Part shown: positions 1 through 55,144 of the stretch, one piece after another | Position numbering within the stretch: the stretch's first letter is position 1 | How the letters are laid out: each line of letters starts with the position of its first letter | Assembly (NCBI GenBank): GCA_028687545.1 | Contig: JAQTZZ010000028.1 | Location: 1-55,144 of the forward strand | Length of the DNA: 55,144 bases | Direction of reading: 5' to 3' | DNA from: Candidatus Wallbacteria bacterium | GTDB taxonomy: Bacteria; Muiribacteriota; JAQTZZ01 | Notes under the pieces: model-generated | What the model was told of the DNA's origin: nothing | What the model saw: the letters and a program-made list of their open reading frames with translations, nothing else | Database searches by the model: none | Position numbers and translations under genes: made by a program

Positions 1-2
1 GG

Positions 3-2420
3 TATTCAATCGATGGTATTACCTGGATTGCCACTGCCGCTGCAGCCTGGCCTGCCAGATATGGCCATTCCAGTTTGGTTTACGACAATAAAATGTGGGT
101 GATCGGCGGTTACAGCAGCGGCTATAAAAACGATGTCTGGTATTCCACTGACGGCTCAACCTGGAACAGTGCTGCTACCAGCGCTTCCTGGTCTGCGAGA
201 TACTGCCATTCCAGCCTGGTTTATGACGATAAAATGTGGATGATCGGCGGTTACGGCAGCAGTTACTATAATGACATCTGGTATTCATCCGACGGCGTGA
301 CCTGGACTCTGGCTGCCGACAATGCGGCCTGGGCTTCAAGATACAGCCAAGTCAGCCTGGTTTATGACGATAAAATGTGGGTGATCGGCGGCTATCACGG
401 CAGCTATTACAATGATGTCTGGTTTACAAGCACTTCTAATCCTGTCTCAACCCCTCTTTACATGACTACCAGCCCGCGGGTGTTCGAAACCCATCCCAAC
501 GGGACAGTGGAACTCAGGGATATCAGAAAAACCATCTTCTACAGCAACAATGCCACTCAGGAAGCAAACTCAGTCACTTATTCCGCCATCAGCGGCACAA
601 TCAGCGGAACAGTCTACACGGCACCTGCCGCAGCCGGAGCTGACACTCTGGAAATATCCTGCTCTGAAAACGGCAGAACTATCACTGCCCATTTAAAAAT
701 ATCCATCACCTGCCCGCTCTCTCTGGCTCTCAATCCCCAGACTCTCGGGATACCCACTGGGACAACCTATGAACTTTCAAATGTCAGAAAGACTGTCACT
801 TACAGCAGCAGCACAACTTTGGAAACCAGCGCTGTCAATTACGCCGTTTCCAGGGGATCGGTGAATGGAAGCTTATATACCTCTCCTGAATCGACTGGTA
901 CAGACACCATCGAGATCTCATACTCTGAATTCGGCATCTCAGTCAGTGCCCAATTGATCGTGACAGTCAGGGATCCCCTTTCTCTGGCTGCGAATCCGCA
1001 GACGCTCGAAATAGGCACAGACAGGACTTACGAACTCTCGGCAGTCAAAAAGACTGTTTATTTCAGCAACAGCACTACCCGGGAAGTGACAAATGTCAGC
1101 TGCAATGCTGTCAGAGGTTCCATCAGTGGAACTCTATACTCTGCCCCTGGTTCGATCGGCACTGATACCATCGAGATCTCCTACACTGAATTCGGGAAAA
1201 AAGTATCTATAGACTTGATTGTGACAAACAGCCTGGCCTGGATTCAGGCCACAGCGAATGCAGCCTGGGTCGCCAGAGATGCTCATCACAGCGTTGTCTT
1301 CAACGGCAGGATGTGGGTGATCGGAGGCTGGGATGATTATTATGCATTGAGAAATGAAGTCTGGTCTTCTGCAGACGGAATCAACTGGCAGCAGGCCACT
1401 TCAGAGGCACCCTGCATCGCAAGAGTCTTTCAGAGCAGCCTTGTCTTCAAAGACAAGCTCTGGGTAATGGGCGGCTGCAGTTACGCAAACTCCACCTATA
1501 CTAATTACAATGATGTCCAGTGCTCCACAGATGGAAAGAACTGGGTTCAGGCTACTGCCAGTGCGGCCTGGAGCCCGAGACGCAGCCAGAGCTGTCTGGT
1601 TTATGACAACAGGATGTGGGTGCTCGGCGGTCTGGATAACAATTCAACTTACCAGAACGACGTCTGGTATTCAGATGACGGAATAACCTGGATTCAGGCT
1701 ACTGCCAGCGCGGCCTGGAGTCCGAGAAGCCGCCAGACCATCCTGGTTTATGACAACAGGATGTGGGTAATCGGCGGATATGCCGCTGCTGCCTCTTATA
1801 ACGACGCCTGGTATTCGACGGATGGAGTGACCTGGATTCAAGCTACAGCTTCAGCCCCCTGGATTGGCAGAGGTTCCCACACCAGCCTGGTTTATGACGA
1901 TAAAATGTGGGTGCTCGGCGGTGATAACTCTTATAATGAAAACACAGTGGATTACGACATTAAGGAAAACGATGTCTGGTATTCCACTGACGGCGCAGCC
2001 TGGACCCAGGCCAACCTCCATGCTCCCTGGGCTGCCAGATGGTCACAGACCAGCCTGGTTTTTAATGACAAAATGTGGGTGATCGGCGGTTGGGACGGAA
2101 GTGACGATCGAGCGGATGTCTGGTCAGCGACCCTTTCCGCACCTGTCAAGACCCCGCTGTATATGACTACCAGCCAGCCGACTCTGGAAGTGCAGGCCGG
2201 CGGAAGCTATGACTGCAGCAATCTGCATAAGTGCGTTTATTATTCAGACAACAGTTCGCTCGAAGTGAGCAGTGTCAGTTACAATGCAGTGCTGGGCAGC
2301 TTCAATTCCAGCCCCAATTATACAGCACCGGCTGATTTCAGCGTAGATACGATTGAGATTATTTATACTGAAAGCAGCAGAACGATTACCACCCATGTCA
2401 TGGTCTATAAAACACCTTGA
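3..2420 (+). CDS. Kelch-repeat / Ig-like repeat protein, 5' partial
   Basis: The frame is open from position 3, so the gene starts upstream of the window; an internal TTG at 75 is not a credible start. The visible 806 codons contain three Kelch-type units (core K-M-W-V-I-G-G-Y, then N-D-V-W-Y-S-T-D-G), three Ig-like beta modules of about 85 residues (each with Y-x-x-P and D-T-I/L-E-I-S motifs), six more Kelch units and a final Ig-like module. Kelch units form beta-propeller blades that bind partners or glycans, and Ig-like modules usually act as spacers in exported proteins, so a surface or secreted location is inferred. No signal peptide can be seen because the N-terminus is missing. The stop lies only 11 bp before the upstream dyads of the next gene. 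Domain class is well supported; function is unknown. Confidence 0.85.
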   Translation, partial: YSIDGITWIATAAAAWPARYGHSSLVYDNKMWVIGGYSSGYKNDVWYSTDGSTWNSAATSASWSARYCHSSLVYDDKMWMIGGYGSSYYNDIWYSSDGVTWTLAADNAAWASRYSQVSLVYDDKMWVIGGYHGSYYNDVWFTSTSNPVSTPLYMTTSPRVFETHPNGTVELRDIRKTIFYSNNATQEANSVTYSAISGTISGTVYTAPAAAGADTLEISCSENGRTITAHLKISITCPLSLALNPQTLGIPTGTTYELSNVRKTVTYSSSTTLETSAVNYAVSRGSVNGSLYTSPESTGTDTIEISYSEFGISVSAQLIVTVRDPLSLAANPQTLEIGTDRTYELSAVKKTVYFSNSTTREVTNVSCNAVRGSISGTLYSAPGSIGTDTIEISYTEFGKKVSIDLIVTNSLAWIQATANAAWVARDAHHSVVFNGRMWVIGGWDDYYALRNEVWSSADGINWQQATSEAPCIARVFQSSLVFKDKLWVMGGCSYANSTYTNYNDVQCSTDGKNWVQATASAAWSPRRSQSCLVYDNRMWVLGGLDNNSTYQNDVWYSDDGITWIQATASAAWSPRSRQTILVYDNRMWVIGGYAAAASYNDAWYSTDGVTWIQATASAPWIGRGSHTSLVYDDKMWVLGGDNSYNENTVDYDIKENDVWYSTDGAAWTQANLHAPWAARWSQTSLVFNDKMWVIGGWDGSDDRADVWSATLSAPVKTPLYMTTSQPTLEVQAGGSYDCSNLHKCVYYSDNSSLEVSSVSYNAVLGSFNSSPNYTAPADFSVDTIEIIYTESSRTITTHVMVYKTP

Positions 2421-2431
2421 GGAGACTTTTA

Positions 2432-2465
2432 TTGCATCCCACAATCCAGACAGTGCAAAATGCAA
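2432..2465 (+). promoter_or_regulatory. Tandem activator-site dyads upstream of Tad-chimera gene 1
   Basis: Two 13-bp dyads of the form TTGC-N5-GCAA: TTGC-ATCCC-ACAA at 2432-2444 and GTGC-AAAAT-GCAA at 2453-2465, with centres 21 bp (two helical turns) apart. The second ends 44 bp before the GG of the -24 element, which puts the centres near -96 and -75. The same arrangement precedes three paralogs. By analogy with sigma-54 enhancers it is a binding site for an enhancer-binding protein; the protein is not identified. Confidence 0.7.
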
Positions 2466-2507
2466 TCTGCAATCCGTAAATTCCAGTCAACTGCAGGTTT
2501 CATGGAT

Positions 2508-2523
2508 TGGTATTACCTTTGCT
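2508..2523 (+). promoter_or_regulatory. Sigma-54 promoter (-24/-12), gene 1
   Basis: TGGTAT-N5-TTGCT has the invariant GG (2509-2510) and GC (2521-2522) separated by exactly 10 bp. The expected transcription start is near 2534. It is slightly less canonical (TGGTAT) than the three TGGCAT copies before genes 2-4. An AGTCAAC box at 2485-2491 aligns with TGTCAAC in the other copies. Confidence 0.8.
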
Positions 2524-2557
2524 GTTTAATATATAATTATCCTGTCAAGGAGGAATA

Positions 2558-5332
2558 ATGAAAATAAAATTCTATTTACTGAACAAAAAAGGCGTTTCCA
2601 TCGTGATTGTGGCCCTGTCCGTCGTTGTGCTCATGGGTATGGCGGCACTGGCGATTGACGTGGGCAATGCCTATATGCAGAAATCCACCCTGGACCAGGC
2701 AGCTCAGCTCGCAGCGCTCTCAGCAGCCCAGGCCATGAAAAACAGCAGCGACCCGGCAGTGATCCAGCAGAAAGCGCTGGACGTCTTCGCCCAGAACGGC
2801 CTGCCCACCGATCAGGCCGACATCACTGTGAATGTCACGAAAGGCACTGAAACAGCTTTCATTGACGCTCACCTGAATGTGCCGTTTTATTTTGCCAGAG
2901 TGCTCGGTTTCAACGATGTCTCGCTCAATTCGCAAGCCCTGGCTGAACTTTGCGCAGACGGCTCGGCTAAGCTGATCAAGGAAAACACTTACGATCTGGT
3001 ACCCTGGGGTATCCCGCACGGCAGAACTACCTATAACGCTACAGAACAGAAGCTTTACATCGACGGCACTGTGGCAGACAACTGGACCGAAAATTCGAGT
3101 TTCCAGTTCTACCAGGGATATGAATACCTGCTCAAACTGGGCCTGGGCCAGCCTGCTGACGCCATCGGCAGAAAAATCCTGATCCCCATGGACAGCACAG
3201 GCGACTGCAATCCGGCTGACGCCAATGACCCGATCTGTCCGGAGGTCGGCAGCCACGTGCAGGCTGACTTGATCAAAGCATACGGACTTGTTTACTGGTG
3301 CCTGCAGAATAATTACGCGGTGGACTGGCTGCTGGATTACAACGGCGGCTCTTACCTGGTGGATTACAATGACGCGATCCTCTCTGCCACCAGCGCTACC
3401 AGCCCCACTGTGAACTTCTCAAGCGTCAGCAAGATCACGCTTTCCGCAGCCCAGGCAGCCACGCTTTCCAACTGGCTAGCAGCAAACAACAGCAGCGAAG
3501 GCAGACCATATCAGATCGTGCATGTCACGAATTATCCGCAGGTGGCTGTTTACACGGCCAATGTCTATTCGCCTGCAGATCTCGTGCCCTGGGGTCTGGA
3601 AGACCAGGCTGCTGCCTATCCATTCGGCTATGTGGTCGGCAATCAGTACACTCTGAAATACGGCCCTGATCAGAGCCCCGCCAATTACGGACCAGGCAAT
3701 TTCGGAGCTCTCACCATGGTCGGCAACGGAGCCAATGATTACAGGAACGGCATAGCCAGCGGTGTCCCAAACCCGAACGGCGAGACCTGGTATGTAGGGA
3801 AGACGGTCTACACCAAGACAGGCAACATGGCCGGCCCCACCATCCAAGGCTTGTCGGACAGGCTGGCTGCAGGCAAAATCTACTGCAAGGTCCCTGTAGT
3901 AGACTCCATGGACATGAATGGTCATAGCTCCACCACTATCAAGGGATTCCTCAATTTCAAGATAAATTCGGTTGACTCCAACGGGAATTTCGTTTACGGC
4001 ACTCTGGTGGACAAGGTCCCGACAGACCAGCTCTCTTACACAGTCAATGAAGACAGCAACACCGAAGTAGTAGCTAAAGTGCTGAAACAGGCAGGAATAC
4101 CGTTTTCCTGGATCCACGACGCGGGTGTGATCGACGGCACGATCAACAATTACGACTGGCTCTACACACATCACGAGGATTTCCAGAATAACCTCGTGCC
4201 TGCCAAAATCGCCCAGTGGGTTTCTGCAGGACATTACTATTTTGACATGTGCTGGTCAACCGACCGCTTTGACAATGCTCTGGAAGACTATAATCATGAC
4301 ACATTCGGCACAACTACCTCACAGTATATCCCGCGCATGTTCTTCAATTCCTATTCCAGCAAGCAGTATTCGGCCTGCTACCGCTGCAGCAGCAGTTCAG
4401 GCAAAGATTGCGACGCCTGCCGCTACTCAGGCTGGGTCTGGGAATGGGTCAAACACACTGATGTCAACACTGACAACAATCCGACCTATTCTCTCAGTCC
4501 CAGGGACATCATGCAGACCCAGAATCACGTCACTACCATTCCTGCAGACGGCTCGCTCGGACGCACCAATGCTTTCAAGCTCACAAGCCTGATTTCAGCC
4601 CAGAACATCTATGCCAAGGATAATTCAGCTGCAGAGTACAAACTGGGGATCTACGAATATTTCAACTATAGCGGCACAAACTACGCCAAAGCGATGATCA
4701 GGGACTACAAGATCAATTCCACTGACCTGGGCGGAGTAGTCTGTTTCATGGGTGGGCATGATCCCTCCAACACTCCGGCTTATCGCCTGATTCTGAATAA
4801 TGTGATGGCCAGCTCCATTGCGCCGGCAGTCGCGAGGACCAGCCGCACCAATTACGGAGCTCTGGACATGGACAGTTCAGACGACGGCCTTACTGCTGAC
4901 TCAGGCGAATATCTGGCTAACATCGAATACGGTTACAAGTATTTTCTCGCACCAGGCGCGATCCTGGAAACCCTGCCCTACAACCTGCCTGAACAGACCA
5001 ACACAGGGGTAGCCTTCAATGTAGGATCAGACGCCAGCACCTGGAACAGCCATGCCACAGACAGCCAGAGAATAGTTTTGGTACCGATCGTGAGCATCAG
5101 GAACTCAGACAATTCCCTGACCTGCATCTCTCCTGACAACACTTCTCAAGCTCCCAAGAGCGTCTACGGCATTTATCAGAGAGATAAGGTCAGATTAAAG
5201 GGAATCGCCAAGTTCTGGCTGCTGGACGTGACCAAACCCGGCAGTTACGATTCCACACTGGGCCCGATCGAAAACGGTCAGGTGCGGGGAATTTTCCTAG
5301 GATATTACATCACGCCTGCGGATGCAAAGTAG
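2558..5332 (+). CDS. TadG-like / asparagine-synthetase-B-like chimeric surface protein, paralog 1
   Basis: 924 residues with an AAGGAGG site just before ATG. Residues 1-135 form a Tad-type N-terminus: K-K-G-V-S, a hydrophobic helix (about 16-36) and D-V-G-N-A-Y ... L-D-Q-A-A-Q-L-A-A-L. Residues 205-335 (I-L-I-P-M-D, K-A-Y-G-L-V-Y-W, D-W-L-L-D-Y-N-G-G-S) and 503-755 (H-H-E-D-F at 538, M-C-W-S-T-D at 564, T-Q-N-H at 654, G-G-H-D-P at 732) resemble the Bacteroidetes proteins labelled asparagine synthetase B. Between them (340-495) lies a TadG-type extracellular module (L-V-P-W-G, N-F-G-A-L, G-N-M-A-G-P-T, G-F-L-N-F), and a second copy ends the protein (760-924). Four cysteines (607, 610, 618, 621) form a DnaJ-like CxxC...CxxC knuckle. 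The likely location is membrane-anchored and outward-facing. No enzymatic activity should be assumed: the Ntn and PP-loop motifs of true AsnB are absent. Confidence 0.8.
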   Translation: MKIKFYLLNKKGVSIVIVALSVVVLMGMAALAIDVGNAYMQKSTLDQAAQLAALSAAQAMKNSSDPAVIQQKALDVFAQNGLPTDQADITVNVTKGTETAFIDAHLNVPFYFARVLGFNDVSLNSQALAELCADGSAKLIKENTYDLVPWGIPHGRTTYNATEQKLYIDGTVADNWTENSSFQFYQGYEYLLKLGLGQPADAIGRKILIPMDSTGDCNPADANDPICPEVGSHVQADLIKAYGLVYWCLQNNYAVDWLLDYNGGSYLVDYNDAILSATSATSPTVNFSSVSKITLSAAQAATLSNWLAANNSSEGRPYQIVHVTNYPQVAVYTANVYSPADLVPWGLEDQAAAYPFGYVVGNQYTLKYGPDQSPANYGPGNFGALTMVGNGANDYRNGIASGVPNPNGETWYVGKTVYTKTGNMAGPTIQGLSDRLAAGKIYCKVPVVDSMDMNGHSSTTIKGFLNFKINSVDSNGNFVYGTLVDKVPTDQLSYTVNEDSNTEVVAKVLKQAGIPFSWIHDAGVIDGTINNYDWLYTHHEDFQNNLVPAKIAQWVSAGHYYFDMCWSTDRFDNALEDYNHDTFGTTTSQYIPRMFFNSYSSKQYSACYRCSSSSGKDCDACRYSGWVWEWVKHTDVNTDNNPTYSLSPRDIMQTQNHVTTIPADGSLGRTNAFKLTSLISAQNIYAKDNSAAEYKLGIYEYFNYSGTNYAKAMIRDYKINSTDLGGVVCFMGGHDPSNTPAYRLILNNVMASSIAPAVARTSRTNYGALDMDSSDDGLTADSGEYLANIEYGYKYFLAPGAILETLPYNLPEQTNTGVAFNVGSDASTWNSHATDSQRIVLVPIVSIRNSDNSLTCISPDNTSQAPKSVYGIYQRDKVRLKGIAKFWLLDVTKPGSYDSTLGPIENGQVRGIFLGYYITPADAK

Positions 5333-5361
5333 GCGATTGTAAACATCAAATAATCAAAAAG

Positions 5362-5388
5362 GAGCGGCCGCAGGTGCCGCTCTTTTTT
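5362..5388 (+). terminator. Rho-independent terminator after paralog 1
   Basis: GAGCGGC (5362-5368) pairs perfectly with GCCGCTC (5376-5382) across a 7-nt loop and is followed by six T (5383-5388). It lies 30 bp after the stop, so paralog 1 is probably transcribed alone. Confidence 0.9.
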
Positions 5389-5426
5389 GATTCGCCTGGA
5401 TCATCGAGTGAGGTTTATAGGTTCAT

Positions 5427-5500
5427 ATGTTGGTATGTGAGTATGTTTAGAAAGTTTTTCCAAAACCTGCCAACATACTAACTTACTAACTTACCAACTT
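5427..5500. repeat. Octamer inverted-repeat element A
   Basis: The left arm (5427-5447) is built of degenerate 8-bp units GTTGGTAT/GTGAGTAT. The right arm (5470-5500) carries the reverse complement units (CCAACATAC, TAACTTAC, TAACTTAC, CAAC). A loop of about 22 bp separates them. This is one of five such elements in the window, all in intergenic DNA. It sits between the terminator of paralog 1 and the regulatory module of paralog 2. Confidence 0.75.
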
Positions 5501-5545
5501 CTTACAGCGTATTCGCGATTGTTGAATAATTATTCTAATCCCTCT

Positions 5546-5579
5546 TTGCATCCCACAATCTATGCAATGCAAAATGCAA
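5546..5579 (+). promoter_or_regulatory. Tandem activator-site dyads upstream of Tad-chimera gene 2
   Basis: TTGC-ATCCC-ACAA (5546-5558) and ATGC-AAAAT-GCAA (5567-5579), with centres 21 bp apart. The second dyad ends 44 bp before the GG of the -24 box. Spacing is identical to that before gene 1. A TGTCAAC box follows at 5599-5605. This fills the 339-bp gap between paralogs 1 and 2 together with the terminator, repeat element A and the sigma-54 promoter. Confidence 0.7.
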
Positions 5580-5621
5580 TCTGAAGCTCATGAATCCGTG
5601 TCAACAGTCAGTTTCAGGGAT

Positions 5622-5637
5622 TGGCATTCCTTTTGCT
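5622..5637 (+). promoter_or_regulatory. Sigma-54 promoter (-24/-12), gene 2
   Basis: TGGCAT-N5-TTGCT with GG at 5623-5624 and GC at 5635-5636, 10 bp apart, as required for RpoN. The predicted start is near 5648, giving a leader of about 24 nt that contains the AAGGAGG ribosome site at 5661-5667. Confidence 0.85.
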
Positions 5638-5671
5638 TTTCATTATATAATTGACATTTCAAGGAGGAGTG

Positions 5672-8443
5672 ATGAAAATAAAACCCGGCTCGCTGAACAA
5701 AAAAGGCGTTTCCATTGTGATCGTAGCCCTGTCCTCAGTTGTGATCATGGGCATGGCTGCCCTGGCAGTCGACGTAGGCAATGCTTATATGCAGAAATCC
5801 ACCCTGGACCAGGCTGCGCAGCTCGCAGCCCTCTCTGCAGCCCAGGCCATGAAAAACAGCAATGACCAGGCAGTGATCCAGCAGAAAGCGCTGGATGTTT
5901 TTGCCCAGAACGGTTTACCCGTTGATCAAGCCCATATGACGGTGAATGTTACGAAAGGCACTGAAACAGCCTTCATCGATGCTCATCTGACTGTACCGTT
6001 TTATTTTGCCAGAGTGCTCGGATTCAGCGATGTCACGCTAAATTCCCAGGCACTGGCTGAACTATGCGCAGACGGCTCGGCTAAGCTGATCAAGGAAAAC
6101 ACTTACGATCTGGTTCCCTGGGGAATTCCACATGGGAAGACTACTTACAATTTCAACGAACAGAAACTTTACATCGACGGCACTCTGGCCGACAACTGGT
6201 CCGAGAATTCCGGCTTTGCTTTTAATCCAGGCAGCGAATACCTGCTGAAGCTTGGTGAAGGCCCGCTGCCTGACCAGCAGGGCAGGAAATACCTGATCCC
6301 GATGGATGGCGGTGAGGATGCGAACCCCAAGGATGCAGTGGACCCGATCTGCCCGGAAGTAGGCAGCCATTCCCAGTCGCAGCTTCTCAAGGCCTATGGC
6401 CTGGTCCACTGGTGCCTGCAGCAGCATTACGCGGTAGACTGGCTGCTGGATTACAACGGCGGCTCATACCTGGTGGATTACCATTCAGGCATCGACACGG
6501 CAGTCTCAAGTAATGGAGTTTCCTTCTCTTCTGTGAACAAGATCCTGCTGACAGCAGCGCAGGCCAGACAGCTCACGGATTTCCTGGCTGCGAATCAGAA
6601 CAGTGAAAACAGATCATACACTGTTGTGCACATGACCAGACCCATCAACTACGCAGTATTTACGCCATTCGAATATTCCTGCGGCGACCTGATGCCTTGG
6701 GGACTGCAGTATAAAACCAACACCTACCCGTTCGGCTATCAGTTCGGGGCACAGTACACACTTAAATATGGTTCCGGAGCAGGCGAGACAGGTTATGGTG
6801 GCGGCAACTGGGGAGCCCTGGCCATGGGAGCGAACGGTGCGAATCAGTATCGCGACAATATCGAATATGGTGTTGACGACATCCTCCATGGTGTGGAGAA
6901 TCCTAACGGAACAGTCTATTATGTCGGAAGAACCATCGACACTGAGCCGGGCAACATGGTGGGTCCTACCATGCAGGGCCTGACGGATCGTATCACCCAG
7001 AACAAACTTTATGTGAAAATCCCTGTGGTCACCACTCTGGACGTGAACGGCCGCAGCGCCACCACCATCATGGGATTCCTCAATTTCAAGCTCAATTCAG
7101 TGGACTCTCAGAAAGGGTGGGTCTATGGGACGCTCGTAGATAAAATCCCGGTAGACCAGCTTACGCATACTGTGAATGAAAACGAAAACGAGGTAGTGCC
7201 GGCTAAAGTGCTCAAAATGGCCGGAATCCCATACAACTGGATCCACGACGACGGAGTGCTGAACGGGACGATCAATAATTACCAGTGGATCTCCACCAGC
7301 CACGACGATTTCTACGACGAAAATGTTGCCGAGAAGATCGCGGAATGGAACGCAGGCGGCCGCTATTTCTTCAATCTCTGCTGGTCAACCCTGAGATTCG
7401 AGAACGCGCTCTGCGTATACAACCATAGAAACTTCGGGACAGAAACTCAGAACTACATTCCTGGAGCCTTCTTCCAGACCTACAGCGAACCCCAGTATTC
7501 CCACTGCTACCGCTGCAACGCCTCAGGCGCCAACTGCGACGCCTGCCGCTATACAGGCTGGGTCATCGAATATGTCAAGCATGACGACATCAACAATGAA
7601 TCAGTCGCCAATTACACGCTCTCCCCGCACGATATTTCACTCAACCAGGATCATGTGGCCACAGTCAATGCAGACCCGTCATCCGGGCGGGTTCAGGCCT
7701 TCAATGTCAACAAGCTTCTTTCAGACTGCCAGGTCTTTGCGAAGAACAATTCGGCAGCAGGCTACAACCAGGTGATTACCGCTTATTCCAGCTCCTCTGT
7801 TGCCAAGGTCGTTTCCAGGACATACAAGATCCATAACACAGATCTGGGCGGAGTGATGACATTCATGGGCGGCCATGATCCGGGCAATGATGCTGGTTAC
7901 AGACTGATCCTCAACTCCTGCCTGGCCGGCACTCAGACAGCACTCCTCACCACAGTGGCCCGGACAAATTACGGCGCTCTGGACATGGATGCTGCGCTGG
8001 AAGCGGGTGATCCGGATGAATACCTTGCCAACATCAAATACGGCTATAAATATCTGCTGACTCCAGGACAGGTCGTGGACACCCTGCCTGGCAATTTCCC
8101 TGAGCAGACCAACACTGGAGTGGCTTTCAACATGGGTACAGACGCAGGCACCTGGAACAGCCATGCCACAGACAGCCAGAGAATAGTCCTGGTGCCGATC
8201 GTGAGCACGAAAAATTCCGACAATGCTCTGATCTGCACCTCTACTGACAACGTGGCACATCCCCCGGCAGGCATCTACAGCATCTATCAGAGGGACAAGG
8301 TCAGGTTGAAGGGCATCGCCAAGTTCTGGCTGCTCGATGTGACACAGCTCAATTCGTATGATGCGACCCTCGGACCCCTGGAAAATGGCCAGGTGCGCGG
8401 AATCTTCCTTGGGTATTACATTCCCCCTGCTGATGCGAAATAG
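5672..8443 (+). CDS. TadG-like / asparagine-synthetase-B-like chimeric surface protein, paralog 2
   Basis: ATG 5672 is chosen because AAGGAGG lies 4 bp upstream; a TTG at 5651 would precede the ribosome site. The 923-residue architecture matches paralog 1: Tad N-terminal helix, split AsnB-like domain, nested TadG module and a final TadG module. The first 150 residues and much of the C-terminus are nearly identical to paralog 1, but the central body matches paralog 4 (G-R-K-Y-L-I-P-M-D-G-G-E-D, W-S-T-L-R-F). The H-H-E-D-F motif reads S-H-D-D-F, while the conserved cysteine (L-C-W-S-T) and G-G-H-D-P remain. The CxxC...CxxC knuckle is present (C-Y-R-C ... C-D-A-C). It has its own promoter and terminator. 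Exported and membrane-anchored by inference; function unknown. Confidence 0.8.
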   Translation: MKIKPGSLNKKGVSIVIVALSSVVIMGMAALAVDVGNAYMQKSTLDQAAQLAALSAAQAMKNSNDQAVIQQKALDVFAQNGLPVDQAHMTVNVTKGTETAFIDAHLTVPFYFARVLGFSDVTLNSQALAELCADGSAKLIKENTYDLVPWGIPHGKTTYNFNEQKLYIDGTLADNWSENSGFAFNPGSEYLLKLGEGPLPDQQGRKYLIPMDGGEDANPKDAVDPICPEVGSHSQSQLLKAYGLVHWCLQQHYAVDWLLDYNGGSYLVDYHSGIDTAVSSNGVSFSSVNKILLTAAQARQLTDFLAANQNSENRSYTVVHMTRPINYAVFTPFEYSCGDLMPWGLQYKTNTYPFGYQFGAQYTLKYGSGAGETGYGGGNWGALAMGANGANQYRDNIEYGVDDILHGVENPNGTVYYVGRTIDTEPGNMVGPTMQGLTDRITQNKLYVKIPVVTTLDVNGRSATTIMGFLNFKLNSVDSQKGWVYGTLVDKIPVDQLTHTVNENENEVVPAKVLKMAGIPYNWIHDDGVLNGTINNYQWISTSHDDFYDENVAEKIAEWNAGGRYFFNLCWSTLRFENALCVYNHRNFGTETQNYIPGAFFQTYSEPQYSHCYRCNASGANCDACRYTGWVIEYVKHDDINNESVANYTLSPHDISLNQDHVATVNADPSSGRVQAFNVNKLLSDCQVFAKNNSAAGYNQVITAYSSSSVAKVVSRTYKIHNTDLGGVMTFMGGHDPGNDAGYRLILNSCLAGTQTALLTTVARTNYGALDMDAALEAGDPDEYLANIKYGYKYLLTPGQVVDTLPGNFPEQTNTGVAFNMGTDAGTWNSHATDSQRIVLVPIVSTKNSDNALICTSTDNVAHPPAGIYSIYQRDKVRLKGIAKFWLLDVTQLNSYDATLGPLENGQVRGIFLGYYIPPADAK

Positions 8444-8477
8444 ACCGACAGATACCGTAGGATTAAGACTGAATTAT

Positions 8478-8501
8478 GGGGTGCCTGCAGCGCCCCTTTT
8501 T
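8478..8501 (+). terminator. Rho-independent terminator after paralog 2
   Basis: GGGGTGC (8478-8484) pairs with GCGCCCC (8490-8496), with one G-T pair and a 5-nt loop, followed by five T. It is 34 bp after the stop. A similar flank (GACTGAATTA, then a GGGTGC hairpin) follows paralog 3 at 11541-11571, where the stem is weaker and only three T follow. Confidence 0.8.
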
Positions 8502-8564
8502 CCTGCCTGAGATTCTTAGCTTGTTGCTGCCGTTAATTACGATTCTATGCATTCGTGGCAATCA

Positions 8565-8598
8565 TTGCATTTAGCAATCCGAGTTTTGCAAAATGCAA
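8565..8598 (+). promoter_or_regulatory. Tandem activator-site dyads upstream of Tad-chimera gene 3
   Basis: This is the cleanest copy: TTGC-ATTTA-GCAA (8565-8577) and TTGC-AAAAT-GCAA (8586-8598) are both perfect dyads with centres 21 bp apart, ending 43 bp before the -24 GG. TGTCAAC follows at 8618-8624. The 314-bp gap between paralogs 2 and 3 otherwise holds the terminator, the sigma-54 promoter and a leader of about 92 nt. Confidence 0.75.
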
Positions 8599-8639
8599 TT
8601 GTGCGCCTGAAAAATCCTGTCAACAACGCGATTTATGAT

Positions 8640-8655
8640 TGGCATTCCTTTTGCT
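8640..8655 (+). promoter_or_regulatory. Sigma-54 promoter (-24/-12), gene 3
   Basis: TGGCAT-N5-TTGCT with GG at 8641-8642 and GC at 8653-8654 (10 bp apart). The predicted start near 8666 leaves a leader of about 92 nt, longer than for genes 1 and 2, and of no recognised structure. Confidence 0.85.
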
Positions 8656-8757
8656 TAAATTAACAATTGAGTTTGGTAATTTTGATATAAGTATAATTTA
8701 ACATAAGCCTTCTCTTTGTCCAGACTCAAATTTTGTCATGTGCTGCGGGAAGGCTTT

Positions 8758-11511
8758 ATGAAAATTATAAAACTTTTTTTTCTATCGAATCGAAAAGGCA
8801 TCTCAACAGCATTAGTGGCTATTTGCAGCCCGCTGCTCTTAGGCATGCTGGCTCTCGCCCTGGATGTAGGCAATGCCTATATGCACAAATCGGCGCTGGA
8901 CCAGGCTGCGCAGCTGGCAGCCCTCTCAGCTGCCCAGACCATGAAAACCAGCATCGACCAGGAAGTGATCAGGCAGAAAGTTTATGACATCTTCGCCCAG
9001 AACGGCCTGCCTACCAATGACAACCTCACCGTCAATGTCACAGAGGGGTCGGAAACAGTTCTGGTAGAAGCACGGATGAAGGCAGGATTTTTCGCCACTC
9101 TGTTCGGATTCAGCGACATCACAATCAATTCACAGGCTCTGGCCGAACTCTGCGTTGACGGTACAGCCCGCCTGATCAAGGAAAACACATACGACTTCAT
9201 GCCTTGGGGCATTCCGCATGCAAAAGCATCTTACAATGCCGAGGAAAAGAAAATGTATCTGGACGGCATACCAGCTGATTCCTGGAACGAAAACTCAGCC
9301 TTCGCATTCCAGAAAGGCAGTGAGTATCTGCTGAAACTCGGTTGGGGCCAGCCTGCGGATTCCATCGGCAGGAAAATCCTGATCCCAATGGACAGTACGA
9401 ACGACTGCATTCCGACTGACGCCGATGACCCGATCTGCCCTGAAGTCGGAAGCCATGTCCAGGCAGACCTGATCAAAGCATACGGCCTTATTTACTGGTG
9501 TACGAGAAACAATATCCCGATAGACTGGATCCTGGATTACAACGGCGGTTCTTTCATGGTTGATTACAATCCGGCGATCCTTTCTGCAGTCAGTTCCACA
9601 GGCGTAAGCTTCAGCGGGGTCAGCAAGATCGTCTTAACAGGGGATCAGGCAGCTGCTCTTTCCAACTGGCTGGCTACTCACAACAACAGCGAAGGCAGAG
9701 TTTACAAGATTGTGCGTGTGAGCATGTATCCCAATATTGCTGTTTTCACAGCCAATGTTTACTCTCCGGCAGATCTGATGCCCTGGGGTGTGCAGACCAA
9801 CGGCATTAATACCTATCCATTTGGCTATTCACTTGAAATGGACTTTACTCTTCCCTATGCCACCGGGGCAAGCAACTGGGGTGCCCTGGAACTGGGCGGG
9901 ACAGGAGCTGACCAGTATCGCGACAACATCATGTATGGTGCAGGCAATCCGGACGGCAATAACTGGTATGTGGGAAAGTCGACGTATACCAAAACCGGAA
10001 GCATGGCAGGCCCTACCTTGCAAGCCCTGCAGTACCGCATCGACAACAATAAACTATACGTGAAACTCCCTGTGGTCAGCATCCTGGACGTCAACGGCAG
10101 AAAAAGTACCATTATCAAAGGATTCCTGAACTTCAAAATCAATGCCACAGACTCAGCCAATGGTACGATCAGCGGCAGATTCGTGGACAAAGTACCCACT
10201 GATCAGCTTTCCTACACCACCAACGAAGACATCAACAACACGATCGTGGCCAAAGTACTCATACAGGCAGGAATTCCATTTTTCTGGATCCACGATGCAG
10301 GAATACTCGACGGCGACCTCAACAACTTCGACTGGCTCTATTCCCATCACGAGGATTTTCAAAACAACAATATCCCGGCAGCTATTGCCCGCTGGGTATC
10401 GAGAGGCCACTATTTTTTCAACATGTGCTGGTCCACTGACCGCTTTGACAATGCTCTGGAAGACTATAACCATGATACCTTCGGCACCGACACATCCCAA
10501 TACATTCCCCTGATGTTCTTCAAGTCCTGTTCCGCCAAGCAATACTCTGTCTGCTACCGCTGCGGCAACGGCAAAAACTGTGACGCCTGCCGTTATTCAG
10601 GCTGGGTCTGGGAGTGGGTCAAGCACGAAGATGTCAACACTGATTATAATCCGTCTTACACCATCAGCCCCAAAGACATCATGCAGACCCAGAATCACGT
10701 CTCCTCAATCCCGGCCGACGCCATGATCGGACGCACTCACGCTTTCAAGCTCGGAAGCCTGATCCCTGCCCAGAACTACTACGCTAAAAATAATTCCGCA
10801 GCAGACTACAATCGGGGTATTTACGGTTACTTTACATACAGCAGCATAAATTACGCCAAGAATATGATCCGGGATTACAAGATCAATCCCGATGATCTGG
10901 GCGGGATAGCCTGTTTCATGGGCGGACATGACCCGGCTTCTGGCAGCATAAATATTCCCGCTTACCGGATGATCCTCAATAATGTAGTCGCCAGTTCCAT
11001 CTCCCCTGCAACTTTCAAGACCTCCCGCACCAATTACGGCTCATTGGACCTCGATTCAGAGGATGAAGGGCTGGACACTGACAATAATGAATACTTAGCA
11101 AGCGTCAAATACGGCTATAAGTATCTGCTCACGCCGAACACGCTGGTGCATACCCTGCCCCTTAACCTGCCGGAAGATACCAATGCCGGGGTATGCTTCA
11201 ATGTCGGCAATGACGCCAACACCTGGAACAATTACCCGATTGACAGCCCTCGAGTAATCCTGGTGCCGATTGTCAGCACCAGAACAGCGGACAACATGCT
11301 TGTCACTACTTTGGACCCAGCCAATGTCGATCAACAACCCAGGAGCATCTACAGCATTTATAAGCGCGATCTGGTCAGGATCAAGGCTGTAGCCAAATTC
11401 TGGCTGCTGGACGTGACCAGACCAGGCAGTTACGATTCCACACTGGGCCCGATCGAAAACGGCCAGGTGCGCGGGGTTTTCCTCGGCTACTATATCCCGC
11501 CGGCTGACTGA
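8758..11511 (+). CDS. TadG-like / asparagine-synthetase-B-like chimeric surface protein, paralog 3
   Basis: ATG 8758 follows GGGAAGG and gives an N-terminus that aligns with the other paralogs; an in-frame start at 8716 would add 14 unmatched residues. The 917-residue protein has a Tad helix (N-R-K-G-I-S start), split AsnB-like domain, nested TadG module, CxxC...CxxC knuckle (C-Y-R-C-G-N-G ... C-D-A-C) and a final TadG module. Body motifs (D-S-T-N-D-C, S-H-H-E-D-F, M-C-W-S-T-D-R-F, G-G-H-D-P) match paralog 1, while the N-terminus is closer to paralog 4. It ends two codons earlier than paralogs 1 and 2 because of a TGA at the conserved terminus. Function unknown. Confidence 0.8.
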   Translation: MKIIKLFFLSNRKGISTALVAICSPLLLGMLALALDVGNAYMHKSALDQAAQLAALSAAQTMKTSIDQEVIRQKVYDIFAQNGLPTNDNLTVNVTEGSETVLVEARMKAGFFATLFGFSDITINSQALAELCVDGTARLIKENTYDFMPWGIPHAKASYNAEEKKMYLDGIPADSWNENSAFAFQKGSEYLLKLGWGQPADSIGRKILIPMDSTNDCIPTDADDPICPEVGSHVQADLIKAYGLIYWCTRNNIPIDWILDYNGGSFMVDYNPAILSAVSSTGVSFSGVSKIVLTGDQAAALSNWLATHNNSEGRVYKIVRVSMYPNIAVFTANVYSPADLMPWGVQTNGINTYPFGYSLEMDFTLPYATGASNWGALELGGTGADQYRDNIMYGAGNPDGNNWYVGKSTYTKTGSMAGPTLQALQYRIDNNKLYVKLPVVSILDVNGRKSTIIKGFLNFKINATDSANGTISGRFVDKVPTDQLSYTTNEDINNTIVAKVLIQAGIPFFWIHDAGILDGDLNNFDWLYSHHEDFQNNNIPAAIARWVSRGHYFFNMCWSTDRFDNALEDYNHDTFGTDTSQYIPLMFFKSCSAKQYSVCYRCGNGKNCDACRYSGWVWEWVKHEDVNTDYNPSYTISPKDIMQTQNHVSSIPADAMIGRTHAFKLGSLIPAQNYYAKNNSAADYNRGIYGYFTYSSINYAKNMIRDYKINPDDLGGIACFMGGHDPASGSINIPAYRMILNNVVASSISPATFKTSRTNYGSLDLDSEDEGLDTDNNEYLASVKYGYKYLLTPNTLVHTLPLNLPEDTNAGVCFNVGNDANTWNNYPIDSPRVILVPIVSTRTADNMLVTTLDPANVDQQPRSIYSIYKRDLVRIKAVAKFWLLDVTRPGSYDSTLGPIENGQVRGVFLGYYIPPAD

Positions 11512-11550
11512 AAGTAGACGATCAAGTAAAACAAGATTGAGACTGAATTA

Positions 11551-11573
11551 CAGGGTGCTTCTTCACCCCTGTT
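11551..11573 (+). terminator. Weak terminator-like hairpin after paralog 3
   Basis: CAGGGTG (11551-11557) can pair with CACCCCTG (11564-11571) with one bulge, followed by only three T. Its position matches the better terminator after paralog 2, so it is probably a degenerate version. The rest of the 318-bp gap to paralog 4 holds the dyads and the sigma-54 promoter. Confidence 0.4.
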
Positions 11574-11637
11574 TCCAGCCTGAAACCCTCAATTTAGCGC
11601 TATCATTAATTTCGATTCGTGGCAAACGAAGCAATTA

Positions 11638-11671
11638 TTGCATTTCACAATCCAGACTATGCAGAATGCAA
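11638..11671 (+). promoter_or_regulatory. Tandem activator-site dyads upstream of Tad-chimera gene 4
   Basis: TTGC-ATTTC-ACAA (11638-11650) and ATGC-AGAAT-GCAA (11659-11671), with centres 21 bp apart, ending 44 bp before the -24 GG. TGTCAAC follows at 11691-11697. Conserved spacing with diverged surrounding bases points to selection on the sites. Confidence 0.7.
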
Positions 11672-11713
11672 TGTTGAAGGCTGAAAACTGTGTCAACCGC
11701 GGGATTCAGGGAT

Positions 11714-11729
11714 TGGCATTCCTTTTGCT
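11714..11729 (+). promoter_or_regulatory. Sigma-54 promoter (-24/-12), gene 4
   Basis: TGGCAT-N5-TTGCT with GG at 11715-11716 and GC at 11727-11728 (10 bp apart). The predicted start is near 11740, giving a leader of about 90 nt before the ATG at 11830. Confidence 0.85.
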
Positions 11730-11829
11730 TTTAATTTAACAATTATAGTTTAGCTAATGTGCAGCCACCGCAGGGCACAGACCTTCTGACAGGCCAGACT
11801 TGTCCGTTATCATGCATAAGGAGGGGTTC

Positions 11830-14604
11830 ATGAAAATCAAAAGTCCAGATTTTTTGTCGAACAGGAAAGGCATTTCCACGGTTGTGATTGCCCTCCTCTC
11901 CCCGTTCCTCCTGGGCATGGTAGCTTTAGCAGTAGATGTGGGCTATGCCTATATGCAGAAATCCACTCTGGACCAGGCTGCTCAACTCGCCGCTCTTTCA
12001 GCGGCACAGACCATGAAAACCAGCGATGACCCGGCAGTGATCAGACAGAAAGTGCTGGATGTCTATGCTCAAAATGGGCTGCCTGCAAGCGACAATCTTG
12101 TAATAACAGTCACTAAAGGAGCTGAGACAGTCTTCATCGACACAAATCTGAAAATGACTTACAATTTCGCCAAAGTCCTCGGTTTCAACGACGTATTGCT
12201 CAGAACCCAGTCCCTGGCGGAACTGTGCGCAGACGGCTCGGCCAGGCTGATCAAGATGAGCACATACGATCTGATGCCTTTCGGAATCCCGCACGGCAGG
12301 GCAGCCTTCAGCTGGGACGGAAACACCCTGTACATCGACGGTTCGCTTGCCGAAAGCTGGAACGAAAATTCGTCCTTCAGATTCAATGTCGGCAGCGAGT
12401 ATCTCCTGAAACTCGGGGAAGGCGCATCTCCGGATCCGCTGGGCAGGAAATACCTGATTCCGATGGACGGCGGCGAAGACGTCACCCCCAAGGACGCCCA
12501 AGACCCGGTCTGCCCGGAAATCGGCAGCCACACCCAGGCGCAGCCGCTCAAAGCCTATGGCCTTGTCCACTGGTGCCTGCAGCACAGATACACAGTGGAC
12601 TGGCTGCTGGACTATAACGGCGGTTCCTATCTGGTGAATTACCATCCTGATATCGATACTGCTGTTTCGACCAATGGGGTCTATTTCTCTGATGTGAGTA
12701 AGATTCTACTGACAGCGGAACAGGCTCAGCAACTGATGGACTACCTGGGAGCGAACCAGAACAGCGAAGGGAGAGCATATGGCCTGATTCATCTGACCAA
12801 GCCCATGAATTATGCGGTTTACACACCATTCATGTATTCAAACGCGGACCTGATGCCCTGGGGGCTGGTGAACAAAACTGCAGACTATCCCTTCGGTTAC
12901 CAGTTCAATGTCCAATATACGCTCAAGTACGGTTTTGACGCGAACGTCTCAGGCGACACTGAAGCCAGGTGCGGAGCTCTGGTGATGGGCTCTACAGGAG
13001 CCAGCCAGTACAGGAGCAATATCGCCAATGGAGTCAGTAATTTCAAGCAGAACACCGACGGCACGACAGGCGTCCTGTATTATGTGGGAGAAGTCCTTCA
13101 GACTGAGCCGAACAACATGCTGAACCCAACCAAGCAGGGCCTGCAGGACCGCCTGGCAGCCGGCAAATTTTATCTGGAACTCCCGGTGGTTACTACTCTG
13201 GATACGAACAGCACCGTCGAAACCACGATTGTGGGATTCATCAACTTCATGCTCAGCGGAGTGGATACGGCGCACGGCTATGTGTATGGCCAGTTCGTGG
13301 ATACCATTCCCAGGGACCAGCTCACCTATACCCTGAACATTGACGAAAATGACGTGATTCCTGCCAAAATGCTGAAAATGGCCGGAATCCCCTATTCCTG
13401 GATCCACGATACTGACGTGCTGAACGGCAATATCAGCAATTACCAGTGGATAGCCTGCTCACACACTGATTTCTTCAACGAGAATGTGCCTGAAAAAATC
13501 GCGGAATGGGTGGCTGGCGGCCATTACTTTTTCAATCTCTGCTGGTCCACCCTGAGATTTGACAACGCTTTAACTCAATATAACCATAATACCTATGGGA
13601 ACAATTCACAGAGCTACGTCCCATCCGCCTTTTTTCAGTCCTACAGCACGATCCAGACCTCCAAATGCCCGTTCTGCAAGAATCATCCTGGTTCCTCCTG
13701 CGACGCCTGCCGCAACACAGGCTGGGTCCAGGAATACGTCAAATACACGGATGTGGACAACGACGCCCTGAGCAATTACACTCTCTCGCCGCGCGACATA
13801 CCGCTCAACCAGGACCATGTTACAGTAGTCCCGGCTGACCTGACCGCAGGCAGAGTCCAGTCTTTCAAAACAAGCGGCCTCTTATCATCCTGCCAGGTTT
13901 TCGCGAGTAACAATTCACCTGCCTATCGCCAGGTGATCACAGCTTATCCGAGTTCCTCGGTAGCCAAAGTCGTCTCCAGGACTTATAAAATCCATGACTC
14001 AGATCCGGGCGGTGTGATGACGTTCATGGGAGGCCATGATCCGGGGAATGCAGCAGGCTACAGGATGATGCTCAATTCCTGCCTGGCCTGCGCAGAGTCC
14101 CCGCTCATCAGTGCTGCAATCCGTACTGATTTCGGAGCACTGGACATGGATTCAGTCCTGGAAACAAGTGACCCTGAGGAATATCTCGGCAACGTGAAAT
14201 ACGGCTATAAATACCTGCTGACTCCAGGACAGATCGTGGACACCCTGCCGGGCAATCAGCCTGATAAAACCAATACAGGCGTGTTTTTCAATGTCGGTTC
14301 AGATCACCATACCTGGAACAATTATCCGATCGACAGCCAGAGAGTTGTGCTGGTGCCTATTGTAAGCACGAGAACTCCAGACAGTCTGCTGACCTGCATA
14401 TCTCAGCCGAATATAGACTCCCCGCCGAGAAGCATTTACAGCATCAACCAGAGAGACAAGGTCAGGATCAAGGGAATCGCCAAATTCTGGCTGCTCGATG
14501 TGAATCAGTGGAGTTATTATGATATGTACCTGGGTCCCCTGACAAACGGACAGGTGCGTGGAATCTTCCTCGGCTATTTCATTCCGCCTGTAGATGGGAA
14601 ATAA
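11830..14604 (+). CDS. TadG-like / asparagine-synthetase-B-like chimeric surface protein, paralog 4
   Basis: ATG 11830 follows AAGGAGG at 11818-11824; an upstream in-frame start at 11800 precedes the ribosome site and is rejected. The 924 residues have the same layout as the other paralogs. The N-terminus resembles paralog 3, while the central body (L-I-P-M-D-G-G-E-D, K-A-Y-G-L-V-H-W, L-C-W-S-T-L-R-F) matches paralog 2. The H-H-E-D-F motif is C-S-H-T-D-F, G-G-H-D-P is kept and the knuckle reads C-P-F-C ... C-D-A-C. It is the last of the tandem set and faces a convergent minus-strand gene across a palindrome. Confidence 0.8.
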   Translation: MKIKSPDFLSNRKGISTVVIALLSPFLLGMVALAVDVGYAYMQKSTLDQAAQLAALSAAQTMKTSDDPAVIRQKVLDVYAQNGLPASDNLVITVTKGAETVFIDTNLKMTYNFAKVLGFNDVLLRTQSLAELCADGSARLIKMSTYDLMPFGIPHGRAAFSWDGNTLYIDGSLAESWNENSSFRFNVGSEYLLKLGEGASPDPLGRKYLIPMDGGEDVTPKDAQDPVCPEIGSHTQAQPLKAYGLVHWCLQHRYTVDWLLDYNGGSYLVNYHPDIDTAVSTNGVYFSDVSKILLTAEQAQQLMDYLGANQNSEGRAYGLIHLTKPMNYAVYTPFMYSNADLMPWGLVNKTADYPFGYQFNVQYTLKYGFDANVSGDTEARCGALVMGSTGASQYRSNIANGVSNFKQNTDGTTGVLYYVGEVLQTEPNNMLNPTKQGLQDRLAAGKFYLELPVVTTLDTNSTVETTIVGFINFMLSGVDTAHGYVYGQFVDTIPRDQLTYTLNIDENDVIPAKMLKMAGIPYSWIHDTDVLNGNISNYQWIACSHTDFFNENVPEKIAEWVAGGHYFFNLCWSTLRFDNALTQYNHNTYGNNSQSYVPSAFFQSYSTIQTSKCPFCKNHPGSSCDACRNTGWVQEYVKYTDVDNDALSNYTLSPRDIPLNQDHVTVVPADLTAGRVQSFKTSGLLSSCQVFASNNSPAYRQVITAYPSSSVAKVVSRTYKIHDSDPGGVMTFMGGHDPGNAAGYRMMLNSCLACAESPLISAAIRTDFGALDMDSVLETSDPEEYLGNVKYGYKYLLTPGQIVDTLPGNQPDKTNTGVFFNVGSDHHTWNNYPIDSQRVVLVPIVSTRTPDSLLTCISQPNIDSPPRSIYSINQRDKVRIKGIAKFWLLDVNQWSYYDMYLGPLTNGQVRGIFLGYFIPPVDGK

Positions 14605-14628
14605 TTTAATGATCACCCGGTGAATTGA

Positions 14629-14660
14629 ATGTAGGGACGCAGCATGCTGCGTCCCTACAT
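14629..14660. repeat. 32-bp perfect palindrome between convergent genes
   Basis: Each 16-bp half (ATGTAGGGACGCAGCA in 14629-14644) is the exact reverse complement of the other. It lies between the stop of paralog 4 and the stop of the minus-strand phosphodiesterase gene and almost fills the gap. A related degenerate palindrome lies at 21259-21286. It may act as a bidirectional transcription end or be a REP-like element; there is no long T-run. Confidence 0.8.
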
Positions 14661-14662
14661 TG

Positions 14663-17008
14663 TTAATAAATCTCTAATTCAAACAGCGGCGTGTTGCCCT
14701 TTTCGTCGAAGATCTTCTTGAAGGCCAACACCAGCTCAGGATCGAACTGGGCGCCGCTGCAGCGTTTCAATTCCTCGAAGGCCTTCTCGAACTGCATCCC
14801 GCGCCGGTACGATCGGTCTGAGGTCATGGCATCGAAAGCGTCAGCCACACTGATGATGCGGGCTCCGAGCGGAACATCCTTGCCCCGCAGTCCGTCAGGA
14901 TAGCCCTTGCCGTCGAAGCGTTCGTGATGGTGCTTGACCATCGGGATCTTGTCGCGCAGGAATTCGACAGGAGCCAGTATCTGAGCTGAAATCACCGGGT
15001 GGTTTTTGATGATCTGATATTCCTCTTCAGTCAGCCGGCCGGGCTTGCAGAGGATGTTGTCGCGGATGCCGATCTTGCCGATGTCATGCAGCAGAGCCGC
15101 GAAGTTGATGTCTTCCACTTCATTCTTGGTCATGCCCAGTTCTTTGGCGATTTCCACGGAGTATTTGGCCACGCGTCTGGAATGGCCATGGGTGTAAGGA
15201 TCCTTCGAGTCCATGGCATTGGCCAGCACCTGGATCGTGCTCTTATAGAGCCTCTGGATGCTCAGGTAGAGCTTGGCGTTGTCAATGGAGTTGACCGCCA
15301 GATTGGCGATGGCTTCCAGAAGTTCCACGTCATGTTCATTGAAAGTGGTTTCGCCTTTCTTGTTCAGGACTTCCAGCACTCCAGTGACCTGTTCTTTCAT
15401 CTTGAGAGGTACTGCGATCACGGAACGGGTGACGAACTTGGTTTTGTCGTCTGCCTGTTTGAAGAAACGGTCGTCTTTGGAAGTGTCGGCGACAATGCAG
15501 GACTGCCCTGTTTCAGCGACCCAGCCCGCAATCCCCTGCCCAAATTTCAGCCTGATCTGCTTGATGGCCTCACCTTTCTCACCCTGCCCGATCTCGAAAT
15601 AAAGCTCCCTGGCCTTTTCATCCACCAGGAGCACGGAGCAGGCCTCGGCGTCCATCACCTTGCTGCCCATGGCCATGATTCTGTCCAGCAGTCCGTCCTT
15701 ACCGAACAATTCCAGGGTGGAACTGACCACTTTCCCGATCTCATACAGTGCTGAGCCTTCAGCCAGTTTCTGATGCAGCAGGATCAATTCCGTCAGTTGC
15801 TTGTATCTCCCTGAAAATCTTTTCATCAGCCCGTCCAGATTTTCCGGCAGAGAAAGGTCAGGGGCGATCACGAACCAGTTCGGCCCTTCACCGATCGGCA
15901 GATTCAGATAGATCCACTCGTTCTCCCGGAACTGGATGCGAGCCATTCCCCCCAGCTTCTGCATGTCCTCATGAGAGAAAAATGCTTTTACCTGCTGGAA
16001 CTCGCCTTCCGAGAGATTGTATAAATATCTGACCACAAAGTCCTTCAGGAGTTTTTCCCATTCCACGATCCCTCCGCGGAATTCAGCGGAAAAGAAATTC
16101 CTGATGAACTGGAAAGTCTCCTTGGAAAGAGCTGTCAGCGACTCGCAGTTTTCCGTGAGCTGCAGGTAATTAAGCTCTTCAGCTGCAGTGATCCTTTTCG
16201 CCTCCCGCTCACAGAAAGACTTGATGGCTGCAGCATGTCCGGTTTCAGGATCGATCTCAAGATATACCCCGCAGATCGCGTTGTCTCCGGCAGCACCTGA
16301 GAATCGAACAGGCATCTGCGTAATATACTGAGAAATTACTTCCTCTTTTTTCACACCCACCACAGAATCCATCGGACCTGTCATGCCGCAGTCCGTAATA
16401 TACGCTGTGCCATGTTCAAAAATCTGGGCGTCGCCGGTGAGAACATGGGTATGGGTGCCGATCACTGCCGAAACCTTGCCGTCGAGGAAAAAGCTGAAGG
16501 CCTTTTTTTCGATCCCTGATTCGGCATGAAAGTCCACGATAATGTTCTTGTAACCCTGTTCCCGCAGCTGATTCACTTTCTGTTCCACAATGGAAAAAGG
16601 GTCATCCAGCAATTCGAAGCTTTCCTTGCCGAAAATGTTGACTATTGATTCACGGCCGAGCGCGTTGATTACAGCTACTTTGTGCCCCCCGACCTCGGTC
16701 AGGAAAGCACCTTTTCCAGGCGTGCCGTCCGGATAATTGATCGGCCTGATCAGGCGGGGAGTTGCAATGATATAGTCCTTGATCTCGCGTTTCACCCAGG
16801 TGTGATTGCCCATCGTGATCACATGCACGCCTGCATTAAAGATGAATTCAGCATCTTTGGGATATAAGCCAAGACCCTTGGAAGCATTCTCGCCGTTGGC
16901 GATGATGAAGTCGGGATTATACTCCCTGCGCAACCTTGGCAGAATGGTCAAGAGTGTCGCAAGGCCGGCATCATCATCAATATCGCCTAAAAACAAAACC
17001 TTAAGCAT
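14663..17008 (-). CDS. YmdB-type phosphodiesterase fused to GAF and HD-GYP domains
   Basis: 781 residues from ATG 17008, which has GGAAGG 5 bp upstream; a GTG two codons earlier is less likely. Residues 1-265 are a YmdB/DR1281-type metallophosphoesterase: G-D-I-D, N-G-E-N, G-N-H-T-W, D-F-H-A-E, G-T-H-T-H. A region of about 165 residues follows with no recognised domain. Residues about 430-585 are a GAF domain. Residues about 595-775 are HD-GYP: H-S-R-R-V, L-H-D-I-G-K, H-H-H-E-R and G-K-G-Y-P, all intact. YmdB proteins hydrolyse 2',3'-cyclic nucleotides and HD-GYP proteins hydrolyse cyclic di-GMP, so this is probably a dual cytoplasmic phosphodiesterase with a small-molecule sensor. It overlaps the upstream gene by 8 bp and is the last gene of a three-gene operon. 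Confidence 0.9.
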   Translation of the reverse strand: MLKVLFLGDIDDDAGLATLLTILPRLRREYNPDFIIANGENASKGLGLYPKDAEFIFNAGVHVITMGNHTWVKREIKDYIIATPRLIRPINYPDGTPGKGAFLTEVGGHKVAVINALGRESIVNIFGKESFELLDDPFSIVEQKVNQLREQGYKNIIVDFHAESGIEKKAFSFFLDGKVSAVIGTHTHVLTGDAQIFEHGTAYITDCGMTGPMDSVVGVKKEEVISQYITQMPVRFSGAAGDNAICGVYLEIDPETGHAAAIKSFCEREAKRITAAEELNYLQLTENCESLTALSKETFQFIRNFFSAEFRGGIVEWEKLLKDFVVRYLYNLSEGEFQQVKAFFSHEDMQKLGGMARIQFRENEWIYLNLPIGEGPNWFVIAPDLSLPENLDGLMKRFSGRYKQLTELILLHQKLAEGSALYEIGKVVSSTLELFGKDGLLDRIMAMGSKVMDAEACSVLLVDEKARELYFEIGQGEKGEAIKQIRLKFGQGIAGWVAETGQSCIVADTSKDDRFFKQADDKTKFVTRSVIAVPLKMKEQVTGVLEVLNKKGETTFNEHDVELLEAIANLAVNSIDNAKLYLSIQRLYKSTIQVLANAMDSKDPYTHGHSRRVAKYSVEIAKELGMTKNEVEDINFAALLHDIGKIGIRDNILCKPGRLTEEEYQIIKNHPVISAQILAPVEFLRDKIPMVKHHHERFDGKGYPDGLRGKDVPLGARIISVADAFDAMTSDRSYRRGMQFEKAFEELKRCSGAQFDPELVLAFKKIFDEKGNTPLFELEIY

Positions 17009-17720
17009 CAGCACCTTCCGGGTAATAAGCTGCTATTTCCTCAGTATAAACGCTTTTTTCCTGGTAAACAAATAATGGTGGCCTGACCGTCAATCCAGCT
17101 CCGCCGTTTTTGATGCTCTCCATCAGCAGTCTCCCGGCCGGCAATCCGGCCCGTGGATGAATGAAACGGACCTGCTTTGGCTCCAGGGAGTGTTCGCGCA
17201 AAGTTTCCATAATCTGCGCCAGTCGTTCCGTTTTGTGGATGAACACGAATCTGCCCCGATTTTTCATCAATTTCCCGGCAGCCATGCAGAAATCTCCGAA
17301 GCTGCCAAAACGCTCCACTCTGGAGACGCGTTTATTTTCAGCTGCAGGAGCAGGGGCACCGGATTCGGCCTGGAATGGTGGATTTGCCAGCACCAGATCG
17401 AATTTCCCGTTAAATTCCGGCGGCAGCTCCCGGAAATCCATCCCTAAGATGGAAATCTCCCCCGAGAGATCGTTCAATTCAATTGTCTTCCTAAGATATT
17501 TCAAGGCAAGCTTATCCCTTTCCACTCCGGTTAATTTCAGACCTCTGCGGCGGAGGTAGACAAGGAGCAGCACTCCTCCGGTACCGGAACCGAGTTCAAG
17601 TACGGACATCCCGGGTCTCAGGGCCGGAAAATTGGCGAGCAGTACACTGTCCTCGTTCAGGCAGAAAACTTCCCTGCCCTGAACTATCCGCATGTTTCCG
17701 GCCAGTCTGTCAATTCTCAC
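17001..17720 (-). CDS. TrmN6-like tRNA adenine-N6 methyltransferase
   Basis: 239 residues from a GTG start. Class I S-adenosylmethionine fold: motif I L-E-L-G-S-G-T-G-G near residue 42 and the N-P-P-F motif of adenine-N6 methyltransferases near 120, plus late R-F-I-H-P and R-L-L-M-E signatures typical of the YfiC/TrmN6 family. That family modifies A37 of tRNA1(Val) in E. coli; the substrate here is inferred. The gene overlaps the end of the DUF1385 gene by 11 bp and the start of the phosphodiesterase gene by 8 bp, so the three are translationally coupled. A PrmC-type glutamine methyltransferase would normally show N-P-P-Y. Confidence 0.85.
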   Translation of the reverse strand: MRIDRLAGNMRIVQGREVFCLNEDSVLLANFPALRPGMSVLELGSGTGGVLLLVYLRRRGLKLTGVERDKLALKYLRKTIELNDLSGEISILGMDFRELPPEFNGKFDLVLANPPFQAESGAPAPAAENKRVSRVERFGSFGDFCMAAGKLMKNRGRFVFIHKTERLAQIMETLREHSLEPKQVRFIHPRAGLPAGRLLMESIKNGGAGLTVRPPLFVYQEKSVYTEEIAAYYPEGADA

Positions 17721-18582
17721 GTTCTAGCAGCCCCTTCAGGGCAATGATCGCCACTTCCATCTGCCGGTCGTCCGGCTCCCTGGTGGTCAGCCTCTGGAAA
17801 AGAGTACCCAGATTCAGGATCCAGTTGCCTGGATCGAACAGGCGGTTGAAAATCTGCAGCAATTCATAGCTTGCTGCCCCAAGTATAGGCAGGAAAAAGA
17901 TCCGCATCAGGATTCTCTGCCAGATCCCTGAAGTCGGGATCAGGGAAAACACCACAGTGGTCACGACGATGAAGAAAAGGATGAAGCTCGTCCCGCAGCG
18001 GGGATGCGTGCGTTTGCAGCCCCTGACGTTTGCGAGATTCAGTTCCATTCCGGATTCATAAGCGTTGATCACCTTGTGTTCGGCTCCGTGGTAAGCGAGC
18101 AATCGTCCCACGTCGGGAATCTTTGTGATCAGGCAGAGATAGGAAACGAACATCAGAAGCCGCACAATTCCTTCGATCAGGTTGAAATAAAATGGAGAAA
18201 GGCTGAATACATATTTCTCAGCGCAGTCTGCTACTCCGAAAGGTATCAGAATGAAGATAGTCAATCCCATCACAATCGCCGCGATCAGGGAAAATCCCAA
18301 TTCGGCGTTATTGACCTTCATTTCTTTGCTTCCGCTCTGAATCACTGCTGACATACCCAGTGATTTCACCCCCAGCCAGAGTGACTGACAGAGGAGATAA
18401 ATTCCCCTCAAAAATGGGATGTGATCCAGTTTGTGTCTAGAAAACCAGCCCTGTTCAAACTTCTCGTAAAGAGTGAAAACTTCATTCCCCTGCTCCCGGA
18501 CCGCGATCGAGTATGAGTCCCTGTCGCGGAGCATGATGCCTTCGATGACTGCCTGGCCGCCAAGCCTTCTAATCTTTTCCAT
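17710..18582 (-). CDS. DUF1385 (YqhQ-like) membrane protein
   Basis: 290 residues with the opening G-G-Q-A-V-I-E-G-I-M-L-R and the signature Y-H-G-A-E-H-K-V-I-N-A-Y-E of DUF1385. About four hydrophobic segments lie between residues 95 and 240. The biochemical role of the family is not established to my knowledge. In other bacteria it often sits near rpmE, thyX or prfA/prmC; here thyX-rpmE lies about 2.7 kb away with a Tad-chimera gene in between. A TTTA-type leader with GGAG precedes the ATG. Confidence 0.85.
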   Translation of the reverse strand: MEKIRRLGGQAVIEGIMLRDRDSYSIAVREQGNEVFTLYEKFEQGWFSRHKLDHIPFLRGIYLLCQSLWLGVKSLGMSAVIQSGSKEMKVNNAELGFSLIAAIVMGLTIFILIPFGVADCAEKYVFSLSPFYFNLIEGIVRLLMFVSYLCLITKIPDVGRLLAYHGAEHKVINAYESGMELNLANVRGCKRTHPRCGTSFILFFIVVTTVVFSLIPTSGIWQRILMRIFFLPILGAASYELLQIFNRLFDPGNWILNLGTLFQRLTTREPDDRQMEVAIIALKGLLEREN

Positions 18583-18648
18583 TTAAGCTCCATCGATAAA
18601 TTTTTTCCAGAAAAGTCATGTGCTCCTATCGGATAAATTTCCAGTTTG

Positions 18649-18657
18649 TGTTAAAAT
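18649..18657 (+). promoter_or_regulatory. Extended -10 promoter of the fifth Tad-chimera gene
   Basis: TGT-TAAAAT matches a TGn extended -10 (5 of 6 in the hexamer), with AGGAGG at 18667-18672 and ATG at 18677. No sigma-54 motif and no TTGC dyads are present, unlike paralogs 1-4, so this copy is probably controlled by the housekeeping sigma factor. Confidence 0.5.
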
Positions 18658-18676
18658 ACAAAATTCAGGAGGTTCT

Positions 18677-21241
18677 ATGTACCGGCATCCCCGCCTTGGT
18701 CTATCCATGCTGATCGTGATTTTAGCGATTCTGACTTTGCTCGCCCTGACAGGACTCAGCATTGACTTAGGGGATGTCTGGCTTGCCAGATCCAGATTGA
18801 ACCTGGCAGCAGGAAAGGCGGCACTGGCCGCAGCAACAGTGATGGGGAAAACAGCTGAAGTGTCGGTCCCGGAAGCGGCTATGGCGGAATTCCGAAAAAA
18901 CAACCTGGAGCCCGAACATGGACTTTCAGTGAGCATTTCTAAGGGCAGCGACAATGTTTTTATAAACGCGAATCTGCTCCTCCCGCATAGAATCGGCAGC
19001 CTGCTGGGCATACCCCCGCTAAACCTGTCGGCCAAGTCTCTAGCTGAGTTTACAGCTGTCGGAGAGGCGCGGCTGATCAGGGAAAATTCATACCGCCTGC
19101 TGCCCTTCGGCATCCCTAACGGACTGGTTACAGTCGGCTATGATTCTGAGGAAACGCTCTACATAGACGGAAAACCGGCCAGCAGCTGGGTTGAAGATCC
19201 TGCCTTCAGATTCAAACCCGGACATGAGTATCTGCTTAAAATTGGCGAGGGAGCTCCTGTAGAGCCGGAGGGGAGCAAGTTACTGATCCCCATGGATGGG
19301 GCTCTGGACGTTAATCCGCAGGATTTCAGCGACCCTGTCTGTCCCGAACTCGGCAGCCACATGCAGCCTGAACCTCTGCTCGCATACGGATTCGTCAGCT
19401 GGTGCCTGGAACGGGGTTATCAGGTGGAATGGCTCATCGATTACAATGGCGGCTCTTTCCTCGTGGACTATCATGCTGAAATCGCTGCCGCCATGAGCCA
19501 GACCGGAGTCAGCTATAAACAGGTAGCCAAAATTCTCCTCTCTTCCAAAGCAGATTCACAGCTGCACGAATTCCTCGCCACACACAACAACAGCGAAGGC
19601 CGTCCTTACAGCATCATAGCCCTGAAAAAAAGTCTCAAAGCCGGCATTTTCATGCACAGCCAATACAAACAGGCGGACCTGATGCCCTGGGGTGTGAAAA
19701 AGCAGGTCCCGGAATATCCCTATGGTTTCCAGATCGGTTCCAGGTATCAATTGAAATATGGAGGTGCCACCCCGGAAATCGGCTGCGGCTGCTGGTGCGG
19801 ACTGTCAATTTCCGGAAGTCCCGCCGCCTGCAGGGAAAATGTACAGAACGGAAATTCCACTCTTGAAGCCACCTGCCTCGCAGGAATTACAGCCACAACG
19901 GAGCTGGAACTTCAGAGTCCGGTAATGCTCGGTCTGGAACACAGGCTCCGGAATGGCAGGACCTTTTTCCGCATCCCTGTGCTCTCAACCTGCGAGGTCA
20001 AGTCCAGGAAAAAAACTTCAGTGCTGGGATTTCTGAACTTCAACTTGACGGCAGTAGATGTGAAGAAGGGTGTCATCAGCGGGACATTTCTATCGAAAAT
20101 CCCCTGGGATAAACTGGACTGCTCCAGACTGGAAAACACTAAAGAAATCGTGGCCGCAAAGCTGCTGTCCAGCATAGGGATTCCCTTTGTCTGGCTGCAC
20201 GATCGGGATGTTCTCTCCGGCAGTCTTCCCGAATCATGGATTTTCGTCAATCCGGGAGAATTCAGCGATACCCGTGTGGCGGCAGCACTTGCCAGGTGGG
20301 ATTCGAACGGGCATCAGCTTTTTCTGATGGGTGCGGCCGGCCCCAGTCTGGATTATGCGCTTTGTGAATTCAACCGGGAAAACGGCACCGGAATCGTACC
20401 ACCGGTTTTCTTTAAGACCAGCGATACCAGCCAGATATATGCAGGAAACGATACGGCCGGGACCTGCGAAATCCGTCCCAGGGACTGTGTTGAAAACCAG
20501 AATCACGTGCTTACGCTCGGGCCGGTGGTTTCCAGAAGGCCAGCAGCTTTTTCCGTTTCAAGTCTTCTGTTCTCTCAGGAGATCTTTGCGAGAGACAATC
20601 CAGGCACTGGATACAGAGAAGGAATTTCTGCTTCCCGCGGATTGAACCTGGCCGAACTTGCCACCAGACGCTACAGCCTGGATTCCGGTCCGGGGGGGCT
20701 GGTCACAATCTGCGGAGGCCTGGACTTTCAGGATGTTCCAGCAGCCCGGATTCTTCTGAACGATCTTTTTTCCGCAGCAATGGCCGGCTCTCAAAAAAAT
20801 CCCGGCCGCACAAATTTCGGAGCTCTTGCTCCATTTTCGGAAAAAGAAATGAAAGCCCGCGGATATGCCGACAACATCAAAATGGGCTGCAAGCGCCTTC
20901 CTTATCCAGTAGCACAGGTTGGATTACTATCAGGGAATCATGCCCTGGAGACATGTTCAGGAATCGCTTATCTTACGAAAACGAATGAAAACTGGAAGAA
21001 CCCTGTCCGGGACAGCTCCAGAATCGTGCTGGTCCCAGTGGTCAAAACCGATATCCCCGGCGGGCCATCTTGTATTTACACCATGCCGGAAGGCAGTGTA
21101 AAGATCAAAGCCATCGCTAAATTCTGGCTGCTCAATGTAACTGAGATGCTGCCTGCGGAACTAGACAATTCCCTCGGTCCTGTCCAAAACGGACAAGTGA
21201 GGGGGGTGTTCATGGGGTATTTCATTCCACCTGTAGACTAA
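18677..21241 (+). CDS. Divergent TadG-like / asparagine-synthetase-B-like protein, paralog 5
   Basis: ATG 18677 follows AGGAGG by 4 bp; an upstream in-frame start at 18620 precedes the ribosome site. The 854-residue protein keeps the Tad-like helix (L-S-M-L-I-V-I-L-A-I-L), the I-P-M-D and W-L-I-D-Y-N-G-G-S motifs, the nested TadG module (L-M-P-W-G, G-F-L-N-F) and the terminal V-R-G-V-F-M-G-Y-F-I. It has lost the features thought to be active in the others: H-H-E-D-F becomes N-P-G-E-F, the conserved cysteine segment becomes M-G-A-A-G, G-G-H-D becomes G-G-L-D, and the four-cysteine knuckle is gone. It is probably a non-catalytic structural relative. It lies between the divergent DUF1385 operon and the convergent thyX gene. 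Confidence 0.8.
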   Translation: MYRHPRLGLSMLIVILAILTLLALTGLSIDLGDVWLARSRLNLAAGKAALAAATVMGKTAEVSVPEAAMAEFRKNNLEPEHGLSVSISKGSDNVFINANLLLPHRIGSLLGIPPLNLSAKSLAEFTAVGEARLIRENSYRLLPFGIPNGLVTVGYDSEETLYIDGKPASSWVEDPAFRFKPGHEYLLKIGEGAPVEPEGSKLLIPMDGALDVNPQDFSDPVCPELGSHMQPEPLLAYGFVSWCLERGYQVEWLIDYNGGSFLVDYHAEIAAAMSQTGVSYKQVAKILLSSKADSQLHEFLATHNNSEGRPYSIIALKKSLKAGIFMHSQYKQADLMPWGVKKQVPEYPYGFQIGSRYQLKYGGATPEIGCGCWCGLSISGSPAACRENVQNGNSTLEATCLAGITATTELELQSPVMLGLEHRLRNGRTFFRIPVLSTCEVKSRKKTSVLGFLNFNLTAVDVKKGVISGTFLSKIPWDKLDCSRLENTKEIVAAKLLSSIGIPFVWLHDRDVLSGSLPESWIFVNPGEFSDTRVAAALARWDSNGHQLFLMGAAGPSLDYALCEFNRENGTGIVPPVFFKTSDTSQIYAGNDTAGTCEIRPRDCVENQNHVLTLGPVVSRRPAAFSVSSLLFSQEIFARDNPGTGYREGISASRGLNLAELATRRYSLDSGPGGLVTICGGLDFQDVPAARILLNDLFSAAMAGSQKNPGRTNFGALAPFSEKEMKARGYADNIKMGCKRLPYPVAQVGLLSGNHALETCSGIAYLTKTNENWKNPVRDSSRIVLVPVVKTDIPGGPSCIYTMPEGSVKIKAIAKFWLLNVTEMLPAELDNSLGPVQNGQVRGVFMGYFIPPVD

Positions 21242-21258
21242 CCCGGGGGGATCGAACA

Positions 21259-21286
21259 GTAGGGGTGCAGGGTCCTGCGCCCTTAC
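21259..21286. repeat. Degenerate palindrome related to the 14629 element
   Basis: Two 14-bp halves starting GTAGGGG and ending CCTTAC pair at 11 of 14 positions. Sequence and placement (between convergent genes, paralog 5 and thyX) match the perfect palindrome at 14629-14660. Both lie directly downstream of a Tad-chimera gene. Confidence 0.65.
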
Positions 21287-21292
21287 AAAGAA

Positions 21293-21964
21293 TCAGCGCT
21301 TGATTTTCTTGTATAAAGGGCAATCTTCAGCCTCTTCCCTGCAGTAATTGTATGAAATGCAGGTTGGGCCGGCTTTTTCGAAAATATGGGGAGCTTCTTT
21401 TTTGACCAGCACCAGCATCCTGGCAGCCAGATCCCTGATTTCCTGCTGAGCCCGGCTGCAAAGCCTGAGATTAAAGAAATGCAGGAGTTCTCTGGCGTTC
21501 ATGGTGATGATAATCTTGGTGGTACATGCATTCGGGAGCACATAACGGGCGTCTTCCGCAGGAATGCCTGATTTGGCCATCTCCTCATATGCGGCTGCCA
21601 TGTCATCCATCAGCTTTCTGTATCTGGAAAGCGCAGCTTTATTTTTCAGAATCGTATCTGGTATGTAATAATCGAAGGGTTCGTGGAATCTCACATAGCG
21701 CTGACTCTGCTGCGAAAATGAAGCCAGCCTGTGCCTTACGAGCTGATGGCTGCAGGCCCGGGAAATTCCCTCCACTCCGAAGGAGAAAGAGGCATGTTCA
21801 AGCGTGGAATGATGTCCGAGCCTGAACATTTTCCCCACGATTCTGGCCTTGCTTCCTGAAACATCGAGTTCATCGATGCCACTTTCCGAATAGCATAAAC
21901 GCGCCGCCTTGGCGATGATGTCTTCCGAGGCAGGCGTGTAAGCCAGCAGTCTTACTTTCAGCAT
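21293..21964 (-). CDS. thyX: FAD-dependent thymidylate synthase ThyX
   Basis: 223 residues. The ThyX motif R-H-R-x-x-S-x-x-x-Q-S-x-R-Y is present as R-H-R-L-A-S-F-S-Q-Q-S-Q-R-Y near residue 77, preceded by H-S-T-L-E-H. ThyX makes dTMP from dUMP using FAD, NADPH and methylene-tetrahydrofolate. Length matches the family. It starts 3 bp after the rpmE stop with no strong ribosome site, so it is probably coupled to rpmE and driven by that promoter. No thyA is seen in the window. Confidence 0.95.
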   Translation of the reverse strand: MLKVRLLAYTPASEDIIAKAARLCYSESGIDELDVSGSKARIVGKMFRLGHHSTLEHASFSFGVEGISRACSHQLVRHRLASFSQQSQRYVRFHEPFDYYIPDTILKNKAALSRYRKLMDDMAAAYEEMAKSGIPAEDARYVLPNACTTKIIITMNARELLHFFNLRLCSRAQQEIRDLAARMLVLVKKEAPHIFEKAGPTCISYNYCREEAEDCPLYKKIKR

Positions 21965-21967
21965 TGA

Positions 21968-22222
21968 TTACTTTTTAGGAGCGGCAGTCTTCTTGGACTC
22001 TTCGGTTTTCTTGGGCTCTTCAATCTTCTTGGCAGCGCGGCGCTGGAATTTCTCTACACGCCCAGCGGTGTCCACGAATTTCTGGACTCCGGTGAAGAAC
22101 GGATGGCAGGCTGAGCAGATTTCCACCTTCAGTTCCGTGGCGGTGGAGCCTGTCTCGAAGCTGTTGCCGCAGGCACAGGTGGCCTTGATTATGTGATATT
22201 CTGGGTGAATCCCGGTTTTCAT
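21968..22222 (-). CDS. rpmE: 50S ribosomal protein L31, zinc-binding type with basic tail
   Basis: 84 residues. M-K-x-G-I-H-P-E-Y opening and four cysteines (C-A-C near 16-18, C-S-A-C near 37-40) mark the zinc-binding form of L31. The last 25 residues are a Lys/Glu/Pro-rich tail (K-K-I-E-E-P-K-K) beyond the usual end of about 65-70. AAGGAG precedes the ATG. It is first in the rpmE-thyX unit and has a clear promoter. Confidence 0.95.
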
Positions 22223-22252
22223 GGCATCTCCTTGTAAACTGAATTTTGTGAA

Positions 22253-22281
22253 ATGTTAATGATAAAAATCATATTTGTCAA
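22253..22281 (-). promoter_or_regulatory. rpmE-thyX promoter with inverted repeat in the spacer
   Basis: On the minus strand, a perfect -35 TTGACA (22281-22276), 17-bp spacer and -10 TAACAT (22258-22253). The spacer contains ATGAT-TTTT-ATCAT (22272-22259), a perfect dyad well placed for a repressor. For a zinc-type L31, a Fur/Zur-family regulator is possible but not shown. Confidence 0.7.
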
Positions 22282-22322
22282 GGGGTTTTCAACTGGGACG
22301 GGTCACCAGCGCTGGAACCTGC

Positions 22323-22709
22323 TCATAAGTCGTCCCTGAAAATCTTTTTATAAAGGATCTCAGGATCAATTCCGCGCCTGGCAAGGTCACGTTCATCCAT
22401 GTGACGCTTCAGCACAGTTTTATACAACAAAAGCCTGAAGCAAGGCTTGAGCCCACGGTTCTTCACCAGTTCCTCCATCCATTTCCGCTCGGAAGCTGAA
22501 AGTCCACAGCGGTCTTCCAGGCAGCGCCTGAGATTGTTGTCCAGTTTCAGGATTTTGAGGTAGGTCAGATAGGTGGCAAGGCACCAGAACACGAAATAAC
22601 CCATCACCAGAGCCAGTATGAACGTCACACACTGGGTGATAAAGGGGCCCAGATCATTTCCGAAAGATCTGTGCATGCTGCCGAAAAATTCCGCCACTCC
22701 TGAATCCAT
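22323..22709 (-). CDS. Small membrane protein of unknown function
   Basis: 128 residues from ATG 22709, one base after the HEAT-protein stop; GGAG lies 7 bp upstream inside that gene, and starting there is preferred over an upstream in-frame start inside the HEAT coding region. One strong hydrophobic helix (residues about 22-46, F-I-L-A-L-V-M-G-Y-F-V-F-W) is followed by a charged cytoplasmic-type tail rich in Arg/Lys/Leu. No family recognised. Coupling to the HEAT protein suggests they work together at the membrane. Confidence 0.7.
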   Translation of the reverse strand: MDSGVAEFFGSMHRSFGNDLGPFITQCVTFILALVMGYFVFWCLATYLTYLKILKLDNNLRRCLEDRCGLSASERKWMEELVKNRGLKPCFRLLLYKTVLKRHMDERDLARRGIDPEILYKKIFRDDL

Positions 22710-22710
22710 G

Positions 22711-25119
22711 TCATTTCTCCAGTAATTCACGTGCTGCTTCACGGACACGGGGTTCACTGTCGCGAGTCAGGCTCTGGATTTCCGGGATGAATTGATCCCT
22801 GATCCCCAGTTTCCCGATCGTGAGCAGAAGATTGAACTTCACTATCGGCGAAGTGCTCACGAAATACTGCTTCATGAATATATAAGGCCCTTTGAAGCTG
22901 ATTTCGCGGATAGCGTAAAGGGCGCTCGCCACATGCCTGTCATCCTTGTGATCAAGCAGAGCCTTGAGAGTACCCCAGATGTTTTTATATTGAAGGCGCC
23001 AGAGTGCCACTATCACATTTGCCCGGACACGGTTATTACTGTCATCCAGGAATGGGACGAGCAGTGCGATTACCTCGTCCTTGCGGTCGAATTTTTCCAG
23101 GCTCTGTACTACATTGGCGCGCACCCTGTCATTGGGATCGTTCAACAGCTTCAAGAGTACCCTGTAAGAAGTTCTGTCGCCGGATTTCCCCAGGGCCTGG
23201 GCGATCAAAGCCCTGATCCGTTTGTCAGGATCGACTGCAGCGTCGTGGAGAAGAGGCAGGATCGCCGGATCGTCCCTGTCCGTATAAGTGACCAGAATCT
23301 GAGCTGCCTGGAATCGGACCTCTGGATTCAGATCTTTCAATTTCACTCTCAGGTTGTCCAGCATTTTCTTGCCCAGCCTGTCAGGGTTCTTGACCGGAAT
23401 TTCTTTTGCTTCCTCAGGGATCTTGACGGTTTCCACAAGTTCCTTTTTTTCCGTCACGTAGAGCAGGGTGGCAACCTTTTCCTTAAGCCTGGGAGAGAAA
23501 GGCTTGAGATCGAGATTCTTCTGCAGCACCAGAAATGCTGAGTCTGTACCGATCTTGCCCAGCACTTCAATTGCCTTCTCCTGAACCGTTTCATCAGGAT
23601 CGTCGAAAGCTTCTTCCAGTATACTCAGAGTTTCTGGAAACCCGGCATAGCAAAGCATCGTTGATACCGCCACTTGCCTGACCTTAACCGAAGGGTCCAC
23701 AAGCTTTTCGCTCAGTATTTTCAGGTTTTCCCGCTTCGGGAAATTTTTCAGGAGAAAACAAGCCCAGTAGCGCAGGTCTTCCTTTTCATCCCTGCAGTAT
23801 ATCTGGTATTTCGGGGTCATTCCGAGATCCTCCGCCGTCTTCAGGGCTGCGGGACGCACTTCCGGATCATCGAGAGCTATCACTTTGATCACGAAAGGCA
23901 GATAATCCTGTTCCCCAATGTTTTTGATGATTTTAAGCATAGAGAGCAATGTTTTCTGATTGCCTGAGGTAACGGTTCTCTGAATGATCGGCAGCATCAC
24001 TGTAGGCGAAGTATTCTTGAACAGCCCTTCAAGGTATATCTTGTCCGTGTTGCTTGTATCGTGGTAGAAATCCATCACTCCGGTCAAACCCTCGGCTTTA
24101 AATTTCAGCAGCATGGCCAGAGTTCCATGCCGGATCTGCTGATTTTCAGACTTCAGCAGACGCTCAATCTCATGTTTGTGTTTCCTGAGATTTCCGTGCT
24201 CCCAGTTGAGTTTTTCTTTTTCCAGATGGTAATTCACCAGGTTTTCCAGGGCTGGGAAAAAAACTTTCCCTTCACCGGAATCCGAACTCAGAACTGAATC
24301 AACGAGCAGTGGAAGGCAGGATAGATCGACGATTCCGGAAAGAGCAGTGGAGATTTTTTTGAAGATTTCCCGCCGGCCCTTGAAAGATCTGAGAAATTCC
24401 AGATAGAAGCGAGGCCGTTCTCTGGAAAATCCCTTCAGGAATCCGGCCAGTTCCTCAAGAAGATCAGGCGGTAGATCGTCGATAATCCGGTTGATCAGAT
24501 CAAGTATAGTCTGGGGGTTGAATCTGCCGAGGAACTTGAACCACTTGAGTTTGACCTCGTGCTTATGTTCAGTTCGGAAAAAATCGAGGAAAGTCTCTGC
24601 AGCTTTGGCCGACCCTGTAGATGAAAGCAGTGAAAGTCCACGTTCCCTTATATCGGGTGAAGGATGCCTGAGAAAAATTAAAATTTCAGTCAGAAAATCG
24701 TTGTTTTCAAGATAATAATCAGTGATCTCACCCTTTACAGGCGGCAAAGTCCGCATCCTGGTGATCCTTTTCAGGACCAGATTCCGCTTAGAATCATTAG
24801 TGAGAGACTTGTAAAGATGGCAGAGAAAAAGGCTGGTTTCATAATCATCCCATCTGACGATCCGGGGCAGAACCTTTTCAAATTCCTCTGGGTTGATTTT
24901 CTGGAGTGGTTTGGAGATATTCTGAAAAAAAATATCCCTCGGGATTTTTTCTGAAATCTCGTTGAAAATGCGAGCAAAACTCTCGTCTTCAGACAATGAT
25001 TCCAGCAGCCCGTATATCGAAGCCTCAGCGCCGCCTTCCCCGAAAATCAGGGCTACAGCTTTTCCGTCCGCCGCATCAGTGGAATTCAGCAATTCCTGGA
25101 GTTTATTAACATCATTCAT
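22711..25119 (-). CDS. HEAT-repeat protein
   Basis: 802 residues, almost entirely alpha-helical repeats of about 30 residues. The clearest are in the last 250 residues: D-P-D-K-R-I-R-A-L-I-A-Q-A-L-G-K-S-G-D and D-P-N-D-R-V-R-A-N-V-V-Q-S-L, the D-x-x-x-x-V-R-x-x-A pattern of HEAT/PBS lyase-like repeats. No signal peptide or catalytic motif is seen, so it is probably a cytoplasmic scaffold. The gene starts 6 bp after the sigma factor stop and is followed one base later by a membrane protein, so it could regulate or tether one of its neighbours (inference). Confidence 0.85.
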   Translation of the reverse strand: MNDVNKLQELLNSTDAADGKAVALIFGEGGAEASIYGLLESLSEDESFARIFNEISEKIPRDIFFQNISKPLQKINPEEFEKVLPRIVRWDDYETSLFLCHLYKSLTNDSKRNLVLKRITRMRTLPPVKGEITDYYLENNDFLTEILIFLRHPSPDIRERGLSLLSSTGSAKAAETFLDFFRTEHKHEVKLKWFKFLGRFNPQTILDLINRIIDDLPPDLLEELAGFLKGFSRERPRFYLEFLRSFKGRREIFKKISTALSGIVDLSCLPLLVDSVLSSDSGEGKVFFPALENLVNYHLEKEKLNWEHGNLRKHKHEIERLLKSENQQIRHGTLAMLLKFKAEGLTGVMDFYHDTSNTDKIYLEGLFKNTSPTVMLPIIQRTVTSGNQKTLLSMLKIIKNIGEQDYLPFVIKVIALDDPEVRPAALKTAEDLGMTPKYQIYCRDEKEDLRYWACFLLKNFPKRENLKILSEKLVDPSVKVRQVAVSTMLCYAGFPETLSILEEAFDDPDETVQEKAIEVLGKIGTDSAFLVLQKNLDLKPFSPRLKEKVATLLYVTEKKELVETVKIPEEAKEIPVKNPDRLGKKMLDNLRVKLKDLNPEVRFQAAQILVTYTDRDDPAILPLLHDAAVDPDKRIRALIAQALGKSGDRTSYRVLLKLLNDPNDRVRANVVQSLEKFDRKDEVIALLVPFLDDSNNRVRANVIVALWRLQYKNIWGTLKALLDHKDDRHVASALYAIREISFKGPYIFMKQYFVSTSPIVKFNLLLTIGKLGIRDQFIPEIQSLTRDSEPRVREAARELLEK

Positions 25120-25125
25120 GAAGAA

Positions 25126-26013
25126 TCATTTGATTTCAAAATCAGTGAGCTTTTCACGGTGAGACAATCGCCGCAGTTTCTTCAGAGCCTTGTCCTCGAT
25201 CTGCCTCACACGTTCCCTGGTGACAAGCAGCTTTTTGCCTATTTCTTCGAGAGTCAATGGCTCACCGTCATCCAGCCCGAAACGCCAGATGATCACACTG
25301 CGCTCTTTGGGAGACAATACTTTCAGAGCCTTCTCTATCTGCTGCTTGAGCATCCTGTCGAAGACTTCCTCTTCAGGAGTGATCATGCCGGATTCCACGA
25401 AATCACCCAGCAGGTTGCCTTCATCGTCGCCCACTGGAACATCAAGAGACACAGGCTCATTCATCAGGCTGATCAATTCCCGGACTTTGGTAGGAGTGCA
25501 GTTGAGCTCCAGAGCCAGTTCCTCCATCGAAGGCTTATGTCCCAGCTCCTGAAGCATCTGTTCCTGAACTTTGCGCAGCTGCGAAATCTGGTCCACTACA
25601 TGATTCGGGATCCGGATCAGCTTGAACTTTTCAAAAAGGGCTCTGGTAATAGCCTGTTTGATCCACCAGGTGGCATAGGTTGAGAATTTGTAACCCAGCC
25701 GGTATTCGAATTTTTCGACTGACTTTATCAGCCCGAGATTTCCTTCCTGGATCAAATCCAGAAAAAGGATCCCACGATTACTGAATTTCTTGGCGATGCT
25801 TACAACCAGCCGGAGATTTGCCTGGATCAGCTTGCGTTTGGCAACCTGGTCTGCTTCATCCCTGTATCTCCTGGCAAGTTCCCGTTCTTCCTCGGGAGTC
25901 AGCAGGCTCTGCTTGTCAAGAAATTTGAGATAATGCTTGATGGCGTCTTCGACATCACTTTTCTGCTCACGTGGGGTTAGATTTTTATCCGGTTTTTCCG
26001 TGCCCTTCGCCAA
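25126..26013 (-). CDS. Sigma-70-family RNA polymerase sigma factor (RpoD/RpoS-like)
   Basis: 295 residues from a TTG start at 26013 with GAGAGGAG 9 bp upstream. A TTG at 26055 would lie inside the promoter and is rejected. Regions 1.2 through 4.2 are present: [10 protein letters not shown] and [15 protein letters not shown] (2.1-2.4), region 3, and [10 protein letters not shown] (4.2). Region 1.1 is absent. Around region 2.4, which reads the -10 box, the sequence [13 protein letters not shown] differs from the A-D-Q-x-R-T-I-R-I-P-x-H-M of primary factors, so this may be a group 2 alternative sigma factor. Confidence 0.9.
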
Positions 26014-26056
26014 TGTACCCCGCTCCTCTCGACTTGCCAGTCTTATCCAGATCAAT

Positions 26057-26065
26057 ATTATAACA
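26057..26065 (-). promoter_or_regulatory. Extended -10 promoter of the sigma factor gene
   Basis: TGT-TATAAT (26065-26057) is a perfect extended -10; no good -35 is seen. The expected start near 26050 leaves a leader of about 37 nt before TTG 26013. This fixes the start codon choice. Confidence 0.75.
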
Positions 26066-26132
26066 TATGCAAAACTATCTTTTACTATTTCATCGGCAGG
26101 ATCGGGTTAATCATTAAAGAAGGAGCATAATC

Positions 26133-27155
26133 TTAAATCACCAGCATTGCATCGCCAAAACTGAAAAAACGGTAATTGGCCCTAAGGGCCTCCTGATAGC
26201 ATTTAAAGACCAGTTCCCGTCCTGTCAGGGCTGAAACCAGCATCAAAAGAGTGCTCCTGGGCAGATGGAAGTTTGTGATCAGCCCATCGATCACGCGGAA
26301 CTTGTAGCCAGGATAAATAAAAATGCCGGTAGAGGACTCCCCTGCCCTGATCAGACCGCCGGACTCTGCGCTTTCCAGGGCTCTGCAGGAAGTCGTGCCG
26401 CAGGCGATCACCCTGTGTTTCCGCGCCCTGGCCAGATTGATCCGTTCCGCGGCTGCGGAAGTGATTTCAAATTTCTCTTCATGGATTCGATGGTCTCTGA
26501 TGCATTCGGCGCTGACTTCCCTGAAAGTGCCGATTCCCACGTGCAGAGTGATCTTGATAATCTCTACTCCAGAAGCGGCAAGTGTTGAGAGCAGCTCCGG
26601 GGTGAAATGAAGCCCCGCAGTGGGAGCAGCCACAGCCCCTTCATTCGCTGCGAAAACCGTCTGGTATCTTTCGGGGTCTACTGTCTGATTCCTGATGTAT
26701 GGAGGAAGCGGAACCCTGCCGTGGCTTAAAATATTCTTCCTGTCACTGTCGAGTATCTGAATCAGGCGCATCCCATCTGGCAATTCGCTCAAAATCCTGA
26801 TCCCCAGACCGTCCGCATTGACAATCTGCCCGCTTTTGAGCCTCCTGGAAGGCTTGACCAGGGCTTCCCAGACCTGCCCTTCCTGATTTGAACTGAGATA
26901 TGACAAAAGGAAAATCTCGGCGTTCCCGCCGCTGGCCTTTTTTCCGAGAATTCTGGCAGGCAGTACCCTGGTATCGTTCACTACCACTATGTCTCCAGGG
27001 GAAAGATATTCCCCGATTTCAATAAATCTGCGGTGTGAAATCCTTCCGGCTGCCCGTTCATACACCAGGAGCCGGGAATGGTCCCGTGGGCTCACAGGTT
27101 CCTGGGCGATGAATTCCTCTGGGAGTGCATAATCAAAATCACTCGTGCGCAACAT
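26133..27155 (-). CDS. queA: tRNA preQ1(34) S-adenosylmethionine ribosyltransferase-isomerase QueA
   Basis: 340 residues, full length for QueA. Family signatures: F-D-Y-x-L-P-E-E-F-I-A-Q-E-P at the start, N-D-T-R-V-L-P-A-R central, G-A-V-A-A-P-T-A-G-L-H-F-T and T-N-F-H-L-P-R-S-T-L-L-M-L-V-S-A near the end. It transfers ribosyl from S-adenosylmethionine to preQ1 in tRNA to make epoxyqueuosine. No tgt or queG lies in the window. ATG 27155 has no Shine-Dalgarno site and sits 6 bp after a -10 box, so the mRNA is probably leaderless. Confidence 0.97.
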   Translation of the reverse strand: MLRTSDFDYALPEEFIAQEPVSPRDHSRLLVYERAAGRISHRRFIEIGEYLSPGDIVVVNDTRVLPARILGKKASGGNAEIFLLSYLSSNQEGQVWEALVKPSRRLKSGQIVNADGLGIRILSELPDGMRLIQILDSDRKNILSHGRVPLPPYIRNQTVDPERYQTVFAANEGAVAAPTAGLHFTPELLSTLAASGVEIIKITLHVGIGTFREVSAECIRDHRIHEEKFEITSAAAERINLARARKHRVIACGTTSCRALESAESGGLIRAGESSTGIFIYPGYKFRVIDGLITNFHLPRSTLLMLVSALTGRELVFKCYQEALRANYRFFSFGDAMLVI

Positions 27156-27161
27156 GGAAAG

Positions 27162-27170
27162 AGTATAACA
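27162..27170 (-). promoter_or_regulatory. Extended -10 of queA, leaderless configuration
   Basis: TGT-TATACT (27170-27162) is followed by 6 bp (CTTTCC) and then ATG 27155. Transcription should begin at or within a base of the start codon. Confidence 0.6.
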
Positions 27171-27180
27171 CAGTCACATT

Positions 27181-27271
27181 GAACAGTGAGCAGTGAATGG
27201 TGATTGGTGAATAAAGCAAATTCAAATTCCCATCCTGTTCACTGCTCACTATTCACTATTCACTATTCACT
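27181..27271. repeat. Heptamer inverted-repeat element
   Basis: The left arm (27181-27214) carries AGTGAGC/AGTGAAT/GGTGATT/GGTGAAT units; the right arm (27238-27271) carries TTCACTGCTCACT then TATTCAC repeated three times. A 13-bp segment, AGTGAGCAGTGAA at 27185-27197, matches the right arm perfectly in inverted orientation. The element fills the gap between divergent queA and the response regulator gene. Confidence 0.7.
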
Positions 27272-27273
27272 AT

Positions 27274-27281
27274 GTTAGAAT
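27274..27281 (+). promoter_or_regulatory. -10 of the response regulator gene, leaderless configuration
   Basis: TG at 27273-27274, T, then TAGAAT at 27276-27281 (5 of 6) and ATG at 27288, 6 bp later. No Shine-Dalgarno sequence is present. TTCACT units of the adjacent heptamer repeat could serve as a poor -35 at 18 bp. Confidence 0.5.
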
Positions 27282-27287
27282 ATTGCC

Positions 27288-28652
27288 ATGAAAATCCTTG
27301 TGATAGACGATGAGCCTGAGATCGGCTATACCATCCAGCGTGTACTGAAAAAACTGGAGCATCATGTTGAAGCCCTGAAAGACTTCTCTCTGGTGACTGA
27401 AAGTCAGGATTACTGGAAGAATTTCGACCTGATTTTTTTGGACATCAATATGCCCAAATGCAACGGCCTGGATATACTGCAGCGTATCAAAGGCAATTCC
27501 CCGGAAACGCTGGTCGTGATCATGACCGCGTATGGATCAGAGGAAATCGCAGTGCGCGCCATGAAAGAAGGAGCAGACGATTATCTGAAAAAGCCCTTTG
27601 CCATTGAAAAGCTCCGCCAGATCTGCAAGGATTTATCCGCTCGATCCGGCGTCCACCCGGATCCGGCTGAATACGCAAGTCTTTTTCCTGAAATCATCAC
27701 CCAGAGCCCAGCCATGGAAGCTCTGATGCGCTTGATGCAGAAAATCAAGGACATCGACGTCACAGTGTTGATCACCGGAGAATCAGGCACAGGCAAGGAA
27801 CTGATCGCCAGATCTCTTCACTGCGCTGGAAAGTATGCGAAAGAACCGTTCATACCTTTGAACTGCAGCGCCATCCCGGAGAACCTGGTCGAATCTGAAT
27901 TGTTCGGATTCGAAAAGGGAAGCTTCACTGGTGCCTACTCGACCCAGCAGGGTAAGTTTGAACTCGCAGGCGAAGGCACGATTTTTCTCGACGAGATCGG
28001 TGAGCTTCCGCTTGCTCTGCAGGTCAAACTTCTCAGAGTGCTGCAGGAAAAAAATTTTCTGCGCATTGGCGGCGCCGAATTGATTCCTGTCAAATGCAGG
28101 GTGATTACCGCCACTCATCAGGACCTCGAAGCTGAGGTAAAAAAAGGCAGTTTCAGGGAAGATCTCTTTTACAGGCTGAACGTGGTCAAGATAAACCTTC
28201 CACCACTCAGGGACAGACGCGAAGACATCCCTCACCTGGCCAGGCATTTCCTGGCTGAATTCAATCATAAATATTCTCTTTCCTGGAATGATTTCTCTCA
28301 GGATGCTCTGGATTTTCTTTGTGTCTACACGTTTCCCGGCAATATCCGCGAATTAAAAAACATCATTGAGCGGATCATGGTGACTGGAGAAGGAGCTACT
28401 GTCAGCCTGAAACATCTCAAGACTATCTATCATTTCTCAGATGAATTGATCAGTCCCGAAGAATTTTCCAGCAAGGACTACCAGACCATGAAAAAAGAGC
28501 TGATCATTAAATTCGACCGCGAATATTTCCAGCGCCTGCTCACTTTCTGTCAGGGAAACATTTCCAAAGCCGCCCGCCTCTCAGGAATGCAACGAAAAAG
28601 CATTTATGAAAAAATCAAGGAACTCGACCTTGGAGTGGCGGTAAAACCTTAG
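27288..28652 (+). CDS. NtrC-family sigma-54-dependent response regulator
   Basis: 454 residues. Receiver domain 1-120: D-D-E-P near residue 7, phosphoacceptor aspartate in F-L-D-I-N-M-P near 57, T-A-Y-G near 85 and K-K-P-F near 106. AAA+ domain about 145-375: Walker A G-E-S-G-T-G-K-E, sigma-54 contact loop as G-S-F-T-G-A rather than G-A-F-T-G-A, and Walker B T-I-F-L-D-E-I-G. A C-terminal Fis-type helix-turn-helix ends at about 450 (G-N-I-S-K-A-A-R-L-S-G-M-Q-R-K-S-I-Y). It activates RpoN promoters when phosphorylated. No kinase is adjacent. Sigma-54 promoters occur right downstream (28830) and before the four Tad-chimera genes, all possible targets. Confidence 0.95.
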   Translation: MKILVIDDEPEIGYTIQRVLKKLEHHVEALKDFSLVTESQDYWKNFDLIFLDINMPKCNGLDILQRIKGNSPETLVVIMTAYGSEEIAVRAMKEGADDYLKKPFAIEKLRQICKDLSARSGVHPDPAEYASLFPEIITQSPAMEALMRLMQKIKDIDVTVLITGESGTGKELIARSLHCAGKYAKEPFIPLNCSAIPENLVESELFGFEKGSFTGAYSTQQGKFELAGEGTIFLDEIGELPLALQVKLLRVLQEKNFLRIGGAELIPVKCRVITATHQDLEAEVKKGSFREDLFYRLNVVKINLPPLRDRREDIPHLARHFLAEFNHKYSLSWNDFSQDALDFLCVYTFPGNIRELKNIIERIMVTGEGATVSLKHLKTIYHFSDELISPEEFSSKDYQTMKKELIIKFDREYFQRLLTFCQGNISKAARLSGMQRKSIYEKIKELDLGVAVKP

Positions 28653-28743
28653 AACCCATTTCATGAGTTCTAGCAGTCTCCAACCGGGTATTTATTTCCC
28701 AATAGAGTCGAATCAGGGATTTTAATTTCTCCTCGCGACGGTC

Positions 28744-28761
28744 GATTTTTATAAAAAAATC
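28744..28761. promoter_or_regulatory. Dyad upstream of the sigma-54 promoter at 28830
   Basis: GATTTTT (28744-28750), ATAA, AAAAATC (28755-28761) is a perfect inverted repeat centred near -104 from the predicted start at 28856. A wider pair, AATCAG (28711-28716) and CTGATT (28761-28766), flanks it. It may be an activator site or the transcription end of the preceding gene. The TTGC-N5-GCAA dyads of the Tad genes are absent here. Confidence 0.35.
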
Positions 28762-28829
28762 TGATTGAATTTGTTTAACAGTCTCTATATCTGTTGCCCT
28801 GGAATGGAATCATCCAGATCTTTATTTAT

Positions 28830-28845
28830 TGGCATCAATATTGCT
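28830..28845 (+). promoter_or_regulatory. Sigma-54 promoter (-24/-12) in the intergenic region
   Basis: TGGCAT-N5-TTGCT, with GG at 28831-28832 and GC at 28843-28844 (10 bp apart), is identical in its fixed bases to the promoters before paralogs 2-4. No open reading frame starts close by; the predicted start near 28856 leads into a strongly structured RNA. Confidence 0.75.
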
Positions 28846-28855
28846 CAAATCTAAT

Positions 28856-28992
28856 TAAAATTAAGTAGGCAACCAGGCAATACTAATCATTGTTTGGCTG
28901 CGGAGATGATGGCTGGGGTTTTTCACCTGCCTTTTTCGCTCCAGCATAATGTTTCCGCGGTCCAAAGGCCAGCATGGTTGCCACTTTTTTTT
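28856..28992 (+). ncRNA. Candidate sigma-54-transcribed small RNA with intrinsic terminator
   Basis: About 137 nt from the predicted start to an eight-T run (28985-28992). Three nested stems are visible: AAGT(A)GGCAACCA (28863-28875) pairs with TGGTTGCCACTT (28975-28986); TTTGG and GCGGA (28893-28897, 28900-28904) pair with TCCGC and CCAAA (28954-28958, 28962-28966) around a small internal loop; and AT(G)GCTGGGG (28909-28918) pairs with CTCCAGCAT (28939-28947). There is no ribosome site followed by a convincing reading frame. It lies between the response regulator gene and nhaC. It may act as a trans-acting RNA or as a leader that ends before nhaC. It matches no RNA family I recognise. Confidence 0.55.
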
Positions 28993-29075
28993 AGAAGCTG
29001 TTAAGCCGAACGAAGTGAGGCTTTACAGCTTCTTAACCCCCGGAGCAAAAGCCAGAGCTTTTGCGAAGTGGGGTT
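28993..29075 (+). other. Pair of hairpins between the candidate RNA and nhaC
   Basis: AGAAGCTGTTAAGCC (28993-29007) pairs with GGCTTTACAGCTTCT (29019-29033) at 14 of 15 positions. Directly after it, AACCCC (29035-29040) pairs with GGGGTT (29070-29075), enclosing GCAAAAGC (29045-29052) with GCTTTTGC (29057-29064). The loops share a CGAAGTG motif. They could be a repeat element or a structured leader of nhaC. The rest of the 501-bp gap (28653-28829) holds an AGAAC/GTTCT hairpin at 28651-28671 and AT-rich DNA with no gene. Confidence 0.55.
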
Positions 29076-29132
29076 CCAACCCGAATCACCCCAACTATCT
29101 TTTCCCTGCTGGATTATCCTGGCTGTTTGTTT

Positions 29133-29138
29133 TATAAT
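29133..29138 (+). promoter_or_regulatory. Possible -10 box of nhaC
   Basis: TATAAT 15 bp before ATG 29154, with GGAGG between them. No convincing -35 or TGn extension, so this is tentative. Confidence 0.35.
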
Positions 29139-29153
29139 TTCTACGGAGGCCTC

Positions 29154-30857
29154 ATGACCAGAAAATTCTATCTCCTGCTTTTCAGTGTGGTGATAGTATT
29201 GGCTCTCTTTCTGCTCACCCGCGACGAAATCGCCTTTGCAGTTTTAGGCCCCTTGCTCCCACCGCTGGTAGCGATCGGAACTGCCTTGATCACTTCCAGG
29301 GTGATCCTTTCTCTTTTCGCAGGCGTATGGTGTGGAGTATTCCTGAAAACTTTCGCACTCCCAAATCCTGAAACACTTACCCTCAACATCGATAAATATC
29401 CTGGTTTTATCCAGTCAGCCTTCAGATCACTTTTTTCCATATGCGACACATACCTGATCAATGCACTCACGGATTCTGAACATGCCTGCATCCTGGTTTT
29501 CACAATCGCAATTGCCGGGATGGCCGGAGTAATCATCCGCACAGGCGGTCTTGGGATCACTGAAAAATTAAAAAACCTCGCCAATTCCAGATCTTCCTGC
29601 CAGCTTTATACCTGGATGCTTGGATTGGCTATATTTTTCGACGACTATGCCAGCTCTCTGCTTGTGGGATACATCATCAAACCCCTTTCGGACAAATTCA
29701 GGATCTCCAGGGAAAAGCTCTCCTTTCTCGTAGATTCCATGTCTTCCCCTGTTACTTCGATCTGCCTGGTGACTACCTGGCTCGGATATCAGGTTTCACT
29801 GATCACCGATTCTTTCCACGAAACAGGCATCGAGCTTGATCCATATACTTCTTTCATTTCTTCGACCCCGTTTGCATTCTACCCATTGCTGACCGTCTTC
29901 TTTGTCTTCCTGATCGCTGTGAGCGGGAGAGATTTCGGTCCGATGTACCTGGCTGAAAAAAGAGCCGTAAGTACAGGACAGCTCTATGAACGTACTTCCC
30001 GCCCTCTCTCTGCTGATCTGGAAGAAATGCCATCCGATCCCGGCATCCATTCGAACTGGCTTAACTTTGCGCTGCCGGTTCTGGTGCTGCTGCTCTCAAC
30101 CGTATTCGGACTGTATCTGAACGGGTACGGTGCCCTTCCTTCAGGAGCCCATCTTTTGAAGCGCAGTTCACTGCAGTGGATCATCAGCAACGGCAGTCCG
30201 CTGATCGTTCTGATCTGGTCTTCAGTCCTTGCTTCGCTCAGTTCCATCCTGCTCGCCCTTTATCAGAATCAACTCCCTTATACAGAGATTGCGGACGCCT
30301 GGCTCAAGGGTGCCAAATCAATGGCTTCCACAGTTTTAATCCTGCTGCTGTCCTGGTCCCTCTGCGAAATCTGCGGGGAACTTCACACCAGCAGATATCT
30401 GGCCCAATATGGTGCAATTTATCTGCTGCCTGCCATTTTCCCGTTCTTCACCTTTGTTCTGGCCTGCCTGATCTCTTTTGCCACAGGCACTTCGTGGGGC
30501 ACCATGGCGATCCTGTACCCGCTTGCGATCCCGCTTGCCCACAGAATTTCCCTGGGAGAACCTGTCTATCTTTCCGTGATCCACGGCACTATCGGCGCCG
30601 TGATCGCCGGATCAGTCTTCGGTGATCACGCTTCCCCGGTTTCAGATACTACGATCCTGTCCTCTGCATCCAGCGGATGCGACCTGATGGATCATGTCAG
30701 AACCCAGCTTCCTTATGCATTCGTGGTGGCAGCTGTCTCTGGAATCATCGGATTTCTGGGAACAGGCCTGGGAATTTCTCCCTGGATCCTTCTGATCACA
30801 GGCATGTTGACTCTCACAGGCATCATTTTTCATTTCGGCCTGAAAACATCGGATTAA
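29154..30857 (+). CDS. Na+/H+ antiporter, NhaC family
   Basis: 567 residues from ATG 29154, with GGAGG just upstream; the upstream in-frame extension to 29061 runs through the hairpins and is rejected. About 11-12 hydrophobic segments. NhaC-family signatures: I-F-F-D-D-Y-A-S-S-L-L-V-G near residue 160, S-M-S-S-P-V-T-S-I-C-L-V-T-T-W near 195, A-T-G-T-S-W-G-T-M near 445 and V-F-G-D-H-A-S-P-V-S-D-T-T near 490. The expected role is exchange of cytoplasmic sodium, or an organic substrate in some members, for protons at the inner membrane. It is followed 6 bp later by an RseC-like gene. Confidence 0.93.
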   Translation: MTRKFYLLLFSVVIVLALFLLTRDEIAFAVLGPLLPPLVAIGTALITSRVILSLFAGVWCGVFLKTFALPNPETLTLNIDKYPGFIQSAFRSLFSICDTYLINALTDSEHACILVFTIAIAGMAGVIIRTGGLGITEKLKNLANSRSSCQLYTWMLGLAIFFDDYASSLLVGYIIKPLSDKFRISREKLSFLVDSMSSPVTSICLVTTWLGYQVSLITDSFHETGIELDPYTSFISSTPFAFYPLLTVFFVFLIAVSGRDFGPMYLAEKRAVSTGQLYERTSRPLSADLEEMPSDPGIHSNWLNFALPVLVLLLSTVFGLYLNGYGALPSGAHLLKRSSLQWIISNGSPLIVLIWSSVLASLSSILLALYQNQLPYTEIADAWLKGAKSMASTVLILLLSWSLCEICGELHTSRYLAQYGAIYLLPAIFPFFTFVLACLISFATGTSWGTMAILYPLAIPLAHRISLGEPVYLSVIHGTIGAVIAGSVFGDHASPVSDTTILSSASSGCDLMDHVRTQLPYAFVVAAVSGIIGFLGTGLGISPWILLITGMLTLTGIIFHFGLKTSD

Positions 30858-30863
30858 GAAAAT

Positions 30864-31310
30864 ATGCAGATCCTCGCCAAAATCATTGCGGTCACTCCTG
30901 GAAGCCTTAAAGTTTCTATAATCCGGGAAAGCGAAGGCTGCGGGACTTGCGGAAAATGCGGGAGATTCCGGTTGCTGCCGCTTGACGAGAAAACCGAATT
31001 TCCGTTGCCTCAGCCTGATTTTGCCTGCAGCGAAAACGAGACCCTGATTCTTCAGATGCCTGAGGCTGTTTTCTATCTGGCGCTGTTCCTGGCTTTTATC
31101 GTTCCAATCCTGATCCTGATCGGCTCCACGGCATCCGCCTGCCTATTCCTGAGCGAAATCCTTTCAGTTGGCATCGGATTATTCTGCACTTCGCTCTACC
31201 TCGTCTTTTTTCTTAAACTGGCTGAAAAATTTTACAGGAATGCTTTCAAGATCATTGGTAAATTCAAGCCTGACTGCCCGGAGAAGGAAAATGAAAACCA
31301 TCCTGGTTGA
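30864..31310 (+). CDS. RseC/MucC-family membrane protein
   Basis: 148 residues. A short beta-rich N-terminal domain holds a cysteine cluster (G-C-G-T-C-G-K-C-G near 25-33), followed by two adjacent transmembrane helices (about 72-92 and 98-118) and a polar tail. This layout matches RseC/MucC proteins, which modulate sigma-E signalling in Proteobacteria and are related to SoxR-reducing and Rnf-associated RsxC systems. Neither RseA nor Rnf genes lie nearby, so the partner is unknown. Its 3' end overlaps coaX by 20 bp. Confidence 0.75.
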   Translation: MQILAKIIAVTPGSLKVSIIRESEGCGTCGKCGRFRLLPLDEKTEFPLPQPDFACSENETLILQMPEAVFYLALFLAFIVPILILIGSTASACLFLSEILSVGIGLFCTSLYLVFFLKLAEKFYRNAFKIIGKFKPDCPEKENENHPG

Positions 31311-32007
31311 TATTGGAAACACCTGCATCAAGGGCTGCGAAACCGACGGCAGGCATCTGCTGAGAAGTTTTTCCTGCCAAACCAAAGATGTCTCGAAATC
31401 CAGCTTTTTCACTGAGTTTGAGCCTGAGCTCTGCCTGGTCTGCTCTGTAGTGCCGGAAGCTCTGGAAAAGCTCAGGGAAATCGGCCCGAAAATCAGGATC
31501 CTCGCTGTAGGTCAGGAACTGAAGCCTGAAATCAAAAGCGCTTATGACCTGACCCAACTTGGCGCTGACCGTCTGCTTAACATCTGGACGGCGGGTAAAA
31601 TATACACGCCTCCACTGCTGGTAGTTTCAGCCGGGACAGCCCTGACAGTTGATTATATCAATCCCGACGGCTTTCACGAGGGTGGGTTGATCTGTTCAGG
31701 AATCAGGAGCGGGCTGCGCAGTCTGTCCGAAAACACTGCAGCGCTGTTTGAAACCGGATTGCACAAACCAGATTCGCTCTGGGCTTTGAACACGGCAGAC
31801 GCATTGAACAACGGTTTCTGCAATCAAGCTATTTTTTTCATTAAAAAAATTCCGGAACAGCTTCCAGGACGAACCAAAACAATCATCACAGGTGGTGATT
31901 CCTCTCTGATCGACATCCAGGAGTCAGTGATTTTCCCGGAACTGGCCCTGCAGGGGCTATTGATGCTGTTGATGGAGCTGTCACAAGAACACACGATTTC
32001 CGTTTGA
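31291..32007 (+). CDS. coaX: Type III pantothenate kinase CoaX
   Basis: 238 residues from ATG 31291, preceded by GGAGAAGG; the frame is open further upstream to 31168 but those codons lie inside the RseC-like gene. Signatures: V-D-I-G-N-T-C-I-K at the start (phosphate loop), L-G-A-D-R-L-L-N near 88, S-A-G-T-A-L-T-V-D-Y near 115 and I-I-T-G-G-D near 200. It phosphorylates pantothenate in the first step of coenzyme A synthesis, typically requiring a monovalent cation. It overlaps the upstream gene, so it is probably in the nhaC operon. Confidence 0.93.
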   Translation: MKTILVDIGNTCIKGCETDGRHLLRSFSCQTKDVSKSSFFTEFEPELCLVCSVVPEALEKLREIGPKIRILAVGQELKPEIKSAYDLTQLGADRLLNIWTAGKIYTPPLLVVSAGTALTVDYINPDGFHEGGLICSGIRSGLRSLSENTAALFETGLHKPDSLWALNTADALNNGFCNQAIFFIKKIPEQLPGRTKTIITGGDSSLIDIQESVIFPELALQGLLMLLMELSQEHTISV

Positions 32008-32008
32008 A

Positions 32009-32112
32009 GTTGGTATGTTTGTATGTTGGTATGTTAGTATGTAGAAAATATTAGGAAATCCGGTGTCTCTTCCCCAACCTGCCAACATACTAACCTACTA
32101 ACATAATAACAT
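32009..32112. repeat. Octamer inverted-repeat element B
   Basis: The left arm has four consecutive units GTTGGTAT, GTTTGTAT, GTTGGTAT, GTTAGTAT (32009-32040). The right arm (32082-32112) has complementary units (CCAACATAC, TAACCTAC, TAACATAA, TAAC). The loop is about 40 bp. It starts 2 bp after the coaX stop and runs to 3 bp before the dus start codon, so it must contain any dus promoter (CATAAT at 32102-32107). Confidence 0.8.
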
Positions 32113-32115
32113 CTG

Positions 32116-33075
32116 ATGAACCTGCCGTTTGCTGAAAATACGATTCCCCTGATCCTCGCGCCTATGGCCGGGTATACGGATTACCCGTTCCGCAGCATCT
32201 GCTATGAATTCGGAGCAGACTACTCTTTCACGGAAATGGTCTCTGCCAATGCCATGTTCCACAGAAACAGGGGCTGCCTGACGCTTTACCATACTGATCC
32301 CGGGGAAAAAAAACGCCTCTCAGTTCAGATTTTCGGCGGCAGTCTGCCTCAGCTTGAATCTACCGCTGAATTTCTGAATGATCTCGGTACATTCAGCGGA
32401 ATCGACCTCAATCTGGGTTGCTCGGTTCCCAAAGTACTGAGATCCGAAGCAGGCTGCTTCCTGATGCAGTTCCCTGAGCGGCTGAAAAAAATTTTCACTT
32501 CCCTGAGGCCAAGAATCAAAGGCTTTTTTTCCTGCAAGCTGCGGCTAGGATATACCATTACGAGTAAAAATTACCTGGAAATCGCCAAACTGGCCCAGGA
32601 CTGCGGCCTGAACTTTGTCACTCTGCACTCCCGCACCCGCTGCCAGGGTTTTGCCGGAGAAATAGACTATCAGGCTTTAGCAGAAATGGTGAAAAACCTT
32701 GAAATCCCGGTGATCGGAAATGGAAATGTCAGGGATGGAACATCTCTCGGCCGCATGCTGGAAACCGGTGTTTCAGGCGTGATGATCGGCAGAGCCGCAG
32801 TCGGAAATCCCTTTATCTTCAAGAAGCTGAAACTGTTTCAGAATGGATCTGAATTTTCCCCTGCCATCACGGATCTGCGTGCAGTATTCCAGAGGCACGG
32901 CAGGCTGATCCTGGATTTTTACGGCGAAAAGCAGGGCGTGAAAGTGATGAGAAAGACCATGATCGCCTATCTTAAAGGTATGCCTGGGATCAGAGAATTC
33001 AGGGGACGCCTGGCTTCAGTGGAGTCTGAATCCGATTTCAACAGTATCTGCGACGAGCTGGAAGGGGTAATCTGA
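32116..33075 (+). CDS. tRNA-dihydrouridine synthase
   Basis: 319 residues, standard Dus length. FMN-binding TIM-barrel signatures: L-A-P-M-A-G-Y-T-D-Y-P-F-R at residue 14, E-M-V-S-A near 40, catalytic-cysteine motif D-L-N-L-G-C-S-V-P-K-V near 97 (S where P is usual), and I-G-N-G-N-V and G-V-M-I-G-R-A-A near 198-230. It reduces uridines in tRNA to dihydrouridine. It resembles DusB, but the target base cannot be assigned. No Shine-Dalgarno site is visible before ATG; the upstream 30 bp are the arm of repeat element B. Confidence 0.93.
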   Translation: MNLPFAENTIPLILAPMAGYTDYPFRSICYEFGADYSFTEMVSANAMFHRNRGCLTLYHTDPGEKKRLSVQIFGGSLPQLESTAEFLNDLGTFSGIDLNLGCSVPKVLRSEAGCFLMQFPERLKKIFTSLRPRIKGFFSCKLRLGYTITSKNYLEIAKLAQDCGLNFVTLHSRTRCQGFAGEIDYQALAEMVKNLEIPVIGNGNVRDGTSLGRMLETGVSGVMIGRAAVGNPFIFKKLKLFQNGSEFSPAITDLRAVFQRHGRLILDFYGEKQGVKVMRKTMIAYLKGMPGIREFRGRLASVESESDFNSICDELEGVI

Positions 33076-33090
33076 TCAGATTTGTCACTT

Positions 33091-33498
33091 TCATTTCTTC
33101 ATTTTCCAGCGCGGCATGATCCCTGACAGTCCTTGATCAGACGCTCCATCGAATTCCCCTTTTCTTCTCATCAGCCCGGCGATGAGGCCGATCAGGGCAC
33201 CGATCAGCGGGAAAAAAAGATACGCCCAGATGGATTTGATTCCTGAAAGGATCGAGAACAGCGGGCTCATGATGAAACCGCCGAAAAGGCCGCACAGCAA
33301 ACCTGCGATGGAGCCGGTCGTCCAGCCCCCGATAATGGTCAGTGTGAGCATGCCGCCCCAGAAGAAGGAAAACAGCACCACCTGCTGGATGGGTATTTCT
33401 TTCACGAATGACAGGGCAAAGGAAAGTAGAGCCGAGAAGAGCGTTCCTCCGACCAGTCCGTAAAACAGTAATTTTGAGTCGCCTCTGTAAACAGGCAT
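33091..33498 (-). CDS. Small glycine-rich membrane protein, unknown
   Basis: 135 residues with four hydrophobic segments (about 11-29, 40-58, 62-82, 88-108) with many small residues (G-S-I-A-G-L-L-C-G-L-F-G-G-F), then a basic tail ending W-K-M-K-K. No family recognised. It is convergent with dus, separated by 15 bp in which AATCTGATCAGATT (33069-33082) is a perfect but short palindrome. The upstream 119-bp gap to the ABC-F gene end contains no feature I can name. Confidence 0.6.
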   Translation of the reverse strand: MPVYRGDSKLLFYGLVGGTLFSALLSFALSFVKEIPIQQVVLFSFFWGGMLTLTIIGGWTTGSIAGLLCGLFGGFIMSPLFSILSGIKSIWAYLFFPLIGALIGLIAGLMRRKGEFDGASDQGLSGIMPRWKMKK

Positions 33499-33617
33499 AA
33501 AGCCGGATTTTATCAGGATTGAAAGGTTATGTCAATCTGCCGGGACTTTGACGCTGAATCCGGGAAAACTTGCTGAATAGACAGGCAGAATTTTCCTTTG
33601 TACGGGTGAACAGCTGT

Positions 33618-35300
33618 TCATCCCTGCCTGCGTTTTTTTTCCCTGCCTTTTACGTCCTTCTCCCTTGCTTCTTCTTCTGCCAGCTTTCTTTTCCTCTCCC
33701 GATGAGCCAGATATTCCTCGTAATTGCCTGTATAGGAAGTTACTTCTCCGTCCTGGATGTAAACGATCTTGTTGGCAAGCTGGTCTATGAAATAGCGGTC
33801 ATGGGAGACGAAGATGATTGTGCCTTCGAAATAACGCAAAGCATCCAGCAGCACGTCTTTCGAATAGATGTCCAGATGATTGGTGGGTTCGTCCAGAACC
33901 AGCAGATTGGATTTGCGTAAAAGCAATCTGGCCAGAGCGAGCCTCGAACGTTCACCGCCTGACAGCACTTCAACTTTTTTGTAGATATCATCGTCGTGGA
34001 ATAAAAATGCTCCCAGAATGTCCCTCAGTAGCGGGATCTGCTCATTGGCTGCGTTGCAGCTCATTTCTTCGATCACAGTGCGCTGATGATTCAGCACTTC
34101 AGACGGTTCCTGGGCGTAATAGTCAAGCTGCACATTATGGCCTTGTACTGCTTCACCCATGTCCTGCGGCAGCCTGCCGGCAATAATCTTGATCAGGGTG
34201 GTTTTTCCCGACCCGTTTTTGCCTAGTACTGCCACGCGGTCTCCGCGTTCCACCTCGAATTCAGCTCCCATGAATACGACCTTTTCGCCGAACTGCTTGG
34301 CCAGATCCTGCACCTTGAGCACTTTGAGCCCTGAATTTTGAGCCTTTGGAAAACGGAAGCGGATTTTCTTTCTCTTGGGTGGGATTTTCACAACTTCCAT
34401 CTTTTCCACCATCTTGATGCGGGACTGCACTGCAGATGCTTTGGAAGCCTTGGCTCTGAAACGGTCAATGAAGCGCTCGGCTTTTTCCTTGGCCTGCTCA
34501 TATTCTTCGGCCTGCCTGTGCAGGGAATCAATGTATTCCTCCCTCGCCGTCTCGAACTGGGTGTAATTGCCTGTATAGACCTTCATCTCGCTGTTGTAGA
34601 GCTCTGCTACCCGCTTGACCAGTGCGTCCAGAAAATAGCGGTCGTGTGACACCAGCATCACTGCTCCGGGGTAGCCACGGATGAATTCCAGCAGCCAGTT
34701 GGACGACTCAATGTCCAGATGATTGGTGGGTTCATCCAGGAGCAGAAGATCAGGTTTTTCGATCAGGATTCTGGCCAGCATGATCCGCATCTGCCAGCCT
34801 CCCGAAAAATGCACACATTTCTTTTCCAGATCCTGTTCCGTGAATCCCAGCCCGAAGAGCACAATCCTCACTCTGGAGTCCAGTTCGTAATAACCCTCGT
34901 GCTTCATTTCTTCGGTCAGTTGAGAGTATTTGCTGGTGACTTTTTCATATTCAAGGGAATCATATTCCACTTCGCCCATCAGGAGTTCAAGTTCAGTCAG
35001 TTTAGCGGCTTTTTCGTAAAGCAGGCTGAAGGCTTTGCGCGCCTCGTCGAAGAGCGTGATTTCCGGATTGTAGCTGAACGGAAGGAACTGAGGCAGATAT
35101 CCGGTACGGATATTGCCTGCCCGGTTGATGGTCCCTGCGTCATCATCTTCCAGCCCGCAGAGTATTTTCATCAACGTAGTCTTGCCTGACCCGTTTTCAC
35201 CGACCAGGGCGATTCTGTCGCGCTGCCTGATGTGCAGGTCAAGGTTCTCGAACAGAAGTTTCGGGCCATAGCGCTTTTTCAGACCATTGATGTGCACCAT
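33618..35300 (-). CDS. ABC-F family ATPase
   Basis: 560 residues with two ATP-binding cassettes and no membrane segments. Cassette 1: Walker A G-E-N-G-S-G-K-T near 33, signature F-S-G-G-W-Q-M-R near 166, Walker B L-L-L-L-D-E-P-T-N-H-L-D. Cassette 2: G-K-N-G-S-G-K-T near 362, L-S-G-G-E-R-S-R, L-L-V-L-D-E-P-T-N-H-L-D. A charged linker of about 80 residues (E-E-Y-E-Q-A-K-E-K-A-E-R-F) lies between, and a short basic tail (G-R-E-K-K-R-R-Q-G) ends the protein. ABC-F proteins act on ribosomes; both regulatory (Uup/YfmR-like) and resistance types exist, and this looks like the former. ATG lies 6 bp after its -10 box. Confidence 0.93.
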   Translation of the reverse strand: MVHINGLKKRYGPKLLFENLDLHIRQRDRIALVGENGSGKTTLMKILCGLEDDDAGTINRAGNIRTGYLPQFLPFSYNPEITLFDEARKAFSLLYEKAAKLTELELLMGEVEYDSLEYEKVTSKYSQLTEEMKHEGYYELDSRVRIVLFGLGFTEQDLEKKCVHFSGGWQMRIMLARILIEKPDLLLLDEPTNHLDIESSNWLLEFIRGYPGAVMLVSHDRYFLDALVKRVAELYNSEMKVYTGNYTQFETAREEYIDSLHRQAEEYEQAKEKAERFIDRFRAKASKASAVQSRIKMVEKMEVVKIPPKRKKIRFRFPKAQNSGLKVLKVQDLAKQFGEKVVFMGAEFEVERGDRVAVLGKNGSGKTTLIKIIAGRLPQDMGEAVQGHNVQLDYYAQEPSEVLNHQRTVIEEMSCNAANEQIPLLRDILGAFLFHDDDIYKKVEVLSGGERSRLALARLLLRKSNLLVLDEPTNHLDIYSKDVLLDALRYFEGTIIFVSHDRYFIDQLANKIVYIQDGEVTSYTGNYEEYLAHRERKRKLAEEEAREKDVKGREKKRRQG

Positions 35301-35306
35301 GCGGGC

Positions 35307-35335
35307 AATATAGCATCATGAGGTCTGCGGGTCAA
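35307..35335 (-). promoter_or_regulatory. Promoter of the ABC-F gene, leaderless configuration
   Basis: -35 TTGACC (35335-35330), 17-bp spacer, -10 TATATT (35312-35307), then 6 bp (GCCCGC) and ATG at 35300. Transcription should start at the ATG itself. Both hexamers match 5 of 6, which makes this the best-supported leaderless case in the window. Confidence 0.75.
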
Positions 35336-35379
35336 GAAGGGTGCAACATTCAAAAATCGAATTTAACAAACCTGAAATC

Positions 35380-35388
35380 TGATATAAT
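35380..35388 (+). promoter_or_regulatory. Extended -10 promoter of the ChrB-domain gene
   Basis: TGA-TATAAT is a perfect extended -10. The start near 35395 gives a leader of about 21 nt carrying GGAGG at 35405-35409 before the GTG start. It lies in the divergent gap with the ABC-F gene. Confidence 0.7.
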
Positions 35389-35415
35389 TTTCAGATCAAC
35401 TTCCGGAGGTGGATT

Positions 35416-35850
35416 GTGAAATGGGTAACCCGCGCGCATGTGCAGATAGATAGAGTGGCCTGTCCCTGGCTGATCAAGCGCTTCATCGACTCAGAGGCGG
35501 AATTCACATTTGTCGCCAAAGACCTTGTTTTAAAACAGGCTGCAAAAGATAACGCAATTCCATTCGACATACAGGATGTCGAACTCGGGCATCACGGTAA
35601 ATCATGCAGCTTTGTGGCAATCATGGAAAAATACAACCTCAAGGACCGTGCACTTCTGAAGCTGGCAGAGGTTGTGAATGCAGCCGACACAGGCATGCAG
35701 TCATCCAATCCTTACGCGCCAGGGCTGGACGCCATAGCCCGCGGTTTCTCGCTGTTGCATCCCGACGATTTCGATAATCTGGAAGCCCAGTTCATGGTCT
35801 ATGACGCGCTTTACACATTTTTCAGGCTGGGAGATGTCAAAGTCGAATAG
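35416..35850 (+). CDS. Stand-alone ChrB C-terminal-domain protein
   Basis: 144 residues from GTG, with GGAGG 6 bp upstream. The start M-K-W-V-T-R-A-H-V-Q-I-D-R-V-A-C-P-W-L-I-K-R-F-I is split by family consensus as in the C-terminal half of ChrB (chromate resistance) proteins, followed by a D-I-x-x-V-x-L-G-H-H region near 55-64 and D-x-x-Y-x-x-F near the end. Conserved His, Cys and Asp residues suggest metal binding. Proteins made only of this domain are common, and their activity is not established to my knowledge. An MFS transporter follows 26 bp later, but a link to chromate is not shown. Confidence 0.85.
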   Translation: MKWVTRAHVQIDRVACPWLIKRFIDSEAEFTFVAKDLVLKQAAKDNAIPFDIQDVELGHHGKSCSFVAIMEKYNLKDRALLKLAEVVNAADTGMQSSNPYAPGLDAIARGFSLLHPDDFDNLEAQFMVYDALYTFFRLGDVKVE

Positions 35851-35876
35851 GGTCCCGCAGAAGAATCAGGAGTAGA

Positions 35877-37067
35877 ATGGCGGAAGAAAGAAAAGAACCT
35901 TTTTCAGCCTTAAACCCCAGCATTCTCGGCATGGTGCTGATGGTGGTCCTGGTCGGCATGGGCGAGCGCATGGCGGAACGCTTCCTGCCGCTGTATCTGA
36001 TGGCTCTCGGCGGCAGCAGCTATTCCATCGGTTTTTTAAATGCCATGACCAACCTCTTGAATGCACTCTATTCTTTTCCGGGTGGATGGCTTTCGGATAA
36101 ACTCGGATACAAGCGGGCTCTGACCGTTTTCACCCTGCTTTCCATGTGCGGATACCTGATCGTGATCTTTGTGCCCTGCTGGCAGGCAGTGCTGGTCGGG
36201 GCACTGTTCTTCATTTCCTGGTCCGCGATTTCACTGCCGGCAGTGATGAGCCTCGTCTCAAAAGCAGTCCCTAAAAACAAGCGCACTCTGGGCGTTACGA
36301 TCCATTCCCTGGTCAGGCGCTTCCCGATGGCGTTCGGCCCGGTCTGCGGAGGCCTGATGATCAAGTATTACGGGACAGTCCAGGGAGTAAGATTCGCGTT
36401 CGCTGCAGCTTTCATCCTGGCCGGGATCTCTCTTTTCGTGCAGGACCGTTTCATAAAGGAAAAAAAGCCTGACGACACCTCTCTCCATCTTCGGGATTCC
36501 ATCAAATTCATCCGCGGCGATCTCGCCAATCTCCTGATCTCAGACATACTCATCCGCTTCGCTGAGCAGATACCATACGCTTTCGTAGTGATCTGGTGCG
36601 TAAAAAACATGGGGGTCACTGAGCCGCAGTTCGGTTATCTGACTGCCATCGAAATGGCGACAGCAGTATTGATCTACCTGCCTGTGGCATATTTTGCGGA
36701 CCGCTTCGGCAAAAAGCCGTTCGTGGTGATCACCTTTGGATTCTTTACCATCTTCCCGCTCGCCATCTATTATTCACACAGCTTCGAACTGATGATTCTG
36801 GCTTTCGTCATCAGGGGACTGAAGGAATTCGGTGAACCGACCAGGAAAGCGCTGATCATGGACCTGGCTCCTGATCATGCGAAAGCAGCCACGTTCGGCA
36901 CTTACTACCTGATCCGCGACGTGATAGTCTCCATCGCAGCCCTCGCAAGCGCACCGCTCTGGAACATCTCGCCTGAAGCCAATTTTTTCACTGCTTTCGG
37001 CTGCGGTCTGATCGGAATGATCTATTTCGCCATCTTCGGGAAAGATGTATCAGTCGAAAAGAAGTAA
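35877..37067 (+). CDS. MFS transporter
   Basis: 396 residues with about 12 hydrophobic helices. The loop 2-3 MFS signature is visible as G-G-W-L-S-D-K-L-G-Y-K-R near residue 63, with the related A-D-R-F-G-K-K-P in the second half near 277. AGGAG precedes the ATG. Drug or small-solute efflux is most likely; the substrate cannot be read from the sequence. It is probably co-transcribed with the ChrB-domain gene. It is convergent with the DUF3160 gene with only 4 bp between stop codons and no terminator. Confidence 0.9.
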   Translation: MAEERKEPFSALNPSILGMVLMVVLVGMGERMAERFLPLYLMALGGSSYSIGFLNAMTNLLNALYSFPGGWLSDKLGYKRALTVFTLLSMCGYLIVIFVPCWQAVLVGALFFISWSAISLPAVMSLVSKAVPKNKRTLGVTIHSLVRRFPMAFGPVCGGLMIKYYGTVQGVRFAFAAAFILAGISLFVQDRFIKEKKPDDTSLHLRDSIKFIRGDLANLLISDILIRFAEQIPYAFVVIWCVKNMGVTEPQFGYLTAIEMATAVLIYLPVAYFADRFGKKPFVVITFGFFTIFPLAIYYSHSFELMILAFVIRGLKEFGEPTRKALIMDLAPDHAKAATFGTYYLIRDVIVSIAALASAPLWNISPEANFFTAFGCGLIGMIYFAIFGKDVSVEKK

Positions 37068-37071
37068 AACC

Positions 37072-39198
37072 TTATTTTGCCGTGAATCCGGAGACCCAGG
37101 CCGGCGGCTCAGGTCTGGAGCTTTCCTTGCCCATCTGCTGCCAGAGTTCGTCGGTCAGCCTGTTTTCCATCTTCCACTTGAACTCGTAGCTGGAATAGAC
37201 CGCTCCCCGGCAGAGGCGGTATCCCTTGCCGTCGCTCACGATCACGAAAAGACTGGAGGGCGAGCCAAGGCCTTCTTCCAGAACCTGTTTTGTATTCGGG
37301 TCAGTATGGACATCAGCGGCGATCTCCATCCTGGAGTCGGTTTCAGAGGTGATCAGATCAAGCAGCTCTTTCGGGAAATCGCGCAGCGCTTTGAGTCTGG
37401 CACCGATATCCGCGATCAGGTCGTATTCCGACTCTTCCAGGTCTTTAGCCTGGAGTTCCTTTTCCGAAATAACCTTCAGGCTGTTCAAGAGAGAAACGAA
37501 TTCCCCGATTTTCCCGGATAAGCCGTCTGAATTGATCTTCAGGGTATCCAGATTGGAGCTCAAATCCTTGAGCATCTCAGCGATTCTCCCGTAGACCTCA
37601 GGATATGGCTCAACATAACCATAGGCTTTCTCAGGTTCCTTTGGCGACATTCCCCTTCCCAGCATGGTATAACTCTGCTTGGCATACAGGATGGTGTCAT
37701 GCCGCAGTTCGGTCCAGGAACCCAGGAAAGCCTGCAATTCCTTCTGCTTCCAGGCATCCGACTGCATGAACCTTGGCACGTTTGTCTTCCACTCTTCGGT
37801 TAAAAGCGGCAGCAGGGAATATATCCAGCGCCAGTAAAGATTCTGCTTCCAGTCTGTCTCTTTTTTCGAGATCCACATCTCCTGCTGCAGATTCTTGAGA
37901 AGTACGTCATAATCCGAATACTCAGTGTCACCTTCGGCGGTAAGAATCTTTTGAGCCTGTCTGGAGCCATAGACAGCCGCCACATCGAGGCCGCGGGGGA
38001 AGGCCCTGGCCGGTCCGATATTCGGGATGTCCTCCATGGTGAATGGCTTGCCCTTGCCGGTGTACTTGAGGAACAGCTTATCCTTCTGATTGTGGAAAAC
38101 CAGCTGCTGGAACATGTAGGAGTCTGGGATGAAACGCTGTCCCATCAGTCTGAAGCCTTTGGCGGATGCCGAAAAATCCCCGTCCTCGACAAAGGAAGCT
38201 CCTGACAGGATTTTCGGAGAGCCAAGCTTCAGGGCTTCTTCGATGAACAGGGGTAATTTTGTTTTATCGGAAAATCTGTCCACAGTGCCGGCATCGGTGA
38301 AAATTTTTCTGGAAACAGCCAGATAGTCGTCCACGTTCAGGTCGTCGGTTTTACCCACGAAATAGACTGTCGGCTCGTAAACTGACTTCCAGAGTCCGTA
38401 GGCCTCGGAGTTTTTCAACGCTTCAGTGATCAGGAGGGCCTGCAGCGTCATTTTCTCGCCGCAGGCTTTACCTGCGCCCTCTTTCTGAGGTCTGAGCTTG
38501 AAATCGATCCGGCCGAACCACATCAGGGCCTGGAAATACTGCTGGAATTTCTCGTTCCTGGTGTAATGCCCGCGCGGCACATACTGGCTGTAATCCTCGT
38601 AAGCGTATGGTGTGGAAATCAGGCTCGGCTTGTCGACATAGCGCAGAAGGTCTCTGGATTCGAGTCCCTTGTGAGCTGCCATCTTTGAAAGCTCACTGTC
38701 TGCGAGCTTGTCTGCCTCGGTGCCGGTCCGGTAGGCAGGATCGAAGCAGCGCCTGGCCACTGAAAAATAGCCGAGATTCAGAAGTGCGGCTTCCTTGACC
38801 TCAGGGTCTTTCGCCTGTTCCAGCTGAGCCCTGGTAAGTTCCAGCAGCTTGTCTGTGAGCTCTGCCGCCAGTCCGGAAAGCCTTGTCATTTCCAGGATCC
38901 TCAGCGAATAATCAAAAAAGATGTGCGCTGAATTCAGCAGGGCGTCACTGCTGACAAAAACTGCCCCTCCCCGCTTCTTGATATCTTCATATACCTTGTA
39001 CATCTCTTCTTTCGAACCTGGCTGCACGGCAAAACCATTCCGGGACAGGATTGCCTTCAGGTCGTCGGAAATCTGGATGTTTTCAAACCCTGCCAGACCT
39101 TCCAGTGGAAAGCCGGTGGATTTTGCTTCTTCAGTCGCAGACACGATCCCGGGTACGAACAGCAGCATACCTGCCAAAATGGTCATGAAATACCTCAT
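37072..39198 (-). CDS. Secreted DUF3160-family protein
   Basis: 708 residues from ATG 39198, with GGAGGGG just upstream; a GTG four codons earlier overlaps the ribosome site. Signal peptide at 1-22 (hydrophobic core M-T-I-L-A-G-M-L-L-F-V-P, cleavage near V-S-A). The DUF3160 pattern is clear: V-F-V-S-S-D-A-L-L-N-S-A-H-I-F-F-D-Y and P-R-G-H-Y-T-R-N-E-K-F-Q-Q-Y-F-Q-A-L-M-W-F-G-R. The family is large, exported and of unknown function to my knowledge. It lies alone between convergent MFS and divergent unknown genes. Confidence 0.85.
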   Translation of the reverse strand: MRYFMTILAGMLLFVPGIVSATEEAKSTGFPLEGLAGFENIQISDDLKAILSRNGFAVQPGSKEEMYKVYEDIKKRGGAVFVSSDALLNSAHIFFDYSLRILEMTRLSGLAAELTDKLLELTRAQLEQAKDPEVKEAALLNLGYFSVARRCFDPAYRTGTEADKLADSELSKMAAHKGLESRDLLRYVDKPSLISTPYAYEDYSQYVPRGHYTRNEKFQQYFQALMWFGRIDFKLRPQKEGAGKACGEKMTLQALLITEALKNSEAYGLWKSVYEPTVYFVGKTDDLNVDDYLAVSRKIFTDAGTVDRFSDKTKLPLFIEEALKLGSPKILSGASFVEDGDFSASAKGFRLMGQRFIPDSYMFQQLVFHNQKDKLFLKYTGKGKPFTMEDIPNIGPARAFPRGLDVAAVYGSRQAQKILTAEGDTEYSDYDVLLKNLQQEMWISKKETDWKQNLYWRWIYSLLPLLTEEWKTNVPRFMQSDAWKQKELQAFLGSWTELRHDTILYAKQSYTMLGRGMSPKEPEKAYGYVEPYPEVYGRIAEMLKDLSSNLDTLKINSDGLSGKIGEFVSLLNSLKVISEKELQAKDLEESEYDLIADIGARLKALRDFPKELLDLITSETDSRMEIAADVHTDPNTKQVLEEGLGSPSSLFVIVSDGKGYRLCRGAVYSSYEFKWKMENRLTDELWQQMGKESSRPEPPAWVSGFTAK

Positions 39199-39354
39199 TT
39201 TCCCCTCCACAATCAGACAGCTTCTTTCTGGAACCAGTTCTACTCATCTTACCTCAAATTCGGGAATTCCGCACCTTGACTTTATCCCCGGTCAAAGCAA
39301 TATGTATTAGGGCAATGTAAATGCATTCTGTATCTCGCTTGTTCAAGCAATGAG

Positions 39355-39386
39355 GTTGGTAGGTTAGTAAGTTTGTAAGTTGATAT
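39355..39386. repeat. Octamer element C, single arm
   Basis: Units GTTGGTAG, GTTAGTAA, GTTTGTAA, GTTGATAT in a row. A complementary right arm is missing: the sequence runs into a loop-like CCCCAGGTTGCTGG stretch and then the next start codon at 39420, so this is a half or decayed element. Confidence 0.65.
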
Positions 39387-39419
39387 GCAAGAAAAGAATT
39401 TCCCCAGGTTGCTGGAATA

Positions 39420-40862
39420 ATGGACAGAAACTTTATGACATTAGCATTGATAGTGACTTTATTATTGTCCGCCGCTTTCTCAAAGTCCGATGCCGCGGAT
39501 AAAGTCTTCAGGATGAATTTTGCGGCTTCAGCAGAAAAATTCCGCGACAGTCAAAGCATCGAGAAAAAAATTGTGCTGCCCGGCTGCCTCAGGAATCAAG
39601 GATACAAACTTCGGAAATATCAATTGTTCCCGTCAGGTAATGTCACTATCTTATCCTCAGAAATCAGCGAAACAGAGATTAAATTTTCCTTCAGGATCAG
39701 TAAAAAATTCATGGAGAGCGCTCTGGGACATGTCACGGCTGTGGTTTACTCCCATTCGGATGCTCCGGTCGAGATCCCGCATCCCGAAGCCACCACCCCT
39801 CCGGATATAGTCGACAAAAACTTCGCTGCAGGCTGGCTTAAACCTGGAGAAGCCTATAACTTCGAAGTCCTGCCTGGCAGACTTTTGAAAAGTGTTTTCG
39901 TCCGCTGGACTGATGCAGGGGGAGATTCCAGGGGTGCACTGGAAATCGACGGTCAGAAATTCGGGCAGAAGGAGATCGGCAGTAATTACAACGGTGTGGT
40001 TGCCCGCTTTCCTGTCAAACGTGCCTTTTCCACCAATCGTGAAAAACTGGGCAGAGTAGTGATCGCACAGGACAGGGCGAAAATTTATGCCGTTGAAACT
40101 GTTTACGAAGACTATCTGGAAAAAAGTCCGGCCGGATCAGAAGCTGAACCGGTAAAAATCGAACCGGTCAGAGTACCAGATGGCAGTTTAACCCCCCTGA
40201 TCATCCCCGGATATCCTGTAGCTGCGGAAACTGCTGCATTCGACGATTATCCAGTCCCCTCACAGCTCTATTCCGACAATATTCAGGAAATGCTCAGCCA
40301 TCCCGGCGCCAGATACCTGGATTGCCAGGAATATGTAATTCCGTCGGAACTGGCCAAAAAAACCGGCATCAGCGAACCGAATTTTTCGATGCCGCAAATG
40401 ATCGGCGGGCAGAATCTGATGACAGTGATGGATGATCTCTCCACTGAAGCTGAACCAGGCTCGTATCTTCCAGTTCCTGGCGGAAGCGATCTCTATCCAG
40501 CTCAGACAGTAGTTTTTTCAGCAGGCTCTACTACCGGTAATTCGCCCACAGTCAATCTTTACCCCCGCAGTACCAGCGCAGTTCCCTCAACTCAGACTTC
40601 GGATTCCTCAATTTCAAGCCCAGGTTCGGATAATGAAACCACCCCTCCAGGCGAAGAGGAGGATCCGGCAAAACAGAAAATCATCGGAGAAATGCCGCCG
40701 CCTCCCCTGCTTCTCAATCCGGCAGGAATGAAAATGATGAATTTCCAGGGCCATGAAATTCCGACAGTGAATTCGGAAAACGGGGTTCTGCAGAACAAAA
40801 TCGTGGAACCGACAACTCCGAAGTCAGTGCAGGGATTCGTGACTTCTGCTGATGGACTGTAA
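39420..40862 (+). CDS. Secreted protein of unknown function
   Basis: 480 residues. Signal peptide at 1-25 (L-A-L-I-V-T-L-L-L-S-A-A-F, cleavage near S-D-A-A). Residues about 30-220 look like one or two beta-sandwich domains. Residues 225-330 hold Pro-rich and Asp-rich segments. A Ser/Thr/Pro-rich linker (about 350-400, with P-P-G-E-E-E-D-P) leads to a short tail. No catalytic motif or known family recognised. No clear ribosome site precedes the ATG, and a second Met at codon 6 is possible. Confidence 0.65.
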   Translation: MDRNFMTLALIVTLLLSAAFSKSDAADKVFRMNFAASAEKFRDSQSIEKKIVLPGCLRNQGYKLRKYQLFPSGNVTILSSEISETEIKFSFRISKKFMESALGHVTAVVYSHSDAPVEIPHPEATTPPDIVDKNFAAGWLKPGEAYNFEVLPGRLLKSVFVRWTDAGGDSRGALEIDGQKFGQKEIGSNYNGVVARFPVKRAFSTNREKLGRVVIAQDRAKIYAVETVYEDYLEKSPAGSEAEPVKIEPVRVPDGSLTPLIIPGYPVAAETAAFDDYPVPSQLYSDNIQEMLSHPGARYLDCQEYVIPSELAKKTGISEPNFSMPQMIGGQNLMTVMDDLSTEAEPGSYLPVPGGSDLYPAQTVVFSAGSTTGNSPTVNLYPRSTSAVPSTQTSDSSISSPGSDNETTPPGEEEDPAKQKIIGEMPPPPLLLNPAGMKMMNFQGHEIPTVNSENGVLQNKIVEPTTPKSVQGFVTSADGL

Positions 40863-40888
40863 CATTGAATATTCTCAGTTACTGCCCA

Positions 40889-41431
40889 CTATAAAACCAC
40901 CAGGCAACCGGCAATCAGATCATGCAGGGCCTGCTTTCTGGCGGTGATTCCGGCAATGATGAATCCGACCAGAATTGCGCAGAAGGAAAACAGCTTGCAG
41001 AAATTCCTGGCCAAAGCTCTCAACAGCGTCAATCTCTTCCCGTTCAGATCCAGGACATGCATCCCTAAGGCTCTCTTTCCAGGAGTACCGCGGAAATCCG
41101 TTGATTCAAAAATCGAGTAATACAACAGGAACCAGACCAGGAAATAATTCCCGAAGAAACTGTCAAAACCGCCGTAGCCGTATGACCCTGAGACTCCTTC
41201 CAGGATCCCGCCCAGAAACTTGAGGCAGAAAGTCAAGAGTATCATGTCTATGATAAAGGCCAGGAATCTCAGCCAGAATCCGGCATAGGACGGCTCAAAT
41301 CTCCGGGCTGTCACAGGGACCGGCACAGGGATTTTCACAGAGGCAGGAAGGTCTTTCACCAGGTTATGGCCGCACAGGCCGCAGAACCTGGAATTTTCGG
41401 AAATCTCACTGCCGCACTGGGAACAGAACAT
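40889..41431 (-). CDS. RDD-family membrane protein with N-terminal zinc ribbon
   Basis: 180 residues. M-F-C-S-Q-C-G ... R-F-C-G-L-C-G-H is a double CxxC zinc ribbon (residues 3-21). An RDD domain follows with R-F-L-A-F-I-I-D near 55, G-T-P-G-K-R-A-L-G near 115 and three hydrophobic segments. RDD proteins are inner-membrane proteins of mixed or unknown function. GGAGGAG precedes the ATG. It is convergent with the secreted unknown protein. Confidence 0.85.
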   Translation of the reverse strand: MFCSQCGSEISENSRFCGLCGHNLVKDLPASVKIPVPVPVTARRFEPSYAGFWLRFLAFIIDMILLTFCLKFLGGILEGVSGSYGYGGFDSFFGNYFLVWFLLYYSIFESTDFRGTPGKRALGMHVLDLNGKRLTLLRALARNFCKLFSFCAILVGFIIAGITARKQALHDLIAGCLVVL

Positions 41432-41506
41432 CGCTCCTCCGGGTTTGCTTTCAAACTAGCCTCAATATTACATGGAAACAAGGTTTCTCACAAATTGTCA
41501 CTCACA

Positions 41507-41522
41507 GTTGGATTTTTCCAAC
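41507..41522. promoter_or_regulatory. Inverted repeat upstream of the M28 peptidase gene
   Basis: GTTGGA-TTTT-TCCAAC, perfect 6-bp arms, 45 bp before the ATG. Possible operator or small leader hairpin; no other support. Confidence 0.35.
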
Positions 41523-41566
41523 AAATTCTGACAGCATGAGTTCATCTATGAACAGGAAGTGGGAAA

Positions 41567-42856
41567 ATGAGTTGTTTTGCCAGATTTGTCGCTTTTCTGA
41601 TGATTTTCCAGTCCTACTGCCAGGCGCAGACAACCGGGGAAGTCAAAGATATCTGGAGTGAGTTTAAGAGCAACGCCTTACTGCATGTTCAAAATCTGGC
41701 GGCATTGGGCTGCAGATCCGGCGGCTCTGAAAACGATGCCAAAGCCCGGGCTTATGTGATCAAGTACCTGGAAAAATCAGGACTGACAGTAGAAATTGAG
41801 CCATTCAGCTTTGAGATGTTCATGCTTGAAAAAGCGACGCTGCAAGTCGGCGCAACACAACTGGAACCTGAACTGATCTGTTTCAACCCATACCTTTGTT
41901 CTGATCAGATGACCGGAGAAATAATGTATATCCAGCCCGACCTGTCCAGGGATGCGTGTGCTAGACTCGAGATTGCCGATAAAATAGTGGTGACTGCCAA
42001 GCCAGTCAGTTTTCTCGGGCTGGCAGCGAAAAAATCCAGAGCCATACTTTATTTCGACAGAAAAACCCTTGAAAGCCTGAAGGATCAAGACGGTCGGTTC
42101 TCAAACCTGATCATCAGAGGCAGAATTGACAAAATCAAATCCGCAAATCTGATTGCCAGTCTTAACGTAAAACCGATGTCCAGCGAGATCCTCCTCTCTG
42201 CTCACCTGGATTCAATTAAAGGCCCGGGAGCTGATGACAACGGGTCAGGAAGCGCCGTCCTGCTGGAACTTTGCAGATCTTTCAGATCAGCTTCAATCAA
42301 GCCTCCCTGCAATCTTAAATTTATTTTTTTCGGTGCTGAAGAACTGGGTTTGATCGGAGCCAAAGCATATCTTGAGCAGCATTCGCAGGAGCTTTCCAGG
42401 TGCGAACTGTTGTTCAACCTGGATTCAATCGGGGGAAGCGAAAAAATCTATCTTGAAATGGAGGGTGGTCTGGAAGGCAGTTCAAAAGAAAAAGGTAAAA
42501 GCCAGTTCCCTGAAGAGATAGCATTCAAATCGCACAGTGATTATTCAGGAAAATGGAAGCTCCTTCATCCAATTGTACTTTCAGTCGCATCGTGCGTGCC
42601 TTTATGGCTGAAGGAAGAAATCATGAATTCCGGAAAAGAACTGGGCATTGAGATCACTCCCAGCCGCTTCATGGGTTCAGACCATCTGGTATTCGCCCAG
42701 GCGGGGATCTGCTCCACTGATATCGCTGCCGGAGGAAACCAGAAATTCATGCACACAGCAGATGATAAACCTGAAAATGTGAATCCAGATACCCTGGAAA
42801 AAGCAGGCAGGATTGTGGCAAAAGTTGTCACTGATTTTCCCTGGAAAAAAAAGTAA
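41567..42856 (+). CDS. Secreted M28-family zinc aminopeptidase
   Basis: 429 residues with an N-terminal hydrophobic signal (F-V-A-F-L-M-I-F, cleavage near C-Q-A-Q). The M28 dizinc ligands are in order: H-L-D-S near 208, G-A-D-D-N-G-S-G near 216, A-E-E-L-G near 254, N-L-D-S-I-G near 285 and S-D-H-L near 370, with a late M-H-T-A-D-D. An inserted segment between 60 and 200 fits a PA-like domain. The expected role is cleavage of N-terminal amino acids or small substrates outside the cytoplasm. The stop is 10 bp from the convergent HD-GYP gene. Confidence 0.9.
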   Translation: MSCFARFVAFLMIFQSYCQAQTTGEVKDIWSEFKSNALLHVQNLAALGCRSGGSENDAKARAYVIKYLEKSGLTVEIEPFSFEMFMLEKATLQVGATQLEPELICFNPYLCSDQMTGEIMYIQPDLSRDACARLEIADKIVVTAKPVSFLGLAAKKSRAILYFDRKTLESLKDQDGRFSNLIIRGRIDKIKSANLIASLNVKPMSSEILLSAHLDSIKGPGADDNGSGSAVLLELCRSFRSASIKPPCNLKFIFFGAEELGLIGAKAYLEQHSQELSRCELLFNLDSIGGSEKIYLEMEGGLEGSSKEKGKSQFPEEIAFKSHSDYSGKWKLLHPIVLSVASCVPLWLKEEIMNSGKELGIEITPSRFMGSDHLVFAQAGICSTDIAAGGNQKFMHTADDKPENVNPDTLEKAGRIVAKVVTDFPWKKK

Positions 42857-42866
42857 CCTCTGGCCT

Positions 42867-43970
42867 TCAAAGTAGTACAGAACCCGGCTCCAAGACCTTC
42901 ACAATGTATTTATCGCGCAGATTCGAGAGATCGATCGTATATGGCATTTTGAGCTTCTGCTTGTCCTGACCGAAGAGCATCCTCACCACAGGCCGCATGA
43001 TCTCTTCGTTCACATACTTCACTATCCCGATTTCACCTGTGTTCAATTCCACAGTTGTGCCTGGAGGATAAAAAGTCAGCAGCTTGAAAAGAGCGTTCAC
43101 GAGATAAGGCGGGAAAGTCTTTCCTGAAAAGGACAGAATGAATTTCATGGCTTGATAGGCAGACATGGCCCCTCTGAAAGGACGGTCTGAAGTGAGAGCG
43201 TCGAAGACATCGCAGAGCCCGATCAGCAGCCCTGAAGGATGGATCTCGTCCCCGGACAGCCCTCTGGGATATCCTGTGCCGTTGTAACGCTCATGGTGCT
43301 GCACGATCGAGAGCAGAACCCCTTCTTCAAGCTGGAAGCAATCCTTGATCAAGGCGATCCCGCGGAAAATATGCTGCCTGATCTGCTGATAATCTTCTTT
43401 AGAGAGCTTTTCCCGCTTACTGAGCAACTGCCTGTCAAGTGTGGTCTTGCCCAGATCCGAAAAGGCTGCGGCCATTGCTATTTTCAGGCTTTCTTCCTGG
43501 GACAGGCCAAGTTTTCTTGAGATCAGCAGCGAGAGCAGGATCATATTGGCTGCGTGTGTCGCCTCGTAATTCTCACCTGATCGGTGCCTGACAATCTGGA
43601 AAAGGTCGTTCCTGCCGTCCAACGCTGCATTGGAAAGCCTGGTCAGCTTCTCCACCAGCGGTTTGATTTCGCGGGGCTGAAGTTTTCTGGTGCGGCTTTT
43701 CTCAAAGAACAGACTGATCAGGATGAAAAGCTCAGAAACATCGCGGACTACAACCGTGTCCGGGTCAAGCAGCGAAACGATCCTGGCTTCCTTTTTTTCG
43801 ATCAGCACAGGATAGTGTTCGAGCTGCACTGAATCCTTCAAGAGGGAGATGATTTCCTCTGTAAATACAAGGCCCTGAGTGAGGATCGTCTGTCCAAGAT
43901 AATCGACATTGCGGGCTACAATCATGCCGGATCTAAGTTCAGATAAAGTCAGCCACTCTTCAATTTTCAT
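42867..43970 (-). CDS. HD-GYP domain protein with altered HD dyad
   Basis: 367 residues. The N-terminal 130 residues start with L-x-x-G-M-I-V-A-R-N-V, a segment common ahead of HD-GYP domains. The HD-GYP region (about 145-330) keeps T-H-A-A-N, R-Q-H, Q-H-H-E-R, G-T-G-Y-P and D-V-F-D-A-L-T-S-D-R, but the core H-D of L-H-D-I-G-K is F-S-D-L-G-K, so one metal-binding histidine is lost. It may bind rather than hydrolyse cyclic di-GMP. It is the last gene of the pseudopilin operon, 1 bp after the FUN14-like gene, so it may regulate that machinery. Confidence 0.88.
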   Translation of the reverse strand: MKIEEWLTLSELRSGMIVARNVDYLGQTILTQGLVFTEEIISLLKDSVQLEHYPVLIEKKEARIVSLLDPDTVVVRDVSELFILISLFFEKSRTRKLQPREIKPLVEKLTRLSNAALDGRNDLFQIVRHRSGENYEATHAANMILLSLLISRKLGLSQEESLKIAMAAAFSDLGKTTLDRQLLSKREKLSKEDYQQIRQHIFRGIALIKDCFQLEEGVLLSIVQHHERYNGTGYPRGLSGDEIHPSGLLIGLCDVFDALTSDRPFRGAMSAYQAMKFILSFSGKTFPPYLVNALFKLLTFYPPGTTVELNTGEIGIVKYVNEEIMRPVVRMLFGQDKQKLKMPYTIDLSNLRDKYIVKVLEPGSVLL

Positions 43971-43971
43971 G

Positions 43972-44313
43972 CTATCCTTTCTTCACTCCCAGCCAGAAAC
44001 CGGTGATAAAAGCCCCGGCAAAAGGAAGATTCACAGTCAAAATCCTATACAGAAAAGCGGTCCAGCGATGTACTCCCTGTTCGGAGAAAAGCGGTCCGCA
44101 AATCTCGTTCAAAAACTGCCAGTTCACGCTGATGATGTCGCTGAAAACCAGCGCCTGGATCAGCAGGAAAACAGCCCCCAGAAAAAAGGCAGTCATTTTC
44201 ACGAGCTTGATGGTGGCATAACCGCTGAGGAATCCCAGCACACCGCCGAAACCCAGAATTCCCGCGAAAAAACCCAGCACCTGAGCCGGCATTGGTCCAA
44301 GGTCATTCACCAT
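43972..44313 (-). CDS. FUN14-like small membrane protein
   Basis: 113 residues with three hydrophobic stretches. G-F-L-S-G-Y-A-T-I-K-L-V-K followed by F-F-L-G-A-V-F-L-L-I-Q-A-L and I-S-V-N-W fits the FUN14 family, known mainly from eukaryotic mitochondria and archaea but also present in bacteria. Bacterial function is unknown. It overlaps the preceding pseudopilin gene by 7 bp and the HD-GYP gene follows 1 bp later. Confidence 0.6.
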   Translation of the reverse strand: MVNDLGPMPAQVLGFFAGILGFGGVLGFLSGYATIKLVKMTAFFLGAVFLLIQALVFSDIISVNWQFLNEICGPLFSEQGVHRWTAFLYRILTVNLPFAGAFITGFWLGVKKG

Positions 44314-44675
44314 TCCGAATAAGCCATCCCGTCTTCAGAGATTCCGGAATACCTTGATTTCACGTCATACACATCGCTTGCCTCAGCGTCTGAAGTCAGG
44401 GTGTTCCAGTCCGCCACTCCGGTAAAAGGATCCTCAGGGATCTTTCTCAGATAGCGCTTGTCAACCAGTTCGTCCAGTCTTTCCGGGTAGCGCAGCTGGT
44501 CAGCATAAAAAACATCGATCGCCTTGCGCATTACCTTGAGATCCTCGAGCAGCGCAGATTCCTTGGCCCGCTGGATCGAGCTCCTGTAAATCGGAGTGCC
44601 GACTGCGTATAGCAGGCCGATGATCGTAATCACAGCCGCCAGTTCCACCAGGGTGAATCCGCGTCTACCATTCAT
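44307..44675 (-). CDS. Type II secretion / type IV pilus pseudopilin (GspG-like)
   Basis: 122 residues from ATG 44675; the frame extends upstream only into the preceding gene. Short leader M-N-G-R-R-G then F-T-L-V-E-L, the prepilin peptidase site, with the hydrophobic helix A-A-V-I-T-I-I-G-L-L-Y-A. The C-terminal half has Y-P-E-R-L-D-E-L-V ... I-P-E-D-P-F, typical of GspG-type major pseudopilins. It overlaps the upstream pseudopilin by 11 bp. Confidence 0.9.
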   Translation of the reverse strand: MNGRRGFTLVELAAVITIIGLLYAVGTPIYRSSIQRAKESALLEDLKVMRKAIDVFYADQLRYPERLDELVDKRYLRKIPEDPFTGVADWNTLTSDAEASDVYDVKSRYSGISEDGMAYSEW

Positions 44676-45078
44676 TGTATTGAGTCCCTTCAAGAGATTT
44701 AAGGTCTGAGGTAGTACGTATATCATACACATCTGTCTTGTCGGAAAAAAGGCGGACAAAATTATCCCGGTCGTCTGAGGAGGAGATGGTGAACCATTCG
44801 CTCTTCCGGGTCAGAGGATCCTCAGGAATCCTTCGAAGATATCTTTTCCCCTGGCTGTCTTTCTGGATCAGATCTTCAAGGGTTTTCGGATAAGACTGGT
44901 GCAGATCGAAATATTTATCGATGGCTTCCCTGATTTCCCGCAGGTCTGCCTTCAGTTCCCATTCCAGCGCTCTTCTGGATGTGACTTCATATACGGGCAG
45001 CGCCACCTTGGCCAGGACGGCGATGATCAGGATGCTTACCGAGAGTTCAATGAAGGTTAATCCTTTATGTTCACTCAT
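44665..45078 (-). CDS. Pseudopilin (GspG-like), second copy
   Basis: 137 residues. Leader M-S-E-H-K-G, then L-T-F-I-E-L (cleavage after G, Glu at +5), a hydrophobic helix and Y-P-K-T-L-E-D-L-I ... Y-L-R-R-I-P-E-D-P. It is a close relative of the downstream pseudopilin (both end N/S-E-W), so a tandem duplication is likely. Confidence 0.9.
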   Translation of the reverse strand: MSEHKGLTFIELSVSILIIAVLAKVALPVYEVTSRRALEWELKADLREIREAIDKYFDLHQSYPKTLEDLIQKDSQGKRYLRRIPEDPLTRKSEWFTISSSDDRDNFVRLFSDKTDVYDIRTTSDLKSLEGTQYNEW

Positions 45079-45104
45079 TTAAAATTCCTGTTAAACGCCA
45101 ACAT

Positions 45105-45215
45105 GTTGGTAAGTTAGTAGGTTAGTATGTTAGTAAGCCGGGAAACAAAAGCATCCGTTGTTCTCCGATCCGTCTCCTCAACATACAAACATACTAACAT
45201 ACCAACCTACAAACC
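45105..45215. repeat. Octamer inverted-repeat element D
   Basis: The left arm is GTTGGTAA, GTTAGTAG, GTTAGTAT, GTTAGTAA (45105-45136). The right arm is CAACATAC, AAACATAC, TAACATAC, CAACCTAC (45179-45210). The loop is about 42 bp. It fills the gap between two pseudopilin genes and may form a strong hairpin in the operon mRNA. Confidence 0.8.
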
Positions 45216-45246
45216 TCTTGCTTTCAGATTGCAGGGTCATTAATCG

Positions 45247-45612
45247 TCAATAATCCGCATAAGGCTTCTGATAGCTGTCCGCCGGTTTTCCGCTCTCAAG
45301 TCCAAGCTTCACGATTCCTTCCACTGGGTCATAGATTATGATTCCCTGACTGCCGGATCCTTCCCAGCCCATTTGAAGCCTGTTGATGTATTTGGGACAA
45401 AGCTCGTTCAGGCTTTTCGGCAGATCACCTCTATGGTCGGTCTTGTAGACTTCAATCGCCTCACGGACTGCATTCAGCTGTTTTTTGATCTTGCTGTCCC
45501 TGGCGTGATCAATGATGATCCTGGAATTGACGAAGCTGATTCCTATCAGCACTGAAATGATTGTAAGCACAGCCATCAGTTCCAGCAGAGTGAAAGCTTT
45601 TGAATTTTTCAT
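45247..45612 (-). CDS. Pseudopilin with A-F-T-L-L-E cleavage site
   Basis: 121 residues. Leader M-K-N-S-K-A, then F-T-L-L-E-L: alanine replaces the usual glycine at -1, a tolerated variant in some minor pseudopilins. Hydrophobic helix A-V-L-T-I-I-S-V-L-I-G follows. The globular part lacks the I-P-E-D-P motif of the two downstream pseudopilins. ATGA overlap with gspF. Confidence 0.88.
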   Translation of the reverse strand: MKNSKAFTLLELMAVLTIISVLIGISFVNSRIIIDHARDSKIKKQLNAVREAIEVYKTDHRGDLPKSLNELCPKYINRLQMGWEGSGSQGIIIYDPVEGIVKLGLESGKPADSYQKPYADY

Positions 45613-46802
45613 TTGATCAGAGCCGCCATCTGAACTATCGGAAGGAACATCGACAGTACTATGAATCCGACGACCATTCCCATCAGGAGAATCAGCAGGG
45701 GTTCGAACAGAGAGAGCATTCTTCTCAGCGAATAGTCCAGTTCGGACTCATAGAATTCGCCTAGATTCAGGAACACTTCGCCAAGCCTTCCTGTATTTTC
45801 ACCTACGGTAACCATCTGAAGATTCACTTCATTATACAGGTTGAGCGGCTTGAGGCTTTCGGAAAGCGACACGCCACCATGCAGCACCTCTCTGACCTTT
45901 GCGACTTTGCCGCCCTGGAATCCATCCTGCAGGACGCTCAATGAATCGTCCACGGACATGCCGGATTTCAGAAGCGAACCAAGAGCCAGGCTGAAATAGG
46001 AAAGCCTGTAATAATAATAAAACCTGCGGATGAGCGGAAACCCTGAGATCATGTTCAGCATTCTCTCAGCCTGATGTTTCAGACCTTCGTAAATCAGGAA
46101 GAGCCCAAAAACGCCGGCTGCAACGACCAGCGTAAAGTGATACCTGATCAGATCGGATGTGTAAATCACCATTCGGGTAAACGCGGGAAGGTTCTCAGAA
46201 AAATCGCTGTACATATTCGTGAACGTGGGTACCACATGCAGAAGCAGGAAACAGACGATGCCGAAAACGATCGCGAGAAGCACCAGAGGATAGATGATGG
46301 CATCGATGATTTTCTGGAATGCATTCCTCCTCCGCTCCCAGTATATGATCAGCCTCTTGAAAACCTCGGCCAGATCGCCGCTCTGTTCGCCCTGGCGGAC
46401 GAAACTGGCAATCAGCGGATGGAAGTTGTAACCAGACTCCAGGATCGCTTTCGAAAACGACTTTCCCTCTGTCAGGGATTCATTCAATTTCAGAAACATG
46501 GTTTTCATTTTCGGATCAGTGAGTTTTTCCGACAGGATTCTGATTGCCTCTCCGATCGTGATGCCTGCGGAAAGCATGGCTAGAAGCTGGCGGAAAAAAA
46601 AGATCAGCTCATAATCGCTTAACTTCCGCCCCTTGCCCGTAAAAAATCCTGATTTATCGGCACTTTCCTTGACTCCAAGCGGGAACAATCCCCTGCGGGT
46701 CAGTTCTTCCTGGATCTCGGACTGTGAATTCCCGTGCAGAGTAAGTTCTATTGTTTCACCGTCCCTGTTAACTGCACGGACTTTGAAAGTTCTGCTTTCC
46801 AT
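45609..46802 (-). CDS. Type II secretion GspF / type IV pilus PilC inner-membrane protein
   Basis: 397 residues. The N-terminal lead-in (G-N-S-Q-S-E-I-Q-E-E-L-T-R-R-G) and two copies of the GspF domain are clear: F-F-R-Q-L-L-A-M-L-S-A-G-I-T-I near 70 and F-S-L-A-L-G-S-L-L-K-S-G near 270, with three hydrophobic segments including the last (L-L-I-L-L-M-G-M-V-V-G-F-I-V-L). It forms the inner-membrane platform of the system. No GspE/PilB ATPase, GspD secretin or prepilin peptidase is in the window. First gene of the operon. Confidence 0.93.
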   Translation of the reverse strand: MESRTFKVRAVNRDGETIELTLHGNSQSEIQEELTRRGLFPLGVKESADKSGFFTGKGRKLSDYELIFFFRQLLAMLSAGITIGEAIRILSEKLTDPKMKTMFLKLNESLTEGKSFSKAILESGYNFHPLIASFVRQGEQSGDLAEVFKRLIIYWERRRNAFQKIIDAIIYPLVLLAIVFGIVCFLLLHVVPTFTNMYSDFSENLPAFTRMVIYTSDLIRYHFTLVVAAGVFGLFLIYEGLKHQAERMLNMISGFPLIRRFYYYYRLSYFSLALGSLLKSGMSVDDSLSVLQDGFQGGKVAKVREVLHGGVSLSESLKPLNLYNEVNLQMVTVGENTGRLGEVFLNLGEFYESELDYSLRRMLSLFEPLLILLMGMVVGFIVLSMFLPIVQMAALIK

Positions 46803-46811
46803 GGTAGTTCA

Positions 46812-46820
46812 ATTATATCA
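46812..46820 (-). promoter_or_regulatory. Extended -10 of gspF, near-leaderless configuration
   Basis: TGA-TATAAT (46820-46812) with ATG 46802 after 9 bp, so a leader of about 2-3 nt. No Shine-Dalgarno sequence. Confidence 0.6.
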
Positions 46821-46916
46821 TATTTTCACGATTTTATTTGCCGAAATGGCAGTTTCCCGTTAAACTTGTTCAGGTGCAATTTAGACTGATGTATTTTTTA
46901 TAAACCGGGAGGGCTC

Positions 46917-47669
46917 ATGTCCGGCCATAACAAGTGGAGTTCCATCAAGCACAGAAAAGGAGCGCAGGATCAGAAGCGGGGTAAGGTTTTCACCAAGCTG
47001 ATCCGCGACATTACGATTGCAGTCAAGGAATCCGGGAAGGATCAGGAAACCAACGCCAAACTCAGGGCAGCCCTGGAAAAGGCACGGGTAGCCAATATGC
47101 CTAAAGACACGGTCAACCTGGCCATCAAGCGCGGCGCAGGCGAAATTCAGGGCGAAAGCTTCGAAGAATTCAATTATGAAGGCTACGGGCCTGGCGGGGT
47201 TGCCATCCTGCTGGAAATACTCACCAACAACAGGAATCGCGCCGCCTCGGAAGTCCGCAACATCTTCGAGCGGCACAGCGGGAACCTTGGCGAAACCGGC
47301 TGTGTGGGCTGGCTTTTCGAACGCAAAGGCCTGATCTGTATCCAGGACGACACTGTGACTGAGGACAAGCTGATGGATCTCTCTCTCGAGGCCGGAGCGG
47401 AAGACATCCGCCACGAAAAAGATGAATTCATGGTGACAACAGACCCTGCCTCATTCGAAAAGGTCAAGACCACTCTGGAAAAAGCAGGTTTGACGCTTAA
47501 CTCCGCTGAACTGACCATGATCCCGCAGAATACAGTGAAACTGGACGGCAAGAATGCCGAGAAAATGCTGAAAATAATGGATGCCCTTGAAGAACTGGAT
47601 GATGTCCAGAATGTCTATGCCAATTTCGAGATCGATGAGGAAATCATCGAACAGTTCATGGAAAAATAG
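46917..47669 (+). CDS. yebC: YebC/PmpR-family protein
   Basis: 250 residues, starting M-S-G-H-N-K-W-S-S-I-K-H-R-K with D-x-K-R-G-K-V-F-T-K near residue 18, G-Y-G-P-G-G-V-A-I near 87 and N-R-N-R-A-A-S-E-V-R near 100. YebC proteins have been described as transcription regulators and, more recently, as ribosome-associated factors that help translate proline stretches. GGGAGG precedes the ATG. It is the first gene of the yebC-ruvC-ruvA-ruvB run, a very common arrangement. Confidence 0.96.
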   Translation: MSGHNKWSSIKHRKGAQDQKRGKVFTKLIRDITIAVKESGKDQETNAKLRAALEKARVANMPKDTVNLAIKRGAGEIQGESFEEFNYEGYGPGGVAILLEILTNNRNRAASEVRNIFERHSGNLGETGCVGWLFERKGLICIQDDTVTEDKLMDLSLEAGAEDIRHEKDEFMVTTDPASFEKVKTTLEKAGLTLNSAELTMIPQNTVKLDGKNAEKMLKIMDALEELDDVQNVYANFEIDEEIIEQFMEK

Positions 47670-48161
47670 ATGACAGTGCTGGGAATCGATCCTGGCCTTG
47701 CCATTACCGGATATGCCGTAATTGAGGAAGCCAGTAATGGTTTTCTGCTGCGTGAATCCGGGCTGATCAGGACCAAATCCACGCAGGAACTTCCGGCACG
47801 GCTTAGAGAGATCTTCCTGAAACTGACTGATCTCGGAAAAACTTTTGGTGTCAGTGAAATGGCCTGCGAAAAACTTTTTTTTGAAAAGAATGTGAAAACA
47901 GGGATTGCAGTCGCCCAGGCCAGAGGAGTGATCCTGCTCTGCGCGGCTCTCTCCGAAATCCCGGTTTTCGAGTATCCGCCCAGCACGGTGAAACTCGCTC
48001 TCACAGGCTATGGTGCGGCCGACAAGCAGCAGATGCAGAAAATGGTACGTCTGCTTTTGAATCTCAAGTCTGCCCCGAAAGTGGATGATGAAGCCGATGC
48101 CATGGGAGTAGCGATCTGTCACCTGCAAAGCAGGAGGATTATGCAATGCTCAGGTACCTGA
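47670..48161 (+). CDS. ruvC: Crossover junction endodeoxyribonuclease RuvC
   Basis: 163 residues. G-I-D-P-G-L-A-I-T-G-Y near residue 5 supplies the first catalytic aspartate, E-K-L-F-F-E-K-N the second acidic position and V-D-D-E-A-D-A-M-G-V-A-I the last. It cuts Holliday junctions. The ATG directly follows the yebC stop with no gap, and the 3' end overlaps ruvA by 16 bp. Confidence 0.95.
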   Translation: MTVLGIDPGLAITGYAVIEEASNGFLLRESGLIRTKSTQELPARLREIFLKLTDLGKTFGVSEMACEKLFFEKNVKTGIAVAQARGVILLCAALSEIPVFEYPPSTVKLALTGYGAADKQQMQKMVRLLLNLKSAPKVDDEADAMGVAICHLQSRRIMQCSGT

Positions 48162-48754
48162 AAGGGATCATCGCTCGAAAAGACACAGGCCGTCTCTGGC
48201 TGGAATGTGGAGGATTCGGCCTGGAAATCCATTTTCCGAACATTGCCCTTGACTCACTCGGTTCAGTCGGAGAAGAAGCCATGATTTATACTGAGCTGAT
48301 CCTGAGAGCCAGGGAATCGGACGGCGAACTGGAACTCTTCGGATTTTCTGACCAGGAATCGCTCAGGCTGTTCAAATGCCTGCTGCAGGTGAGCAAAATC
48401 GGCCCCAAGATGGCCATGAATCTGCTCTCACAGCTCGACACCAGGCAGATCATTTCAGCCATCGCCGAATCGGATCTGGCAACATTATCCGGGGTAAGCG
48501 GGATCGGATCCAAGACCGCCGAACGGATCGTGGTCGAACTCAAGGACAAGATCCAGAAGGAATTTGCTCCTCAAGCCATGACCTCTAAGACCAGGGCAAC
48601 CGAAGCAGAAGACCGCGACCTGAATGATGCACTGCGGGCACTGGGATATACCCAGGGGGAAATCAGGAAGGGGTTGACTTCGCTGAATCGGGAAATCAGC
48701 GGCCGCCCGCTTGAGGAAAAAATTCGTCTGATGCTGGGGGCGCTAAGTAAATGA
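48146..48754 (+). CDS. ruvA: Holliday junction branch migration protein RuvA
   Basis: 202 residues. OB-fold N-terminus (M-L-R-Y-L-K-G-I-I ... G-F-G-L-E-I), paired helix-hairpin-helix motifs ([12 protein letters not shown] near 75 and [15 protein letters not shown] near 115), and a C-terminal domain that contacts RuvB (A-L-R-A-L-G-Y). It binds four-way junctions. Overlaps ruvC by 16 bp and ruvB by 4 bp. Confidence 0.96.
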
Positions 48755-49794
48755 GCCAGATTCAGAAAGAAATACTTGATCAGAACACGATCGCTGAGGA
48801 TACTCCGCTCCCGCAGCTCAGGCCCAGGGACTTTTCCGAATATATCGGACAGGGCAAAGCCAAGGAAAAGATACTTCTCTTCATCGAAGCCGCGAAACAG
48901 CGGGGTGAGCCGCTGGACCATGTTCTGCTCTCAGGGCCGCCAGGGCTCGGCAAGACTACGATGGCACATCTGATCTGCTCTGAGCTCGGAGTCAATCTGA
49001 GCGCTACCACAGGCCCGGCCCTGGAACGGGTAGGCGATCTGGCTGCCATTCTCACTAATCTGAAATCCCGCGACATACTCTTCATCGATGAAATCCACCG
49101 CACGAACCGGGTAGTGGAGGAAGTTCTGTACTCAGCGATGGAGGATTTCAAGGTGGACATCATCATGGGTAAAGGGCCATCGGCAAGGAACATCTCGCTC
49201 AAGCTCGAACCTTTCACCCTGATCGGAGCCACCACCAGGCCCAGTATGCTCAGTTCCCCGCTGCGTACCCGCTTCGGGGTCCTTCTGAGACTTGATTATT
49301 ACGAACAGGATGAACTGCAGGAAATTGTGCTGTCTGCTGCAAAGCGTCTTTCAATCGAGATCACGAAGGAAGGCGCTGAGGAGATCGCCCGCAGGGGACG
49401 GGGTACTCCCAGGATCGTCACCCGGATTCTGAAGCGGGTACGCGACTATGCCCAGATCAGGGCTTCAGGATGCATCACAGGCGAAGTCGCGGACCAGGCG
49501 CTGAACATGCTGGAAATTGACAGCCAGGGGCTGGACGAACTTGACCGCAAAATCCTGGAAATTCTGATCCACAATTACGGAGGAGGGCCTTTAGGGCTCG
49601 ACACGCTGGCTGTCGCACTGGGCGAAGAAGGCGAAAATATTTACGACGTATATGAACCTTATCTGATCAAAATCGGTTTTTTAAAGCGCACTCCGCGCGG
49701 CAGGGTGGCTACCGGCATGGCTTACAGGCACCTGGGACTGCCGGTCCCGGACAGTGACAAACCTGAGCCTGATCAAAGCGAATTATTCAGCTGA
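48751..49794 (+). CDS. ruvB: Holliday junction branch migration helicase RuvB
   Basis: 347 residues. L-R-P-x-x-F-x-E-Y-I-G-Q opening, Walker [10 protein letters not shown] near 68, Walker [10 protein letters not shown] near 115, sensor-1 G-A-T-T-R, P-L-R-T-R-F-G arginine-finger region near 170 and the winged-helix tail with G-P-L-G-L-D-T-L-A. It is the motor of branch migration. ATGA overlap with ruvA. Confidence 0.97.
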
Positions 49795-49799
49795 CATCC

Positions 49800-50675
49800 A
49801 TGGTAGATAACAAGCGCAAAGCCATGCTGCTCCTGCTGCTGGTTTCCTTTTTCTGGGGGCTGACCTTTGTCCTGGTCAAGGAAGGGATCTCCCTGGTCAA
49901 TGTCTATACTTTCCTGTCTTGGCGCTTTCTGATCGCCACTCTGGCGATAATTCCGTTTTTTTACCGCAGGATCTTTAAAATAAACGGTCCGTTACTGCTG
50001 GCTGGGTTCTGGCTGGGTCTGGCACTCACACTCGGCTATGATTTTCAGACATACGGACTGCTCTTTACCACCCCCTCGAAAAGCGCTTTCATCACCGGCC
50101 TTTACATTGTAATGGTGCCGATATTCCTTGCGATCGGCAGAAAATCCACTCCCAGGCTGCAGCATATCGCGGCAGTAGCTCTTGCAACCACGGGTCTTGC
50201 CCTGCTTACTGTCAGCGACAATTTCACGTTGAATCCCGGGGACATCTGGACTTTTTTCTGCGCTATCGCCTATGCGATCCACATCATTCTGATCAATATC
50301 TATTCCCGGAAATTCGATCCGCTGCCGCTGACCTTTATCCAGATGCTGGTGGTGGCAGTGATCAACACGCTGATTTCTGCTGGAAGCGGAGTATTCGAAA
50401 TTCCGGAAAGCATCGTCGTCTGGCGGGCTCTGCTCTTCTGCGCACTGATCGCGACCACGTTCGTGCTGATTGTGCAGAACGCCTATCAGAAATATCTATC
50501 CGAAGTCACGGCTTCAATCATTTACTCCTTTGAACCAGTCTTTGCAGGCCTCACGAGCTGGCTCTACCTGGGGGAAAAACTGACGCTGAAAATCCTGCTG
50601 GGCGGAGTGCTGATTTTCGCAGGGATGATAATTTCCGAACTGTGTGGACAGGAAACAAAAAAGCCCGCCAGATGA
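49800..50675 (+). CDS. EamA/DMT-family transporter
   Basis: 291 residues with about ten hydrophobic helices in two EamA repeats; S-F-F-W-G-L-T-F-V-L-V-K near residue 18 and the E-P-V-F-A-G-L-T-S-W-L-Y-L-G-E near 252 are family signatures. It probably exports metabolites or amino acids; the substrate is unknown. It starts 5 bp after ruvB, so it is probably read from the same transcript, which then ends at a terminator that overlaps the stop codon. Confidence 0.9.
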   Translation: MVDNKRKAMLLLLLVSFFWGLTFVLVKEGISLVNVYTFLSWRFLIATLAIIPFFYRRIFKINGPLLLAGFWLGLALTLGYDFQTYGLLFTTPSKSAFITGLYIVMVPIFLAIGRKSTPRLQHIAAVALATTGLALLTVSDNFTLNPGDIWTFFCAIAYAIHIILINIYSRKFDPLPLTFIQMLVVAVINTLISAGSGVFEIPESIVVWRALLFCALIATTFVLIVQNAYQKYLSEVTASIIYSFEPVFAGLTSWLYLGEKLTLKILLGGVLIFAGMIISELCGQETKKPAR

Positions 50676-50684
50676 CGGGCTTTT
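50659..50684. terminator. Bidirectional terminator between EamA and C11 peptidase genes
   Basis: AAAAGCCCG (50659-50667) pairs with CGGGCTTTT (50676-50684) around an 8-nt loop that contains the EamA stop codon. The A-run before and T-run after the stem let it work for both convergent genes. Confidence 0.88.
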
Positions 50685-50706
50685 ATCAATTCAGACAGAT
50701 TGAGGA

Positions 50707-51918
50707 TTAATTTCCGGTCAAGGCTTTTTCGAAGTAATTTCCTAAAAATTCCCCCCAGGCTGTAGAAAGATTCATTTCCAGTTCGAGATAATCGGGCCTG
50801 GATTTGAATTCAGCCTTGTCTTTGGGGATCCAGATCGAGAGACCGTTGGCGTTTTCTGTCTTGCCGTTCTTGATCACTGCTGCCATGAAAGCGGCATGCG
50901 CTGCAACTACCTTGTCCCTGATCTGCTGGTCATGATATTTGGCATTGAAACGGTCAATGAAATCGTCGAAATCCTTGTATGTGGCGATCCTGAAGCTCTT
51001 TGTTTCATCGATTGCGGCCTTGATCCCAGGGGCAGCGTCCTTCATCTTCTCAATGCTGGTTTTGGCGAACTCGTCGACCGCTTTCTCCAGCGCCGGGAGC
51101 TTGGACATGTCCACTGCGGACTTGGTGACATTGCTTGAGTATGAGTCGAGATAAGTCTGAACAACAGCCATCACAAAGCCTTTCCCGTCAGTTGATCCCT
51201 TGATCTGGGTAAGAAGTTTGTCGTAGGGGTTACCGGCACCTGGTTCCTCCTCCTGGGAGAACGAGGCGAATTCCACGTAATTTCTGATCTGTGAGGAGAC
51301 CTCCAGCATGGCCATCAGGCAGGCATCGAATTCCATGGCGTCAAATTTTTTCCCGAGTCCGCAGGTCCCCAGTTCCAGAGCGCTCTTCAGTTCAGGCAAA
51401 GTGAGCTTGTCATTGCTTGTGTCGTCTTCGCAGATTCCACGGTCAGTGCCCCGGTTAGCCTTTCTCCAGCCGTCCCCGTGGTTCTCCAGGATCAGGGCGT
51501 ATTTCTGAGCTGGATATTTTTCATGGCAGAATTTGATGAAATCAACCAGGGTCTGGGGATCGCCCATGTTCTGCTCAGGCATGTTCTCAAGCAGTTCAGA
51601 CTTTATTTCCTTGCTGTCATCGTCTTTTTTTATGAAATACCTGCGCGTGTTGTCCCAAGGTTCTCCCTTGAATCCTTTCATGTTCTTGTTCAGCCGGTCA
51701 ATCTCCACGACTATGTTCACATCATCTGAAGAACCGACCATTTCCATCTCATTCACATCTTCCATCAGTGCTTCCTGCAGACTGTTGTCTGCATCGACAT
51801 AAATCATGATCGTCCAGGCCTTGTCAGCAGCCTGCAGTGTGCCAGCATAACTCAGGGTGATTAAGATGATCGACAGAACCAGAAACGATTTCCCGAAACC
51901 TGTACCCGTTCTTTTCAT
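50707..51918 (-). CDS. Clostripain-family (C11) cysteine peptidase, secreted
   Basis: 403 residues with a signal peptide (hydrophobic core F-L-V-L-S-I-I-L-I-T-L, cleavage near L-Q-A-A). C11 motifs: W-T-I-M-I-Y-V-D-A-D-N-S-L near 36, catalytic histidine in L-E-N-H-G-D-G-W near 145 and catalytic cysteine in M-E-F-D-A-C-L-M-A near 198. Clostripains cleave after arginine; specificity here is not shown. GGAGGGAGT precedes the ATG. It is monocistronic, with the shared terminator downstream. Confidence 0.93.
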   Translation of the reverse strand: MKRTGTGFGKSFLVLSIILITLSYAGTLQAADKAWTIMIYVDADNSLQEALMEDVNEMEMVGSSDDVNIVVEIDRLNKNMKGFKGEPWDNTRRYFIKKDDDSKEIKSELLENMPEQNMGDPQTLVDFIKFCHEKYPAQKYALILENHGDGWRKANRGTDRGICEDDTSNDKLTLPELKSALELGTCGLGKKFDAMEFDACLMAMLEVSSQIRNYVEFASFSQEEEPGAGNPYDKLLTQIKGSTDGKGFVMAVVQTYLDSYSSNVTKSAVDMSKLPALEKAVDEFAKTSIEKMKDAAPGIKAAIDETKSFRIATYKDFDDFIDRFNAKYHDQQIRDKVVAAHAAFMAAVIKNGKTENANGLSIWIPKDKAEFKSRPDYLELEMNLSTAWGEFLGNYFEKALTGN

Positions 51919-52077
51919 ACTCCCTCCTTGTTACTCGTATACTCGTTACATGCCGACCGGTTGTGCTCTCCGGTTCTAATTTAATTATGGCCGTGATTGG
52001 CTTGATTGCAATAAAATGCCCGCGGCATTCCGCGGCATGCATGGTGATAAAAATGTTACTGGCATCCCGCCTCAGAA

Positions 52078-52086
52078 TGTGATAAA
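52078..52086 (+). promoter_or_regulatory. Possible -10 of the MATE gene
   Basis: TGT-GATAAA followed by 8 bp and ATG 52095, with no Shine-Dalgarno site. The hexamer matches only 4 of 6, so a leaderless start is a weak suggestion. Confidence 0.3.
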
Positions 52087-52094
52087 TACTTCTG

Positions 52095-53441
52095 ATGACC
52101 AGCAACGGATTCCGGGATTTTCTACCGAGTCTACTGCGGATCGCCATTCCTGTGGCTCTGCAAAACCTGATCATTTCCTCGTTGAATTTCTTCGACACCC
52201 TGATGGTCGGGCAGCTGGGTGAAACTGCCCTGGCATCGGTTTCCCTTGCTAATCAGATCTATTTTCTGAATATACTCTTCCTGGTCGGAGTGAATACTGG
52301 AACCGGAATTTTCGTATCCCAGTTCTGGGGGAAAAAAGATCTCCCTGGTATCCGGCGCTATTCGACTGTAGCCATGATCCTGTCGCTGCTGGGCGGGATC
52401 GGATTCATGATCCCGGCTCTCTGCATTCCTGAGCGGCTGCTTTCGCTCTTTTCACGGGATCTGGCGGTAATCAAGGTCGGAGGAAGTTACCTCGCCTATG
52501 TGGCACTTGCCTATATATTCACAGCAGCCTCGTTCTGCCTGACCAATCTGCTGCGCAGCACCGAATCAGCAGTGATGCCCACAATCATCAGTCTGATCGG
52601 AGTAATCACCAACATCGCACTGAATTATGCAATGATTTACGGGCACTGGGGATTTCCACGCCTGGGAGTGATCGGTTCAGCCCTGGGAACGGATTTCGCG
52701 CGAGCCCTGGAATGCCTGCTCCTCGTGTTTTTCATCCTCAATAAAAGATCGGACATCGCGCCGGGATTCACTGAACTGAAGGGTCTGGATCTTAGATTCC
52801 TAAGGGGCTATTTTACTGTAGTGCTGCCTGTGATCGGCAATGAGATCTTCTGGTCATTCGGAATGGTTTCGATTCAAGCTATCTATCCTCATATCAGCAC
52901 CCAGGCTGCTGCATCAGTCGGCATCACGAACGCCATGGAAAGGCTGGCCTTTGTTCTCTTCGTCGGGCAGGCATCAGGTGGAGCAGTACTGGTAGGCAAA
53001 GCCATTGGTGAAAAGAGAAGGGATCTGGCTGAGCGGTACTCCAGTTATCTGGGCCGGATTTCTGTTCTGGTGGGGATTCTGGCCGGGATTCTAATCAGTA
53101 TGACTGCCAGGCCATTCCTGTCACTGTATGAAATAACTCCAGTAGTGGCGAGTACCACCCTGAACATGCTCAGCGCTTATAGTGTGTTCCTGCCGTTCGT
53201 CTCTGTGACAATCGTCTTTTTCATGGGCGTGTTCAGAGCTTCAGGAGACACAGGATTCTGCTTCTGGTTCGATGTGCTGTCGATCTGGGCTGTCCAGCTC
53301 CCTGCCGGGTATATTGTGGCCTTTATCCTGCATCAGCCGGCTGAATGGGTCTATGGAGTGATCATGGCTCTGGAAGCACCCAAACTGATTGTGATGTTCT
53401 GGCGCTTCAGATCAGGACGATGGTATCATGATTTAACTTGA
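52095..53441 (+). CDS. MATE-family multidrug/Na+ efflux transporter
   Basis: 448 residues with about 12 hydrophobic helices in two similar halves. First half: L-F-F-D-T-L-M-V-G-Q-L-G-E-T-A-L-A is the MATE family opening. Later A-L-G-T-D-F-A-R near 195 and the second-half pattern G-I-T-N-A-M-E-R-L-A-F near 275 fit. It exports cationic compounds in exchange for Na+ or H+. The following 305-bp gap holds repeat element E and the promoter of the next gene, with nothing else recognised. Confidence 0.92.
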   Translation: MTSNGFRDFLPSLLRIAIPVALQNLIISSLNFFDTLMVGQLGETALASVSLANQIYFLNILFLVGVNTGTGIFVSQFWGKKDLPGIRRYSTVAMILSLLGGIGFMIPALCIPERLLSLFSRDLAVIKVGGSYLAYVALAYIFTAASFCLTNLLRSTESAVMPTIISLIGVITNIALNYAMIYGHWGFPRLGVIGSALGTDFARALECLLLVFFILNKRSDIAPGFTELKGLDLRFLRGYFTVVLPVIGNEIFWSFGMVSIQAIYPHISTQAAASVGITNAMERLAFVLFVGQASGGAVLVGKAIGEKRRDLAERYSSYLGRISVLVGILAGILISMTARPFLSLYEITPVVASTTLNMLSAYSVFLPFVSVTIVFFMGVFRASGDTGFCFWFDVLSIWAVQLPAGYIVAFILHQPAEWVYGVIMALEAPKLIVMFWRFRSGRWYHDLT

Positions 53442-53490
53442 TTCATACATGTGCTCCGCACATCGCGGATAATCTGATTGTAGTTTATAT

Positions 53491-53563
53491 GTTGGTATGT
53501 TTGTAGGTTAGTAGGTTGAAGAATAAATTCCGGAATCTTTTGCCAACATACTAACATACCAAC
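53491..53563. repeat. Octamer inverted-repeat element E
   Basis: Left arm GTTGGTAT, GTTTGTAG, GTTAGTAG (53491-53514); right arm CCAACATAC, TAACATAC, CAAC (53544-53563). Loop about 29 bp. It is followed by CTCTTGC, as is element D. Confidence 0.75.
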
Positions 53564-53690
53564 CTCTTGCAGCAAGCAAATAATTAATTGAAAATTCCTG
53601 TTATCAAATTGCCGCTAAATGCCTCAGAATTATGCTTGTCAAACCCCCTGATCCGGAAAATACTTATCTGAAAGAAGGCTGGCAAAGCGG

Positions 53691-53718
53691 TTGATAAATT
53701 CAGGAACCGCACTATAAT
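53691..53718 (+). promoter_or_regulatory. Sigma-70-type promoter of the clan CD-like protein gene
   Basis: TTGATA (53691-53696), 16-bp spacer, TATAAT (53713-53718). A GGGGGGA ribosome site lies in the leader before ATG 53747. Confidence 0.8.
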
Positions 53719-53746
53719 TAAATCAGTATAAGTGGGGGGAATAAGT

Positions 53747-55144
53747 ATGGACTGCAGAACAATCGCTTCTTTTCTTCTGTTCTTCTTTTTCCTGGTCACA
53801 TCAGCGCAAGCCAAAAATATGATCTGCCTGGCGGACGACAGCGGCGGCCTTTCCAACAAGGACACCTATGAATTCAGGGACTGGATGAAGTCCCAGGGCT
53901 ACGAACTGGTCGTTTTCTCGGAAAACGACAACATCAAGCATGAATATTTCAATCCGTCCCAGCCCGTGGATATAGTGCGTTTCAGCGGCCACGGCAACGA
54001 AGGCTCAGTGGCCTGGGGCGACGACAGCAATATGGACTTCATCTCCAACGAGCAGATCACTGGCAAGAATGTCAGGAATTATATTTTCAGCTCCTGCCTC
54101 GTAGTCCAGCCCAAAATCTGGGAGCGCTGCTTCGGCAACGGCATCCTGGAAAGCGTCTGCGGTTATTATACAGTCGGCCTGGACGAGATCGATGAGATTG
54201 TTAACAAGAATTTCTGCGACGAAATCAAAGGCTACGAACCAGGAAAGGACGGAGCAGAACGCTTTGTGACTGCCTGGAAAAAAGCCCAGCATTTCGAACC
54301 TTATACCATTCCGTCAGACTGCTGCCGCTGGGCTGCCCAGACCAAAGATCATTATTACAAATACGGCGGAGACGATAATCCCACTCCTTCCCCAAATCCG
54401 CATCCAGATCCATCTCCAAGTCCTTCTCCAAGCCCATCTCCAAGTCCCTCCCCCAGTCCTTCTCCAAGTCCCAATCCATATGTACCAAGCCCGAATCCTA
54501 ATCCTTCTCCTGCGCCTGTTCCCAGTCCCAACCCGAATCCAGCTCCAAATCCTGCTCCGAACCCTGCACCCAATCCCGCGCCAAACCCGGCTCCCGCACC
54601 AGCCCCCAACTGGGTGGACATCATCAACCAGATCATCAATAACCTGATTAACGGCAAGGCCATCCGCTCAGGCGAACGCTCAGGTGACCTTTTCAACGCC
54701 AAAGCAGAATTTTCTCTGCCCAGGCTGGTTTCAACCCCCGATGTTTCCGGGAGAGGCGAAAAGAGCGAACCTGGCATCAGAGTCCTGGAATCAGGAGCAG
54801 TCTTTGCAGATTATCAGGATTCCGGAAAACCGGTTTCCTTCACCAGTGAGCGCGCCCTGGAAATCGCCTGCGAATATCTGGAAGCGCACGGCGGACTGCC
54901 TGTAGACGCGGTTCTGCGGAAAATCACTCCAGTCTATCGCACAGACAGGAGCGGGAATACTGAGATCATCGATTATTACGTCTGCTTCACGAGAGTTGTG
55001 GACGGCTGCGAAGTGCTCGGCAAGCGCGGGGTGAAGTTTAACAAAACATTGTGTAAATGCCCGATGTTATTCCTGTCAAAAAACATCTTGCCGAAACATA
55101 AATATCTGTCGAAAATAACCTGCCTTAACCCTATAGTAAAATTT
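53747..55144 (+). CDS. Secreted clan CD-like (DUF6345-like) protein with Pro-rich linker, 3' partial
   Basis: 466 codons, open to the window end. Signal peptide at 1-23 (F-L-L-F-F-F-F-L-V-T-S-A-Q-A). Residues 25-200 contain V-R-F-S-G-H-G-N-E-G near 77 and Y-I-F-S-S-C-L-V near 121, a His-Gly and Ser-Cys pair as in caspase-like clan CD folds; this most resembles DUF6345 from memory. Residues about 206-290 are a (P-S)n/(P-N-P-A)n linker. The C-terminal part (R-A-L-E-I-A-C-E-Y-L, Y-Y-V-C-F-T-R-V-V-D-G) resembles PepSY/FTP-like propeptide modules. After residue about 428 the sequence turns AT-rich and loses the family pattern (see findings). Confidence 0.75.
   Translation, partial: MDCRTIASFLLFFFFLVTSAQAKNMICLADDSGGLSNKDTYEFRDWMKSQGYELVVFSENDNIKHEYFNPSQPVDIVRFSGHGNEGSVAWGDDSNMDFISNEQITGKNVRNYIFSSCLVVQPKIWERCFGNGILESVCGYYTVGLDEIDEIVNKNFCDEIKGYEPGKDGAERFVTAWKKAQHFEPYTIPSDCCRWAAQTKDHYYKYGGDDNPTPSPNPHPDPSPSPSPSPSPSPSPSPSPSPNPYVPSPNPNPSPAPVPSPNPNPAPNPAPNPAPNPAPNPAPAPAPNWVDIINQIINNLINGKAIRSGERSGDLFNAKAEFSLPRLVSTPDVSGRGEKSEPGIRVLESGAVFADYQDSGKPVSFTSERALEIACEYLEAHGGLPVDAVLRKITPVYRTDRSGNTEIIDYYVCFTRVVDGCEVLGKRGVKFNKTLCKCPMLFLSKNILPKHKYLSKITCLNPIVKF

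Follow-up and report, generated by a model that had tools for sequence, protein, structure and literature searches.

In Myxococcus, the large minor pilins of the Tad pilus vary in their heads and act as interchangeable tips, with four Kil tips, and TadG-like proteins have been proposed to form interchangeable tips more generally (PMC12075869). CpaL, an ortholog of TadG, has an alpha/beta vWA domain that is split by a beta-rich insert (PMC12607857), and modular pilins are widespread (PMC8179133). The Candidatus Wallbacteria locus examined here probably belongs to an already known kind, the modular TadG-type tip pilins; what is unusual is the nested design of its proteins and their organization as a tandem regulated array. 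The chimeras resemble TadG, KilN, and CpaL in having a Tad N-terminus and a large C-terminal head, in their association with TadE-type partners and tad genes, and in their occurrence as several copies per genome (PMC12075869, PMC12607857), and the split vWA domain of CpaL is a further point of likeness. However, the head is AsnB-like rather than a vWA or KilN domain, it lies inside one TadG-like domain while carrying a second, and the genes follow one another directly, each with a sigma-54 promoter of its own.

As in the Streptococcus protein PilB, a functional module is grafted onto a pilin module for display on a filament, but whereas PilB belongs to the T4P pilins (IPR012902) and carries its vWA module at the C-terminus, behind a short linker (PMC8179133), the Wallbacteria chimeras are Tad-type, with nested internal insertions and an AsnB-like module for which the Pfam search gave no signature. 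A first-pass annotation of this DNA stated that no described system is known to fuse these parts. For the pair itself this stands within the literature searched, in which we found no paper that joins TadG with an AsnB-like domain, but large modular tip pilins of the TadG, KilN, and CpaL type have been described (PMC12075869, PMC12607857).

A tandem array of chimeric pilin genes

The window, i.e., the whole stretch of 55,144 nucleotides that was analyzed, is one contig (C28) of a 97%-complete genome of 4.54 Mb. Between positions 2558 and 14604 of its forward strand are four tandem genes of approximately 920 codons, each encoding a TadG/AsnB-like chimeric modular pilin: gene 1 (2558–5332; 924 amino acids), gene 2 (5672–8443; 923 amino acids), gene 3 (8758–11511; 917 amino acids), and gene 4 (11830–14604; 924 amino acids). 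Genes 2–4 were 57–68% identical to gene 1 over their whole length, and the Tad N-terminus (PF13400) was detected in all four above the Pfam cut-off (E = 1.5e-8 to 6e-8), confirming the earlier description of four consecutive genes with a common fused architecture. A divergent fifth paralog on the same strand (gene 5, 18620–21241; 38% identity) had been overlooked in that description. The open reading frame of gene 5 starts at a GTG at position 18620, an ATG follows AGGAGG at position 18677, and a search for −24/−12 sequences found no sigma-54 element at its promoter. A sixth paralog (83% identity) is located on another contig (C14), and the genome contains at least six paralogs. Kelch surface proteins flank the array.

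Nested domain insertions in the chimeric pilins

The architecture, as read from profile alignments, is a Tad pilin N-terminus followed by a TadG-like domain that is interrupted by an AsnB-like domain, itself interrupted by a second TadG-like domain, after which the rest of the first TadG-like domain follows. In gene 1, all of whose parts are given here on the forward strand, the Tad pilin N-terminus spans residues 1–132 (2558–2953) and consists of a long hydrophobic helix followed by strands. It includes a prepilin-like glycine, with predicted cleavage, in the sequence NKKG-VSIVIVALS and a predicted hydrophobic helix, which AlphaFold2 placed at residues 10–62, the N-terminus being the better part of a poor model. 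The outer TadG-like domain, recognized with HHalign and by phylum-wide profile hits, is divided between residues 133–204 (2954–3169) and 759–924 (4832–5329). HHalign assigned residues 205–337 (3170–3568) and 503–758 (4064–4831) to the two parts of the AsnB-like domain, the second of which contains the HHEDF, C565, QNH, and GGHDP motifs and a CxxC pair, and residues 338–502 (3569–4063) to the inner TadG-like domain.

When the two AsnB-like halves were joined and compared with 10 standalone proteins, HHalign returned a probability of 100 and an E value of 3e-47 over 307 columns with 33% identity. The inner domain matched the composite outer domain (residues 133–204 plus 759–924) with a probability of 98.3 and an E value of 1.4e-14, and its insertion point lies after the VAVYT strand of the AsnB-like domain. 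Because residues 338–502 are homologous to the two outer segments combined, the AsnB-like domain is nested in the outer domain and carries a second TadG-like domain of its own. The fusion of a Tad N-terminus to a split AsnB-like domain was thus correctly recognized from the sequence, and the halves originally placed at residues 205–335 and 503–755 need only slight extension (to about 205–337 and 503–758). The body is not the single AsnB-like unit that had been assumed, since it contains two nested insertions. This design suggests one way in which pilus heads can arise, with whole domains placed one inside another.

Identity of the AsnB-like domain

The standalone homologs are proteins of approximately 420 amino acids annotated as "asparagine synthetase B-like", one of which is encoded in the same genome (L011, 4792–6060). 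They are homologous to the joined halves over the full length and share the HHEDF, MC, and GGHDP motifs with the fused domain, but they lack both the pilin part and the insertion, and most contain the glutamate of a GHDPED motif that is absent from the fused copies. HHED, the cysteine, QNH, and GGH were conserved in the standalone proteins and in most of the fused copies of families f1 and f4. The cysteine and other motifs were lost in gene 5, where the conserved Cys/His motifs are gone, and in two f4 copies (L078 and L069). The AsnB-like label holds as a statement of homology (E = 3e-47), but not as one of asparagine synthetase identity, which we rejected because neither the fused domain nor the standalone proteins matched any Pfam or NCBIfam family, the asparagine synthetase models included. 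Searches of both databases also matched no class II amidotransferase or synthetase domain in either set of proteins.

By sequence, no solved relative was found for the chimeras and no meaningful one for the standalone proteins. The two AlphaFold models, built from eight-row alignments, were poor (pLDDT 45.8 and 54.0), and in the weak model with pLDDT 54.0, C565 lies directly behind a predicted strand and ahead of a helix (strand 356–360 and C361 in the numbering of the model). Foldseek searches with these weak models returned nothing significant, the best hit being unspecific (E = 0.096). Among the non-significant hits were the ThuA-like structures 1t0b (E = 0.46, with an rmsd of 3.2 over 74 columns against the pLDDT 54 model) and 2gk3, as well as CTP synthase, all of which have class I amidotransferase-like folds. 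Judging from the conserved cysteine and histidines, enzymatic activity is possible. The AsnB-like proteins represent a large conserved domain family that has neither a curated model nor a solved relative.

Promoters and a common upstream element

As proposed in the first-pass annotation, each of the four genes has its own sigma-54 promoter. Four of the five strict matches to TGGYAY-N5-TTGCW in the window were the promoters of genes 1–4, with the −24/−12 element TGGTATTACCTTTGCT before gene 1 (2508–2523) and TGGCATTCCTTTTGCT before genes 2 (5622–5637), 3 (8640–8655), and 4 (11714–11729), all on the forward strand. The four promoters also have in common an upstream element that had been overlooked. 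The 34-bp element, TTGCATNNNNNAATC..TGCANAATGCAA, occurred in exactly four copies in a pattern search of the 4.54-Mb genome, all of them before genes 1–4 on the forward strand (2432–2465, 5546–5579, 8565–8598, and 11638–11671), and the reversed-pattern control gave zero copies genome-wide. The copy before gene 1, TTGCATCCCACAATCCAGACAGTGCAAAATGCAA, lies 42 bp from the −24 box, and the gap was 41–42 bp at all four promoters.

The core of the element, TGCAWWWTGCA, was present at 11 sites in the genome. These included the sites before genes 1–3 (the gene 4 site differs by one base), and this shorter form was also found before the chimera on contig C14 and before an operon on that contig encoding a prepilin peptidase, TadE, a histidine kinase, and a response regulator. 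No sigma-54 element was found near the remaining six sites, most of which are inside coding sequences. In a sister-genus locus (L019), one chimera likewise has a sigma-54 element, together with an upstream element that resembles the one described here.

The claim that most of the genes are also followed by a terminator was only half supported. The overall number of hairpins equaled that in shuffled sequences, and a clear hairpin with a T-run was seen only behind gene 1 (5362–5382 on the forward strand; the hairpin scan lists the opposite strand) and gene 2 (8478–8496 on the forward strand, an intrinsic-terminator-like hairpin found by the scan).

Candidate regulator and probable link to the Tad machinery

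In the PilS–PilR system, pilin genes are under sigma-54 control by a membrane kinase and an NtrC-type regulator, with RpoN promoters and upstream elements. A comparable gene set is present on contig C14, in the order A24 prepilin peptidase, TadE, histidine kinase, sigma-54 response regulator, and sixth paralog, and the genome contains an RpoN gene. Contig C14 terminates within a Kelch gene and the window starts within one. Positions 3–2420 (forward strand) hold the final part of this gene for a large Kelch-repeat surface protein, which is probably the one truncated where C14 stops. Since both contigs break inside a Kelch gene, they probably form a single locus. No exact sequence overlap was found between them, and the junction is deduced from the split gene and from synteny with the sister genus. 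There, the same order of A24 peptidase, TadE, kinase, and orthologous regulator (68% identical to that on C14) leads directly into two chimeras, after which come the same YmdB/HD-GYP, methyltransferase, and DUF1385 genes that lie behind gene 4 in the window. The search of related genomes suggested in the first-pass annotation recovered both the conserved locus order and, in family f4, chimeras within tad loci.

The features of a sigma-54/NtrC-type regulon were found together: the −24/−12 element, RpoN, an activator gene, and an upstream element at a fixed distance. The most economical reading of these sequence features is that the kinase–regulator pair on C14 switches the array on, and the activator is likely a PilSR-like pair encoded with the pilin genes. 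The regulation of the nitrogen or stress type that was first suggested found no support in our analysis. The locus resembles PilS–PilR in that a membrane kinase and an NtrC-type regulator are encoded beside pilin genes with RpoN promoters and upstream elements; it differs in that the proposed targets are Tad-type tip genes, and the pair is called PilSR-like from its gene content. We found no report in the literature of Tad joined to sigma-54 control in this way.

As previously noted, the window contains no TadA/B/C genes. This is not evidence against a pilus, because the genome encodes Tad machinery elsewhere: CpaB/RcpC, a secretin, CpaE, CpaF/TadA, and a TadB/C-type T2SSF protein are encoded together on contig C8, two Flp pilins are present in the genome, and C14 carries the A24 prepilin peptidase and TadE. 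Like TadG, the chimeras are encoded with TadE and a prepilin peptidase (C14 and the sister-genus locus) or within a tad locus (f4, L065), the genes in the window being linked to C14 by inference. The pilus association proposed at first sight is still considered probable. No vWA domain was matched in Pfam at E values of up to 1, and the chimeras do not fit the vWA type of TadG represented by CpaL.

Simpler and more elaborate states across the phylum

We used sub-profiles derived from the six paralogs to search all the loci retrieved. Family f4 contains TadG–AsnB proteins of 900 amino acids in which the AsnB-like domain has no inner domain, only cysteine-rich loops (E = 5e-56). These chimeras are located in tad loci, directly after two TadE genes and near TadB and TadC; in L065, the order TadB, TadC, TadE, TadE, chimera was confirmed with Pfam, and the gene arrangement in L072 and L073 agrees with it. 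Family f4 also contains AsnB-free Tad proteins that carry the inner domain, inserted at the same point (E = 2.7e-32), and the AsnB-like profile was negative against these proteins (probability 0.2). One protein of family f2 contains both domains, whereas the proteins of approximately 1900 amino acids in family f8 contain a TIG-containing insert of approximately 1100 amino acids within the AsnB-like domain. Apparent intermediates thus persist in the phylum (standalone AsnB-like, pilin with AsnB only, pilin with the inner domain only, and pilin with both), which suggests two successive domain insertions, the order of events being deduced from extant states, not from a tree.

Probable diversification by recombination

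The identity between paralogs differed from domain to domain. Genes 1 and 2 were 89% identical in the pilin part and 55–63% identical in the AsnB part, whereas gene 1 and the C14 copy were 93–98% identical in the AsnB part and 63% identical in the pilin and inner parts. The third codon positions agreed with this pattern: the values for genes 1 and 2 were 70 in the pilin part and 44 in the first AsnB part, and those for gene 1 and the C14 copy were 50 (pilin) and 51 (inner) against 87 in the first AsnB part. In the domain trees, genes 2 and 4 paired for the AsnB part with 100% support, whereas genes 3 and 4 paired for the pilin part with 97% support. Recombination between members of the array is the simplest cause of this mosaic identity.

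Possible function of the array

We consider it probable that the array encodes paralogous TadG-type modular minor pilins of a Tad pilus, which serve as alternative tips, are diversified by recombination, and are controlled by a PilSR-like sigma-54 pair. The prepilin-like N-terminal helix and pilin domain would be processed by the A24 peptidase, and the protein would take its place at the pilus tip together with partners of the TadE type. The distal head would then consist of a beta-rich TadG-like domain holding the AsnB-like alpha/beta domain, which in turn holds the second TadG-like domain. The array would supply alternative, swappable heads, with diversity arising through inter-paralog recombination, and the histidine kinase and the NtrC-type regulator, whose genes lie beside those for the prepilin peptidase and TadE, may recognize the TTGCA..TGCAA elements and so activate the RpoN promoters together. 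At the sequence level, this reading draws on the domain homology and nesting, the layout of promoters and upstream elements, the sister-genus locus, the Tad genes elsewhere in the genome, the tad-operon homologs, and the mosaicism; from these, we infer the tip location, direct regulation, and ligand binding or catalysis. It would carry the idea of interchangeable Tad tips into an uncultured phylum, together with a dedicated regulon that can be tested. Against it, tip subunits of low abundance would not usually be 100-kDa proteins made from four genes that each have a strong-looking promoter, and the main tad locus is on a different contig from the array.

The promoters would suit abundant surface proteins, and it is conceivable, if unlikely, that the chimeras are membrane-anchored or secreted proteins that use the Tad-type signal for export only, with an AsnB-like domain that is a hydrolase or binder unrelated to pili. 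The standalone relative, a signal-peptide-like protein of 422 amino acids without a pilin part, and the Kelch surface proteins on the array flanks are compatible with this. However, TadE and the A24 peptidase are encoded in the same locus and are probably regulated in the same way through the upstream element, the f4 homologs are in a tad operon, and the inner and outer domains are of the TadG type and also occur in AsnB-free Tad proteins, all of which argues for a pilus.

If the chimeras are pilus tips, the head itself could be active or inert. It seems rather doubtful that the head is a working cysteine amidohydrolase or amidotransferase-like enzyme that the pilus brings to the surfaces it touches. 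HHED, the cysteine after a predicted strand, QNH, and GGH are kept in the standalone proteins and most f1 and f4 fused copies, and the weak, non-significant Foldseek hits include the ThuA-like 1t0b and 2gk3 and CTP synthase; yet gene 5, L078, and L069 have lost the cysteine and other motifs, the fused copies lack the glutamate of the standalone GHDPED motif, and no known enzyme family was matched, the best Foldseek hit being unspecific. The same motif losses point toward a catalytically dead scaffold in heads that are purely adhesins, like the vWA-type TadG proteins, which we regard as a real possibility somewhat short of an even chance. Variable inserts in the AsnB-like domain (the inner TadG-like domain in f1 and f2, and approximately 1100 amino acids with TIG domains in f8) and the precedent of vWA heads (PMC8179133, PMC12607857) are consistent with it, but the putative active-site residues are strongly conserved in most copies, which a scaffold would not need. 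The most far-reaching version of the tip reading, in which several families of one phylum have enzyme-tipped Tad pili whose active, cysteine-dependent AsnB-like head came from a standalone secreted protein through two successive insertions and now forms a recombining cassette under one sigma-54 two-component switch, is improbable as a whole.

Occurrence in other genomes

Searches of viral contigs and plasmids gave no matches. In a contig scan with narrow peptide patterns, one other named genome had matches, that of Candidatus Wallbacteria isolate STB_16, the nearest named relative, which belongs to the same family.

Kelch-repeat genes at the contig ends and other neighbors of the array

A large Kelch-repeat surface protein is truncated by the end of contig C28 (window 3-2420), and another is truncated by the end of C14, a second contig of the same genome (L010:7824-9602). 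These two fragments are likely opposite ends of a single gene, which would link both contigs. In a further locus, a 2362-aa protein (L098:1874-8962) carries 'NTIPLKQGWNLISLGVQP' close to its start, similar to how the C14 Kelch protein begins. The regulator core motif, TGCAWWWTGCA, also occurs within the coding sequence of this 2362-aa protein.

Adjacent to the array, a YmdB-like phosphoesterase is fused with GAF and HD-GYP-type domains (14663-17014), and this position is kept in the sister genus. The fifth chimeric paralog (18620-21241; identity 38%) lacks the conserved motifs (Cys, HHED, and GGHD) as well as the CxxC pair, and no sigma-54 element was found upstream of it. After a second sigma-54 response regulator gene (27288-28652) comes a good sigma-54 element at 28830-28845, TGGCATCAATATTGCT; the gene that this element precedes (29061-30857) belongs to the Na+/H+ antiporter family. 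The window also encodes a DUF3160 protein (37072-39210; E 6e-181).

The Tad/AsnB-like proteins of another family (loci L060, L061, L062, L063, and L064) are approximately 1900 aa in length, and their AsnB-like domain is interrupted by an insert of approximately 1100 aa bearing TIG domains.
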